Assembly (NCBI GenBank): GCA_934047225.1
Contig: OW203993.1
Location: 22,520,069 to 22,584,068 of the forward strand
Direction of reading: 5' to 3'
From: Ypsolopha sequella
Lineage: Eukaryota > Arthropoda > Insecta > Lepidoptera > Ypsolophidae
Length of the DNA: 64,000 nt
Positions 1 through 64,000 of this stretch are shown piece after piece (the stretch's first letter is position 1; the number at the start of each line of letters is the position of its first letter). The position numbers were made by a program, and so were the translations under genes. The notes under the pieces were generated by a model. The model did not search any database, was not told the DNA's origin, and was given only the letters and a program-made list of their open reading frames with translations.

Positions 1-1416
1 TAAACGTGCTAAAAAAGAGAATTTAGACGATATAAAAATTTGGCACACCAGCATTGAAATCAAGGAAAGCTTAAAAACATGTATAAAAATATGTCAAGAA
101 AGATATTTTCACGAAGAACTGGAAGACCTAAAAAAGAAAAAAGATATTAGTAATAAAAGTAAACTTACCTCACTGAATCCTGTTGTCGATGAAGACGGGA
201 TACTAAGAGTCGGTGGCAGACTAGAACATGCTTCAATCACTGAAGAGATGAAGCATCCAATCATACTTCCACGTATGTCACACTTCACGAATTTAATCAT
301 TGCTGATGCTCACGATAAAACATTACACGGCGGTCCACAATTGATGTTAAACTATTTACGATCCAAATATTGGATAGTCGGGGCAAAGGAGCTAGTAAAG
401 CTCTTCGTTCGCAAATGCGTACATTGTGTACGACATTCAGCCCGAATCAGACATCAATTGATGGGACAGTTACCGACAGTAAGAGCAAGTGCAAGTCGAC
501 CTTTCTTGAGAAGTGGAGTTGATTATGCGGGCCCTATCAATATCAGAACCTCAAAGGGTAGAGGTAATCACTCATATAAGGGATATATTTGCTTATTTAT
601 TTGTATGGCAACGCGCGCGATCCACCTCGAAGCAGTAAGTGATCTTACATCTCAAGGATTCATAGCTGCTTTCAAACGTTTTGTGGCTCGCCGTGGTCAC
701 TGTGCAGACGTATATAGTGACAATGGAACAAACTTTGTGGGTGCTGCACGTGAATTAAAGACCCTTTTTATTGAAGAAAGATCGACTATAGCAATAGAAA
801 TTGCTGATCAACTCGCTACGAATGGTACCACGTGGCACTTTATCCCACCTCATTCTCCGAACTTTGGTAGCTGTGGGAAGCCGGTATCAAAGCAATAAAG
901 TACCATTTAAAGCGTGTTATTGGAACTTCGACATTGACATTCGAAGAAATGACAACATTGTTATAGCAGATAGAGGCTTGTCTCAATTCAAGGCCTATTT
1001 CAAAAATCACTGACAATCCTGGTGATCCAACTCCATTAACACCAGGACATTTCTTAATAGGTGAACCTCTGGTTTTAGTACCTGACTTGAATTACGATAC
1101 GGCAAACGTTTCTAGTCTCAGGAGATGGCAACTCACACAAAAGATGACTCAGGACTTTTGGCGTCGTTGGTCACGGGAATACTTGACTCAGTTTCACCAT
1201 CGTTACAAGTGGACCCACAAAACTCCCGAACCCGAAATTGGAGACGTGGTGCTAGTAATGGAAGATGATCTTTCCCCAGCCAGATGGCTGTACGGTGTTA
1301 TCGTAGGCAAGCATCCTGGATTGGATGGAATTACTAGAGTGGTCAGTTTGAAATGTAACAATAATACCATTAAACGACCAGTATGTCAGTTGTGTTTTTT
1401 ACCTAGTGATTCCTAA
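1..1416 (+). pseudogene. BEL/Pao retrotransposon pol, integrase and C-terminal domain (broken)
   Basis: This is the 3' part of a BEL/Pao polyprotein; the frame is already open at base 1, so protease and RT lie outside the window. An integrase zinc-binding region is visible (His residues in DAHDKTLHGG, Cys pair in CVHCVR), followed by the catalytic core: first Asp in SGVDYAGPI, second Asp in YSDNGTNF, and the Glu in LWEAGIKA. The Glu lies in another frame, because a frameshift near 865 breaks the gene. A TAG near 963 interrupts the continuation. The last part (about 1020-1416) is the tail domain typical of BEL/Pao integrases, with TPLTPGHFLIG and a Trp-rich segment. Family membership is clear from the order and spacing of these motifs. 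The integrase would insert the cDNA copy, but this copy cannot make an intact enzyme. Confidence 0.9.
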
Positions 1417-1649
1417 TAGAACTTAGTTATTGTTTTGTGTATTTTATTTGATTATAAGTTATTTTCTGATGTGATCACTAACATTGGTTACCGTTAAGTT
1501 ATGTTAAGTTAACAAGTTATTATTTTTGTTTCTAAATATTGTACTACTCGGATTTATCGATTTGTGTGAACTAACCAATATATCACGTGAGCTTTCACTT
1601 TGTTTTGTTTAATAAGTTGTGACATTATGTAATGACATAGTCAGGAAAA

Positions 1650-1923
1650 TGTTGAAATTTTTCCTTGGTGGGCAGAATGTCTAATCTGTCAAGACCTCAT
1701 TATTAGTTTGGAGTTCAGTTTTGTATTATATAAGTTTTTGTTCACCTCAGTCACCAACTAGATGGCGTTGTGGGTATTCTACATCGCGATATCGATTGTT
1801 CTTTAACATTACCAGTAGTCATTTCGAGTATCATTTGCAAACCAACCATTTCAACCCATTCAACCTATCAATACACCTGATATTATATAAGGTTCATTAC
1901 CACACGGTGTTTTATTTGGGACA
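1650..1923 (+). repeat. Candidate 3' LTR of the upstream BEL/Pao element
   Basis: Starting 234 bases after the pol stop, the sequence begins TGTTGAAATT and ends near GGGACA, the TG...CA form of an LTR. It has the position of a 3' LTR. No second copy is in the window, so the borders are not proven. The 1417-1649 stretch before it is AT-rich 3' untranslated sequence with only a weak purine run before the LTR. Confidence 0.45.
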
Positions 1924-2289
1924 ATTGTTCAGTCGCCGTCTTTTGCGTTTCGGCTGGAGCGGTGGTTGCACGCAGCCAACGAACGGGGTAAGCTACGAGA
2001 CATGGTACTTCCCTACAGTTTCGTCATTTCTCTATATGTGTCGTCTAATTTCCAAAGCCGCCAGATCCACTTTAAAAAAATATATACATTTTTAGTCTAT
2101 GGACACGGCAGTTTTGAGCTCTATGTTTTCATAAATCGATTTCCTACCAAACTCCATTAAATCCTTTGAAAATCCGGTACAAAAACTGCATTTAGTTTCA
2201 AACTCCGCTACATCCACGATGGTTGTAATTTCAAATGCCGCCATATCCAGACCGACCAATCAGAGAAGAGATTCCAGCCCGCAACTGTC
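1924..2289. promoter_or_regulatory. Non-coding stretch before the DUF7869-like gene, with a repeated motif
   Basis: No convincing gene here. A motif resembling TTTCAAANGCCGCCATATCCA recurs three times in diverged form (near 2050, 2197 and 2229), ending about 60 bases before the first ATG of the downstream gene. This spacing suggests upstream control sequence of that gene or a decayed repeat; I cannot tell which. Confidence 0.2.
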
Positions 2290-2364
2290 ATGGCGATTAA
2301 TGGCGACGCACAGATCGTGGGTGCAATTTTGTGCTGTTTATTTTATTGTTTTTTGCCTGAAATT

Positions 2365-4521
2365 ATGTCTGATTTACTAAAAAACATAGAAGAGGTTCCA
2401 CCAGACAAAGCAAGGAAACGAGCAGTTATAAAAAACAATTGGAAAAGAGAGATTGAAAGGCGAAATCGGTGAGTCAAACATTGGTTGCGATTCATATATA
2501 GCGTGTACCTGTTTACTATATTTTGTAGTTAATATTTTTAATAACACAGTGAAACGGATTTTAAAAAAGTATGTGAAAGGGTTCCGACACTGGAAATTCG
2601 GACCAATGTTTCTTTTTTGTTTTATCTTTCTTTTTATTTGGGTACTGTATAGAGTATGAAATTTTTACAAAGTGTGTATATCTATTGCCGCTATAACAAC
2701 AAATAATACAAATAAAATAATAATAATAAATAAAGGGGGTCCCTATACAAGAAAAGGGGTTTTTGGCTATATCTCATAAACCGTAATATGTAGATAGTTA
2801 AAATTTTCACAGAGTATGTTATTCTTTTGCCGCTAAATTAAAAAATAACAAAAATATTATAAAATTAATAAATAAAGGGGCCTCCATAAAAGAAACGTGA
2901 TTTTTTTGGCTGTATCTCATGAACCGTAATAGGTAGATAGTTGAATTTTTTTTTAAGACTGTGTATTTCTATTGCTGCTATAACAATAAATAATAATAAT
3001 AAAATAATATTACTAAATAACGGGGAGCCCCATACAAGAAACATATAGATATATTTATCTCAATTTATTCGAAATATTCGTAAGGAGCGGATTTTTTATA
3101 ACCCAGTTAGTAGAATGTTTCAGTTTAAGAGAACGATTATGCTTATGTTGATTACTTATTTTGTTCTTTTAGATATGCATCGAAACAGCTACCAAGTCTC
3201 CCTAAGTGTAAGCATGGAAGTAATAAGACTTTTAAATGTGCAACGTTGAATATGCAGGACATTTCAAGAATGCATCGTAATTTTTATAAAGTCCCTAAGA
3301 AAATTTAACAGGACAATTAAGACATATTTAAAACATTGTCGGTTGAAACAATGCGAGAGAATGAGGCTTAAAACCGGAACAAGGGGTCCAAAAAACATGA
3401 CCGTGGATTATTATATCACGATTAAGCAAGTCCGAGTATGTAAGAACACATTTTTGGATATTTTAAAAGTTGGAAAAGATAGAGTAGCTGGTGTTTTAAA
3501 GCGGTCATTCAAAGAAACAGGTGCCCTTGCGAAAGAGAATCGAGGAGGAGACCGTAAAAATATACCGTTCATGGAAAAACACAAAAATGTTCGAAAATTT
3601 ATTGAGTCATTACAAGCATCTGAACCTCACTACTGCCGTAGCAAGTCATCTGTTAGGTTGTACCTAGCACCTGAATTAAATATCAAAAAACTTTGGAGAA
3701 TGTACAATAAAAAAATTAAAGATCTCCCTGATCTGCAAGTAAAAGAATCCTTTTTCAGAAAGGTATTCAATAGAAACTACAACATTGGTTTCGGATCTCC
3801 TCAGAAAGATACTTGCTCTCGCTGTTCTGAGCTAAGTCGAAAAGTGCAAAATGCTGCCAATAATGAGGTGAAGCAAAGTTTCATCACAGAAAAGCGAGTA
3901 CATGTATGAAAGGCCAAGGCCTTCTATGATCTACTAAAATATGAAGAAGACCATATCATGATACTATCGTTTGACTGCCAAAAAAACAGTCCTTTACCAA
4001 AAATGACAGACCAGGCAGCCTATTTCAGTCGGCAAATTAACTTATACAATTTTACGATTAACGTAGGAAGTTCAAAAAGCCCACTAAACAACGTGCACAT
4101 TTATTATTGGGCTGAAACTGACAACCCTAAAGCATCCAATCAAATTGCAAGTGCTGTTTTCCACTTGCTGACAACTTTGGAAATTGGAGAAAACAAAAAA
4201 TTGGTAAGACTTTTTGCGGATGGATGCGGTGGCCAAAACAAAAGTAGCACCCTCATCGGCATGTGCTGTAAATGGCTCCAGTGTGATGCACCGCCGCAGG
4301 TTAAAAATATGGATGTTATTTTTCCCATCGTCGGGCATTCCTTCTTGCCACCGGATAGAATATTCGCTAAAATAGAAAAGGAAACAAAAAAATTGTCTAC
4401 TATTTGCGACCCACAAGAGTATGTAGATATTTTTAAAAAACATGGCAAACCAGCACCTCCGTCGGCCATCTTGGATTTTACGGCAGCCATTTTTAAATAT
4501 AAGTTTGTTACTGATATCTAA
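2365..4521 (+). pseudogene. DUF7869-like transposon-associated protein, two exons, degenerate
   Basis: Exon 1 (2365-2468) encodes a short basic N-terminus and ends at CG|GTGAGT. Exon 2 starts at 3173 after TTCTTTTAG, and the joined codon is in frame, so the 704-base intron is credible. Exon 2 has KQLPSLPKCKHG, then a long region with ENRGGDRK, HYCRSKSS, YNIGFGSPQKDTCSRC (zinc-binding type) and, near the end, LFADGCGGQNKSS. That last motif is what I associate with the DUF7869 family, repeated proteins of insects and other invertebrates with an RNase H-like transposase look. The copy is broken by a frameshift near 3310-3330 and an in-frame TGA at 3907-3909. An in-frame ATG at 2290 is an alternative start. 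I take it to be a DNA-transposon gene, but transposase activity is inferred, not shown. Confidence 0.7.
2655..3050 (+). repeat. Three tandem repeat units inside the intron
   Basis: Three diverged units of about 100-145 bases, each containing CTCATGAACCGTAATA or close variants, then AGATAGTTGAAATTTT and a TTGCCGCTATAAC segment. This sequence type is widespread in lepidopteran DNA. All three lie in the intron of the DUF7869-like gene, and a fourth copy flanks the Tigger element at 6340-6437 and 9143-9230. Confidence 0.75.
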
Positions 4522-5035
4522 GTCTCTAATATACCTAAAAACACGAAATTGGTGTCGAAATATTTATACGCGTATACTGACTTTTGTCTGCGGCTTCGCA
4601 AGCGTTGATTAAGGTTTTGTGTAGTCCTATCAAATCGGTAAATACTTTTTATATGTACCTAACTCTGGTTTGAAGTGCTTCTGGTTCTCATCATCTCGAA
4701 TTTGATCCCCATGTAAAATGTCAGCGGATCGACACTATTCTTTGTTCTCTGAATTAATTATCTGCTGTCTTTGGCGAAGCCAGATCCCTCAAACAAAAAT
4801 GCAGATGATTTTACAAAATCTTTAGATCTACATTTAAAAACCATCAAGTCATGCAAAAATATTTTAATTACGAGTGACATTACTATTATTATAATCTTTA
4901 ATAATAATGAACAGTCATATGACCGCTCTAATAGACATTATTATCTTAACATGTATGCACAATTTGTTTCCAGGTCACTTTTTGCCTACTCGATTAGAAA
5001 ATTGTCTGGATCGATACTTGCTTACATCGTTTTAA
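4522..5035. other. Intergenic stretch between two convergent transposon genes
   Basis: AT-rich sequence with no supported gene. The first 60 bases resemble, in inverted orientation, sequence near 9240-9310, so they are probably the 3' untranslated end of the DUF7869-like element. I recognise nothing in the rest. Confidence 0.4.
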
Positions 5036-6334
5036 TTTGCAAAGCTCAGTACAATTCCAACGAGCAGTTTTAAAAATGCATCTACCGGTGCAGCTTCTTT
5101 GACCCTGACAATTACATTTAACCAACTCGTTACAGTCCTTTGAAGCAATAGGTACGGTGGGCCAAACTGGAACCCATGAAGCACCTTCTTTTTTTCGAGT
5201 CCAGCCCCAGACTTCTGGACTAGGGGTATGCTGTTAGTTATGCTCACTAGTCACTAGTACACCATACTCCTGCCTGATATGCAGCGCGCTTGCAGTGTTG
5301 GAGTAGTGCGTCTTTTGTTGGGGGAAGATTCTCCATGGCCTTATTCGTTTGACAAAACGATTCTTTTCGGGCTTCATTTACATCGTCTAATTCACAGTTC
5401 TTATCGTACATGATGACAGTGAACCGTTCTATTAGTTTGAAATTTACATTTTCAAACTCAAGTTCAGTGTATGGATGAAGTGCCGTGTAGGTAAAGGCAT
5501 GTGTCACTTGGGGATAATAATTCCACGTCTCCCACGCAGATTTTTTTCCTCGTCCAACAAATGATGATGTTATGTCACACCCTGTGAAACTATGGAAAAT
5601 AGGAAGGGCTTGGGATTTCTCTAAACCTAGTTTTTCGTAGATAGCATTTATGTTTATATAAGTGAATGATTTTCCTGTACCAAAAGCAACAGAAATTTTC
5701 ACATTTGTACATAGCGTCATGAGGTGATGGAACTTGCCAATGAGGATTACCACTACGTCCGTATCAACAGTACGCACCACACAGTTACTACAGCCATTCA
5801 AAAATGCATCCTGTAAGTGGACAATCAGTCTGGTATCTGCTTCCTCGTGATCACATTGCAACATGGATCTATCAGTTCCTCATAGAACAACTTCAGCGTC
5901 GCATGTAATGACAATAATCTTGTTTTCGGGGCATTCAAAACTTGTCAATTTCTTTAAAAGGAATGCAAAAAGGTCCTGTTTGTTGGTGGAGTCTTTTAAG
6001 AAATCGACCCACTTGGTGGAACTTTGTTCTTTCCTTCACACTTTCTCTTAACAACCTTACCTCGCTTTTCTCTAGTGGCTTCCTTGAGGCTTGTAGGATT
6101 GTATTTGTATTATTATACTCGCTTGCAGCTTTCTAATTGTTTAACGATGTGAGGAATGAAAACGTTATCAGCATAATCATCAAATGTGACGATGTTGGTA
6201 GTTGGGGTCAAAATATGCACAACAGCGGCTCCATCGAGAAGCTTCACATCAACATAATCGAGAGGATCATTCGGGGAATCCTTGTCCAGAATGTTCAAAG
6301 CCAGTCTTGTTTTAATTAAAGTTTTCACTGCCAC
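5036..6334 (-). pseudogene. Transposon-associated PIN/FEN1-like nuclease with C-terminal CXC zinc region
   Basis: Read on the minus strand, the N-terminal part (6334-6113) holds KLLDGAAVVHILTP and TFDDYAD. A degraded middle follows, then a clean block (5864-5247) with HEEADTRLIVHL, VRTVDTDVVVIL and FHSFTGCDITSSF. The order E..AD, DTD, GCD matches the acidic metal-binding residues of PIN-like nucleases of the FEN1/Asteroid type; this assignment is my inference from motif spacing. After a frameshift near 5240 the frame continues with SPEVWGWTRKK and a Cys-rich tail (CNELVKCNCQ, CTGRC, CTELC) like CXC/TSO1 DNA-binding regions. Proteins of this make-up are common as repeats in invertebrate genomes, but I cannot name the transposon superfamily. 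Frameshifts near 5240 and between 5870 and 6110 make this copy inactive. Confidence 0.65.
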
Positions 6335-6439
6335 TATGTATTTAATACTTAAACATCTTTGTTCTTAGAGTTGGTTAATTTTTGTTACAGCAGCAATAAA
6401 AATACAAACTCTGCGAAAATTTTGACAGTCTAACTATTA

Positions 6440-9140
6440 AGGGAGAGGCACCAAATACTGGATACTTTTTGAAAACTCAAAAATAAAGTGTAATGGTATG
6501 AAAAATATATTTATTATTTGCAGTCACAGTCATCGTGTATCTATACACTTTACCTTGGAAAAAGAATTAAACTTATATCTATGTTCATTATTTTTATATA
6601 ATGTTATTTGTTCGAAGTTACAAAATTCAACAACAAAATCTTGCGTACCCTAATATTGGATACAAAGTATTCTCAATATTGGATATTCAGTAAAGGGTAC
6701 ACTAAAGAATGCTGGATTTCTAGTATAGGGTCCACTATAATTTTAATTTTTTTATGTGTTTAACAATAAACGATTTATTAATCATTTATTAGGAACTTAA
6801 TCTGATAGGCACAGTTCGCATACAAAGTCTATAATCTCTGGATCTACCCCAGCACAGAGTTCATGACCCCATCTATAACAGCTTATACACCTGATCCATC
6901 TTTCTCCCGAAGTATCATGCGAAAAAGCAGTGTTGCAATACAAACAGTCAGTATCCTCTTCGTTTGCACCACTATCCTCGCTGTATAGTTGCAAAATATC
7001 ATCGTCGTCACTGGAAGAAGATGAACTTGGCTGCAAAATCTTCCTTTCTGTCCTTTGGGTTTTTTTAGTTTATTTTTTGTTACATCGTTTAGAAGGCACA
7101 GGTAACCTTTTTCTGTTGGAGTTGGGCGCTTTCTTCTTTTTTGTTAACTGGCTTTCCAAATCCTTTTTATAGGGGGACCCAGAAATCAACGCAGCTTTTC
7201 CTGTTCTCGCTGTCTGCAGTGATTTTTTAAATGTTGGTACCGGGCTTATGTCAGCCGGGCTGATACCAAATGTTGAAGTGCTGGGTTGTGGAGTCGAAGG
7301 AGGTAAATCTGCAGGAATTTCTTCAGCTGCCCTAGTTTTTTCATGTCTTACGGTTGGTGCTGTTTCGTTACTGATATCGGCTTGACCATCATTGTTGACA
7401 ACGACGGAAACTCTGTCAGCTGTGCCCATTTCGTCGTTTTCAAATTGAACGAATTCATGATCTTTGAATACGTTACGGTCAAATGGCCAAATGCCGGATT
7501 TTCGAAAACCATTGACAGCAGTTTCCAAAGAAGCAGCACGCAGATAAGCTTTCCCCACCAAGTCCGATATTTGGTAAGAAGTGATGACTCGGCCTGGGTG
7601 GCTTTTCAACCATGTTTCAATGGCCTGGGCATAAAACGTCTTGAATGGACTCATGAAAGCGACGTCAAGAGGCTGCATTTTTCCAGATGTGTGTGGGGGT
7701 AATGATAAGATGATAACTCCGTTTTCACGAGCCAGCTCGATCACATCCATGTTTCTCGTGTGGGAGAAATGCCCATCAAAAATGAGAATATTCGGTTTTT
7801 CTTTTGTAGGCTTCGTGATATTAATGAAATGGCGAAACCATTGAGTAAAAATATAGTTCTGGATCCAACCTGATTTATGGCAGGCAAAAATGGAGCCGGG
7901 TGGTGCGCCATCTTTTAGTTCGTCTTTCATATTCACCCTTGGGAAAATCAGTAAAGGTGGCACATACACTACTGACGCACTCATACAGGTAACGAGGGTA
8001 ATTAGGGCTCCTCTTTCAGCCGATGACAATGCTCCGACCTGTTTCTGTCCCTTTAAACTCAGAATTTTGGCTTGTTTATGTTGCACAATTGTGACTCCGG
8101 TTTCATCAACATTATATATCCTGCAGGGATCAAAGTCAATCTTCACTAGTTGTTCCTCTAAAATATCATAAAAACTATTAACTTTCTGACGGGTGAAACC
8201 TTTGACTCTGTTGGCAGACGTTGCTTGTGGTTTTCTGAAGCTAAGACAGGGGTTTCTTTTAAAAAAAAGTTTAAGCCATTTTTTGCCCGCTGATCCTTTA
8301 TTTGCTAAAAACTGGTGAGGTATTTTGTTTTTCATTGCAAGTTGGAAAGCTAATGTGCGAATGTCAGATGCTCTTAAACCATAAAAGCTGTTGGCCATCA
8401 ATAAACAGTAGTCGACTAATTGCTTCTCCATTTCGCGAGAAAATGTAGCTTACCGTCCCAGTTTCGTTTTGATTAACTGGTCTACTGTCTTAGAACGGTT
8501 TTTCACATAACTTTCCAAGGTCGAACGAGGCACACGAAATGATTTGGCGGCTTTTAAATAGCCCATTTCTTTATTTATAATAGCATTATATGCTTTTTGC
8601 ATAGACTCCGGGTCCCATTGTTTTCTGCGCTTTTTTGGCGGTAAATCCATCTACAAAAAACGTAACATTGTAAATATTTTAAACGAAAGCCGTGACACCA
8701 TAATCAATGATGGTACAGTACCACAACACTGGATACCCAATATTGGGAACAGCTAGGTATCCAGTATTGAGGTAACTACATAATATTTCGAAACAAGGTT
8801 ATAATAATTTTACCACATCCTATTTTACTTAAAATACCTCGAATACACCATAATAACTATATGCCTAGCTAGCAGGTTACACTACTATATAAAATAACAT
8901 CACTTACAGCAATTTAACAGCCCTATGAATTCAATACGAAAATAAATCGACGAGCGAAAAAACACTTGTTGAATTTTAACTGGCAACTGAGGGCAAACAT
9001 GGCGGCTGTTGTCAGGACAACAGCGCTAAGTTACATTGACGTAGTCATTTTAGCCTTCGAATATAGATGGCGGTGCTTGGTTTCGTAGATATTGTGGTAT
9101 CCAGTATTGGGAACATCTCCAATATTTGGTACGTCTCCCT
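6440..9140 (-). mobile_element. Tigger/pogo DNA transposon with TIRs and TA duplication
   Basis: The left end reads AGGGAGAGGCACCAAATACT and the right end, on the other strand, AGGGAGACGTACCAAATATT, each next to TA (6438-6439 and 9141-9142). This fits the TA target of Tc1/mariner/pogo elements. Further copies of the CTGGATAC-type motif lie just inside both ends (near 6655, 6685, 8722, 8755, 9100) and are likely transposase-binding sites. The element contains one transposase reading frame and is 2.7 kb long. Removing it restores a continuous copy of the older repeat seen in the intron at 2655-3050. Confidence 0.9.
6797..8650 (-). pseudogene. Tigger/pogo-type transposase, full length with two in-frame stops
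   Basis: Read from 8650 down. The first 66 residues are a basic helix-turn-helix DNA-binding region (RRKQWDPESM, YLKAAKSFRVPRSTLESYV). A TAA at 8450-8452 interrupts the frame, most simply an AAA codon changed by one base. A CENP-B-like second DNA-binding region follows, then the DDE domain with catalytic Asp residues in YNVDETG, FDGHFSH and QPLDVAF. The tail is Lys-rich, has a second in-frame TAA at 7070-7072, and continues in the same frame into an acidic run and a Cys/His cluster (DCLYC, CISCYRWGHELC, CELC) like a PHD finger. There are no frameshifts, so the copy is young or recently silenced. It would cut and paste the element at TA sites in the nucleus. Confidence 0.9.
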
Positions 9141-9142
9141 TA

Positions 9143-9375
9143 CTGACATGCTGACAGACGGACGGACAGCGGAGGCTTAGTAACAGTGTTCCGTTTGGTA
9201 TCCTTTGGAAACTCGACCCTAAAAAATATTTATTTGTATTTCCTGACCCTAAATATGTATATTTAGACACCAACTTTGTGATTCTAAGTGATTTAGAACT
9301 CGAAATATCAATAATATACTTATAATTCAAAATGGCCGCCATAAAATCCAAGATGGCCGACGGAGGTGTTGGTTC
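9143..9375 (-). pseudogene. 3' end of a second DUF7869-like gene
   Basis: On the minus strand, 9370-9240 matches 4450-4560 of the first copy in inverted orientation. Both share TCCGTCGGCCATCTTGGA, encode PPSAILDF followed by related residues, and continue into AAGTTGGTGTC. The sequence down to 9143 is the 3' tail, including GTCCGTCCGTCTGTCAGC, and it resumes at 6437 on the other side of the Tigger element. Only the last 20 or so codons of the gene remain. Confidence 0.6.
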
Positions 9376-9756
9376 CTATCAAAAACTTAAAGCTATGTAC
9401 CTAACTAGTACCTTCACAAAAATTGGTGCTTTTGTCCAGCGTGTCCACATCATCAAGTGAATCTGCCTCACTAACATTGAGCTATTGCAATTAGCTCAAC
9501 GTATGTATTTTCAAAGCTATCACGCTCTTGCAATTGTTCACAGGCTACTTCTTCTACCACAAGGCTATCAATTTTATTTTGAATTGTATCAAACAACGTA
9601 ACGTACACAACTCCCGAAAATCACTTAATTTCAATTGCAAAGCTCCTAGTTTGTTTGTCTAAATCTTTTGTTTCTTTGGATCATAAATGTGAAATCATCA
9701 ATTGTAGAAACAGAAGACAGCGTTAAAATAGACATACAAAAAAAAGGGGAAGGAGA

Positions 9757-9970
9757 TGGCTGAAGTAGTCTTTCAGCCAAATGATTTTTCTCTTTTGGCA
9801 AACTGGGAAACCTATTTCTCACAAAAAACTGAAAGACATAAAGCCACTCTTTTATATATCCCAAAGACGCGCTTCCATTTTATGAAAATTGTGTAGCATC
9901 AGATGAAATAATAGATGATGATATCGAAGGTTTTGATGGCGACTTGGATTTTAATCTCGAAGAAAATTGA
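9757..9970 (+). pseudogene. Unrecognised acidic C-terminal reading frame
   Basis: A short frame starts MAEVVFQPNDFSLLANW, shifts near 9880, and continues with SDEIIDDDIEGFDGDLDF to a stop at 9968-9970. An AATAAA lies at about 10066, so this looks like the last exon of a gene or element. I do not recognise the family. The acidic tail is low in complexity and could mislead. Confidence 0.3.
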
Positions 9971-10139
9971 TACAAAGTGTATGGAATTTTATTATTTATA
10001 AAAAAGTGTTTCTTTAAGTTTCCTTAGGTTTTAATATGTTTTTCATTATGATGTTATTTTTTCCCAATAAATACTTTTTGAAACTATATACCGTGTATTT
10101 TCTAAAACCAATAAATTTGCCTTGTTAATATTATAAATA

Positions 10140-10265
10140 GAAGAGCTTGTATGACTAGATTGATGCATGTGGAAGAGGCAAAAAGGTGTGTATGGATCGT
10201 AGCAGATGGAAATCTGTAGTCTCCGTCTACCTCTCTGGGAGGCAGGCGTAATTATGTGTTAAGTT
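10140..10265 (+). repeat. Dispersed lepidopteran repeat, LINE-tail-like
   Basis: The stretch with GGAAATCTGTAGTCTCCGTC and GGAGGCAGGCGTAATTATGT resembles a repeat common in Lepidoptera. One frame reads VCMDRSRWKSVVSVYLSG, like a short C-terminal retroelement fragment. The stretches 9971-10139 and 10266-11939 are AT-rich, and I see no gene in them. Confidence 0.4.
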
Positions 10266-11351
10266 CTTTAAAATCATGTTATGCATAACGAGTCCAAATG
10301 ACAATAATGTACTTTGGACTTGTTTGCATAGCAAAATCGTCACATTTACCTTGGGTCCAAGTGCAATTCTGGCCATATCTTCTAAATTAAAACTTCTTTT
10401 TGTATATTTTTTTATATTATGATAAATTACAAATTTTTGATTCGTAATAAATCGATTTATATTAGAAAGAGAATACTTCCAAGTCTTCGCTCAATGAAAA
10501 CGCGTTTCTGTTCATTCCCTAAAAAATTAAATTGGCGCTTGGACTGACTATATATATATAACTGCATCCAAATGGAATTCCGTATTTAATATTTTTCCGA
10601 TTTTTTTCTGTTTAACGCATCCTTTCTTTTTAATGTTGGATCATTTAGTTTAAATATACATTCTTATACGAATTCTTTACATTTCTGTACTCATGGTAGA
10701 AAAAGTTTATTGCTTTTATTTCTGCAATATTGAGATCCAACTGCTGGCAATTTGGATATTAAATTTCGAACAGCTGTAATAACCTAATTACTATATGCAT
10801 TTGAAGGATATTTTTTGCCCCATTCGTCGGTTATTTATATTATTCTTTAGGGAGATGGTATTGCGCACAGTCATCTGTGAAATATTCAAAGTTGCAAGCC
10901 ATGATACTGTTGGCAAACTTTAGTTTTCTTCAAATTATATGGCAAATAATAGCTATAGGTTACATTACGACGCCCACTTTCAGATCTTTTTCGAGCAATC
11001 TCTTTTTCTTCCATGCAAGATAATAGCGAATCTGTTTGTCTCTGTGGGCTTCCTAATCTCCAATAGAGCTCGTGAATGTGATGACGCTCTTCTTCTATGA
11101 AATTTTCGCTACAATTGTTTCCACATATTTTTTCGATGCAAGGGTTTTTTTTATGTTTGTTGTCTCGTATCTTTTAAGGTAAACCGCTATTGGAGTACAA
11201 GCAAATCCTTGAGATGGTTGGTAATTAATATTAAGTTGAGTAATTATAATAGGTTACGTTTGGAATTATCAAGTTTACATAATATTAAATCATTTAATTT
11301 AGAAAAGTTGTTACATACATTCGTATTAGTTATTATTTATTTATAAATAGG

Positions 11352-11394
11352 TAGTTATTATAATTTTCTAAAGATCAAATTTGCAAATGCTAAA
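11352..11394 (+). repeat. Left copy of a 43-base direct repeat
   Basis: This matches 15636-15678 at 41 of 43 positions by eye (for example CAAATTTGCAAATGCTAAA in both). The pair brackets the R2-like LINE and its inverted 5' part. It could be an old target-site duplication or two copies of a short dispersed repeat. Confidence 0.6.
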
Positions 11395-11939
11395 CATATG
11401 TTAAAATGCTTGTTTTGCAAAAAAAAGGATAAATGTCATAATTGCCGTGGGTTGTAAAGTTATGAAAAATAATTATAAGTAGCAAAGTCGTATTTACATT
11501 TTAAGGATTAAAATGGAATGAATGTTGTACAAATTATTCATTGTCTCGAAGTTATAATCATTGTCATGAATAAATAAAACTATTTACGGATATATAGAAG
11601 TAAAACTTTTTTTTTTATGTGTTGTACTATTATTGTCACGATAAAAATCTTATTGCAAACTTTTTATACAATACAATGTTTTGTTAATACATTGAATACT
11701 ACACCTAGTTTTTGTAAGTAACATTCAATAATACACCAATAATAATTAAATTACTATTATCATTATATCAACTTATGTTATGTGTACTAGAGTACTAAAA
11801 CGAGATACAGTTCCGAGCGAGGAGTATAGTGTGTGGTATAGTATAATGCAGTCCATAGCCAATTTAGTAATAGACAATTTCGTAACAACTTGTCATCGTT
11901 TTAGGTGAAGTCAATATTCTGGCAACCGCAGAAGTGAAT

Positions 11940-14712
11940 GGTATTTATATTTATTTGTTATATTTATTATATATATTGCATATATTTTTAATGTTTTATT
12001 AACAGAAACATAAAAACTTAAATAACATGAAATAAAACTAAAATTAAACCTTACAAATTTACCTATAAAACTAAAATGTCTCCTAAAGTAAAATTAAACT
12101 AAGTAAAAAATGTTGGCCAGATCGCCGCCGTCTTGTGGCAGGGTTCCCAGAATGCTGGCAGCATTTCCTCTTTGGATTGCCAAACTAAGGCGTTGTCCAA
12201 AGTATGCGCCAGCTCTTGGGTCCCCCGAAACGTCAACCAGCCGAGAGGAAATTTCTTTAAAAAGACATTTAGCCTCTTGACCCCACGGCCCAAGGGTTTC
12301 GACTCCAAAAGGCGCAAACGCGTACTCCGAACTGAGCTCTGCATATTTGCGCCTTTTGGATCCCTCGGCCGCTGCCGCGGCTGCGCCAGCCCTGGCAGCC
12401 GTGACTTGGATGTGGGACGCAGCAAGAGTATCAACGCATGTTGCGTCCCACACCAGTGACTTGCCGTATTTCCAAGGGATGATTGTCATACCGTCGGGCC
12501 TCTTGCCATTGCTGCGTGCAAGGCCTTTCGGCTCTAGGACAGCTGGCACGCCGACGGTGACAAAGGCCCTCCGGATGACATCATTAAGGCTGGCATGCCG
12601 CGACAAGCGACCAGCACTACGTTGGCAAGATAGGCCGTGGTGCCCAAGCTGGTTGACGTTGGTGCCACACCGACAGCGATGTGGCTCGTTTGTCCTTGCG
12701 CCGAGCCGCAAGCTGACGGCCAGAGTAAATGTTACTCTGTCCAGCTGGGTGCCGATTTTCACAGATGGTAACGCGTGTAGCCAATAACCTGATTCCTGCT
12801 CGCCAGAAGCAAGGAGATGAGCTCGATCTACAGAGTCGGTAGCAGTTTCCAGCAGGTGTTTCTGTATCTGGTTGCAGATCGGCTCGTCCCATAATCTTTG
12901 GGAGTTTAAGTCGGTGGGCAGATTCTCACCGGGACAGGCAAGCGTCCATGCATCTCTGGCCTCCACAAAGCATGAAGCCTCAACATCACTAAGTGATGGG
13001 CGTATTAGGGTACCATAGAGGTCATTCGTACTGTGAACGGAGGACAGGAAGGCAGGGAGCGCTACACTAGAAATTTTGCGGATCCCCAGGCCACCATGTC
13101 GAACTGGAAGGGTGGCTTGGCTCCAGCAACGGTCTGTGAGTGAGCAGTTTAATATTGTCTCTAGGGCCTTATGTAGAATATTGTCAAAAATAATAAGGAG
13201 CGTTTCATGTTTCCAGAGAGGGCAGCACCGGAGGACATATGTTAATTTAGGTACAAAAAGACAGAAACGAATTATAAACAGCGCAATATGCGGATTGATT
13301 TTGGTCAGACGGTCGGAAATTCCATTAAATTTAGCTATCTGCTCACTCACATAGCCAGGGATCGAATCACTTAGGACCGGAGCTCCAAGGAGGCGCAACG
13401 AATCGTTGTCTACATTTTTTATATTAGGCGCTATACTGTTAAATTTCTTAATAATTTCATCTTTTTTTAATGACGTTACAGAATTTGAAATAAACAGTTC
13501 ACATTTAGAGAAATTTATTTCTAGACCAATATCTTTAAACATGTCAATTAGGTATTCCAGGTCATTAAAAACAGATGTAGCGTCGCCTCCAATAGTTCCG
13601 TCATCTAAGTACCAAACGTTGAATTTTGAATTTAGTGATGTTATGATCGGATTGATAGCTAAACTGAAAATTGCGGGTCCTAGAGGGTCGCCTTACTGAC
13701 AGCCAACTGCAGATTGAAGTAAGTGATTTTTATATATTAAATTCGATGGTTTTCCATAACACTGGTACATATAACTATAAATCGCGGGTGCATTGTTTTT
13801 TATTTCGGTCAGCAAGGCTCCTCTGTCCACCGAGTTAAAGGCATTCTTGACATCAACCTTCAGCAGAACCTCGCCCGCATCATGCTCAAGGAAGGTGCGG
13901 GCTGCGTGAACAGCAGCCTCGCAACCTCCCTTGCTTCCGAATCCTAATTGAACTGGTTGGAGTTTTGGCGTTAAGTCGTTTAGGATATTTTTGCAGCATA
14001 TTTTAGATGCCAATCGACGAAAAGTATTTCCCACTGCGATAGGTCGAATACCCCCATCTTTTTTTTTAAGGGCACACAGATTTGCTCCATAGAGCAAATC
14101 CGTGATATCCTCACACACCTTGCCTGAAAGCATCAGATTTACAAGCTGCGTGATGCCCTCCAGAAGGGTTCGACCGGTGGACCCAGTGGCGCCGCATAAT
14201 AGATCTTTCAAATGTTGAGGGCTTATCCCATCTAGGCCACCAGCCGATCCGTTCCTGAATGACATGACTGCAGCTAACGTCTCATCAACTAAGGCCTCGG
14301 GTGTGTGGTCTGAAGGATGGGGCGGATCCGGTAGCGGGCAGGTTGCTGTTGAAGGCGGGTGTTTCGAAGCCAAAGCCAAAAGTGTTTCCGGCGAGTCAGG
14401 AGCTATGGTATCGCTGGAAAAGAGGAGTTGAGCGGCTCCTCTGATGTCCCCATCGTTAAATTTATTTTCTATTTTTTTATTGAAATCTGAAGTGTGTTTT
14501 ACATTTGTGTCATAATCAGGCGTGTTGTTATCATTTGAAGAGCAATTATTTTTTATTTGTTGCGTTAGGGAGCCGCTCTGGCCCCTCCCCTTTCTCGCGT
14601 GCAGTATCCGGTACGAGAATGTGAGAAGTTGTTTCCAGTGTTCCTCATCATTCACGTCTATAACTCCTTTTATACATTGAAACAGAGAGGCCGCTACAGT
14701 TGTTCTGGCCAC
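11940..14712 (-). mobile_element. R2-like LINE with restriction-like endonuclease, copy 1
   Basis: The minus-strand frame (14712 to 12094) has a reverse transcriptase region with GGLDGISPQHLKD, DGGIRPIAVGNTFRRL, VDVKNAFNSVDR, GDPLGPAIFSL and the catalytic WYLDDG. A Cys/His cluster follows (CRCGTNVNQLGHHGLSC), then RPDGMTIIPWKYG and LVWDATCVDT, which fit the endonuclease core of R2/CRE-type LINEs. These would nick target DNA and copy the RNA there. One in-frame TAA (13693-13695) interrupts the RT just before GDPLGP; otherwise the frame is open to 12094. The AT-rich 3' tail runs to about 11940. The 5' end stops abruptly at about 14712, where the upstream frame collapses. Related fragments lie at 44583-45290 and 57230-58557. 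Confidence 0.85.
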
Positions 14713-14766
14713 TGTGAATGGTTAATCCATTTAAAACTAAATAATATCTGTTCTGTATTTTCGGAA

Positions 14767-15462
14767 ATGGAAGGGTCGGAAGGCAACAGAGGCGGTTGCC
14801 AGAGATGCAAAATTTTAGAAAATCAAGTTACCACCTTGAAGGAGGAGAACAGGAAATTGACTTCGACTCTGTTGAATATAACTGAGATTATGTTGGCTCC
14901 GATGAGAAGCGGGCCCCCACCACAGGAAATACACGTAGAGCCGCTCCTTGCGGAGCCGACAAGGAACGGGCCCCCACCGGAGGAAGTTCACATTGCTCCA
15001 ACGCGGTTACCCACCGCATGTAATACCCCAGCCGCCACGCAGCAGCATATTATAGTAAATTTGGTCAACGATGGACTGGAGGAAGGTGCGGAAGCTCATG
15101 AATGTCCTGCCGTTTCATTGTCAACATCAATAAGTGTATCAACAAGCGCTGGGGACACCAGGACAACCGGCTTAGGTCTCAGTGAAGGAAAGTTGGGGAC
15201 GCAATGCATATTATGCGGAGCCTTCTTTACCAGCCGCAACATAGTTTGGCACTTTAAAATAAAGCACTCCAATTACTTCGGGGGTAATATAAAAAATAAT
15301 CCTGAGTTTCCCTGGAGATTTTACTTTAAGACAGTTGCTTCGAGAAATAGATGTCCACAAGAATTGTGTCCCCCGCATCACCTTGTCGAAAATGTTTTAA
15401 GGGTGCGGTGGTCCTTCTTAGGAGTAGAGGAGTCATCCGAAAACAGCTTTTCCTCAGCATAA
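14767..15462 (+). CDS. Coiled-coil and C2H2 zinc-finger reading frame, opposite to the R2-like RT
   Basis: This frame encodes about 231 residues. Residues 9-40 look like a short coiled coil (CKILENQVTTLKEENRKLTS), followed by two Pro-rich repeats (SGPPPQEIHVEP and NGPPPEEVHIAP) and a Ser/Thr-rich linker. A single C2H2 finger comes last (CILCGAFFTSRNIVWHFKIK with a following His). It starts only 55 bases from the end of the minus-strand R2-like frame and points away from it. R2-type LINE proteins carry N-terminal zinc fingers, so this may be the inverted 5' part of the same LINE rather than an independent gene. The frame runs into AT-rich sequence with no polyadenylation signal that I trust. 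A host gene is the alternative. Confidence 0.5.
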   Translation: MEGSEGNRGGCQRCKILENQVTTLKEENRKLTSTLLNITEIMLAPMRSGPPPQEIHVEPLLAEPTRNGPPPEEVHIAPTRLPTACNTPAATQQHIIVNLVNDGLEEGAEAHECPAVSLSTSISVSTSAGDTRTTGLGLSEGKLGTQCILCGAFFTSRNIVWHFKIKHSNYFGGNIKNNPEFPWRFYFKTVASRNRCPQELCPPHHLVENVLRVRWSFLGVEESSENSFSSA

Positions 15463-15635
15463 AATTTAGATTATTCTTTATTATTTATTTTATTTCCTTT
15501 ATCTAATAACATTTTTTTATTGGCAATTACGTGCATGATTATTAAATTCTTTGAGACATTTTTTATTTATTTTTATTGTTATTTTGTTTCTTTTCTTTTG
15601 AGTTACATTCTTATTTATTAATATTTATTTATATA

Positions 15636-15678
15636 TAGTTATTATAATGTTCTAAAGAGCAAATTTGCAAATGCTAAA
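15636..15678 (+). repeat. Right copy of the 43-base direct repeat
   Basis: Partner of 11352-11394, with two differences. It lies between the zinc-finger frame and the Jockey-type fragment. The 15463-15635 stretch before it is T-rich and without a gene. Confidence 0.6.
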
Positions 15679-15781
15679 AAGTTATAGGGTTAGGTTGTAC
15701 TTGTTAACCTTTCCCTGAACATCTTTCCATTTTTTTTTCTGAGCACGTTCTGGACGTTTCTTTTTCAGCCCTCTCCCTCTT

Positions 15782-16357
15782 TTGCCTACGGTGAAAACAA
15801 ACGTAAACAAAAAACCTAAGTGGATCTCAACAGGCATAAAAAAATGTTGTAAGCGTAAAAGGGAACTGCTTTGGAAGTACAGGCTATCACCAACAGAAGA
15901 AAATAAAAAGCAATTTAAATCATTCACACAAAAATTGAAAAAAATATGCAAACTCACTCAGAAATCACAAAATAACTACAGAATTCTCAATTCTGCAAAT
16001 AAAGTGAAATCAACGTGGAATGTCATAAATAGTAACAAATTGAATGTACCAAAAGAAAACGTAGATCGAATTAAATGTAATGGGAATTTTATTGAAGATC
16101 CAGGCAAAATAGCTCAGACATTTATTGAATATTTTGCAAATAACGTGACATCTAATGATAATAATACAAGTGATAATAACCTATTGACATCTACTAATAT
16201 AACAAATTCTATGTATTTAAATCTGACTTATGCAAGTTACATTCTTACCATCATTCGGAACCTTAAAAATAAAAATTCTACTGGCCATGACGAAATATGT
16301 TCCAAGGTCGTTAATAAAATATCCGTTAAAACAAAAATTACACGACATAATATGTGA
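15782..16357 (+). pseudogene. Jockey/CR1-type LINE fragment, linker and start of RT
   Basis: The fragment has KPKWISTGIKKCCKRKREL, a Lys/Asn-rich linker, STWNVINSNK, NGNFIEDPGKIAQTF and NKNSTGHDEI. This is the usual order between endonuclease and reverse transcriptase in Jockey-like LINEs (WI..GIK, then W..IN, then the STGHDEI-type start of RT). Everything after about 16357 is lost, including the catalytic YADD-type motif, and the endonuclease is missing too. It is a short dead remnant. Confidence 0.7.
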
Positions 16358-16399
16358 ACCAAAGGCTTGCTTTGTTCCATTCCGTGACTAAGAAAGAAT

Positions 16400-17440
16400 T
16401 CTCAGAATAAATTAAATAGACATATCCTAAGTAAATTTTTTTTTTATTAAAAGCAGAACTCAGAGATATAAAAAAAAATTAACAAGTTACCAAAAAACAA
16501 CATTTCAACATACTTTATCAACATTTGCTACAATCCGTTACCCTAGGTTGATATTGCACCCTTTTTAGTTTGCTAGAGCATGTAGAAATTAGTCTTTAGT
16601 AATATTTAGTAATATTTTTTTTATAAAATAACCAGCTCTTCGAAACACTATTTTGAGAACAAAACTATGCCTTTCCTTTAGATTTACCAAATAAATAAAA
16701 TAATTTGTAACTCTTGTTTTGTGGGACAGTTTCGGAAAGGAAAGTTGTGGCACACCCCCGACACTTCATAGTCAAGGCCAATGATCTTCCAGCCCTAGAT
16801 TATGCGACAGCGCGCTAAAAGTGGCCCCGTACAAACCCACTCAATACAGTTGAGGAGTGGGATTGTCGTTCAGACAGCGCGTGACCCCGCGTGACACAAC
16901 ACGCTAAATTGTTGCCTAAAAAAGTGTAAAAACGACACCATAACGCAGCAAAAAAGAGATGGCATCTCATATTTTTGGTGATTATTCAGTATTTACTACC
17001 TTTTATTACATCAAAGCTGTAGAAATATGCTTAAATATAATAAATAACACTAAAATCGTAAATATTTCGGTGTTTTAACGGAAAAAATTTGAACAGCCAT
17101 TCGTTTTGTTGTTATCTCTTACATACGCATCACAATTCATGTACGTTAAAGTAGGAAAGTAGACAAGCAACAAGAACATAGTACAAAAAGTTCTAATGGA
17201 GTCGCCTTTTATAAATATTTCTTTATATTTTTTGATTTATTTTTAAATATCATTTAATACAGATATAAGCAGTTAATTTATATTTCTCAAAAATAAATTC
17301 AAATGTTATCATTTCACACAATAAAGTTAGACAAGCTAGTAAGTATTTCATCCTGGAGAGCTATTTCAAGTTTCCAGTAAGTTTTTCTTGTCTAGTAAAT
17401 TAGTATGAAATTCATATGTTTATTTTGAAAACCATCCGAT
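16400..17440. other. AT-rich intergenic sequence
   Basis: No gene supported. The stretch 16740-16930 is less AT-rich and includes CCAATGATCTTCCAGCCCTA (16779-16798), whose inverted copy is at 19384-19403. Confidence 0.5.
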
Positions 17441-17449
17441 ACTATGACG

Positions 17450-17760
17450 TCAGGGATGTGCTTCGACATTCTTTGAATTTGGCATAGTTAAGTCCCTGAC
17501 ACTAGGGATGGGCCTTGTTATTTTTGAATTCGAAATAATGATGTCCCCGAGTTTGTAGTGATGCCCATGACATGATGTGGTGCTTTGCATTCTTTGACTT
17601 TGAAATAGTGATGTCTCTGACACAAGAGATGTACCTGTCATTAGGGATGTGCCTGGCACTAAGGATGTACCCGACACTAGGGATGTGCCTGAAATTGCGG
17701 TTGTTCCTGACAGTAGGGATGTCCCTGGCAGTTCTGACACTAGGACCATCACACTAGGTA
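17450..17760 (+). repeat. Minisatellite of GACACTAGGGATGTGCC-type units
   Basis: Imperfect tandem units of about 20-25 bases built on GACACTAGGGATGTGCCTG, with longer interspersed spacers in the first half. Open frames across it on both strands encode only the repeat (for example SGTSLVPGTSL on the minus strand), so I do not call a gene. Confidence 0.75.
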
Positions 17761-18079
17761 TGTGCTAACAAATATCGGCCAAAATGTTTTTCGCCAAAAT
17801 ATTCTTTCGGGCATACTTCGGAACGAAAGGGTGGTAGACCCTTAAGGTTGGATTACAATGTGTAAAGAAAGATTTTTTTATATCAAAACTTCAACGCCCC
17901 ACATCTCCTAAACGGCTGAAGCTAGACCCATGTTCATGGTAATTTAAGAAAAGGTATTAACGAGATTTACACACAAAAAATTCAAAAAAACGAAAATGGA
18001 TTTTTTTTTTTGAAAAATTTTGGTTGACCATACATACCTCATTAACGGTTGGTGGTAAAGACTCCGGGTTTAAAGTATA
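17761..18079. other. Non-coding stretch
   Basis: AT-rich with a poly-T run near 18001. I see nothing functional. Confidence 0.4.
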
Positions 18080-18268
18080 ATGAATGGTTTAAAAATTGAT
18101 GCCCACACCAAAGATCAGTTTAATCATGTGTATGATTTGACTAAGGCTGTAACTGAAAAGTTTGTCGATGTCCGTCTACATTACATATGCAAAAAAGATA
18201 ATGTTGAAAAAAAGTACACTTCAAAAAGACAAGTATATAATAAGTTAAATTTGTGCCAAGGCACTTAA
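18080..18268 (+). CDS. Short unrecognised reading frame
   Basis: Encodes 62 residues beginning MNGLKIDAHTKDQF and ending in YNKLNLCQGT, Lys-rich with good amino-acid balance. An ATCTAATAAATAAG stretch follows the stop. It resembles the tail of a transposon protein more than random sequence, but I do not recognise a family. Upstream sequence in the same frame does not extend it. Confidence 0.25.
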   Translation: MNGLKIDAHTKDQFNHVYDLTKAVTEKFVDVRLHYICKKDNVEKKYTSKRQVYNKLNLCQGT

Positions 18269-18434
18269 TTATCTAATAAATAAGTTTTTGTGTCACAATT
18301 TCGGTTTTATTTATTTTGATGACGTTAGATTCACAAGACATGTTTAATATTTTTTATGAAATGTAAATTTCACAGTAGTACAAAATAAACAATGCTTCTC
18401 GGTAATATTAGCAATTTTTTGTAAATACGTTTAC

Positions 18435-18471
18435 AAGATATTGCATTGATTTAGAATCAATGCAATATCTT
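18435..18471. repeat. Perfect 17-base hairpin
   Basis: AAGATATTGCATTGATT is followed by a TAG loop and its exact reverse complement. A perfect 17-base stem with a 3-base loop stands out in this AT-rich setting. It may be the core of a decayed palindromic element or act as a strong structure in a transcript. Confidence 0.8.
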
Positions 18472-18852
18472 TTTAGGTAGCTTTTTATACTTACAACCGA
18501 ATATTGCCGAAGTGCATTATTTATTTCGTTCTACTGTATGTTGTTTTACAGTACGTAAACTTTTCTGAAAAAACCACTAATTGACATTGAAAACTGTATA
18601 GAAATCCATCCAGTGGTTATTCTTCCCGAATGATGTATCTAATAATATTTCATAACATTTGTGTGATATATCAAGCTCCTATCTATTCCAATATTTTAGT
18701 TTACTTTATATTAATGAGTTACTTTTGCAGCGCCCTCTAGTGACAAGTACAAATGAATAAACCTGCTTCGATCCAGGGTACACAAACTCTGGTTATATTA
18801 AACAAATATATTATATATCCACATAGCTAAAAGCTACATGCATTCATATTAC

Positions 18853-18922
18853 ATACAAACAATCATACATACATAAATATATACAAACCTATATTTATTT
18901 ATGTATGATTGTTTGTATGTAG
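18853..18922. repeat. Long hairpin with arms of about 30 bases
   Basis: TACATACAAACAATCATACA and its continuation pair with TGTATGATTGTTTGTATGTA across a short loop. Arm matching is nearly complete. This could be a small MITE or a pre-miRNA-like hairpin; no TIR or target duplication is clear. Confidence 0.65.
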
Positions 18923-19611
18923 TACATACCTTAAATATAAATAATAAATTACATCTTCTTTGTTCCGTCATCATCGTCATCAGTGGATAGAATAAACGAA
19001 GCGCGACTCCATTCCTTTTATAGCCCTAAAACTAACTTTGCCTGTTTCAACAATAATACGTCGTAAATCGACAATATGATGCAATCCGTTTTCTACCTTA
19101 ATGCATTAGCATAAAGGTGAAAGATATAAAAATAATCAACATTGAGCTCTATATTCGCTGGCTGGTCAATATGGTTTTACGACTTTTTGTGAGCTACGGA
19201 AGCAAAATGGAATTTCTGCTTACATCGATCGTGGAAAACAAATCTTATGCTAGAGCGGACAAGGTCTAATTAACGAAACATCCTTACTTGGCTTTTATGT
19301 TATTATTGTTTTGTTTCGATGTATAGATGTAACCACAAACTTGATCCATGATTTTCAACTGTCTATATTTGGAGTAAGATATCTAGGGCTGGAAGATCAT
19401 TGGTCAAGGCTCAAGTTATTTACCTACACTCTCACGCGCGCATCTGGCTTGTCCGCACACGCTTGTGTGTGTGCGTGAGCTAGTCTAGGGCTGGCAGCAA
19501 TCGTGTGAGCGTCGTCGCCCGAGAGGGACACAATATAAGTCAGCAACTTATGTGATTCTCTTCCTAAATTTTAGCGTAGTCCAATTTCTGGTTCCCCGTG
19601 GATTAATCAGT
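18923..19611. other. Intergenic sequence
   Basis: No gene supported. It includes CTAGGGCTGGAAGATCATTG at 19383-19402, the inverted partner of 16779-16799, and a GT/CG-rich patch at 19435-19480. Confidence 0.4.
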
Positions 19612-19617
19612 ATTAAA

Positions 19618-19627
19618 AAAATATATG

Positions 19628-19671
<44 letters not shown>
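19618..19671. repeat. (TA)n microsatellite
   Basis: About 50 bases of TA repeats with two TG interruptions, directly next to a MITE that ends in TA-rich sequence. Confidence 0.9.
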
Positions 19672-19673
<2 letters not shown>

Positions 19674-19932
19674 AGGTTAAATTCAATTAGTTGGCGAAAT
19701 TTGAAACATATGTAGAACATGTCCATATGAATAACTTTTTTTAATAGGATAGTGAAAAATTCTTAAAATTCGTTTTCACCTTTCCATACTGGACGAGTCA
19801 GCTGATCGGAGCAATTTGTATAGGAGGAAGTGAAAAAAGTTAAGAATTTCGCTTAGCTCCCATACAAACAGTTGTCCATATAGACTAGTACTACCTTTGT
19901 TTTGAGTTTCGCCAAATAATGTTATTTAACCT
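19674..19932. mobile_element. 259-base MITE with TIRs
   Basis: The left end reads AGGTTAAATTCAATTAGTTG and the right end, on the other strand, AGGTTAAATAACATTATTTG; both continue GCGAAA. The element carries no gene and sits inside a TA-rich tract, compatible with a TA target. A GTCCATAT motif recurs near both ends. Confidence 0.75.
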
Positions 19933-19949
19933 TATATATGTATATAAAT

Positions 19950-20304
19950 CGCTACGACCTGAATGCCCCGGGGGGTGTCGGATGTGTTCCGAGTGTGAAC
20001 TTTGAAATGCAAGTCACAGTCCACCCACACTCGGTAAACCCGCGTTTCACCTGCAAATATTACGTCCCAACGTGATGGGTGGTGAGCCCTATCATCGTTC
20101 TTCGGGCACAAATACACTCTTTTTAGGGCATGCAGGTTTCCTTACTATGTTTTCCTTCACTGTTCACAAGTGGTAAGTACCTATTAGCAAATACTATGCA
20201 CATTATGTAAATTCCGAAGAACTCATTGGTGCATGCCCGACCGGAGATCGAACCTTAATGTCAAGATTAAGAGGCCAGCGTTCTACCTCTGAGTTACCGC
20301 TGCT
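19950..20304 (-). mobile_element. tRNA-derived SINE
   Basis: On the minus strand the head (20304-20236) resembles a tRNA gene: an A-box-like TAACTCAGAGG at about 20286-20296 and a B box GGTTCGATCTCC at 20243-20254. These form an internal RNA polymerase III promoter. The body holds GAAGGAAAACATAGTAAGGA and GTTCACACTCGGAACACATC. This tRNA head plus body is a common lepidopteran repeat type. It encodes no protein and would depend on a LINE for copying. Confidence 0.7.
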
Positions 20305-21231
20305 TTTTCGTTACTTTAAAAGTAAATATATATATAGTATGCCTAAGCTTAGTAGGTACCTATATAGTTTCGTATGCATAAATGATCATCATATAATTAA
20401 CAACTACTCAAACATAAATTTTGGAAAAAAAATGAAAACTTGTCAAAACATGGAAAGTTATAAATACTGATTTTATTGTTCCAAATGCGTTACTGAACGA
20501 AATTGTAAGGTTTGATCACGCAATTCTAATTTTTGAAAAAACGTTTTCCAGGCATCCATAAACACTGCAATAACGCACCATACTGATTAAAAATCAGTAT
20601 CGTGATAAAACTTTGTAACAAAACACGCGCGCAGCAAACGAGTGGTAATCGAGCTCTGCCTGACTCCAGATTTCCACTAACTTGCGGGGGACCGCGGGGG
20701 ACGTTAAATTCGCGCGGGGAGGTGAGTGTCGCTTCTTTACGTAGTAATACTTTATATTCTCTGGTTGTGGTAACTGAAATTTGTAAGGTTGTAGATACAC
20801 CACTCTACTCTTCCCACCTGTACTCGTGATGATCTTTAAATAATAAATGACATTTAAAACTTATTTTTACTATTTAGTTTTTACTATCAATTTTGATTAT
20901 CATAAAAGCTTATATTATATATTGCCTTAATTTAACTCTTTTTGGTAATTTCAATTCGGTCAAAACATCTTAAAGCAGGTTTTTCAATACTTTCACCACA
21001 TGATGTACATATCTTTTGCTCTACGACTTTTAAATTTCATGACGTGAATCCCTGAGGTGTGTCAAAAGTATTCCCATGTAAGGACTGTGAAATGTGTTTG
21101 ATATGAAAGAGTACACACTTGTGTTATTTTTTTAGCTAACTGTTCACAATATTTACTTAAAATTAAATAAAGATGCAAATGAGTCTCTAATCACTGCTTT
21201 CAAGCTGGAGTTGCCAGCCTAAAAAAAAAGT
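20305..21231. other. Intergenic sequence with a short GC-rich patch
   Basis: No gene supported. There is a GC-rich patch near 20685-20725 (GCGGGGGACCGCGGGGGACG) and a small palindrome near 20580-20600. The rest is AT-rich. Confidence 0.4.
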
Positions 21232-21486
21232 GTGGTTGAAATTTCGGCTTCCCGTAGAAATTTGGATATTATAACGTCCAATATTATAAAAGCTAAATAT
21301 AATTTGTCACAGGAGTCCAAACTCTTTTCTGTTACCTTTGTCAAGTTAAACAGTATAAAATATGAATGTGAACAAATACTAACATTAGACATGGATGAAA
21401 ATAGTGGTGAACCAAACTTTATTAAAATTTCCAATATTTACTATAATGATGGTACAGGTAAAGTATTTTTAAGGTACTCTCTTTAA
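21232..21486 (+). CDS. Short unrecognised reading frame
   Basis: Encodes 84 residues with MVEISASRRNLDIIT, FVKLNSIKYECEQIL and MDENSGEPNFIKIS. Composition is protein-like, and the frame probably began upstream, as sequence before 21232 also translates sensibly after a shift. It may be a remnant of a transposon gene. I do not recognise it. Confidence 0.3.
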   Translation: MVEISASRRNLDIITSNIIKAKYNLSQESKLFSVTFVKLNSIKYECEQILTLDMDENSGEPNFIKISNIYYNDGTGKVFLRYSL

Positions 21487-21789
21487 AAACTCTTTTTTTT
21501 TATCCACACGTTTACGCACACTTTATAAGAATTACTAATATTGTTAGGTATATTTCTTTTGATGATTTAATTAACGTCAAGCCAGATCATTTATTAATAC
21601 TGCCACCGTATAGCTTGTTGTAAATGGTTTATATTAAAACCTGATTTGGAATATAGGTACTTACGAGTAAACGATTAAACGTATTATTATATAGGTACTC
21701 GAAGTGATCAAATTTCGTAAATGTGTAGTGAGCAAAAACCTTACGTACATATAGTTATTATATAAATGACATACGAGTATGATTGACAT

Positions 21790-22195
21790 AATTTAATCTA
21801 AGACAATGTTCACGCTACAACGTGACGAATCCGCGCGCATGCGCGGACAGATAGTCTCCCCCCGCGCGCCGGCTCGAGGTGCGCGCGCGAGCGCCGCTCG
21901 CTCTCTCTGTTCGGCTCGAGACGCCTCCCGAGGCGCACGTCTGCGCGTTCGCGCAGCTGGCTGTTTCGCCGCAACCGTCGATCGAAATATACGTGTGCAC
22001 ACATTCGCGACGCCACAACCAATCTCGCGTATTTACCGTGTCTTGTGAACATATCAGTGCTGTGTATTACTCCAAGACATTCTGCACATCCCTGTCCAAG
22101 ATCAGCCCTGTCATCATCAGCCCGACAAGGAATACACCACGCGGCACATTGTCAGCGCATTCGTCGGCTCGCCCAACAACATTCCAAAGCAAGGT
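21790..22195 (+). promoter_or_regulatory. CpG-rich segment with possible non-coding first exon
   Basis: An abrupt CpG-rich island (21825-22015) stands in AT-rich DNA, with CGCGCGCATGCGCGGACAG and several CG-rich palindromes. It is followed by moderate-GC sequence ending CCAAAGCAAG|GTCAGT at about 22195, a good splice donor. Such a block is typical of a lepidopteran promoter with 5' UTR exon, or of a retroelement leader. Several overlapping open frames exist on both strands, but they are a by-product of high GC. I could not link it to a coding exon with certainty; the nearest spliced gene starts at 26504. Confidence 0.4.
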
Positions 22196-22199
22196 CAGT

Positions 22200-22944
22200 G
22201 CACCCACAATTCTCCCGTGTCAACTCATTCATTTTCCCTTTCTCATCAGCTCTGCATTTCCTGTAGCCAGCGGTTACAGACAATATTGTACTTCAGATAG
22301 CTTTTACCAATTTGTATCGATAAATACTAGTAAGTAATAATGTGAATATTTCCATGATAAACAACGCTTGTTGTTTCAAGTAAAATATTTCATCAGTATT
22401 GTCAAATTGGGTAATTATGGTAATATGGTTTGTTGTCTTAGAATTAAAGACTGATTTAGTTTTAGGCAATTGACCAAATAATTTATCAATATGGCTTTTG
22501 ATAATTTGTGTTAATATTTGTATCATTTATTAGTATATTTAAATGTCGAGGCAAATAATTTACCAATATCACCATGATTATGGCTTAAACCGGCCGTTTT
22601 TAGCAAAAATTAAAATTTTAGTAGATAAATAATATTATGTCAAATAATTGAACCAATATTGATGTGATATGGCTTATTGTTTTAAGAATTTGTTGATGTT
22701 AAATTCTGATTTAGTTTAATAATATGTCTTATAGACCTTACGGTAATTTGTACCAATAAACAGTATATTATGTTCGATAAATAAATTATATGATTGGGAA
22801 CAATTTTTTCTTTATAATAGTGTATTAAGGTAATACCTACCTATTGTATTTTTCAGCCATATCACCTTTAGCTTAAGTTGTTGATTTTAAATATTTGGAA
22901 GAGACATCTATTGCGAAATATGCGAAGTATGAATATTTAATAAT
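22200..22944. other. AT-rich intergenic sequence
   Basis: No gene or clear repeat seen. Confidence 0.5.
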
Positions 22945-23770
22945 AAGAAGGAACTACTATCCATATCAAAGGGTAATTTGCGCATGTTTCTTCCAAACAT
23001 ACAAAGTATTTCTGAAAGGAAAATATTTCCTTTAGTTTTCAGTTTCTGTTACGGATATCCCATCGGATATTCCAATTATTTCCAATTCTATTGTTAAAGA
23101 AAGGAAAAAAGAGCGGAGGTAATATTTTTTCCCCGCCATCGTTGAATAGTTTCTGCTTTAGATGTTAATTTAAATTTGGAGGATATTTTCATTCGGAATT
23201 ACAAACAATTCCAACAGAAAGTAAAAAGCAAAGGTACCTTTTTTGTTATTGCTTTGTGGAGTTCAAATATTATAAATACTCGTATATGTGGTCAAATATT
23301 AGAAAACTTTTATTTGACCATTTAGAATTTACTAGCCTACAATAGAAAGTAATAACGAAATTATTCCATATTTACTTCTTGTTGTTCACAAGAAATAAAT
23401 ATGGCAGGCATTACATTTCGTTACTTATGACTTTCTGTTGTAGGTGGTAATTTTAAACATTCGAGTACAGTACCTTCCGTTTTTACCTTCTGCTGCAGGT
23501 GGATAATTTGGAATTTCGAATAGAAATATCCTCCCAATATTTAATAGAAACCTCTAAAACAGAAGGATACTATGGCAAGAAAAAAATATTACCTCCCCTT
23601 TTTTCCTTCCTTTTGCAAGGGAATAATTGGTCTATTCGATAGGAAGACCCATCCGTAACAGAAGGTGAAAATGAAAGGAAATATTTTCCTTCCAGAATTA
23701 CCTAGTATGTTTGGAAGAAACATGCGCGAATCACCCTCCAATATGGATAGTAATTCCTTCTAATATGGTG
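22945..23770. repeat. Foldback element, arms about 400 bases
   Basis: The left arm (22945-23380) is an inverted, diverged copy of the right arm (23390-23770). Examples are GAAGGAACTACTATCCATAT against ATATGGATAGTAATTCCTTC, and TTCTTCCAAACATA against its complement near 23705. The centre is a tight palindrome at about 23385 (CTTCTTG to CAAGAA). The whole would fold into one long stem. It encodes nothing. Confidence 0.8.
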
Positions 23771-24166
23771 TAATTTTGTAGATACACCAACGGGTCATCT
23801 GATTGGAAAGAAAATTCCCATTAGGTATCCTTCCAATATTTAAAATTAACACCTAAAACTGAAGGTAACTATGGCAGGAAAAATATTACCTCCCCTTTTT
23901 TCCTTTCTTTTGCAAGGGAATAATTGGACTATTCGATGGGATGACCCATCCATAACAGAAGGTGAAAAGGAAAGGAAATTACTTTACTTCCAGAACTACC
24001 TTGTGTGTTTGGAAGAAACACACGCAAATACCCTCCTATATGGATAGTAATTCCTTCTAATTTGGTGTATTTTTTACTGATCCTACCAACGGGTCATCTG
24101 ATTGGAAAGAAATTTCTCATTAAATATCCTCCCAATATTTAAAATTGACAGAAGGTAATTAAGGCA
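23745..24166 (+). repeat. Direct repeat unit of about 297 bases, split by the Polinton-like element
   Basis: The start GGATAGTAATTCCTTCTAAT at 23745 recurs at 24042, giving a period of about 297 bases related to the foldback right arm. The second unit is cut at AAGGCA (24161-24166) and resumes at 36528 with GGAAATATTACC, matching GGAAAAATATTACC in the first unit near 23878. Confidence 0.8.
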
Positions 24167-24445
24167 AGTAGGTAGTTATTGTTCGTTCTGGATCATCGAA
24201 ATTAACGGCTCACGGCTCGCGCCGTTCGCTCGACGCTAATTTCGACGATCCAGCACGATCAATAACTGAGTCGATAATTCAAAAACAAAGTACTGTTCAA
24301 CGGACCCGGGTTGGTGAACGCGATGCCAACCTCGCACCAGTATGCAAATTTTGAGGTAACAACACCCTCAGTTACTGGTTCTATTGGTATGAACAGAACG
24401 TACCGTTCAACGGACCCAGGATCGTGAACGCGGTGCCAAACCCTC
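24167..24445 (+). repeat. Left terminal inverted repeat of the Polinton-like element
   Basis: It matches the complement of 36243-36521 with few differences. The outer part (24174-24267) is itself an imperfect palindrome: AGTTATTGTTCGTTCTGGAT pairs with ATCCAGCACGATCAATAACT. The left end has one repeat unit; the right end has about four more. Confidence 0.85.
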
Positions 24446-25105
24446 ACACCAGTGACGCCGCTGCCCGTCACCAGTGTGTTTAGTTTAAGGCCCGGAAATT
24501 CAGGATGAATTAGTGCATTTTTACAAAATTGCAACGTTCATTATCCCGCTGGTTCAAGCTAGTTCCGATCGGACCTACTAAGGCGCGATCGTGGCAATTG
24601 CTAAGTATGAGTAGTTTTCATATTATATATCATAGTACAAGAAAACAAGCTACAATAATAATTCATTTTAATTCAAGAGAGATCTGGAGGTTTGCGAGTT
24701 GACACGTGTGACCTACTATTATAAATTGTTATTTATATTATTTTTTAGAACTGCAGATTTTCGCAATCGGCTAGTTGGTAATTAAAGTGAATCATTTGCA
24801 TTTTCACAAAAAATGAAAACTGTAGTCAGTACAATTACTTGAATATACAGGTTGTTTTTTTTTTCTTTGTTTTAACTTGTATTATTATTATATGTTATTT
24901 CGATCGTGCATAAAACTGAAACTAACGTTGAGAAGCGGATTACCACGATCTTGACTAAATCATAAATAGGAACAGAGTCGCTAAATAACTCCGTGTAGCA
25001 ACGTTGTTCGTGACTTTGCGATTTAGTCACGATCGTGGCAATCCGTTACTTACCAGTAGTTTTAATTTTAGGCACGATCGTCGTACAAAAACAAATTTAT
25101 ATACA
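24446..25105. other. Subterminal non-coding region with a long inverted repeat
   Basis: No gene. GCGGATTACCACGATCTTGA (from 24936) pairs with the segment containing TCACGATCGTGGCAATCCG (to about 25046), with arms of about 27 bases. CGATCGTGGCAAT also occurs near 24587. This may be a replication- or transcription-related structure of the element. Confidence 0.5.
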
Positions 25106-25870
25106 TACTAGCTGTTGCCCGCGACTCCGTCCGCGTGGGTTTGTGTAGTTGTGATAATTACCCTAAGTCCATCCTTGAAAAGTACCCTATGTCCGTCCCT
25201 AGTAATAGCAAAACAGCGTTACTTTCGCAATCAATTATATATTAGTGTGATGTGATGTGATATACAGGATAAGTAATATAAATTTTAGCTATGGAAGCCA
25301 TACCATTTTATGATCAACCTGTAGATACTGACCTAGATAGCATTTCGTAACTTCATAGAGACATTTTGCTAAATCAATAATATTAGTATTTTGTAAATTT
25401 GCGAATTCAGCCGCATTATTTCAGGTGCAGAGGTTGTCAACTATTATGTTTTGAATGAATTATGAAAACAAGCTAAAGCCGCTGCTTCGCCGCAGAAAAA
25501 ATTAATTAATTTTCTTGCGAATCTGCATGCTTAGTATGTGCTTAACACATTGTCCTAGGACAGCGATAGACATACAATTTTCAATCGGACACTCTGTAAG
25601 TGGTTAGTAAGGTTCTTTGACCCTTTTTGTGAAGTTAGTATTTTTTTTTCCCTGCATCTGCAAGCCCAGCCCGGTCAATTTCTATGGGAAGTTAACATTT
25701 TATTTTGCTATATTACCAAAACGTATTATCGATCTGTGTCACTTACAGACTCTCCAGTATGAATTTGACTATATCAATAAAAGTCACCTTACTATCATCA
25801 ACTGCAGCAGAATAAACAAAACAGAAGTGTTCCAAAATAATAAATGATAAGAGATATCATTATACGTTTA
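25106..25870. repeat. Dispersed lepidopteran repeat region
   Basis: Begins ACTAGCTGTTGCCCGCGACT, a very common end of lepidopteran repeats. No reliable gene follows. A related end in the opposite orientation is at about 27020-27058 (CACGCGGGCAACGTCGCGG). Confidence 0.55.
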
Positions 25871-26503
25871 CGATCCCGACACACCTCTTTCACTTCTTCC
25901 GTATTCATCAATCGAGGCTTTTACCCAACGAAAAGTACAGTACGTTTTTATTTATATATAGAGAAACCTACCTACATATTCAGCAAAAACTAAACTGGAG
26001 CATAAAAAAATCGTTAACAACACCTGACATGCGTCGTTAATTTTTGCTTTATAAACTACTAAAATTTGACGAATAATTATCAGTTTTCTACGCTCTACCT
26101 ACAAGTCAGTTAGTACTCGTACTTGACAAAGTCATCGCTCGGTTCCGCTGCTGCCTGCTGCTGGTGCTCCGATTGCTACATTCTGTTGCTGTTGCTGTCA
26201 AACTGCGAATCCACTGTCTTCAGATAATGTTAGTAAGTTTGATTTATGTTTTTAATTTCTTTATACCATGTATTTTTTTAAATGACTGATGTCGACCCTT
26301 CTTTCATATAAAAGTATAAAAAGTATTATTTACGTTTAATCACTTATGAATATCATCATCCAAGTCAGCCCCTAACAGCTCTCATAATTTAATTACTTTT
26401 ACCTATTACCTAGGTAATGTTTAAAACTGTATTCAGTAATCAATTAATATTGTAGGCATGATTTGTGGAATGTAACAACTTATTGAGTTTGTGTAATTTT
26501 CAG

Positions 26504-29477
26504 GTCGGACTCTGATTACAACAACAGGAAGTCAGTAGGAAGGGAGAGGAGCCATTTCGAGACGGACGACGAGGTAGCTTTTGCGAGGTATGTATTTTCC
26601 CCATAATATTTTCTTCGAGTGTTTTCTGTCTTCTCCTATGGGTTTCCAAGGTTTAAAAGATTCAATCATACTACATCCCGATCGATTGTTAGGTGGGGCG
26701 ATCTTTGAGCTTGTAGGCCTGTCTGCCAACTTTTACATTGTAACTTACTGTTAAACTAAGTATCAGTACACATAAATAAAGTTGAAGTATCTGTCTGTCT
26801 GTCTGAAATGGAAAACTCAAAAACTACTGATCGGATTGCCGTAAAATTTTTGTATATGATGGATAATAATGTTGATTAACATTTAGGCTACTTTTTTGTG
26901 ATATCTTGATAAGTTTGTAATTCATACAAATTATATTTTGATTAATTGTGCATTTAATGCTAGGATACCGTCTGAAATTAATTAACACTACATTTTATAT
27001 TCCTCGAGATCGGGAAAATCGGGATCCACGCGGGCAACGTCGCGGAGCGTGCGCTAGTAAACGATACGTATGAGCATGTACTTGCATTGCTTATATTTTT
27101 TATTCTATTTTTCAGGAAAAAAAATCCTGAGCCTAAAAGTACTAAAAAGCAGATCGTCGAATCAGACACCGAGTCGACATCTGTTCAGAGGTAAATATCG
27201 ACTTTTATTTATTGTAGAACGCTCAGTTAATATATTTATTTATTTTTTCTTCTCTCCCCTTCATAAACCAAGCAAATGCTTACCTTCTTATGGATGGGGA
27301 ACTTAAGTTTGAGAAACATGTCCTAGAGCTGGCCCGCAACTACTTCTATAGACTGAAGGTCCTGTAAAGGATACGTAACTTCCTCAGCGTTGAAATGAGG
27401 CTCAAACTCTGTGAATCTTTAGTCCTCTCAAAACTAAATTATTGCATAACAGTATATGGACCCTGCCTCTTAGCTAAGTCGCAGCGCATAATACAACGGG
27501 TTCAAAACGCTTGTGCACGATATTGCTTCTACATTCCTCCCAGATCTCACGTCACGCCTTTTCTGAACGACGCCCGAATTTTGAAAATGGCATCTAGACA
27601 GAAGCTCTATTTTGCCACGCTGCTTTTCGGGGTAGTAAAAACACAAACGCCAGAATACCTTTATGAAAAACTGACCTGGTTTTCCTGTAATAGGACTCGG
27701 AGATGTGGAGTTCTGTTGCGTGTGCCTCACCATCAGTCCGCTGCATTCCGGGGAAGTTTCCGTTACCTCGCATTCAAGTGTTGGAACAATCTTCCCCTCC
27801 GTTTCAAAAACTTGTGTCGAAACATTATTTTATAAAAAAATACAAGAAATATTTACTAATTGCTCAAACTGAAACTTCATAAATTTTCGTCCATAAATAT
27901 TATATATTTTTTAAACTTTACTCTTCCAACTTACTTGTCGAATTAATCCTTAATAATGAATGACCAACTAAATATTACAATTACGAAACAAATATTTAGT
28001 GTACATGGATCGGTTTCATATTAATCACAAGCCCACCACGCTACAAGCACTCTCTTGTAAAATAGTACAACGTCATAGAAATCATTTTAATTCTCCCTAC
28101 TTCCTTACACAATTTTGCTTTACCCACACGAATTATGTTTTAAGTTTTATGTTATTTTATTTATTTATTTTATCCACCTTATCTGTTTTTTTGCTAGGTA
28201 TATAAGAATTCCACATAATATTTTAGGTAGTAGCTTTTATTTTTATTTTTTATAATTTTTTTTTTGTTTAATTTTATATACTTTTTCAAGTTTTTTACTT
28301 TAATATTTATGCATAATATAATATTTTTTAGGCGACGACTGAAAACCGACGTTGTGGTCCTTTACGGCCATAACATAAATGTCGAGTCGTAGCCCTTTTT
28401 GCTACCGTGGCACATAGGTACACATCAACACATTAATCAGAAACTAATGTTTTTGTTATGTTATTAAAAGACAGGTTTATGTTTATGTGAAATGCATTTT
28501 TGTTTTTTCTATTCTTATTCTTTTATTCTCCGTATGTGTTAATTATTAACTATTTTAGAGATAAGCTGAATTTTGTATTCCTCATTTTTGTGTATGTATG
28601 TGTTATGGTGCTTAATAAATGTTCTATCTATCTATCAATAACTTGTTTTTTCAGGAAGAAAAAGATTTCGTGCCGCAAACCACCAGCTGCAAAACGCGTC
28701 GTCGAGACGGACAGCGAGTCAGTTAAGAGGTAAATATCGACTTTTTATTTGTACTAGTAGAAAGCTCCCTATATATAATTATATGTATTGGTATAATTTG
28801 TTTTCTGTGCTCTCCATAAATAAAGCAAATGCTAACTTTCTTTTTTAACGTTATTTATATTTTTGTTTATTTAGGAACAAGCCAAAGCCGAGAGCATCCA
28901 AGCGAGTTCACGACTCGGACGACGAAACGGAGTCTAGGTAAATATACATTTATCTGGGTTACATGTTACTCTCTCCACCATCACACTTTGTTTTATTATT
29001 ATTTTTCTGCTAGTAAAAACCTCCCCTATCTTAAACCAGGCTTTTAATTCATTTTATGTTATTAATTATATCCTTATTTACAGACGCAAACAGGCTAAGG
29101 AGTCAAAGACTCCAGTGAAACCGAAGCAGCCGCAGAACAAGAAGTCCGACTCGTGGCGGTTGTTGGACTCCGAGATGAAGGACGAAGCGGTGACAAAAGT
29201 AGTGCCGCTAAAGTCGTCGTATACCAAGCGGGTTGCTGACGGCGTCGTACGCCGCACCGCGGACCTAGAGGGGGATCTATTTTTGGACCTCAAATTATAT
29301 CAGGTGGATGATATAAAAAAAATCCACCCCCTCAAACGGCACGAAAAGGCGGTGCTGGGTTTGCGCTTCCAGGCGGACCACGACTTGCCGGAGTTGGCTT
29401 TGTTGCAGCAGTTATTGAAGCGCTGCAAGGGAAGCTTCATCGACGAGGGCTATTTCTTTGCGGATAAAGTAGCTTAA
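26504..29477 (+). CDS. Five-exon gene with serially duplicated basic/acidic exons, unknown function
   Basis: Exons: 26504-26587, 27116-27190, 28655-28729, 28875-28937 and 29084-29477. Every intron has GT-AG ends and interrupts the same codon position (AG|G or AG|A, always Arg), so internal exons can be duplicated or skipped without a frame change. Exons 1-4 repeat one theme: a Lys/Arg-rich start followed by an acidic Ser stretch (ESDTESTSVQR, ETDSESVKR, HDSDDETESR). The last exon adds a longer domain (DSWRLLDSEMKDEAVTKVV; KAVLGLRFQADHDLPELALL; GSFIDEGYFFADKVA) that I do not recognise. AATAAA lies at 29522. The basic/acidic repeats suggest a nuclear, chromatin- or nucleic-acid-associated protein with possible casein-kinase sites, which is inference. 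The start codon is not found; ATGTTA|GTAAGT at about 26229 does not join in frame. The gene lies wholly inside the Polinton-like element. Confidence 0.75.
26727..27060. repeat. Dispersed repeat in intron 1
   Basis: Starts around AATAAAGTTGAAGTATCTGT with a (TCTG)n stretch, continues with ACTACTGATCGGATTGCCGT, and ends CACGCGGGCAACGTCGCGGA. This order is common in lepidopteran non-autonomous repeats. Confidence 0.55.
27255..28640 (+). mobile_element. 5'-truncated Jockey/CR1-type LINE in intron 2 of the five-exon gene
   Basis: The C-terminal part of a LINE reverse transcriptase is present: ELARNYFYRLKVL, then LVLSKLNYCITVYGP, IQRVQNACARYCF and HVTPFLNDARI. The frame ends at 27835 and has one stop near 27365. 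A long T-rich 3' tail includes GGCGACGACTGAAAACCGAC and ends AATAAATGTTCTATCTATCT at about 28636. It lies fully within the intron, leaving both splice sites intact. The same family recurs at 56185-57229. The catalytic part of the RT is missing. Confidence 0.8.
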
Positions 29478-29561
29478 GTTTAGTTAATTTATTTATTGTT
29501 TCTAGCTAATGATATATTTTAAATAAAAAGTAAGTCTTAGAGTATATATATTTTTGTTTTT

Positions 29562-29592
29562 AGACTCCCGACGAAAGGGTACTTATTTCCAT
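29562..29592 (+). repeat. Short inverted copy of the DNA polymerase gene end
   Basis: AGACTC followed by CGAAAGGGTACTTATT (29572-29587) is the complement of 33162-33177 plus GAGTCT at 33187-33192, which lies in the last codons of the polymerase gene. The polymerase gene is therefore bracketed by an inverted pair 3.6 kb apart. Confidence 0.75.
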
Positions 29593-29791
29593 AATTTATT
29601 TTCACTTAAATAACAAACTATAATATAATGATTCTAACCATCAATAAATAACAATAATAATTTATTATAGTTGTAATAAAATAAAAATTCTAATAAATTA
29701 ATTCAAATAAAATTTGATTCAAATCAAAATTAATAAGACCTTATTAAATCAGTTTCAGTATTTCCATCAATATTTTTAAATTACTATAAAT

Positions 29792-32700
29792 ATGTCAAAT
29801 AATAAATCGATATACTGTTCAGTGTGTGATGTGTCTGTTAAAAGTAAATCTTTTTCTTTTCACTTGCGAAGTACAGTGCACAAAAATCCCCCCGCAATGT
29901 TTCTACGTTCGCTGCGCAGGCGTGTTCGCCAGCTGATAGATGCGCGACTTGACTCGTTTATCAGCTTGAAGGTAAATTTAGAGTTATTTGCAGAGTTTTC
30001 ATTACCAAAAAATGATAACCGCGAAGTTAAATCATTTGCAACCGGGAATATCATAATTAATAAAAATTACGATTTTAATGAAATTTATAACAATGTTGTT
30101 GATCAAATTGTCGCTAGAGTTGATGAATTTCAAGAAAGGGATAGTGGGTGGAGCTTTGTTGCTAACTCTTATCTTGAGGTAAATGTTAATAAATTTAATC
30201 CTCTACGGGCTTCTGGATTCATTGAACTGCCTAAAGCTATAAAATTGAAACATGCATGCATCAACATTAAAAATGCTGATCAATTTTGTTTTCTGTGGTG
30301 CGTTATGGCATCTCTATTTCCTGCTCAACAAAATTCAAATAGAACATCGTCATATCCTCATTTTGAAACTTTACTAAGAACGAAACATATGACATTTCCA
30401 GTTGGCTTGAAGGATGTTAAATCATTTGAAAAATACAATGTTAACATCAGTGTTAATATTTATGGTCTCCAAAATAATAAAACTATTGTTGGACCCTTAT
30501 ACAAGACTAAGCAAAAAAGAAAACATCATATTAACCTATTGTTTTTGGAAAACGGCACACAGTCACACTACTGCCTGATAAAGAATCTAAGTCGGCTCGT
30601 TAGAAGCCAGATAACAAAAAATCATAACAAAATATTTTTTTGCGATGATTGCATGCTGTTTTTCTCAAACAACACTAAACTTAACGATCATAATTGCGGT
30701 GGTGTTAAAACAACTCTTCCTGAAAAAGGTTCTTTAATCCAGTTTAAGCATTTCGAGCGAATGCAAGATATGCCATTTGTTATTTATGCTGATTTTGAAT
30801 CGTTGTTGCAACCCAATACGGATGAGCAAAAATCTAAATATACAGAAAATTTACAAAAACATATCCCCGTTGCATTTGGTTATTACATCGTATGCTCTTA
30901 CGATATATCATTAAATCACTACGTTTCTTATCGTGGACCTGATTGTGTACAAGTTTTCTTAAAAAATCTGGGTGCAGACGTAGTCAAAATAAATAAAATA
31001 TTAAGCAAGCAACTAGATATGCTACCCCTAACTAATTCCGAGTTAAAAAGCTTTTCTGAGTCTACTTTTTGTTATCTTTGTAATAAGTTGTTGTTTAAAG
31101 ATAAAGTTAGAGATCACTGTCACCTAACAGGACACTATCGTGGAGCTGCTCATTCTTATTGTAACATTAAGTTTAGGCTTCCTAAGTTTTTGCCAGTTTT
31201 TTTCCACAACCTGTCAGGCTATGACTGTCATTTATTTGTACGAGAGTTGGGTGAGTTGCCCGGCAACATAAATGTAATTGCAAAAACAAAAGAAAATTAT
31301 GTCTCGTTTACAAAATTCTTTCCAATCGGTAAAAATGAATTCATGGCGGTACGTTTTGTAGATTCTTTAAAATTTTTGGGTACGAGTTTAGAAAAAGTAG
31401 CAGAAAATTTAGCCATTGAAGATTTCATTCATTTGTCTCATTTTTACCCAGAAAAACAACAATTTGATTCATTAAGACGTAAAGGAATTTATCCCTATGA
31501 ATACATGAGTAATTGGGAATGCTATAAAGAAAAAAAAATACCCCCGCGTAAATGTTTTTACAGTAGTTTAACGGACGAAACTGTTTCAGAGATTGATTAT
31601 GCTCACGCTCATCATGTATGGCGATTGTTCTGTTTGTCTAACCTTGGTGAATATACTGACTTGTACTTAAAATCAGATGTGTTGTTGTTGACTGATATTT
31701 TTGAAAGTTTTAGGCGCACATGTAAAAATAACTACAAATTAGATCCTGCATTTTACGTTACCGCACCTAGCTTAAGCTGGGATGCAATGTTGTTAAAAAC
31801 AGAAGTTAAATTGGAGCTAATTGAAGATTTAGGAATGATTCGAATGATACAGCGTGGTATTCGCGGAGGTATTTGCTTATGTTCAACTCGCTATGCCGCT
31901 GCTAATAATAAGTACTTATCTAACTACGATCCAACCACACCAGATAATTACTTGCTCTACATAGACTGCAACAATTTATACGGTTTTGCTATGTGTAGTT
32001 ACTTACCATACTCCAATTTTGAATTGATTGACAAACCCAATTTTCAGGTTTCGGATATTCTCTGTTTAAAAGACGATTCTAAAGTAGGTTACATTTTAGA
32101 GGTTGATTTAGAATACCCTGAAACATTACACAGCATGCATAATGATTTACCTTTCTATCCACAAAAATTTGCACCTTCTGGGTCTAAAACTTCAAAGTTG
32201 ATACCAAATTTGTATGATAAGTATAACTACGTCATACACTACGTTCATTTGAAAACTTGTCTCAAGCATGGTTTAAAGTTGAAGAAAATCCATAGAGCTA
32301 TAAAATTTAATCAAAGTCCTTACTTAAAACAGTATATAGATTTGAACACGGAGTTACGACAAAAAGCTAAATCTCAATTCGAGCAAGACTTTTTTAAGTT
32401 GTTAAATAACAGCATTTTCGGAAAAACTTTAGAAGACACGGAAAAAAGGTTAAATGTGAAGCTTGTGAATCAATGGTAAGACGTTGGTAATAAAACAAAA
32501 AAACACTTTTGCGCGGAACAACTTATAGCTAGACCTAATTACCATAGCTCAACTATTTTCACAGATAATTTCGTTGCAATACAATTAAAACCCGAAAAAA
32601 TTACTCTTGATAAACCTATTTACATTGGATTTTCAGTTTTAGAAATATCTAAAAGTCATATGTATGACTTCTACTATTCTGTTATGAAACCTTATTATGG

Positions 32701-33201
32701 TTCTAATTTAAATATGGCGTACACAGACGGATAGTTTATTACTTTGTGTACAAACAAAAGACGTCTACAAAGATATTAAGTTAAATTTTCTAAAATACTT
32801 TGACACTAGTAACTATGATGATAAGAATGTTTACGACATACCTAAGCAAAATAAAAAGGTCCCTGGATTATTTAAAGATGAGCTAGGAGGACAACTTATA
32901 GTTGAGTTTGTTGGACTCAGGTCTAAGCTTTACAGTATCAAAACTGAAAAAGCCGAATTGAAAAAAGCTAAAGGGACAAAAAAATCTGTTGTAAAAAAAT
33001 TAAAATTTATAGATTATAAAACTGTGTTAGTTAGTGGATAGTTGCTTATTGAAGAAAAAGAATATGATTTTCAAATCACTCAAACATGAGATTTTTACGC
33101 AATCGCTTAACAAAGTAGCTCTTTCATTTAATGACGATAAGCGCATTATACTTAAGGATAAAATAAGTACCCTTTCGTGGGGCCACGAGTCTGCTTTACT
33201 T
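29792..33201 (+). pseudogene. Type B, protein-primed-type DNA polymerase of a Polinton/adintovirus-like element (broken)
   Basis: The main open part is 895 codons (29792-32479). An N-terminal Cys/His region (YCSVCDVSV) is followed by the 3'-5' exonuclease motifs YADFESL and FHNLSGYDCHLF, an HCHLTGHYRGAAHSYC zinc-type motif, polymerase motif A DCNNLYGFAM and motif B LNNSIFGKT. A TAA at 32477-32479 stops the frame. Coding similarity goes on, but motif C (YTDTDS in the family) is damaged by a two-base loss near 32728, and further stops occur near 33040 and 33090. The recognisable end is at about 33201. Total span fits the family's 1,100 or so residues. The enzyme would copy the element's own DNA from a protein primer. 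With the palm motif broken, this copy is inactive. Confidence 0.85.
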
Positions 33202-33796
33202 TAGTATAGATTAAGATCCTTTAAATAGTTTTATATGTTTTATATTGTAAGTAATTTTAGGATTTACTATTAATATTTACATATTAAATATGTATGTACC
33301 AATATTTTTTTTTTGTTATTTACCAACTTATCTTTACTTTTATTTGCTCAGTAATTTAAGGTAAGCATAATGCAGGCACAATGTCCTTGGTTTGTAACTC
33401 GTTAACTTAACATTTATAAAGATAACATGTCTGAATTTTCAAGTTTGATCAAATTACAGTGCAGATCGAAGTGCATGGTTGCAATAATAGTAATATGATT
33501 CTTTGTGCAAACAACACGTGAAAGTTACACGCGTCTAGTTTAATGAACTGCACTCCAAAGTAGGTCATAATGACGAACAAATCTTTAAAAACACCTGACT
33601 ACACGATTCGTGCCTAGGTAAGTTTATCATCACTTTAAAGCAAGAAGCGGGACGCAGAGGACTTGGACGACTAACTTCACCAAGCAACATCGTCGCGTTG
33701 TATTATATTGTAAGTATTAATATCAATGACCGATTAGCAGCTATTACTTTTTTATTTTGACTTTTGACAATGCTAATATTTTATTTGTTTCAGAAA
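33202..33796. other. Non-coding stretch with a possible spliced leader for the next gene
   Basis: AT-rich to about 33590. Then comes sequence of higher GC (GCAAGAAGCGGGACGCAGAG) ending at a good donor TATATT|GTAAGT near 33710, and an acceptor TTTGTTTCAG just before 33794. This suggests a non-coding exon and an 83-base intron before the ATG at 33797. Confidence 0.45.
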
Positions 33797-34170
33797 ATGG
33801 ATGCTACGGACTTATGGTTACAATGTGCTCAGCCACTAGAAGATTACGACGACTTGCGGGAAGTTCCCACTCCAACACAGAATAGCAACGAAAAAAAGAA
33901 AATAAAGAAAAGCAAATTAGAACTTCTAAAGAAGCAAAAACCAAAAGTGTCATCGTCATATATTATGTAATATCAAAACCGTCAAAAAGGCCTCTTCGAA
34001 TGGTAAAGATTGAAATATTCGACCTCAGTGGAGCGCATACTTCAACGAACTCAGAAGATAGTGTTGTTAGTGCGCAATATCTAGCCACGGAAGTCGTAGA
34101 TGAGATTATGGATATGTCTGACAATCTGGTTAATAAAATTTGTAAGAATTTGTGTAATGATGTTATTTAA
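33797..34170 (+). pseudogene. Unrecognised small Lys-rich protein, frameshifted
   Basis: Starts MDATDLWLQCAQPLEDYDD directly after a splice acceptor. A Lys-rich run follows (EKKKIKKSKLELLKKQKPK). A one-base shift near 33955 ends the first frame, and the neighbouring frame continues with KPSKRPLRMVKIEIFDLSG and VVDEIMDMSDNLVNKICKN to a stop at about 34168. AATAAA follows at 34200. I do not recognise the family. It lies inside the Polinton-like element, between the polymerase and the minus-strand capsid/exonuclease pair, and may be an element gene. Confidence 0.45.
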
Positions 34171-34397
34171 TCAACTCTTTTTAATATGGAACTTGACAAA
34201 TAAACGTTTTAACGTTAATGTATTTGTTTGTTTAAAATTTTTACTTGGTAACAATAGATTAAATGAAAGAAAGTAATATTATGAATATAAGATTTATTTC
34301 AGAATTATATTCGTAAACTCAAAACAAAATAATCTAAACTATTTACTAAAAGATACATTAATATAACTTTATTGTGTTATATACAACGACATTTTGG

Positions 34398-34873
34398 TTA
34401 TCTATATACCATTTTTTTAATAACTAAAACGTTTCTTAATGCACAGTGTATTTTATGGCTTAAACAACTAAAACTATTAGTATCATCATAATTATAATTT
34501 TTATGGAGGTCTACCAATTTAGGACAACCTATTTCTTCCACGTTTATAACGGTACAGCTGTCACATAACTCTTTAACCCATTTACTTTTTTCAAAACCCT
34601 TAACCAGAACATGTTTATTTTCTAGATATTGTTTGATGATCTTTTTGAAATGAATATAATCTATGTGTCCTTCTGACCATCGGTATCCCAAATTACTTTC
34701 GATCCAGTTTACATGTTTTTTTCAGATCTTGTTAAATTTTTATACGCGTACGGAGGTTTTATGAGAAATACTTGAGTATATTGAGCAGTAGCTATTGCAA
34801 GTTCTTTGATGATAAAGTTATTTTTATCATTTTTTAATCCTTGCACATCGGCAACTAAGGTTTTTGCATTCAT
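34398..34873 (-). pseudogene. Exonuclease-fold-like protein of Polinton-type elements, frameshifted
   Basis: The minus-strand start ATG at 34873 overlaps the stop of the capsid-like gene (ATGA). The N-terminus has LVADVQGLK and FIIKELAIA, followed by FLIKPPYAY and LTRSEKN. A frameshift near 34713 leads to WSEGHIDYIHF, HVLVKGFEKSKWVKEL, VEEIGCPKL and SHKIHCALRNVL. The pattern D-V-Q...KE at the start and a late H...CALRNV resembles DnaQ-type exonucleases with an altered first motif. I infer that fold from motif order only. Similar proteins occur as repeats in insects, in my memory close to Polinton-like genes. AT-rich sequence of unclear content lies between 34170 and 34398. Confidence 0.5.
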
Positions 34874-35410
34874 GATATTTTTCTTACAACATTGCTTAAC
34901 GGTTTATATTCGATTAAACACTCGTTTAGTATAAGACAATACGCAGAGGTTTGATCAGGTATTTCTATTTCACTTTCGAGCTCTAGCCGCACATTAACCA
35001 CTGGTCCAGATTTGAGGTTATCGCTTTGTCTTGAACAATCAATAACAAAAAGAGGTGCTAAATATTTAAACTCCTTGGCACTTAACAAGGGTTTGGCTCT
35101 TTGACCGTAATAAGACTGTTGAAATCTTAATCTTAATCTTAAATCATATAATATAGCTATCATATTGTTAGAAAAACTCGCATTCATATTATCGTATGGA
35201 AAGTAGGTTGAATTTAGGTAAGTACACTTTAACATCACTTATATTACAATGATCAAATTGCGACATGTCTTTAGATGAATTATTCTTTCTATTGGTCTGT
35301 AAACCCATAATGACATACCTAGGTTTTTCAATCTGTGATGATGTTTTCTGTTTTAAAAATTTCATTTTGGTTTGGGTATGGACCACTTGAAAATCGGTGT
35401 CAGACTAAAT
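34870..35410 (-). pseudogene. Double-jelly-roll-like capsid protein fragment (C-terminal part), frameshifted
   Basis: The minus-strand frame has SQIEKPRYVIMGLQTNRKN, MSQFDHCNISDVKVYL, then (after a shift near 35215) NSTYFPYDNMNASF, QQSYYGQRAKPLLS, LFVIDCSRQSDNLKSGPV and AYCLILNECLIEY, ending VVRKIS. I recognise this as the C-terminal part of the insect double jelly roll-like proteins related to the major capsid proteins of Polinton/adintovirus-type elements. The N-terminal half is lost: frames close at about 35410 and the terminal repeat array begins near 35490. This copy cannot build particles. The identification rests on memory of conserved motifs and should be tested with a structure-based search. 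Confidence 0.6.
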
Positions 35411-35489
35411 ATTATCTTGAAGCTTGCAAAATATATGAATACATAGTTCATAGGAGCTATCGATAAAGTATATTGAGAAGTACTTTGTT

Positions 35490-36521
35490 TTTGCCCAATC
35501 GATTCAGTTATTAATCGTGCTGGATCGTCGAAATTAGCATCGAGCGAACGGCGCGAGGGTTTGGCACCGCGTTCACTATCCCGGGTCCGTTGAACGGTAC
35601 GTTCTGTTCATACCAATCGAACCAGTAACTGAGGGTGTTGTTACCTCAAAATTTGTATACTGGTGCGAGGGTTTGGCATCGCGTTCACCAACCTGGGTCC
35701 GTTAAACAGTACTTTGTTTTTTACCAATCGATTCAGTTATTGATCGTGCTGGATCGTCAAAATTAGCGTCGAGCGAACGGCGCGAGGGTTTGGCACCGCG
35801 TTCACGATCCTGGGTCCGTTGAACGGTACGTTCTGTTCATACCAATCGAACCAGTAACTGAGGGTGTTGTTACCTCAAAATTTGCATACTGGTGCGAGGG
35901 TTTGGCATCGCGTTCACCAACCTGGGTCCGTTGAACAGTACTTTGTTTTTGACCAATCGATTCAGTTATGATCGTGCTGGATCGTCAAAATTAGCGTCGA
36001 GCGAACGGCGCGAGGGTTTGGCACCGCGTTCACGATCCTGGGTCCGTTGAACGGTACGTTCTGTTCATACCAATCGAACCAGTAACTGAGGGTGTTGTTA
36101 CCTCAAAATTTGCATACTGGTGCGAGGGTTTGGCATCGCGTTCACCAACCTGGGTCCGTTGAACAGTACTTTGTTTTTGACCAATCGATTCAGTTATTGA
36201 TCGTGCTGGATCGTCAAAATTAGCGTCGAGCGAACGGCGCGAGGGTTTGGCACCGCGTTCACGATCCTGGGTCCGTTGAACGGTACGTTCTGTTCATACC
36301 AATCGAACCAGTAACTGAGGGTGTTGTTACCTCAAAATTTGCATACTGGTGCGAGGGTTTGGCATCGCGTTCACCAATCCGGGTCCGTTGAACAGTACTT
36401 TGTTTTTGACCAATCGATTCAGTTATTGATCGTGCTGGATCGTCGAAATTAGCGTCGAGCGAACGGCGCGAGCCGTGAGCTGCTAATTTCGTTGATCCAG
36501 AACGAACAATAACTACCTACT
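35490..36521 (+). repeat. Right terminal repeat of the Polinton-like element, expanded about fourfold
   Basis: GTGCTGGATCGTC recurs at 35517, 35746, 35974, 36203 and 36432, a period of 228-229 bases. Each unit consists of two related halves of about 115 bases (GCGAGGGTTTGGCACCGCGT and GCGAGGGTTTGGCATCGCGT). The last 279 bases are the inverted partner of 24167-24445. Units are nearly identical, so the expansion is recent or kept uniform by conversion. Confidence 0.9.
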
Positions 36522-36800
36522 AAGGCAGGAAATATTACCTTTCAAATTTTTCCTTCCTTTTTGACTCAAATGGAAATTATGTAAGAAAATATACTAGAAG
36601 GAACAGGAACGATTAGAAGATAACGTTTTTCTACCATTATGGACGGTAAAGTTAGAAGATAACTATTTAGAAGAAAAATTAGGGTGGAAAAAGATCTTCG
36701 AATATTCCATCTTAATAGGATGGAATTTTTCCTTCTGAGTCAAAAGGGATGGACCTATCTTCTGTTTTTGGAAGATTATTTTTTTCAGTGTAGGCTAATT
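36522..36800 (+). repeat. Remainder of the interrupted foldback-related unit
   Basis: Starts with the target duplication AAGGCA, then GGAAATATTACC, continuing the unit broken at 24166. GGAAGATTATTTTTTTCAGT ends it. Sequence from 36800 to 37090 is AT-rich and without a gene I can support. Confidence 0.7.
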
Positions 36801-37090
36801 CAGATACAGGTTTAAATCTTCAAGGCCTTTGATACTCTTTTTAAGTGTTATCACTCTTTCCACGCATCTTACCCAGCAGCTGCTGAACATTTATTTGTAT
36901 TGATACAAAGATGCGTGTCCAATATTGTAACTAAATATGACAAAATCGTGCCTTACATTGCGGATTTAGTTACGAATGCTAAGGTTTAATATTGTAATTT
37001 TCACTCGCACTTTTGTATGTGCCAGAGGTGTTCGTAGCAATTTTCATTATTATAATTATTTTTTTGCGTGGGTTATTCTGGATAAACAAA

Positions 37091-39483
37091 ATGCAGTGTT
37101 CTCTGTGTAAAACGAAATTCAAAGATTTCAAAACATATTTCATACATTTAAACTATATACACAATATAACTGATAATTTTAAATGTTCTTTTAAAAATTG
37201 TGACAGAGTTACCACATGAAATATTCCTTAAAAAGTCATTTAACTAGTTGTCATAGTGTTTTTGTTCCAAATATCCCGAAAAATGCCTGCTTATCTGATA
37301 CTGCAAAGGATCCATGCAATGAATCTAACATAAAAGCTAATGTAAATCCTGACAACAAAGGAGGACCTCCCAACGTACCCAAAACAACTGAATACAAAAA
37401 CGAGGTTGTACCTATGATGACACAATTTAAAAAGAAACTGGATAAATCGTTGCTCTTATTTTTATCTCAATTATACAACATTTCTAGTTTACCCAGAAGT
37501 GTGATTCAAACTATAAAAGAGTTAGTGTCTGGTTTGTTTTCATCAGAAGCTATTCAAATACTACAACAAGTATTGAGTACGGTATCTGATGAATTTACGA
37601 CAATGCTGTCAATGATTCAACATTTATTCGATAGCTTAGGAACGGATTACAAGAGGCTTGAGTGTTTTAAGAATTTAGACACTTATATTGAGCCTATTCC
37701 AAAAACAATAGGGGTGTCCAAAGATACCAAGCTTGTGAACGGTAATGTCGAACTGACGTTAGTAAATAGATGCTCGTGTATTTTTCCACTATGGAAACAA
37801 CTAAAAGTATTTTTGGAGGTACCTAAGGTATTAGAAGTTATATTAGATCATCAAAATAATGTAAGCAAAGACAGCCCTACCTTAAGAAATATTGTTAATG
37901 GTAGTTGCTGGAAAATTGTAACGAAAGATTTTGATATAAATGTCTCTTTAGTTATACCCTTGACACTGTATTACGATGATTTTGAGTCTGGTAATCCATT
38001 GGGCAGTCATGCAGGAAATCAAAAGATTGGTGTTGTATATGCAGCTATCGCTACCATTCCACCAAATTTCAGTAGTCGATTAGAAAACGTTTTGCTAGCA
38101 CTCATATTTTATACTCAAGATAAAATTGCATTTGGCAATGAAGCTGTCTTCGGCCCATTAATTACGGAAATGAAATCCTTGCAAGAGGAAGGAATTACTT
38201 TAAAGATTAACGGAAACAATGTTCTTGTTAAGTTTTGTCTAGCTAATATATCTGGAGATAATTTAGGTATCCACTCTATATTGGGTTTTCATGAAAGCTT
38301 TTCATCAAATATTTTCTGTAGATTTTGTATAACTCCCAAAAATCTTACAAAGACTAAAGAGCGCCCTGAAAACTTTCGGAAAGTGACAGATTACGAAAGA
38401 GATTGTCAAAACCGGTTAGGTATAAAGGAAGTATGCATATGGCATCAATTAAAATTTCATGCTTACAGTAATATGTCATGTGATGTAATGCATGACTTGT
38501 GTGAAGGTGTGCATAGATACGATATGTGCTTGATAATTCAGAAACTGCTCGAGAGCAAATACTTTTCATTAGAAACATTAAATTCTCGTATAAAGTTTTT
38601 TACTTACTTGGCATCCGAAAAAAATTGTCTACCACCTGTTTCTAAGTAAAATTTATTGAATAAGCAGTTTTGATGTTTTCCGCATCTGAAATGTTATGCT
38701 TAGTCCGAAATTTTAGATTTATCGTTGGCGATTTAGTAGATGAAAATGATCCGATATGGTTGCAGTATTTAAATTTGTTGGACATCACAGACATGATGGG
38801 AAGTCATCCCAGGTATTCACTTTGGAACTTTTAGATTACTTGGAAAATTTGGATTACTTGAAAAACTGAAAAATTTGTTTGAAGCTTTTTTAAAGCCAAA
38901 ACACCATTTCCTCCTTCACTATCCCCGAGTAATTAAGAGAACTGGCCCTCCATTTCTTATCAGTGCATTCAAATTTGAAGCAAAGCATAAAGACCTTAAA
39001 GCAACAGCTCATTCAATTTCATGTCGAAAAAACTTGCCCCTATCACTTTCAATTCGACATCAGTTGAAAAGTAGTTATAAACTAACTTCGAATAGTGGAT
39101 TTTCAAATAATATTTCCTGGGGTAAAGAAATCCATGTAAATCATTTTTCAAGGGAAATAATTGAAGCTGAACACATATGTGTCGACCACTTCGAAATTAA
39201 TGGTGTTAAATATAATAACACGTATGTTCTTTTGGTAAACTATGAAGATGACTATCCAGAGTTTTATAAAATTGAAAATGTTTTTCTAATGCAAGCTGAT
39301 AAAAGTCTGGTATCATTTTTGTGCACATCCTTAGAAACTATTGGTTACTCTTCTCATTTTATGGCTTATCAAGTAAAAATATTATCCAAATCGAAACTTG
39401 TACATCTATGTGATTGTTTTTGTAACACACCTACTATGATTAGAAAAATTAATAGACATTTCTATGTCGATTTAAAAAGCTAA
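37091..39483 (+). pseudogene. Zinc-finger DNA-transposase-like protein, three frames
   Basis: The N-terminus carries a C2H2 finger (CSLCKTKFKDFKTYFIHLN with a following His) and a second finger that is split by a one-base shift near 37212. A long domain follows with LTLYYDDFESGNPLGSHAG, ALIFYTQDK, FCRFCITPK and SCDVMHDLCEGVHRYDMCL, open to 38649. The 38640-38874 segment keeps similarity in another frame (FIVGDLVDENDPIW). The last part (38875-39483) has FLKPKHHFLLHYPRVIKRTG and FKFEAKHKDLKA. The MHDL..EGV and HHFL.HYPR motifs are shared by a family of repeated proteins in insects and cnidarians that I think are related to EnSpm/CACTA (Tnp2-type) transposases. The superfamily assignment is tentative. 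Confidence 0.6.
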
Positions 39484-39736
39484 ATATTAATTTTATTCTT
39501 TGCGAATGCTACGCGTGTATACTTGGCATACTGAGAACTTTTTCGTGTTCCCTTATTAAGCGTTGTCGTCTTATGTGCACATAAGATATGGCTGTTATAC
39601 TAAGCGCCTGATGATTGTGACCCTTATAGTATAATCGAATTAGATTAAGATTTAATTTCGTTTTAATAAATGTTCACTGTAATTAATGAGTATATGACTC
39701 CTAATTCTTTTTATTTACTTTCAGCATTTTGGAAAA

Positions 39737-41841
39737 ATGGACAAAAAGAAACGTAAGATATCGCTAACCACAAAGAATGTAGAAGAGACTGTCAGAAACT
39801 TAGCTGACATTTCTGATTTATCAGACACAGATTCTGAAGACGACTCATGCTATGTCAACAGCCTTACCTTAATCAACTCGACGATTGCATAATTGAACAG
39901 CGTCTTGAACATATCTTTGGCTTAAATGATATATTGAATGATGATGAGTTAGAAGAAACACCCACAATAAAGGACCAGCAGATTTCGACGGATTCCTTAC
40001 TGACAATTTTAGGAGAAACATCTCATAACACAAATAAAGATAAAATAGATAGTGCTTTGCCAACTTTTTTAGATTCTGAGCATGACATACATACAACAGT
40101 TCAATCACAAGACAAATACACTCAAGAACAAGAGATTCTCTCGTCTGATGAAATTCAACAAGATAATCTTGAAAATATCTCACCAAATATTTCTCTCCTT
40201 GATCAAAATGTGACCATAAGCAGACCATCCGGCAATTACAACATTGATATTCCTATGGAAGAGTTCTTGGCAGATTATCAACAAGAGCCTGAATCTCACA
40301 ATCAGGTACGCAGAGACCGTTCTCAACCAAGAGTATGGAAGACAAAAATGAGAACTCATGATGTTCTTCTTTTTGAAAAGCTTTTTAAGCCCAATGCCAC
40401 TGACACACACAAAACTTCACCAGTGAGTATTTTCGAAAGGTTTTTTCCGGATGAATTGATTCTAGTAATAGCAGAACAAACAAATAGATACGCCCGTCAA
40501 AAAAATAGCAATAACTGGAAACCAGTTACTGAAAAAGATATTAAGGCGTATCTCGGAGTCTTGATCATGATGAGCTTAAATCCTCTTCCAGACATGGAAT
40601 TGTACTGGTCTTCAGATCCGTTCTATTACAACAAAGAAATTGCCCAGGTTTTCCCAATTGTGAGGTTTAAAAAAATAACGGAAAATCTCCACTTAAATGA
40701 TAATGAACTAAGGTTTCTTGAGGTTTGAGGTTCTTCTGATTACGACAAACTATATAAACTGAGACCCATTATCACAGAACTGAACAAGGTTTTTCAGAGA
40801 GAAGCACACAATTCTCAAGTGCAATCGATTGATGAGTGCATGGTGAAATTTAAAGGGCGCAGTTCGCTAAAGCAATATACGCCAAAAAACTTATCAAAAG
40901 AGGGTTTAAAGTTTGGGTAAGGTGCGACGCGAAAACCGGATACTTGTACCAATTCGACGTATATACGGGCAAAAGCGACAGCACTGAAAACGAAGGACTT
41001 TGCTACAATGTGTTTATGAAACTCTGCGGTAATATACCAAGAAATACTTTAATTGCCTTCGATAATTTCTTCACCAGCTGCAATCTTATGGAAGATCTTT
41101 ACGAAAAAAATATTTATGCAGTAGGGACAGTCAGATGCAATAGGAAGGATCTACCTGATATGATAAAGAAAAAGCAATCAAAACCACTGAGATTGGAAAA
41201 ACACCAATTCGCAGTTTTGTTACTGCAGAGCCGATTACAGCCATTAAATGGTTTGATACTAAAGAAGTTGCAGTACTCACCACAGCCCATCAGCCACCTG
41301 ATGTACTACTTGTGAAGAGAACCCAAAAGGACGGCTCTAAAGCAGATATACTTTGCCCGAAAGCCATTGCTTCGTATACCCTTAGCATGGGTGGGGTATT
41401 TGACCATTTCAGATCATCGTATCCAAAAAACCATAGATCAAGAAAATACTGGATGAGACTTTTCTTCTTTGCGTTTGATGCAGCAATAATAAATGCATAT
41501 ATTACCTACAACTACACACATGTTGCAACGCTGCATGGACACCGAGATTTTAGGTTGCGCTTAGCACGTGGCCTAATAGACAATCATACGACACGTAAAG
41601 GACAAGTACAAACGGTGTAATTTTTAAAAATAAAAAAGGAGGTCATTTTGGCGTACCGGATGAAATTCGCCTACTCAATGCGGGCATACACTTGCCACAA
41701 GAAATTAACACTTACAAAAGATGTAGATTTTGCAGCACAAAACAGAAAGAACAGAGGACAAAAATACAATGTTCCACCTGTGAAGTAGCTCGGTTTGCTA
41801 AGAACTGCTTCAAAAACTTTCACACTGTTCCACCTCAATGA
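39737..41841 (+). pseudogene. piggyBac-type transposase, multiple frameshifts
   Basis: The start MDKKKRKISLTTKNVEE lies just after a splice-acceptor-like TTTACTTTCAG. An acidic N-terminus follows, then the DDE core: IKAYLGVLIMMSLNPLPD, IDECMVKFKGRSS (first Asp), LIAFDNFFTSCNL (second Asp), and SMGGVFDHFRSSYPK, where the third Asp normally sits in GVD..D. Two residues seem missing here, so the third catalytic Asp is probably lost. The C-terminus has the Cys-rich domain of the family (CRFCSTK, CSTCEVARFAKNC). Breaks: shift near 39850, TGA at 40726-40728, shifts near 40885 and 41200, and a TAA near 41619. TTAA target sites were not assigned. It would cut and paste at TTAA without footprints if intact. 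Confidence 0.85.
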
Positions 41842-42024
41842 TTAATCTTTAGTATTTAAACATGAAAGTGTACTTTTTTTTATTAAAACATTGTTCCTAA
41901 CACTATTGTATCATTATATAACTTTGATCTCTAACACAAAAAAATAAAAACAAGCAAAGTAGCAGCAACTAACTTGTATAGAAATTGTAGTAAAAACTAA
42001 TCAAAATTTGTGATCTGTACCGGA

Positions 42025-42097
42025 TAGTGGGTAATATTTTCCCACTTGATAATAATTTGCTTTGCAATAACGAATAATGGGAAATAATTTCCCACCG
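42025..42097. repeat. Two palindromes downstream of piggyBac
   Basis: GTGGGTAATATTTTCCCAC (near 42027) and TGGGAAATAATTTCCCA (near 42079), 35 bases apart, are variants of one GTGGGAAAT palindrome. Paired subterminal repeats of this kind are typical near piggyBac ends and may be transposase-binding sites. Confidence 0.55.
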
Positions 42098-42179
42098 AAA
42101 AAAATCCATTTCCGCCCACTTTATAAAAATATAAACATTTTTTTTCGAAACCTACGGACCCAACTTTCCTAAAAACCAT

Positions 42180-43480
42180 ACCTGATTTTCATTTTTCTCG
42201 AAAAAGATATCCATTTGATTAAGGGTTATATTTCTTTGGGAAAGTTGTTCAGTATGATCAATAGATTATGTAGTTTCATTTAAAGATATATATTCCTTTA
42301 CATTCGCTATAAATTTATATGATGTTTAAATGACATTCGAAATCCGCTATATAATATGTTGCAGTCCATCTTGACCGAAATCAAATTTTCTAGACCGCTA
42401 TCCCATCACTATTGAAGGTACTCGGTCGGTGTATGCCAAGCGCGTCTTTGAAATAGCCAATCACGAAGCCGCTGTGACGCTCCCTGCAGCCCGCACCTTC
42501 CACCAATTTTGGTGAACTCGATTCAGAATAAAAGGGCCAACATACGGGATCTACTGGGGGTAATCTATGTTCGATACCCACCAGCAATGTGCAACTAATT
42601 CGAGCGCACATAAAGAGCAAACATCAATTGTCAAAAGTGTATCATTGCAATATTTTAATTGACGAGAACAGTCATGAACTCGATTCCGTTCAACATTATT
42701 GCTGCTTTTATCGGGCGAAGAACGATCGGCAGTTGTGCCCACGTTGGTTGCTTAGTTTGGTTTTTGGCATGGGCTAGGCACCAAGATGTTGTGAGGCGCC
42801 TTGTTTTATTTTTAGATGAAATAATTATAGATGACGATGAGGATGACGATTGATTAGGTATTTTAATGTTTAAATGAGGCCTAACATAGAGGATCATTTA
42901 TTATGTTGTAAACCTATGTAACGAATAAAAGATTGATTGATTGAATGACTCCCCTTAACTAAGTGTTGTTATAATGATATTATACATTGGTTATAATATA
43001 ACTTCTTTTATTTTAAAAATATGCTATTGGTATTAATTTTCGTCAATGTAAAACCAATACAATAGATTTTTTCTGTCTCAATACTCCTCGGATAGATTCT
43101 GAAGCGCTTTGGGTTACAGACTAGTATTAGTCTAAGGACTCACGTCGGTGTCACCAATTTGGGGGCGGTATAAAATAATTAGTTGTTACCAGTTTAATGG
43201 TTAAGTATGTAATATATATTGACGAAAGATGAATCCTTATTTATACTTAATTATACGTGATTATTCATATCTAAAAGGAATGCGGCAAACGTGTAGACGT
43301 GCCGCCATATTATGCACTATGATTTAATGTTGGGCAGCACTTGGTCCAACGTCCATACAAAAATGGTCAGTCACCTTTTATACTCACAGTCAAGAAGTAT
43401 GGGAAAATTTCATTACGTATATGCCTGAGAATAGTGGTATCTATGGTCTAAAACCTTGACTCATCAATATGTATGACTTA
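42180..43480. other. Intergenic sequence with repeat-like tail
   Basis: No gene supported. The 42390-42560 part is less AT-rich. Around 42855-42960 there is a LINE-like 3' end with a GATTGATTGATTGAATGAC tail. The open frames in between (for example the DDDEDDD-ending one) are short and unconvincing. Confidence 0.35.
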
Positions 43481-43701
43481 ATAAGTCATATATATGACTA
43501 CTGTAAAACACAGAGGAGTTGTCAAAGAAACGAAAAAAAGGGAAAAAAGAATCCCTAATTGTAAGTGTTTGTCAACAAAAGAAAACATATAAATGTTGGG
43601 ATTTAGAAGAAGATTCAAGACAGAAAATGTGTCATTGATTTTGCAGTATGAATTGGCAACAAAGTAAGGCATTTATTGCTGCACAGGTTGTGAAAATTCC
43701 T

Positions 43702-43780
43702 GTAAAACAAAGACCTTCTGTTCTTAGAAGGAATCCTTAAAATGGAACCTTCTGTTCTTAGAAGGAATCCCTGAAATGAA
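43702..43780 (+). repeat. Tandem duplication with internal hairpin
   Basis: Two copies of about 35 bases, each with CCTTCTGTTCTTAGAAGG, an internal palindrome, followed by AATCCTTAAAATG or AATCCCTGAAATG. Confidence 0.7.
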
Positions 43781-44030
43781 TAGCCACTATTGCAGAAAAA
43801 GCTCATCCAAGAAGTATATGGAAGTGAATATCAGTAAATGAAACAAGTTTGAGAAATACTTCAAGGAATAGTATATAAATAAACTTACCAGTAGCTGAAA
43901 AAATTAACTATGACCGGTTCAGAATAGACGTTTTGAGAAAAAACTGTAGCCTATATAAACCTTGCAAAGATCAATGCGACTTATGTTTTTCTTATAAAAT
44001 GGGAAACTTTCCAAAGGATGAATAGTTACC

Positions 44031-44465
44031 GTGTGCCAAATTTTGCGTGGAAACACTGACTGTCCGCATCTTGTGAACAAAGTCTGTCGTCTCTTTGTAC
44101 CAGGCAACTACCTGAGAGCTCGTAAACACGCACTGTTAGCCGTACCGGCATCAAGAACAACCGCTCGTAGTGTGACACCTCTCGTGCGTGCGTTAACTTC
44201 TCTCACTATTGTCGTCAGTACCACAGTGTGATTTATTTAGTGATAGAATGACGTCTGTAATTGAAGACTGTATGGCGTTCTGCGAGAGAGAATTATGAAA
44301 GGCTTGGATTATAATTTAAATGTGTACATTTATTTGTTTTTGTAATTGTTTGTGTTAAGTTTGTACAATTACTGTTTTTTTTTTTTTATGTTTTATTTTT
44401 ATAGTATGGCGATTTAGCATAAGCTGTGATGTTGTACTTTTATATTAAATAAATAAATAAATTAA
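44031..44465 (+). mobile_element. 3' end of a Jockey/CR1-type LINE
   Basis: A short frame ends with HLVNKVCRLFVPGNYLRARK and HALLAVPASRTTARSVTPLV, as seen at the C-terminus of insect Jockey/CR1-type proteins. An AT-rich 3' tail follows, ending in (AAAT)n at 44443-44465, the usual 3' repeat of these LINEs. The 43480-44030 part upstream has no clear coding and may be decayed LINE sequence. Confidence 0.65.
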
Positions 44466-44582
44466 TGATATACACATTGCAAACAAAGACAAAAATTGAA
44501 AAAGATATAGACAAGTTGGTAGCAGAATCTGAGATTAATAACATGTACACTGTCGATGTCATACTCTCAGGCTGGTTTTTTA

Positions 44583-45290
44583 TACAATACAATACAATAC
44601 AATTTTATTTGTACACCATAAAAAAAGGAACAGAAATATAAAGTTTATTTGCCTATTTGTACAACAAGAGAGCTTATTTAAAACAATTTATCATATAACA
44701 GTGTTTGTATCTATTCTAAGTAAAAATAAATAAATTACCTAAACAAATTAAATTAAATAAAAACTTTTTACAAATCGTTGCCAGATGGGAGGGCACCCAA
44801 GATACTGGCAGCGTTACCTCGTTGATGGCTAAGCTTATCCGTTGTCCGAGGTACGCGCCAGCCCTCGGGTCACCCGAAGCATCGACCAGGCGCGATACAT
44901 TCCCTGCCCACTGAATTGAAAGCATTACAAACGTCCACCTTCAGCAACACTTGACCTATGTCGTGTGCTAAAAAGGTGCGAGCAGCGTGAACAGCCGCCT
45001 CGCAGCCTCCCTTGCACCCGAATCCCAGTTGTACAGGTTGAAATTTTGCAGAAAGGTCTGGTAAAATATGACTGCAGCATATTTTTGATACCATGCGGCG
45101 GATTGTATTGCCGACAGCAATTGGTCTTATACCACCGTCTTTCTTCTTTAAAGCGATAAGATTTGCACCATAAAGTACGTCGGTTATTTCTTCGCACACC
45201 TTCCCCGACAGCATAAGGTTCGCCAGACGCGTAATGTCATGCAGTAGCGTCCGGCCGGTTTCTCCGATGACTTACATAAAAGATCTTTTA
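44583..45290 (-). mobile_element. R2-like LINE copy 2, internally deleted
   Basis: The minus-strand frame has MLSGKVCEEITDVLYGANL, DGGIRPIAVGNTIRRM and VDVCNAFNSVGRE, then at about 44890 jumps straight to RLVDASGDPRAGAYLGQRIS, the C-terminal end. Comparison with copy 1 (12094-14712) shows that most of the RT and the whole endonuclease are lost. The 3' end carries a (TACAA)n tract at 44585-44602, a likely 3' tail. The 5' end is at about 45290. Confidence 0.75.
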
Positions 45291-45655
45291 AATGTTGTGA
45301 TGTAAGAAATATAAATACTTAATTTTTAACTAACTTATTATGTAGCACAAACAGGCGGCCTTATCGCTTAAAGCGATCTCTTCCAGACAACCTTTGGGTG
45401 GATGAAACTGTTTAGAATTATTGCTGAAATTGTGGTGTACTATTTTTTAATAATAGATATTTTTAATATTAATAGATACACGTATTAATATATAATGATA
45501 AATAAATACTAATAAAATAAATAAAAAATAATATATATGTGTATATGTCATGAAATAAACTGTAAACTGGAAAAAAAAAATAATAATACCTAATATAATA
45601 TAATAATATACTTCAAACTGAAATTGGCTTGCCAGCAATTTACAGTGTATAATTT
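45291..45655. other. AT-rich intergenic sequence
   Basis: Very AT-rich; the long open frame on the minus strand is low-complexity and not a gene. Confidence 0.5.
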
Positions 45656-46130
45656 AGCTACCAATGCTATTGCTATGTATGGCATGAGGGATGTGGCGAA
45701 ATGGTGGCAAACATTTTAGCATCTTGTTTGATAGACTTCTTGGAAAACCATGTGACCAATCTGAACTTGCCTACAATAAATTTTAGTGATGGTTGTGCGG
45801 CCCAAAATCGCAATGTGGTACTTACAAATGCACTGAAATACTTAAGTCAAAAACAACGTGTAACAATAACACAAAAATCTTGTCATACCCAGATGCAGTG
45901 TGGCACTGTTCACTCCCATATAGATAGTCAAAAAAGAACAGGGAACTTCATGTTCTTGCTGACTTTGCCAAGATTATTCAAGAAGCTTCATTGACACAAA
46001 ATTATAAAGTGAAGTATGTTGACTGGACTTTCTTTTTAAACTATGAAAATTCTTTGGATTACTTAAAATCGGTAAGACCAGGTAAAAAGCCAGAATCTGA
46101 AAGCGATAAGGTGATGATCCAAACCTGATG
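45656..46130 (+). pseudogene. DUF7869-like gene remnant, third locus
   Basis: It contains TINFSDGCAAQNRNVVLTNA, the counterpart of LFADGCGGQNKSS in the gene at 2365-4521, preceded by LASCLIDFLENHV. After shifts it goes on with YKVKYVDWTFFLNYENSL and PGKKPESESDKVM. It is diverged from the other copy and belongs to another subfamily. At least two frameshifts are present. Confidence 0.6.
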
Positions 46131-47354
46131 CGCTAGTTTAGTACAAAATAAATTTCGACGAAGAATGGTTAGAACTGCTACAAAGAGTAAAGTCTCTTAA
46201 TACCAATTTAGATACCTTTTTATTCTGGACCTCTACTGAGCAATAAAAAGAATTTTGATGACCTTCAATCACGTAAGTCTGTAATAATAAAAGAACACCA
46301 ATCTCTTTACAATTATTTATTCCACAAGATTAAAATTTAGAAGTAAAATATTGTTTCTTTACCACGTCTTTGAGGCTTCTGATTTTATAGTATGTTAACG
46401 ACAGTATTGTTTTTTTTTCTGTAAAGTTTGTGCAAAGTCTGAGATTTGTGACTTTATAATAAACGTTTTTTATCACGAAGACAAGAAATCAAAATGGGCG
46501 GGTGGGCCGAGTTGACGACTTAGCGTCGGAGTATATCCACAATAGCTCAGTAAGGCAAACTGTGGCAATACTGCTTCAATTATAGGTGGGGTAGAATTAG
46601 AGCAGCTCTAACCCATTACTGCATTACTATGTAGAAAACGAACTGCTTTTATAATATATTGAAGTGTATTAGGATTTTACAGCATTTAGGGTGATTTTGC
46701 ATGATATAGCCAAAGCACTGGAGACTCGCAAAAGTGGTCAGGGCCAAGGTCAAACGACCCTTTGTGTGAAAAGTGCAAAATTAAATTTAAGCTTCTCTGC
46801 CAACGGCAGCAGGCCGTGGTGCACCCAAGCCCCTATGCCCCTACCAGTGCCGAGCACGCTCACCCAGCCTGGCCGACGACGCGGTTGCTGCTATCCTATC
46901 ACCCAGCCTGGCCGACAAGGTGCACTAGCACTCTAAAACGGCAGCATCTTGTCATAGCATCGAACAACCTGCATAGCTGACAACAAAAACCAACACGGCT
47001 TTCTACTTTTTCCACTTGTTTTAAATTTAATTGTAAGACACCTCTATATTATTTACTCTTTACTGGTCTCCCCCAAAACCAGAAATGTTTATATCATTTC
47101 TACTCAATTTTAGTTTAGTTTGGTCTGGCGGCTATGGGTGATACATCCAGTCTTCGGTAGACCAAAGACTTCTAGGGTTGACCAAATTTTCAACTTTTTC
47201 GTTTTTGCCACATATTTAAAAAACATGTACGGTAATTTCAATTTACGCCCTAAGTTTTGTTTAAAAATATGATAAAAAATGTTCATTCGTTTAAAGCTAC
47301 AGATAACACATTGAAGGGCTAGTTGAAAATTCGGCCAATACCTACTCCTGTTTC
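46131..47354. other. Intergenic sequence
   Basis: No gene supported. At 46850-46925 a direct repeat TCACCCAGCCTGGCCGAC occurs twice in a GC-richer patch. The rest is AT-rich. Confidence 0.4.
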
Positions 47355-48487
47355 TATACTTTTTGTGTTCATTTAATTTTAAGGTCACACACACATAAAC
47401 TCAGTATTTAGGGTACAAACATTCGGTTTTGCATTGTTTATGTAATTTCCCCACCGTTTCCACTACTATAATTTTAAGGTTTTCTTTAGTTTTTTGTTTT
47501 GATTTTTTATTTTGTTGCATCTGCCTTTTTAATGTAATTATCCTTCTCGAGCTCACGCCGACTGTTCATTTAGTTTTAAGGTCACTCAATTATTTTAAAA
47601 TGCACACACAACGAACTCAGTATTTAGGGTACATACATTCGGCTTTGCATTGTTTATGTAATTTCCCCACTGTGTCCACTCCTATAATTTTAAGGTTTTC
47701 TTTAGTTTTTTGTTTTGATTTTTTATTTTGTTGCATCTGCCTTTTTAATGTAATTATCCTTCTCGAGCTCACGCCGACTGTTCATTTAGTTTTAAGGTCA
47801 CTCAATTATTTTAAAATGCACACACAACGAACTCAGTATTTAGGGTACATACATTCGGCTTTGCATTGTTTATGTAATTTCCCCACTGTGTCCACTCCTA
47901 TAATTTTAAGGTTTTCTTTAGTTTTTTGTTTTGATTTTTTATTTTGTTGCATCTGCCTTTTTAATGTAATTATCCTTCTCGAGCTCACGCCGACTGTTCA
48001 TTTAGTTTTAAGGTCACTCAATTATTTTAAAATGCACACACAACGAACTCAGTATTTAGGGTACATACATTCGGTTTTGCATTGTTTATGTAATTTCCCC
48101 ACTGTGTACACTCCTATAATTTTAAGGTTTTCTTTAGTTTTTTGTTTTGATTTTTTATTTTGTTGCATCTGCCTTTTTAATGTAATTATCCTTCTCGAGC
48201 TCACGCCGACTGTTCATTTAGTTTTAAGGTCACTCAATTATTTTAAAATGCACACACAACGAACTCAGTATTTAGGGTACATACATTCGGTTTTGCATTG
48301 TTTATGTAATTTCCCCACTGTGTACACTCCTATAATTTTAAGGTTTTCTTTAATTTTTTGTTTTGAATTTTTATTTTGTTGCATCTGCCTTTTTAATGTA
48401 ATTATCCTTCTCGAGTCCACTCCAAGTGTTCATTTAATTTTAAGGTCACTCAATTCTTTTATTATGCACACACACATTAACTCAGTA
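47355..48487 (+). repeat. Satellite, five units of exactly 216 bases
   Basis: The CGGYTTTGCATTGTTTATGT site recurs at 47424, 47640, 47856, 48072 and 48288, each 216 bases apart, with partial units on both sides. As 216 is 72 codons, an open frame runs through all units and into the gypsy RT. The encoded 72-residue unit is hydrophobic ([20 protein letters not shown]). No family match comes to mind, and I read the open frame as a side effect of the unit length. Confidence 0.9.
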
Positions 48488-50305
48488 CACCATATACGTA
48501 CTACGCCTGGGCCGCCAGTATCCAGTACGCCTCGTCGTCTGGCGCCGGACAAATTAAAGATTGCCAAGGCAGAGTTCAACACAATGTTACAGAATGGCAC
48601 CTGCAGGCCATCAGAGTCACCATGGTCTTCACCACTCCACCTGGCTCCGAAGAAAGACGACGGATGGCGACCGTGTGGCGATTACCGGATGCTTAACGCT
48701 CGAACAATCCCGGATATGTATCCAATCCGTCACATCCAGGATTTCGCACACAGCCTATCTGACTGTACGATCTTCTCTACCATTGATATGGTAAAAGCAT
48801 ACAATCAGATCCCTTTGAACCCTGAGGATATCGCGAAGACCGCTATAACGACGCCGTTCGGACTATACGAATTCCCTTACATGACGTTTGGGCTTCGTAA
48901 CGCCGGACAGACGTTTCAGCGCTTCGTCGACGAAATGCTCAGAGGGCTGGACTTCGTGTATGCTTACGTCGACGATATTTTGGTCTTTTCACAGGATCAA
49001 GAGACGCATAAGCAACATCTACATCAATTGTTTCGCAGGCTCAAGGACTTCGGCATGGTAGTGAATACAGCAAAGTGCGTCTTCGGCGTATCCAAGGTTA
49101 CCTTTCTCGGGTATCGCATAACAGCTGAAGGAACTACACCACTGCCCTCTAAGGTTGAGGCAATTCAGAGATTCCCTACGCCAAAAACAGTCAAAGAGTT
49201 GCGTCGTTTTTTGGGGATGCTCAACTTCTACCGCAGGTTTATTCCGGGTGCAGCCAAACATCAAGCACCCCTAAACGCCCTACTGACTGGCTCGGTGAAA
49301 GGTTCCCATCCCGTACATTTTTCCACACAGGAAACGGAAGCTTTCCAGGCGTGTAAAGACGGTCTTTGTCAAGCCGCTATGCTGGCTCACCCAGACTGCC
49401 ACGCGAAACTCGCTATAGTGACTGATGCGTCAGATAAAGCCATCGGCGCAGTGCTACAGCAGATGAAGCATGACGAGTGGCAGCCGTTAGCTTTCTTTTC
49501 ACGGAAGCTGAGCCCAGCACAGGTAAAATACTCGCCTTACGATCGTGAACTTTTGGCGATATACGAGAGTGTGAAGTACTTTCGACACATGGTGGAGGCC
49601 CGTGATTTTACGATCTATACAGATCACAAGCCTCTCACCTTTGCCTTCCATTCCCGTAAAGAGAATTGCTCCCCAACGACAGTTCAGACACCTAGACCTG
49701 ATAGCCCAATTTACTTCAGACATCAGGCACATCTCGGGTAAGAATAATGTCGTGGCGGATACACTTTCCCGTATCGACGAGATCTCGCAACCTGTCACCG
49801 CCGAGAAAATAGCTTCTGCTCAACTTGCTGACCAAGAGCTTGACCAAATACGAGGAGCAGGCTCATCACTACAGCTGGAGAAGGTAAAGATTCCTGGTTC
49901 TCAGAGTTATCTGTACTGCGATGTCAGTAGCACCACTCAGAGACCATTTATCCCCAAAGACCTACGCAAGCCAGTGTTTGACAGTCTCCACTCCTTGAGC
50001 CATCCTGGCGCGAATGCCACTGCAAAGTTGGTTGCAGAGCGTTACGTCTGGCCTGGGGTTAAGAAGGACTGCCGAGAATGGGTACGTAACTGCTTGGCTT
50101 GCCAACGCTCCAAGGTTACTCGCCACGTCTCCACTCTTCTAGGTAATTTCAAATTACCCCGGGCAAGGCTGGCATTTATTCATATAGACCTGATTGGCCC
50201 CTTACCACTATGCCAAGGTTTTCGCTATTGCCTCACAGCCGTCGATAGATTCACACGTTGGCCAGAAGCAATACCATTGGCTGATATGACAAGTAGGAGT
50301 CGGGT
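48488..50305 (+). pseudogene. Ty3/gypsy retrotransposon pol: RT, RNase H, partial integrase
   Basis: Starts abruptly after the satellite with [22 protein letters not shown] motifs are [41 protein letters not shown] and the catalytic [11 protein letters not shown]. RNase H has [15 protein letters not shown] and YTDHKPL. A frameshift near 49690 leads to the integrase: the zinc-binding LHSLSHPGANAT and CLACQRSK, then the first catalytic Asp in FIHIDLIGPLP. The frame is cut at about 50305, before the second Asp, by a minus-strand element. Gag and protease are missing and no LTR was found. The enzyme set would copy RNA to DNA and insert it; this fragment is dead. Confidence 0.9.
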
Positions 50306-51658
50306 AGTTAAGGATCGCTTCAACTTTTTCTGGGTCAGTCCGTAAACCATTTGCGTCCACAACATATCCCAAGTATTTGAGCTGACTACGGAAAAACTTA
50401 CACTTCTCTAGGTTAACTGTTAAGTTTGCGTGTTTCAGCTTTTCAAGGACACGTAATAACAGTGACACGTGCTCCTCAAAAGAGCTGGTAATGATGACAA
50501 TGTCATCCATATATGCAAATGTTTTGAGGTCAAAATCACCGAATAACATATCAACCAGCCTTTGCTGAGTTGCAGGAGCATTGGTTAAACCAAAGGCTGT
50601 AGTTTTAAATCGAAGAGTACCACGTCCGGGAATATAAAATGCCGTCTTGTCTCGGTCTTCAGGCGCTATCAAAATCTGCCAAAATGCTTTAGACAAATCA
50701 ATACTGCTTAGAAACTTGGCATCACGTAAATTGTCCAGTATTTCTGAAACGTAAGGCAAATTGTACGCATCTCGCTTAGTGACAGAATTTAATTTACGGC
50801 TGTCTAAACAAAACCGAGGCTGTCCATTCTTTTTATGTACAATGAGCACAGGAGAAGACCAGGCACTTTCACAGCGCTCAACCACATCCAGATCCAGCAT
50901 CTCATCAACCTGCTCCTGTAAAATCCGTTGTTTTTCAGGTGATAACCTGTAATAGCGCTGTCGTATCGGTTGCGCGTCACCTGTTTCGATACGGTGCGTA
51001 ATTAAATTGGTTCTCCCTAAACCCTTCATCTCCATTGAGATATCTTTAAATTGCTGCACGATATTATAAGCAATCAACCTTTGCGCGTCATCTAAATTAT
51101 TGTAGGACTGCAAAAAATGTCGGTTGAATCTACTTTAATCTCTGCCAAGGAAGTATTTGATAAAGTTACACTACCCAAATACTTGGGGCAGATTCTAAAA
51201 GCACGCCAAAAGTCTATACCTAGGATAAATGAGGTATCTACCTCAGGTATGACGTGAGTTTTAATTATATGGAAACGATTCTCAAATGTTATTGGCAAAT
51301 TTATGTAACCTATACTTTTAATGGATTCCCCACCTGCAGTAGTAATAGTAATACGTTTATCGTCAATTACCTTCAAACCGTGTTCCAGTAAGACTTTATG
51401 ACTACCATTACCTAGTAAAGTTATCGCTGATCTAGAATCCAACAATCCACAAGCTGTAATATAATTTACTTTAACAGAAACGTAGGGTCTATTATCATTA
51501 AAAGGCTTAGCATCCATAATTGTGGAGACCCTATAGCAATTAAAAAATCTTTCAATAAAATCGAGCCAAGTATTCCACTCGATAGCATCGAATTTTGAGG
51601 CACAATTCTGGGAAATTAGTTTTTTGAAGTAGACGGATTGTTTGTAGGTGCCTGACAT
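50300..51658 (-). pseudogene. Second Ty3/gypsy element: protease and partial RT
   Basis: The protease region (51658-51092) has ITACGLLDSRSAITLLGNG; the usual catalytic D-S/T-G reads DSR here, so the active site is altered. A one-base shift in a T6 run near 51110 leads to the RT frame with SPVLIVHKKNGQPRFCLDSR, FLSSIDLSKAFWQI, AFGLTNAPATQQRLVD and catalytic FAYMDDIVIIT. The frame ends at ILNYPTPT and is cut at about 50300, where it meets the opposite-strand element tail to tail. RNase H and integrase are missing. Confidence 0.85.
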
Positions 51659-52995
51659 TCAGGACAATCCGGATACTTGACACCCTTGTGACCACATTTA
51701 AAACACAACAAGGACCTATTTGGGTTTCTGCATTGGCGGAGATTGTGCGAATTCTCCCGACATCTAGGACAAAACAAAAGTTTTTCGGCATCAATTGCAT
51801 GTACAATATGTACATATTCCTCATTGTTAGTTTTATAAGGATTATATTTATTTAAGTTATAAGAATTATTTTGATTGTAATTATAATTTTTATTCTGGAA
51901 ATTCTTATTATTATACGAATTGTTATAGTTCGGTTTCTTTCCCGAACAATTCGAATTCGAATACGCGAATTCAGGAGGCAATGTTTCACGTGTTACACCA
52001 ACAGGTTCGCGGAAATGAGTAAGACGAGATTGAAAAGTCTCGTAATTGCGGCAAAGAGTTCTTAATTGCTCTATAGTAGTAATTTCAGTTGAAGAAGCAA
52101 GTGTACTCGCGTAGCACGGGCGAATATTATGCAATAATATTTCAAGTGTGTCTTCTTCTGACAAGGTTTTAGATAATCGCGTAAACATACCAAACATGAT
52201 GGATAAATATATTGTTATATTCTCTGAGACGCCCTGAGTTCGGCTACGAATTTCATCTAAAAGTCGGTAATCAAAATCTGATTTATCAAAATCCTGTTTC
52301 AGTAAAACTTTAAGATCGCTCCAAGACGACACTTGATCCTTTACGCTCCTAAACCAGTGTAGTGCTTTGTCTGTAAATATTTCGGTAGCATATGACAGAA
52401 GCTTAGAATCTGATATACTTCTTGCCTTGCAAAATTCAGAGACGCGTTCAATAAAAGCACGTACGCAAGTATCGCCATTAAATCTTAATTTGCCTAAATC
52501 AGCCAAACCTCCGCGGTCACAAGAAACATTTATCACGGGAATTACAGTTTGGTCAACCGATGTCTCCTGAGATGAAGAAGGTGAAACCGAAAGAGTGTCG
52601 ACTCCCCTCTCTAAGAACGTCTTAAATTGACCGGCAAGGTTTTTATACAATGTCAAGGTATCTTTATATAGTGCTTTATGCTCCTCCGAAGGAACAATCC
52701 GATGAATTCTATGATAAAGATGGTTAAGTAAGTTCTCAGTACGCTTAACAAGTGCTATATCTGGTTGAGGATCTTCAAGATTCTGTTCCACTTTACCTAA
52801 GACCTCTAAACAACCCGTAAGATCTTCCACTACTTCGAAAGGGGACTCCAAAATTTCCTCGGATGGATATCCAGCCGCCAATTTAACTATTTGTTTTCGC
52901 AAATCAGATACTTTAGAACCAGGTGTAGTTCCTCTGATTGCAACTTCGTACTCAAGTTCCGACTTTTGGAGTGACAGAAACTTAATGGGATACAT
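51616..52995 (-). CDS. Ty3/gypsy Gag with two zinc knuckles
   Basis: From the ATG at 52995 the frame is open for about 460 codons. The middle has a capsid-like region (LRFNGDTCVRAFIERVSEF, FTDKALHWFRSV), then an Asn/Tyr-rich linker, and two Cys clusters, CPRCRENSHNLRQC (CX2CX4HX4C) and CFKCGHKGVKYPDC. The second lacks the His at the expected place. Gag overlaps the protease frame by about 40 bases in another register, as in elements that use ribosomal frameshifting to make Gag-Pol. The longer open frame reaching 53130 has a hydrophobic leader that I think is not translated. Gag would package the element RNA into particles in the cytoplasm. Confidence 0.8.
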   Translation of the reverse strand: MYPIKFLSLQKSELEYEVAIRGTTPGSKVSDLRKQIVKLAAGYPSEEILESPFEVVEDLTGCLEVLGKVEQNLEDPQPDIALVKRTENLLNHLYHRIHRIVPSEEHKALYKDTLTLYKNLAGQFKTFLERGVDTLSVSPSSSQETSVDQTVIPVINVSCDRGGLADLGKLRFNGDTCVRAFIERVSEFCKARSISDSKLLSYATEIFTDKALHWFRSVKDQVSSWSDLKVLLKQDFDKSDFDYRLLDEIRSRTQGVSENITIYLSIMFGMFTRLSKTLSEEDTLEILLHNIRPCYASTLASSTEITTIEQLRTLCRNYETFQSRLTHFREPVGVTRETLPPEFAYSNSNCSGKKPNYNNSYNNKNFQNKNYNYNQNNSYNLNKYNPYKTNNEEYVHIVHAIDAEKLLFCPRCRENSHNLRQCRNPNRSLLCFKCGHKGVKYPDCPECQAPTNNPSTSKN

Positions 52996-53597
52996 TTTCG
53001 TTAAACAAAAAAATTTTACTATCGACAGAATAAAAAAAATATATAAGAAAGAAAAAAAAATCTTATGAGTCACGATAACCCCAACTAGTAGAATAAATGG
53101 TGAACAGCACTTAAAATAACCCACTAGCAACTAAAATAATAATTCAAAACAACAACAATATTAATTAATAATTGGCATAAATACTCCGTCCTGTTACAAA
53201 ATTAAATACAATGTCTAGAACGCTTGGTTTTGTCGATTTATAAAATTATTACCAACAAAAATATTATTATTGATAGAAAAATAATCAACAAAAAAAAATG
53301 CTAATAAAAATTAACAACTAATGTGTACGTGGTTAAACAAAAATTAAACATGTAAATAATTAATACAAATTACATAATAATTAAAATTGAGATGACTTTT
53401 GTGCTGTCAGTACTTTTATGTACGACACAAATTTGAAAATTTATACAAAAGCTCAAGTAATGTACGTAACGAATAACATCAAATAAATATTACCATGTAC
53501 ACATAAGCTGTAAAAGCGAAAATAAAAAAAAAAAATGAGCGTTTAACAAAAAAAACAACACACCAACAACAAACCAGCGGGCCTATTATGTATTTCT

Positions 53598-53788
53598 AGT
53601 TGCCTTCTGGACTGGGTGTCTATTATCAAAAACATAGATATACTATCGAATTCCGATTGTCTAAGGATATGTTTGCACTTGAAGTGACGACACAGTTCGT
53701 AAATAGTTCAATACCCACTAAAAGCAATTTTGAAAGTTTAGTTTTTATCTATGTTTTTGACGATAGGCACCCTGTGCAGTTGGCAACT
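53598..53788. mobile_element. MITE in the leader of the gypsy element
   Basis: AGTTGCCTTCTGGACTGGGT at the left and AGTTGCCAACTGCACAGGGT on the other strand at the right form TIRs of about 45 bases, extending through TCAAAAACATAGAT. The element is about 190 bases long. It lies between the primer-binding site and gag, so it inserted into the gypsy leader. Confidence 0.8.
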
Positions 53789-53837
53789 TAAGATACAGAA
53801 TAGGGGGGGCAGGAATAAGGAACCAAACTTATTTTAA

Positions 53838-53853
53838 CCACGTTTAGGCGCCA
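53838..53853 (-). promoter_or_regulatory. Primer-binding site of the minus-strand gypsy element
   Basis: On the minus strand TGGCGCCTAAACGTGG directly follows the LTR end GACGTCACAC. The TGGCGCC start is usual for tRNA-primed gypsy elements. It fixes the inner border of the LTR. Confidence 0.75.
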
Positions 53854-54370
53854 GTGTGACGTCCCTACCTGTCTATCCCTAAATTAGGGTAGGGATAAAT
53901 AAATTGGTAGACGAGGCAGGAGTCCGTTAATAAAAAAAAATATATATATTTAAAAAAATAATAATAATAATAAAATCGGGCCGAAATAAGTTTGATCCCC
54001 AGAGATGGTTTCAGTCCGCACTTCCCTGTAGCCGCGGGCGGTCTTCAGCCGAAGGTACGTGGGATTTGCTGGGAGGGGCGGCGGCGCGAGTCGGAATCCT
54101 AGCGACCGGCGACGTTGCGGTGTGGCGATCTTCGTGTGGAAGGAGTAGGCCCTTCAAAGACAGGTCCCAAATTTCAATTGGCGTATTCATTCGCCTTAAA
54201 AGCCGTATCGTTGTTCCCTGCAAATCCGAGTTGGGGAACAAAGGAAATCCAATAATGAGTCACACACAAATAAATAATGTCCTGGTATTATTCCAGCAAT
54301 ATTAATTACTAAAGGTATTTATGTTGTACCCTTTTAACAATAAAAAATAACATATAACTAGGTCCCGACA
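53854..54370 (-). repeat. 5' LTR of the minus-strand gypsy element
   Basis: From TGTCGGGACCTAG (minus strand, from 54370) to CACAC next to the primer-binding site. The TGTC...CACA ends are LTR-like. The middle part is GC-rich (GCGGCGGCGCGAGTCGGAAT on the plus strand). No 3' LTR copy is in the window, so the outer border is a best estimate; another TGTT start near 54552 is possible. Confidence 0.55.
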
Positions 54371-54836
54371 ATTATATTTTACGGCAATTATAGTGACCGT
54401 TATTTAGTTGTCGCGTTGGAAGCTCGAGACCCGAGAGTGGAATGTGTGGCGAGTTCCGGCCGGGCGGCGCGCCGCGGCGCCGACGGCCGCGTCATCGAGG
54501 CGCGAGAACAACGAACAGATTTGCGGGTACCGCTCGCAATAAAAATATGAACAATTAGGTTATGTACATTTTAAAATGAATTGAATTAATTGTTTTAATA
54601 TTTATTGATATAGCATTCTGTAAATAATAATAATTAATTGAACTACTTTGTAAACATTTATTTATAATTGTAATTTTAAGATGTACATACTTATTAGTTT
54701 AAAGAATTAATACTTTACTATGGAACGTTAACAAGTGCAACGTTACAGCTTTAATTTTGATTTCTTTAACATCTTTAGTTTTTTCATAATATTGAAGTCG
54801 CTAAAAGTAAGATAATTTCAGTTAAGAATAGTAGAT
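54371..54836. other. CpG-rich patch followed by AT-rich sequence
   Basis: 54415-54535 is very CpG-rich (GGGCGGCGCGCCGCGGCGCC), then AT-rich. It could be a promoter or part of a retroelement. No gene is supported. Confidence 0.35.
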
Positions 54837-55683
54837 TCATTTCAAATTTTGTAACATATAGTTGTACCTACTCATTGGAGACATTACATTTGCTTTGGCA
54901 ACATTCTCTTTAGATCGCTGTTTGAGTTTCTCATAAAGATGGAGTTGTTGCCATGACCTGAAGCCACTGGAAGCGACAGCATTGTACTGCTGACAAACAG
55001 AGTCCCCAACTTCACGCTTCTTTAAAATCATGCTGGCATTGGTTTCCTTGTTTTCGATTATATGCGCGCCGGGTTGGAGCGCACTCTTGCGTCAGCGTTC
55101 TGCGGGGACGCGCGCTTTGATATGTGCATCTAAGAACGCCATTATTGGTGCAGTGAGAGAATGGCAAGCAAGCCCGCTCCATAAACTATGGCGAAAGTAC
55201 CACACAAGCTTTGCTTCTTAATTTGTAAAAAATAATTGTTGTTCGTGTATTTTTTTTTTGGTCGTGTTTTTGTTCGTGTTTAAATCTAATCTAATCTTAT
55301 ATTATTTAATTGAATGTTATTCCTCTAATCTTAACTTATTTAATTGTAATTTTGGACTTTTGTCTGGTAAATAAAGAATTTATTTATTTATTTATTTATT
55401 ATATTCTGGTACCTAAAAGAAACATACTTACAGTTTATTTGGAACATAATAATGAATAACCAAGTAAGTAGGTATACCTAGAAAATAAATTAAAATCATT
55501 TTATAGTAAGAATCTGGGTTTTCTATAATAATTATGAAAGTAAAGTAATGGTACAAATACACGGAACATAGTAATAATATTATACGTAATTAACGTAATA
55601 CGTACTCACTATTTTACCAGTCCTAGGAGAATGTCTTTCTCCGCCATAGTATAATTACAACCACGTTTCTTTCTTTCTTCCAT
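54837..55683 (-). pseudogene. Myb/SANT-like DNA-binding protein gene cut by a LINE
   Basis: Exon 1 (55683-55610) encodes MEERKKRGCNYTMAEKDILL and ends at TA|GTGAGT. Exon 2 starts after TTTCTTTTAG at 55408, is split by a LINE (55064-55393), and continues with IIENKETNASMILKKREVGD, then CQQYNAVASSGFRSWQQL and LYEKLKQRSKENVA. The order matches the Myb/SANT-like DNA-binding domain (Myb_DNA-bind_5 type), often linked to transposons. The two exons as read would create TAG at the joint, so the splice site may be mutated, or my acceptor is off by a few bases. The C-terminus beyond 54837 is missing. Confidence 0.6.
55064..55393 (+). mobile_element. 5'-truncated Jockey-type LINE tail with 7 bp target duplication
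   Basis: ATTATAT flanks both sides (55057-55063 and 55394-55400). The short coding part ends with IIGAVREWQASPLHKLWRKY, and a 3' tail ends in (TTTA)n. It is inserted within exon 2 of the Myb/SANT-like gene, on the opposite strand. Confidence 0.8.
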
Positions 55684-56184
55684 ATTCCAAATAACTATCC
55701 AGAAAATTCCCTTACAAAATATTTTCAATTCAAGACGATAGAAAAAAATTCGCGCGCGCGATTTCAAAGTGTCACTCGCTCTCGGCTAGACGTTTCATTC
55801 TACGAAATCTTTTCTAGATTGTTTAATGTTCATTTAATTGATATGTTTTATTTTAAATATCAGAACATTGTGCATATGAATAGAATAGTGTATGAATCAA
55901 AACATGTATAATTCGATACAATTTTAAGGGGAATTACGTAGCAGAGTAAATATCAGAGAGCAGAGTTAATCAAGCAAGTTTGCGTAAATAGAGACATAGA
56001 TAATGTTGCCATGGACTTGCCAGGACTTAAATATTTGAGTGCTGCTTAGCTGATCATGCGTACTTATCGATTGAGTACTGGTTGTGTAGACCACTTAAAT
56101 TTGGGAGATGTTTAAATTTAAGAACCCTTCTGATTGGTGTATTTGAGAGACGTGTCAGTATTCGGCCGTAAGTCCATCACCTCA
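55684..56184. other. Sequence upstream of the Myb/SANT-like gene
   Basis: Mostly AT-rich with a CG patch GCGCGCGCGATTTCAAAGTG near 55752, which may be the promoter of the minus-strand gene. Nothing else seen. Confidence 0.35.
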
Positions 56185-57229
56185 AATGTATTTCGGGACC
56201 AAAAGGAACAACAGTAGAGGATTTGAAAGACTTACGTCCAATCAGTATTCTTCCTGTTCTTTCTAAAATTGTTGCAAGGGTTGTATGTACTCAGTTATCA
56301 ACTTACTTAAGAGTCAGAAAACGTTCTTCCCACTATGCAGTCTGGGTTCCGAGGTGGACATGGAACAGAAACGGCCCTTGCACACGTCACTGAAGAAATA
56401 ATAGAGGCATCTGGCACTGGTATAGGGAGTATTCTAGTGCTGCTAGACTTTTCCCGTGCTTTCGACTGTATTAATAAGAAACTGATTTTAGCTAAAATGG
56501 CCCATCATGGACTATCAAGTTCGGCATAATCTTGGTTTGAGTCTTATCTCACTGACAGGAAACAATTTGTACAAGTATGTTCGAATGAGGGTAATCTTGT
56601 CAACTCAGAGACAACAGACGTCACGCGTGGTTGCCCACAGGGCTCCATACCGAGTCCTTTGCTGTTTATCCTGTACACTGCTGACTTAATAAAAAACATA
56701 AAGCACTGTAAAATTACCCAGGTGTATTACTCTTTTAAACCTGATGACAAGAGTGAAGCTGTGGACAGGATTAATGAGGATCTAGACTTCTAGAGGGAAT
56801 TTGAAAATGGGCACAGGGAAGCACATTGATGTTGAAACCCAAAATATCTAAATTCATGATTTTTGGTACAAAGCACCAATTTGAAACGACCACAAATAAA
56901 AATCCAATCGTTATAATTGATAAAAAGCGCGTAATCTGGGGTTGGTTCTAGGTAGTGAACTTCGTTATGTTGAACACGTTAATGGAAAGGTGAGAAATGC
57001 ATTCTACAGGCTCAAAGTCTTATATACTATAAGACCGTATTTGACTGAGCAAGTTCGTACTTTACTCTCTGAAGCACTTGTGTTATCGCTCTTCAACTTT
57101 GGAGACGTAGTATATGGGCCGAGACTGTATGCTAAGACAGAACGTGCTATACAACATATTCAAAATGCGTGTTCACGTTTCTGTTTTGACATACCCAAAC
57201 GGGCCCACGTGACACCGTTTCTTAATTAA
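56185..57229 (+). pseudogene. Jockey/CR1-type LINE reverse transcriptase fragment
   Basis: Contains GPKGTTVEDLKDLRPISILP, SGFRGGHGTETALAHV, LDFSRAFDCINKK, GCPQGSIPSPLLFILYT, then VRNAFYRLKVL, LVLSLFNFGDVVYGP, IQNACSRFCFDIP and HVTPFLN. Several stops and shifts occur (near 56528, 56690, 56793 and 56935). The catalytic YADD-type motif is replaced by YYSFKPDD, so it is altered. The end at HVTPFLN abuts the minus-strand R2-like fragment. It is the same family as the LINE at 27255-28640. Confidence 0.8.
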
Positions 57230-58557
57230 TAATTGGGTGTATGGCCAAACTGAAAATTGCCGGGCCAAGAGCATCGCCCTGGTGACATCCAACGGCAGAA
57301 TGAATAAGATGTTCGTGATATAGCAGATTTGATGGGGTGCTATAACACTGATGTACATAATTGTAAATTTAGGGGGTGATTTCTTTGACTTGGGCTAATA
57401 AGGCGCCCCTGTTGATCGAGTTGAATGCATTCCTCACGTCCACCTTCAGCATCACTTCACCACCGCCGTGTTCGAGGAATGTGCGGGCTGCATGAACAGC
57501 AGCCTCACAGCTTTCACTGCTGCCGTAGCCGAGTTGAATAGGCTGAAATGTATTTGTAAATATAGGTAATAAGTGCCGGCAGCAGATTTTCAAAGCAATA
57601 CGGCGCATGGTGTTGCCAACGGCTATGGGCCTGATTCCCCCATCCTTCTTTCTTAGTGCGCAGAGATTTGCGCCATATAGGGTGTTAATAATAGTTTCAC
57701 AAACCTTTTCTGATAACATTAAATTTACAAGTTCCGTCAGGTCTGCCTAGAGAGCTCGACCGGTATCGCCTATGGTGGCACAGACAAGGTCTTTTAAGTG
57801 TTGCGGCGTTAGACCGTCGAAGCCACCGGCCGAGCCTTTCTTAAAAGACATGATCGCAGCCAGTGTGTCATCAACAGTTGCCCGAGGTGTAGGATCTGAA
57901 GGATAGGGTGGATCAGGGAGCTGTGTTGTTGATGCTGGAGATGGATGTTTTGACTGAAGGGCCGAGAGGGTTTCCGGTGTTTCGGTGGCTATTATGTCGG
58001 TGGAGAATAAGAGCTGAGCGGCTCCTCTGATATCACCCTCCCAAACTTTCGTTTCCACTTTCTTGCATATATTATCTGGGGGGTTATGATGAGCCTTTTT
58101 TTCCTTAGCAGGTATATTTGGCTTACGACGATTGGTACAATTCTGCTTGATTTTATATGTCAATGAGCCGCTGTCTTTGTCTTTTGCCACATGCAGTGTC
58201 TGATAAGGGAATGATAGAAGATTTTCCCAGCTGGACTTGTCGTTATTGTTTATTTTATTACGGATGCAGGTAGAAAGAGACGCAGCGACTGTGTTGCGGG
58301 AACCTCGAGGAATACGCTTTACTAGCGGTAGGTTTTTCTAATAAGAACTTAATAATTTCCAAAAAGGTTGTGTAGATATACTTGCTGGAGAATTTGAGGA
58401 TGTTTTCTGCCAATGTGGATTTTAAGACCTCTTGTACTCTTAAACAGATTGGTGTGCGGGCAATGTGGACACTGTATGTGATCTCCAACCGACGTTCCCT
58501 GGCTAAGTTGGTCGCACTTGGGATGCGACGGCGGTCGGCGACTGGGACATAATCCAA
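57230..58557 (-). mobile_element. R2-like LINE copy 3, N-terminal half
   Basis: The minus-strand start near 58557 gives CPSRRPPSHPKCDQ in one frame and a C2H2 finger (CPHC, then STRGLKIHIGRKHP) near 58470-58400. The RT part follows with SAGGFDGLTPQHLKDLV, DGGIRPIAVGNTMRRI, VDVRNAFNSINRG and CHQGDALGPAIFSLAI. It ends at 57230 just before the YLDD region. Stops or shifts occur near 57367 and 57745. It shows the N-terminal zinc finger in normal orientation, useful for judging copy 1. Confidence 0.8.
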
Positions 58558-58990
58558 TTAACTTATAAATAAAACTATAAAATAGGGTAAATTAAATCTA
58601 GAAGGATACACGTCGAGGTAGGAGCATAATCAAATTATAAAAAGAAAAAGGAAAAGAGGATAATAATAATTATAACTGACGTACAAATAAACTTACCTAT
58701 GAAATTCTAAGCCTATCAAAAGATTTACCTCTGAAATACTATTAAAACAACACGGGTATTCAATAAAAGAGGAGAAAAGAAAGTAACTGAAGAAAACGGT
58801 AGAATGTGTCCGTAGTAAAGAGTTCCGTATAAATCTCTTTCGTAAAGATTTTTGCACACCAAAAATTCAAATAGTTTATTTTGCAAAGTAGGTATATAAA
58901 ATACACGTTTCACAAGTAAAAATTTAATCTTATAAAAAAATATATGTAATAAAATAATAAATGTACATGAACTAGATTAAACGTTTATTT
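58558..58990. other. AT-rich intergenic sequence
   Basis: I see no gene or repeat here. Confidence 0.5.
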
Positions 58991-58994
58991 AATT

Positions 58995-59775
58995 TGTGAT
59001 GATTTGCTGCATCAGCATGGATCTCTACTGCTCTTGGGACGAGGGTATGGTGAACGGAAACACACAATTACTATTTACACATCGGTTATTTATTCACATA
59101 ATACTATCGCACTTTATCAGTTATCTATCGTCGCGCACTAATGTTCACATAGGTTTCAACCTACATAAGTACTAATCGCCGGGAGAGAGAGAGAGCTTGG
59201 CTTTTAAATAATTAAATTTAAATATTTTTAAATAATTAATGTTTCGGTAAATCGGATTCAAATGTCCTTTGCAGACGCGTCATTCCGTGGTCTCGATTCG
59301 GCGGCTCCGAGGGCCTGTGCTGCCATTCCCCTGGGGACTCACGTTATGCGCTGAAGGTTGCTCCAGCGTAACCCTGGGAGTCCCTAAGGATCAGCGCGCA
59401 AAACCCACGATCGCCTCAATCGAGATACCACCTCATGAGCTCGCTTACGAACAGCTTTTCGGTAAAAGTTAGACCGCGTCGCGGCTAAAGCACACTCTCC
59501 TGTGGGCGCAGTCCCTACTCCACCAATTTCACTACAATCCGATGGTTTCACTGCAATCCAATAATCCAGGTTCGAGGGGTCCGGGTCTCGGGTTACGCGC
59601 CGGTTGCGCGGGACAGCCTCCTTCCGATGGGGTGTATCAACTTGTCGGTGGTGTCACGGAAACTGTAGGCCCTCCTGTCCGTGTCTTGGTTTATATGGCG
59701 TCAACCTCCCACGCCACCGCTCGTGCGTGTGGCTCGGTGGGGGCTCCGCTGCCGGGAAGCGGGGGCTTCGTCACA
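58995..59775 (-). repeat. Solo LTR, 781 bases
   Basis: The plus-strand ends are TGTGATGA and TCGTCACA, mutually inverted, with AATT duplicated on both sides (58991-58994 and 59776-59779). The right half is GC-rich; GTTTATATGG near 59690 may be a shifted TATA region on the minus strand. No internal element genes are attached, so it looks like a solo LTR left by recombination, likely Ty3/gypsy by its 4 bp duplication. Orientation is inferred from the GC-rich start on the minus strand. Short open frames within it are not genes. Confidence 0.7.
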
Positions 59776-59822
59776 AATTTATGTAGCAATATATATAATA
59801 TACGATTATAAATGATATCTTA

Positions 59823-60045
59823 TGTTGGCGCCTACAGTTGAATGAACATTACCGATGTGTGATTTTTGCTACTGTTTGTGCATCAGGCATTTCTGTTCGT
59901 GTTTTTATCCTACCTACATAAAATTGTCACATTCGTCATCTGGTTTTCAACAAAAGCATACGCTATAATTATTGTCTAAATTTATTAAATTACTTATTTG
60001 GTGTTTAACTGAGTTTCCTTAACTCCATTATGTCCCGCTGAGACA
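59823..60045 (+). repeat. 5' LTR of the second BEL/Pao element
   Basis: Runs from TGTTGGCGCCTACAGTTG to GCTGAGACA and is followed after five bases by TTTGGCGACCGTGCAGGA. The TG...CA ends and the primer-binding-like site after it support a 223-base LTR. It differs from the LTR candidate at 1650-1923, so two BEL/Pao families are present. Confidence 0.6.
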
Positions 60046-60050
60046 TAAAT

Positions 60051-60067
60051 TTGGCGACCGTGCAGGA
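60051..60067 (+). promoter_or_regulatory. Primer-binding-like site of the BEL/Pao element
   Basis: TTGGCGACCGTGCAGGA directly after the LTR; TGGCGACCGTG-type sites are usual in insect BEL/Pao elements. Confidence 0.55.
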
Positions 60068-61213
60068 CTGTATACGCAAATTACGCAGTCGGAATTAAAG
60101 ATCTGGCTAAGGAGCGCAATTTTCTGAAACTGCATTGAAGAAGACTTGATTGGCATCAATCATCAAGAACACCAGCCACATCAGCAGTCAACATGTTCAA
60201 ACAGTGAAGATTAAGCAGCGTTTGGAGTTGAAGAGTAATTCAGAGGTCATCGGGCATTTCGGGCAGTGACGTAACAAAAGCATCACACCGTGGCTTAAAT
60301 CATCTCAAAAGATAAGTGCCCTGGTTTCTCTCAACCAGCTTTAATTCCCAAAATTAATCCTAAATTACCTAAAGCACCAAAATTAATCCTAAATTACCAT
60401 AAGTGTACCTACATTACAGTACCTACCTATTTAACTACAAAATCCATGATAAACCTGACCTGCTTATTTAACTACAAAATCCATTATAAACCTGACCTAT
60501 CTAAATAGCCAAATACAAGGTTTATCCTAAATAGTCTACAATCACTTACCTAAATACCTATTTCATAAGAACAAATCCTTCCTAAACATTCCATTATCTA
60601 TGTACAAAACAAATTAATCCGCAGACTAATATCTAAATTACTTACTTGTGCATATTCTCATAATTTCTATAGTCAATTACTGTACTTAATCAATCTAGTT
60701 GAACCTACACACAAAACATCACGAATTAAACGTTTTTAGTTATTTATCACATATATAGTGTAAAAAAGGTTTCAACTTTGTTTACATTACTTCAATCAAA
60801 GAACAAGTATGTTAACACAAGAGTAAAGTGGCCAAATTAATATCGAATTTCATTTCATAATATTTGAAATATTATTTCACGTTTGCTATTGAGTGATAAA
60901 CAAAAACTATACTGCACTATTATCTGTATAAGCTTGACCCGGTTTTGCCGAACATTCCAGGTTTCCGCATCTGAGTGCCCTATCAAACACTGAGTAAGCA
61001 ACTTACTGCGCGTTCTGTCAGCTGATCAGCTGTGTCCTTGGGTGGTAAGCGGTTCCAGTTTCCCGTTCGGCAGGTGTTACCGGGCGAGGAGCGTGAGATA
61101 CAAATTATTTATTTTAGTTAGCAACGACAAGTTGAGAGCGATACGCAAGTGTTTGTTGTGACCGGTTAGCTATTGTGTAAAATTTATTTTCTACTTGTGA
61201 ACAACTTACATAT
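60068..61213 (+). other. Leader of the second BEL/Pao element
   Basis: Long non-coding leader, AT-rich, with short direct repeats such as CTACAAAATCCATNATAAACCTGACC (two copies near 60435 and 60472). No gene. Confidence 0.5.
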
Positions 61214-61225
61214 TTGTTTGTTGCA

Positions 61226-64000
61226 ATGGCACCAGTCGAACCTAGTGATTCATCTAAAGAATTAATCATAAAGCGTAGTTCCATTAAGGGGCAAATTACT
61301 AAATTCAAAAATTATTTGGAAGATTTTGCGAATCGCACTCAGCTGGAGACCATTGATATTGCTAAATTGACTGTTAAACTTGGCAAGTTTGAATGCTTGT
61401 CTACAAAATTCGATGAGCTGCAGAGTCAGATTGAGGTGCTAAACTCTGAAAATCTTGATGACGAGTTAGACGAGCGCGAATATATTGAACAAAATATAAT
61501 TGATTGTATTGCAGATGCCAAAACAATCCTAAATTCACAAAACTACATTTCTATGCGAAATGAACAGGAAAGACGCCTCTCCAGTTTGCATGAGATGCAA
61601 GGTAGTTTTGATAGTCAAGATGTAGGTGTAAAATTACCTCAAATTCATTCGATAAATTTAATGGCTCATATTTTCGTTGGCTGGAATTCCGCGATACATT
61701 TACGAACATAATACATAAGAATCAAAAACTTTCATCAATCCAAAAGTTCCATTACTTGTCATGCTATTTAGAAGGTGACGCGGCAAGGGTAATAAGTAAT
61801 ATCGGAGTATCATCCGCCAATTACGATGATGCTTGGAAGTTGCTGTGTGAGCAGTATAATAATAAAAGGTTACTCATAGTTCATCATCTCAAGTCTTTGT
61901 ACAATATTCAAGCTGTAACTCGCGAATCCGAAGGTTCGCTACGTTTTATTGTAGACCACATCACTAAAAATTTGCGTGCGTTGGCAACTCTTGGCCAACC
62001 GACAGACAAGTGGGACACTTTGATTATATATACATTATCCCAAAAACTTGACAATAACACGCTTACAAGGTGGGAAGAACATCGTAACACTCTTGATGAT
62101 GACTTTCCAACATTAAAACAATTCATCAAATTCTTAACTGATCGTGCTAATGTAGTTGAGTCGATAAATCGTCACAAATCCGATACTAACTACTCTAAAG
62201 ACTCACGTCCACCTGTATCGGGTCACAATCAAAATCATAATACACACAAGCAATTTTCAAACACCAAATCTTTTGCAAGTACAAGTCAAGATTCAAGGTC
62301 AAGTGTTTATCTTTGCATCGTTTGCAATCAAAATCACAAGATTTACGATTGTCCTACATTTAAATCAAAAAACGTCCATGAGAGACTGGCTGACGTATCA
62401 AAATACAAGTTATGCATTAATTGTCTAAGACAAGGTCATCCAGTGAGTGAGTGCCGCATGGGCCCTTGTCGCGAGTGTAAAGGGAGGCATAATACGTTAG
62501 TGCATAAGCCTCACACTAATAACCCAAGTACTGTCAACACTGCAACAATTCAATCCGAAACAGGCGCGTACTTTTGTGATCAAAATCAGCATACCACTCA
62601 AGAAGTGATTTTATCCACAGCAATAATTGAAGTCTCTAATCAAAAGGAAAAGGTTAGAGCTCTTTTAGACTGTGGCAGCGAATTTTCATTTATTTGTAAA
62701 GAATTACAACAAAAACTATCGCTAAATTCAACCCGCATCGACTTAAATGTTATTGGCATTGGCAATAACTCTACCAATAAAGTAAATGAAAGTTGCGTTG
62801 CCCAGTTAAATTCTATGAATACCAACTACAATGTTACTCTTTCTTGCTTTGTATTAGAAGAGCTAACAGGTAACTTACCAAAACAACAGATTAATTTACA
62901 ATATTTACAATTACCTAAAAACATCAAACTGGCTGATCCTACATTTGACCAACCTGCTCCAATTCAATTATTGATTGGTGCCGATATTTTTTGGGACATT
63001 TTGGGACGCGAACAAAAATCCCTGGGTCCTAATAACCCCAAAATACGCAGTTCCAAACTTGGCTGGTTGATGGGTGGCCCTATTTATTCTAAAACAAAAA
63101 ACACTAACAAAATTCATTGCAATCATGCTACACTATCCAAAGATTCATCTAAAGAATCCGAAATCGACAATTTACTCGCTAAATTCTGGGAGTTGGAAGA
63201 AATTCCCCAAAAATCTGTTCTAAGCAACGTTGAACAGGCCTGTGAAATACATTATATATCAAATGTTTCTCGCCTAAATAACGGTAGATTTTGCGTAAAA
63301 CTACCCTTGGTCGACTCACCAGACTGCCTAGGAGAGTCCTATTACTTAGCAAAAAGACGTCTTTTGAATTTAGAAAAGCGTTTTCGAAAGGATCCAAATT
63401 TAAAATCACAATATGTGCAATTTATAAAGGAATATTCTGAATTGGGCCATCTTTCAGAATCTCCTGTGGCCAAACCAAATCCGTCATATTTCTTGTGTCA
63501 CCACGCTGTCTTTAAAGGTAATAGTGAGTCAACCAAGGTACGAGTCGTGTTCGATGGTTCTGCGCCAACCACTTCCGGTTTCTCTGTCAATGATGTCCTA
63601 ATGGTAGGCCCAAATGTCCAGGACTCTCTTTTCTCCATCTTGATCAGGGCAAGACAATACAGATATCTTCTAACAGGGTGACATACAGCATTTTTATCGC
63701 AAAGTACTCGTCTCTGAAGAAGACCGAAATCTGCAATTGATCTTATGGAGGGAAGATGAGTCATTGCCTATCAAAACGCTGCGACTAAATACTCTCACTT
63801 ACGGCACCGCAAGTGCGAGTTATTTAAGCACGCGATGTCTTTGGCAGGTTGGAGAGGAGTGTACAGATGAACACATAAAAACAATAATACAAAAAGATTT
63901 TTTCGTTGATGACATGATTACAGGTTCAAACGATGAAGGTCAATTACGCAACATTCTAAATTCAGTGTCCAAAGTTCTAAATGAAGCTTGTTTTAAATTA
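61226..64000 (+). pseudogene. BEL/Pao gag-pol, 5' part (continues beyond the window)
   Basis: From MAPVEPSDSSKELIIK the frame covers a coiled Gag N-terminus (IKGQITKFKNYLEDF), shifts near 61655, and continues at 61756 with MSCYLEGDAARVI, HHLKSLYNIQ and the zinc knuckle region (CIVCNQNHKIYDC, CINCLRQGHPVSEC, CRECKGRHNTLVH). The protease follows with ALLDCGSEFSFI, where the usual DSG reads DCG as in many BEL/Pao proteins. Then come RSSKLGWLMGGP and the RT start (VRVVFDGSAPTTSG, VGPNVQDSLFSILIRAR). A shift at about 63680 breaks the frame before QHFYRKV. The RT then goes on to FFVDDMITGS (catalytic YVDD-type) and runs off the window end. It would make particles and copy RNA to DNA; two shifts make this copy inactive. 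Confidence 0.85.

Follow-up and report, generated by a model that had tools for sequence, protein, structure and literature searches.

A degraded Polinton/Maverick copy with both ends kept in the genome of the moth Ypsolopha sequella

In this study, we report an element of 12,355 bp (~12.4 kb) lying between two copies of the hexamer AAGGCA in a 64-kb stretch of Ypsolopha sequella DNA (the window, 64,000 nucleotides), and identify it as a lepidopteran Polinton/Maverick that has decayed and lost internal sequence, and whose layout was probably that of the Spodoptera 'Maverick 2'. We put the probability of this reading at about 0.9. Polintons/Mavericks are a known kind of virus-like mobile element, of which the copy at 24161-36527 is a new member. 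The copy retains its two ends and, on the + strand, a polymerase gene of the protein-primed type, which is broken. Its - strand bears a small gene, also broken, and a double-jelly-roll capsid-like gene reduced to its 3' half. All three genes found inside the element are broken, and since genes are broken or missing the copy is regarded as a fossil. The first-pass annotation had described a complete-ended Polinton/Maverick-like element; this holds for the ends and not for the inside, which is degraded and without most genes. Among vertebrate Maverick loci, a figure that is not lepidopteran, 96% were degraded (PMC8097293, in excerpt). The ends and their surroundings comprise the following features.

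23821..23925, + strand, uninterrupted host repeat copy of the kind into which the element inserted
24161..24166, no strand, target site duplication AAGGCA, left copy
24167..24453, + strand, left terminal inverted repeat
24174..24267, palindrome at the left tip (DNA fold z -6.5, unequalled in 200 shuffles)
35479..36472, right end, tandem array of 4.3 copies of a 229-bp unit
36235..36521, - strand, right terminal inverted repeat
36421..36514, palindrome at the right tip (DNA fold z -7.4, unequalled in 200 shuffles)
36522..36527, no strand, target site duplication AAGGCA, right copy

That the ends are inverted copies was borne out by alignment of 24167-24453 with the reverse complement of 36235-36521, in which 273 of 289 columns are identical and 4 are gaps; blastn of the two repeats gave 281 columns at 96%. 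The repeats open with AGTAGGTAG and close with CTACCTACT, and their length lies in the Polinton/Maverick range of tens to more than 1000 bp. At 279-287 bp they also fall inside the range of 46-1,447 bp given for vertebrate Mavericks, whose tips are (AGT)2//(ACT)2 or (AG)3//(CT)3; the tips AGTAGG//CCTACT agree with the former at 5 of 6 positions (PMC8097293, in excerpt). Six IMG/VR contigs matching the 18-base tip pattern were taken for chance, because the terminal repeat beyond these 18 bases is nearly unmatched there (E up to 10), with single matches of 15-20 bases at E 3.1 in three contigs (L007, L008 and L011).

The AAGGCA copies were found, as first claimed, directly outside both ends (24161-24166 and 36522-36527); two preset positions would share the same hexamer by chance in about 1 of 4096 cases. 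The claimed empty site was upheld in that the flanks, joined with one AAGGCA, match 23821-23925 with a score of 98 (best of 200 base shuffles, 46), most of which comes from the left flank; it is, however, a neighbouring repeat copy, as opposed to this locus seen unoccupied in a second individual. The host repeat is about 299 bp long, its copies are 87% alike, and the uninterrupted copy carries ATGGCA, one base off the duplicated hexamer. When the right flank alone was compared at two lengths with three host-repeat copies, the numbers of block shuffles, out of 1000, that scored as high were 0, 0, 1, 1, 1 and 5, which lends the empty site only modest support. An assembly artefact was rejected by inference only. 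The window holds a fossil lepidopteran Polinton whose insertion boundaries are clean, and a nearby copy of the host repeat that is unoccupied and can serve for comparison.

The palindromes, which take up the outermost ~100 nt at either end, are an unusual feature, the left-tip hairpin starting 7 nt from the terminus. The 229-bp unit of the array corresponds to the inner part of the terminal repeat and is present in a single copy at the left end. The array lengthens the right end inward and was absent from the earlier description of the element. Tandem units and palindromes within the ends are what a DNA transposon of the Foldback/Galileo type, whose inverted ends consist of tandem repeats, might display had it captured Polinton genes; the 6-bp duplication and, at 5 of 6 positions, the AGTAGG//CCTACT tips fit Polintons instead, no transposase was present among the Pfam matches inside the element, and we regard such an origin as highly improbable.

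The genes and candidate genes inside the element are listed below.

27116..27190, + strand, 75-nt exon candidate with GT-AG borders, K/R-rich and then SDTES
27368..27835, + strand, ORF between exon candidates, no Pfam match
28655..28729, + strand, exon candidate of 75 nt, also bordered by GT-AG and similar to 27116-27190
28875..28937, + strand, 63-nt exon candidate of the same kind as 27116-27190
29084..29477, + strand, last exon candidate, closed by a stop codon
29792..32479, + strand, polymerase gene, part ahead of 32480
32480..33201, + strand, three overlapping pieces, in changed frames, that make up the remainder of the polymerase gene
34398..34873, - strand, small gene in two frames, homologue of P0133 (165 aa)
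34870..35404, - strand, C-terminal half of a double-jelly-roll capsid-like gene (PF21738), in two frames

The type B polymerase noted earlier is indeed a protein-primed PolB, as judged from its phi29 fold match and its lepidopteran homologues. The gene is broken, a break absent from the earlier description, and its remainder is read in the pieces 32480-32731, 32712-33038 and 33031-33201; the interrupted motif is presumably motif C. Homologues at E up to 0.001 numbered 2080, the two best being 77% (1174 aa) and 83% (1131 aa) identical. An organism name was available for 13 of the 120 listed homologues, and all 13 belong to the order Lepidoptera. Against the PDB, the predicted fold ranked phi29 polymerase first (E 2e-11, TM 0.29/0.43), and against viral models the polymerases of densoviruses and adintoviruses ranked first. 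Sequence searches of solved structures returned only unrelated proteins (best E 0.71 for the polymerase piece and 1.4 for the profile), phage records contained no polymerase match, and no relatives of the polymerase piece, the polymerase alignment, P0123 or P0133 were found among viral contigs. A PF02945 match lies in the polymerase at the cut-off (23.8 against 23.6 bits); the Spodoptera POLB carries a recombination endonuclease VII-like stretch, like this region (PMC5803895, in excerpt). Together, the ends with their 6-bp duplication, the protein-primed PolB fold and the lepidopteran relatives support the Polinton/Maverick-like assignment.

The shared polymerase type and the hairpin-prone tips, together with best viral fold matches to polymerases labelled densovirus, would also suit an integrated bidnavirus-like single-stranded DNA virus. 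We give this origin hardly any credence: a double-jelly-roll gene and a 6-bp duplication are present, the polymerase is 73% identical to the Pectinophora protein P0004, encoded on a 171-kb contig, and no parvovirus-like family, neither the capsid nor the nonstructural genes that stand beside PolB in Bidnaviridae, was among the Pfam matches.

The capsid-like fragments cover positions 161-314 of the 316 of PF21738 (E 3.7e-30 and 7.3e-14), and the N-terminal half was not found. The gene starts mid-domain, some 80-125 bp away from where the right end's repeated sequence lies, and its stop overlaps the ATG of the small gene (ATGA). Opposite the polymerase there is, in other words, an overlapping pair made up of this PF21738 gene and a small gene that is uncharacterised. 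The predicted fold of P0133 had a mean pLDDT of 36 and was left out of use; NCBIfam and PDB sequence searches with the small gene and the last exon candidate yielded nothing of note.

All 71 stop-to-stop frames (58 + 11 + 2) that reach 45 aa were free of Pfam matches to rve, to a packaging ATPase and to an Ulp1-type protease, genes expected of a Polinton, and when two integrases were compared with the window by tblastn, no hit had an E below 0.7. With no rve integrase found in these searches, we class the element as a defective derivative and not as an intact Polinton; it is also shorter than the shortest intact vertebrate Maverick, of 12,723 bp (PMC8097293, in excerpt). The minor (penton) capsid likewise had no Pfam match, a weak test of its absence since the insect form may have no Pfam model. 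Sub-threshold matches to DUF3074, Tox-HDC, Mu-like_Pro, zf-MYST, HTH_45, TAP35_44 and DUF4896 were taken for chance. Beside relatives of the polymerase, rve was detected at two of six distant loci, in L005 (E 7.9e-10, convergent with the polymerase) and, as a partial gene below Pfam's cut-off, in L003 (E 1.9e-5); it was not found in the scanned flanking frames of L001, L002 and L004, and L006 was too short for the scan. These two loci and the double-jelly-roll fragment further back the Polinton reading.

The absence of any trace of integrase or packaging genes might instead mark a compact lineage that always consisted of the polymerase, the capsid-like gene and the small gene and borrowed its integrase from full-size Polintons. 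Since both ends are kept, such a copy could be mobilised in trans, and exon-like sequences stand where other genes would be. This is nevertheless unlikely, as the capsid-like gene begins at about position 161 of 316 of PF21738 near the right repeat, which looks like a deletion scar, and the three genes are broken.

The exon-like sequences between the left end and the polymerase are GC3-richer, with a GC3 of 0.695 over the 131 codons of the last candidate (29084-29477). The ORF at 27368-27835 presumably resembles a reverse transcriptase of non-LTR retrotransposons, in its C-terminal part. A possible intron-bearing gene adjoins the polymerase. A broader proposal, which we consider tentative and rather doubtful, is that a lepidopteran Polinton lineage captured a host-like spliced gene as an accessory, that the short symmetric exons of this gene, each with a basic and an SDTES-like acidic stretch, multiplied within the element, and that its long hairpin ends are used in protein-primed replication. 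Intact vertebrate Maverick genes have been reported without introns (PMC8097293, in excerpt), and no report of hairpin tips or spliced Polinton genes was met in titles and abstract openings, which is no proof of absence. Should further copies prove to carry the spliced gene as part of the element, this would illustrate how virus-like elements gain intron-bearing host genes.

Under the preferred reading, a degraded and internally deleted Polinton, the ancestor would have replicated as linear DNA by terminal protein priming at the AGTAGG... tips, and an rve integrase, encoded by the element itself or provided by a relative still intact, would have inserted it. Sequence next to the right end may have been deleted, and with it the genes for ATPase, integrase, protease and minor capsid as well as one half of the capsid-like gene. 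On the right side the inner portion of the terminal repeat would have been amplified to 4.3 copies, a retrotransposon may have inserted into the element, and point decay would have broken the remaining genes.

Comparison with known systems indicated that the polymerase fold is common to the element, adintoviruses and bidna-like densoviruses; beyond the polymerase and the double-jelly-roll fragment, none of the genes of these viruses was recognised here. The element differs from vertebrate Mavericks, as described in the excerpted PMC8097293, in having a candidate spliced gene at the accessory position and in its missing core genes. The Spodoptera frugiperda Maverick 2 has a tandem run of eight ORFs, the last two being ORF7 (404 aa) and ORF8 (158 aa), followed on the opposite strand by POLB (1162 aa) (PMC5803895, in excerpt). 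Unlike in that element, most small genes were not found here and the remainder are broken, and exon-like sequences lie between the left end and the polymerase. The two are alike in the position of POLB opposite the small ORFs, with matching order and approximate sizes, and the - strand genes of the Ypsolopha copy probably correspond, by order and size and not by sequence, to ORF7 and ORF8 of Spodoptera.

The insertion at 24167-36521 is a degraded, internally deleted lepidopteran Polinton with the following features.

24161-24166 and 36522-36527: target site duplication AAGGCA, directly outside the element ends
Within 27116-29477, plus strand, upstream of the polymerase: three short exon candidates (75, 75 and 63 nt), bounded by GT-AG and in one phase
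Upstream of the polymerase, plus strand: last exon candidate, 394 nt, with a stop codon at its end
29792-32479, plus strand: main polymerase frame, 895 codons
34873-35238, minus strand: capsid-like gene, match to PF21738 (Pfam double-jelly-roll model), E 3.7e-30, model positions 215-314 of 316
35192-35404, minus strand: capsid-like gene, match to PF21738, E 7.3e-14, model positions 161-217
35479-36472: tandem array of 4.3 copies of a 229-bp unit, extending the right end inward

Between the AAGGCA copies the element measures 12,355 bp. Its terminal inverted repeats (24167-24453 against the reverse complement of 36235-36521) were identical in 273 of 289 columns, with 4 gap columns, and its tips read AGTAGGTAG...CTACCTACT. 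Most vertebrate Mavericks have the tips (AGT)2//(ACT)2 (PMC8097293), from which those of the element differ at one of six bases. For intact Mavericks the same paper describes duplications of 6 bp, terminal repeats between 46 and 1,447 bp and total lengths from 12,723 to 24,620 bp, the shortest of which still exceeds that of the element. Judged from tips, duplication and repeat length in this comparison, the ends are Polinton-like. At both ends the terminal ~100 nt were predicted to form a single long hairpin that begins 7 nt inside the tip (-29.6 kcal/mol and z -6.5 on the left, -34.3 kcal/mol and z -7.4 on the right), with none of 200 shuffles folding as well at either end; an inner control stretch gave z +0.57, with 143 of 200 shuffles as good; since both ends copy one sequence, the two hairpins are not independent observations. 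The 229-bp unit of the array is equivalent to the inner portion of the terminal repeat, at 24216-24445 in the left end.

The left flank is part of a host repeat of ~299 bp (87% likeness between 23527-23851 and 23826-24150). When the flanks were joined with one AAGGCA, they aligned to 23821-23925 with a score of 98, the best of 200 shuffles reaching 46; the right flank alone was weaker, its score being reached by 0, 0, 1, 1, 1 and 5 of 1000 block shuffles in six comparisons. The first-pass annotation had read the element as Polinton/Maverick-like, with two ends and a 6-bp duplication, which the ends, the AAGGCA pair and a protein-primed-type polymerase bear out; its empty-site check was sound in kind, but 23821-23925 represents a paralogous copy of the repeat rather than an insert-free version of this locus.

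Other repeats and frames were seen in the window. To the right of the element, a 477-aa ORF (37216-38649), whose sole Pfam match was weak and sub-threshold, resembled transposase-derived ORFs by eye, and a transposase in two frames at 39838-41315 (DDE_Tnp_1_7, E 2.1e-25 and 8.9e-22) is of the piggyBac type. A 459-aa frame at 7073-8449 on the minus strand contained DDE_1 (E 4.2e-16) together with a DNA-binding domain of Tc5 type. At 47399-50345, a 780-aa frame held reverse transcriptase and RNase H domains, its first ~360 residues being a translated 216-bp tandem repeat, and the frame after it looked Gypsy integrase-like by eye. The frame at 61615-63681 combined DUF1759 with a weak aspartyl protease match, a pairing known from BEL/Pao retrotransposons.

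The polymerase frame had 2080 homologues at E <= 0.001, the two best among the matches listed being 77% (1174 aa) and 83% (1131 aa) identical. Organism names accompanied 13 of the 120 homologues listed (Pectinophora, Loxostege, Plutella, Amyelois, Aricia, Cydia, Helicoverpa and Spodoptera), all of them Lepidoptera, which makes a lepidopteran host probable. A structure model built from the 895-residue piece and 46 relatives (pLDDT 77.8) had phi29 DNA polymerase as its top PDB match (E 2e-11, with low TM-scores of 0.29 and 0.43), and among viral models the leading matches were polymerases of densovirus and adintovirus type (E down to 2e-41). The polymerase is of the protein-primed type. The gene is broken: near its start 33-48 codons are absent relative to six full-length relatives (40 against P0004, a Pectinophora protein, and 38 against P0001), an in-frame stop ends the 895-codon piece, and the last quarter continues in changed frames, with an interruption in polymerase motif C. 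Because its reading frames are broken, this copy should make no working polymerase.

A Pfam scan of all 71 stop-to-stop frames of at least 45 aa in 24450-35480 found no rve, ATPase or protease family and no minor capsid match, for which Pfam may have no model; tblastn of two integrases from related loci against the window gave nothing below E 0.7. Those loci came from genome contigs scanned with the polymerase alignment, which yielded six with a related polymerase (best segments 34-43% identical) on contigs filed under bacterial MAGs, probably as eukaryotic or viral contaminants. An rve integrase lay beside the polymerase in two of the six, L005 (E 7.9e-10) and L003 (partial; E 1.9e-5, its 25.3 bits falling short of the cut-off, 32.6), and these two loci tie the polymerase type to Polintons. 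The scanned flanking frames of at least 80 aa held no rve at L001, L002 and L004; L006, with little flank, was left out. A contig with a distant polymerase relative also carries, at L001:5471-6339, a BRO-N gene and a C2H2 gene, the latter with a VRR-NUC match below threshold.

Such an element would descend from an ancestor that replicated by terminal-protein priming and would have been integrated by an rve integrase, either its own, before the deletion, or that of a relative. Sequence between the capsid-like gene and the right end would then have been deleted, and the 229-bp unit amplified later. With its two intact ends, the copy could conceivably still be mobilised by the integrase of another element. 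Decayed copies make up 96% of Maverick loci in vertebrates (PMC8097293).

Upstream of the polymerase, each short exon candidate codes a basic and then an acidic, SDTES-like stretch, and the likeness of 27154-27289 to 28699-28842 (71%) indicates that an exon and its following intron were duplicated. Together the candidates form a possible partial gene in which a last exon candidate but no first exon was recognised. The ORF at 27368-27835, between the first two exon units and without a Pfam match, is interpreted by resemblance as the terminal part of a non-LTR retrotransposon. Measured against the element's genes rather than the host's, the GC3 of the four candidates (0.42, 0.58, 0.65 and 0.695 over 24, 24, 20 and 131 codons) is richer than that of the polymerase (0.307), capsid-like gene (0.39, near the first candidate's value) and small gene (0.25), which suggests a separate, perhaps host, origin. 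The exon-like sequences at 27116-29477 are perhaps a captured spliced gene; the intact Mavericks of vertebrates are reported to show no introns (PMC8097293).

On the opposite strand, the two PF21738 pieces are two frames of one gene, of which no N-terminal half was recognised. Its similarity to the relative P0123 ends at 35347 and its Pfam match near 35392, ~80-125 bp short of the repeated sequence starting at 35473. The fragment had 12 homologues among proteins near its own length, the sole named one from Parnassius. The ATG of the small gene, also in two frames, overlaps the stop of the capsid-like gene (ATGA). Among length-limited matches the small gene had one homologue, P0133 (165 aa; 73% and 63% identical over two parts), with no match in Pfam or NCBIfam and none significant in the PDB. 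The run of eight small tandem ORFs in Spodoptera Maverick 2 closes with ORF7 (404 aa) and ORF8 (158 aa), after which POLB (1162 aa) lies on the opposite strand (PMC5803895), and the remaining genes of our element agree with these in order, strand and size, a likeness of layout. A homologue of the double-jelly-roll PY protein is reported absent from Spodoptera Mavericks in that article, a statement that would need revision if ORF7 were the PF21738 protein.
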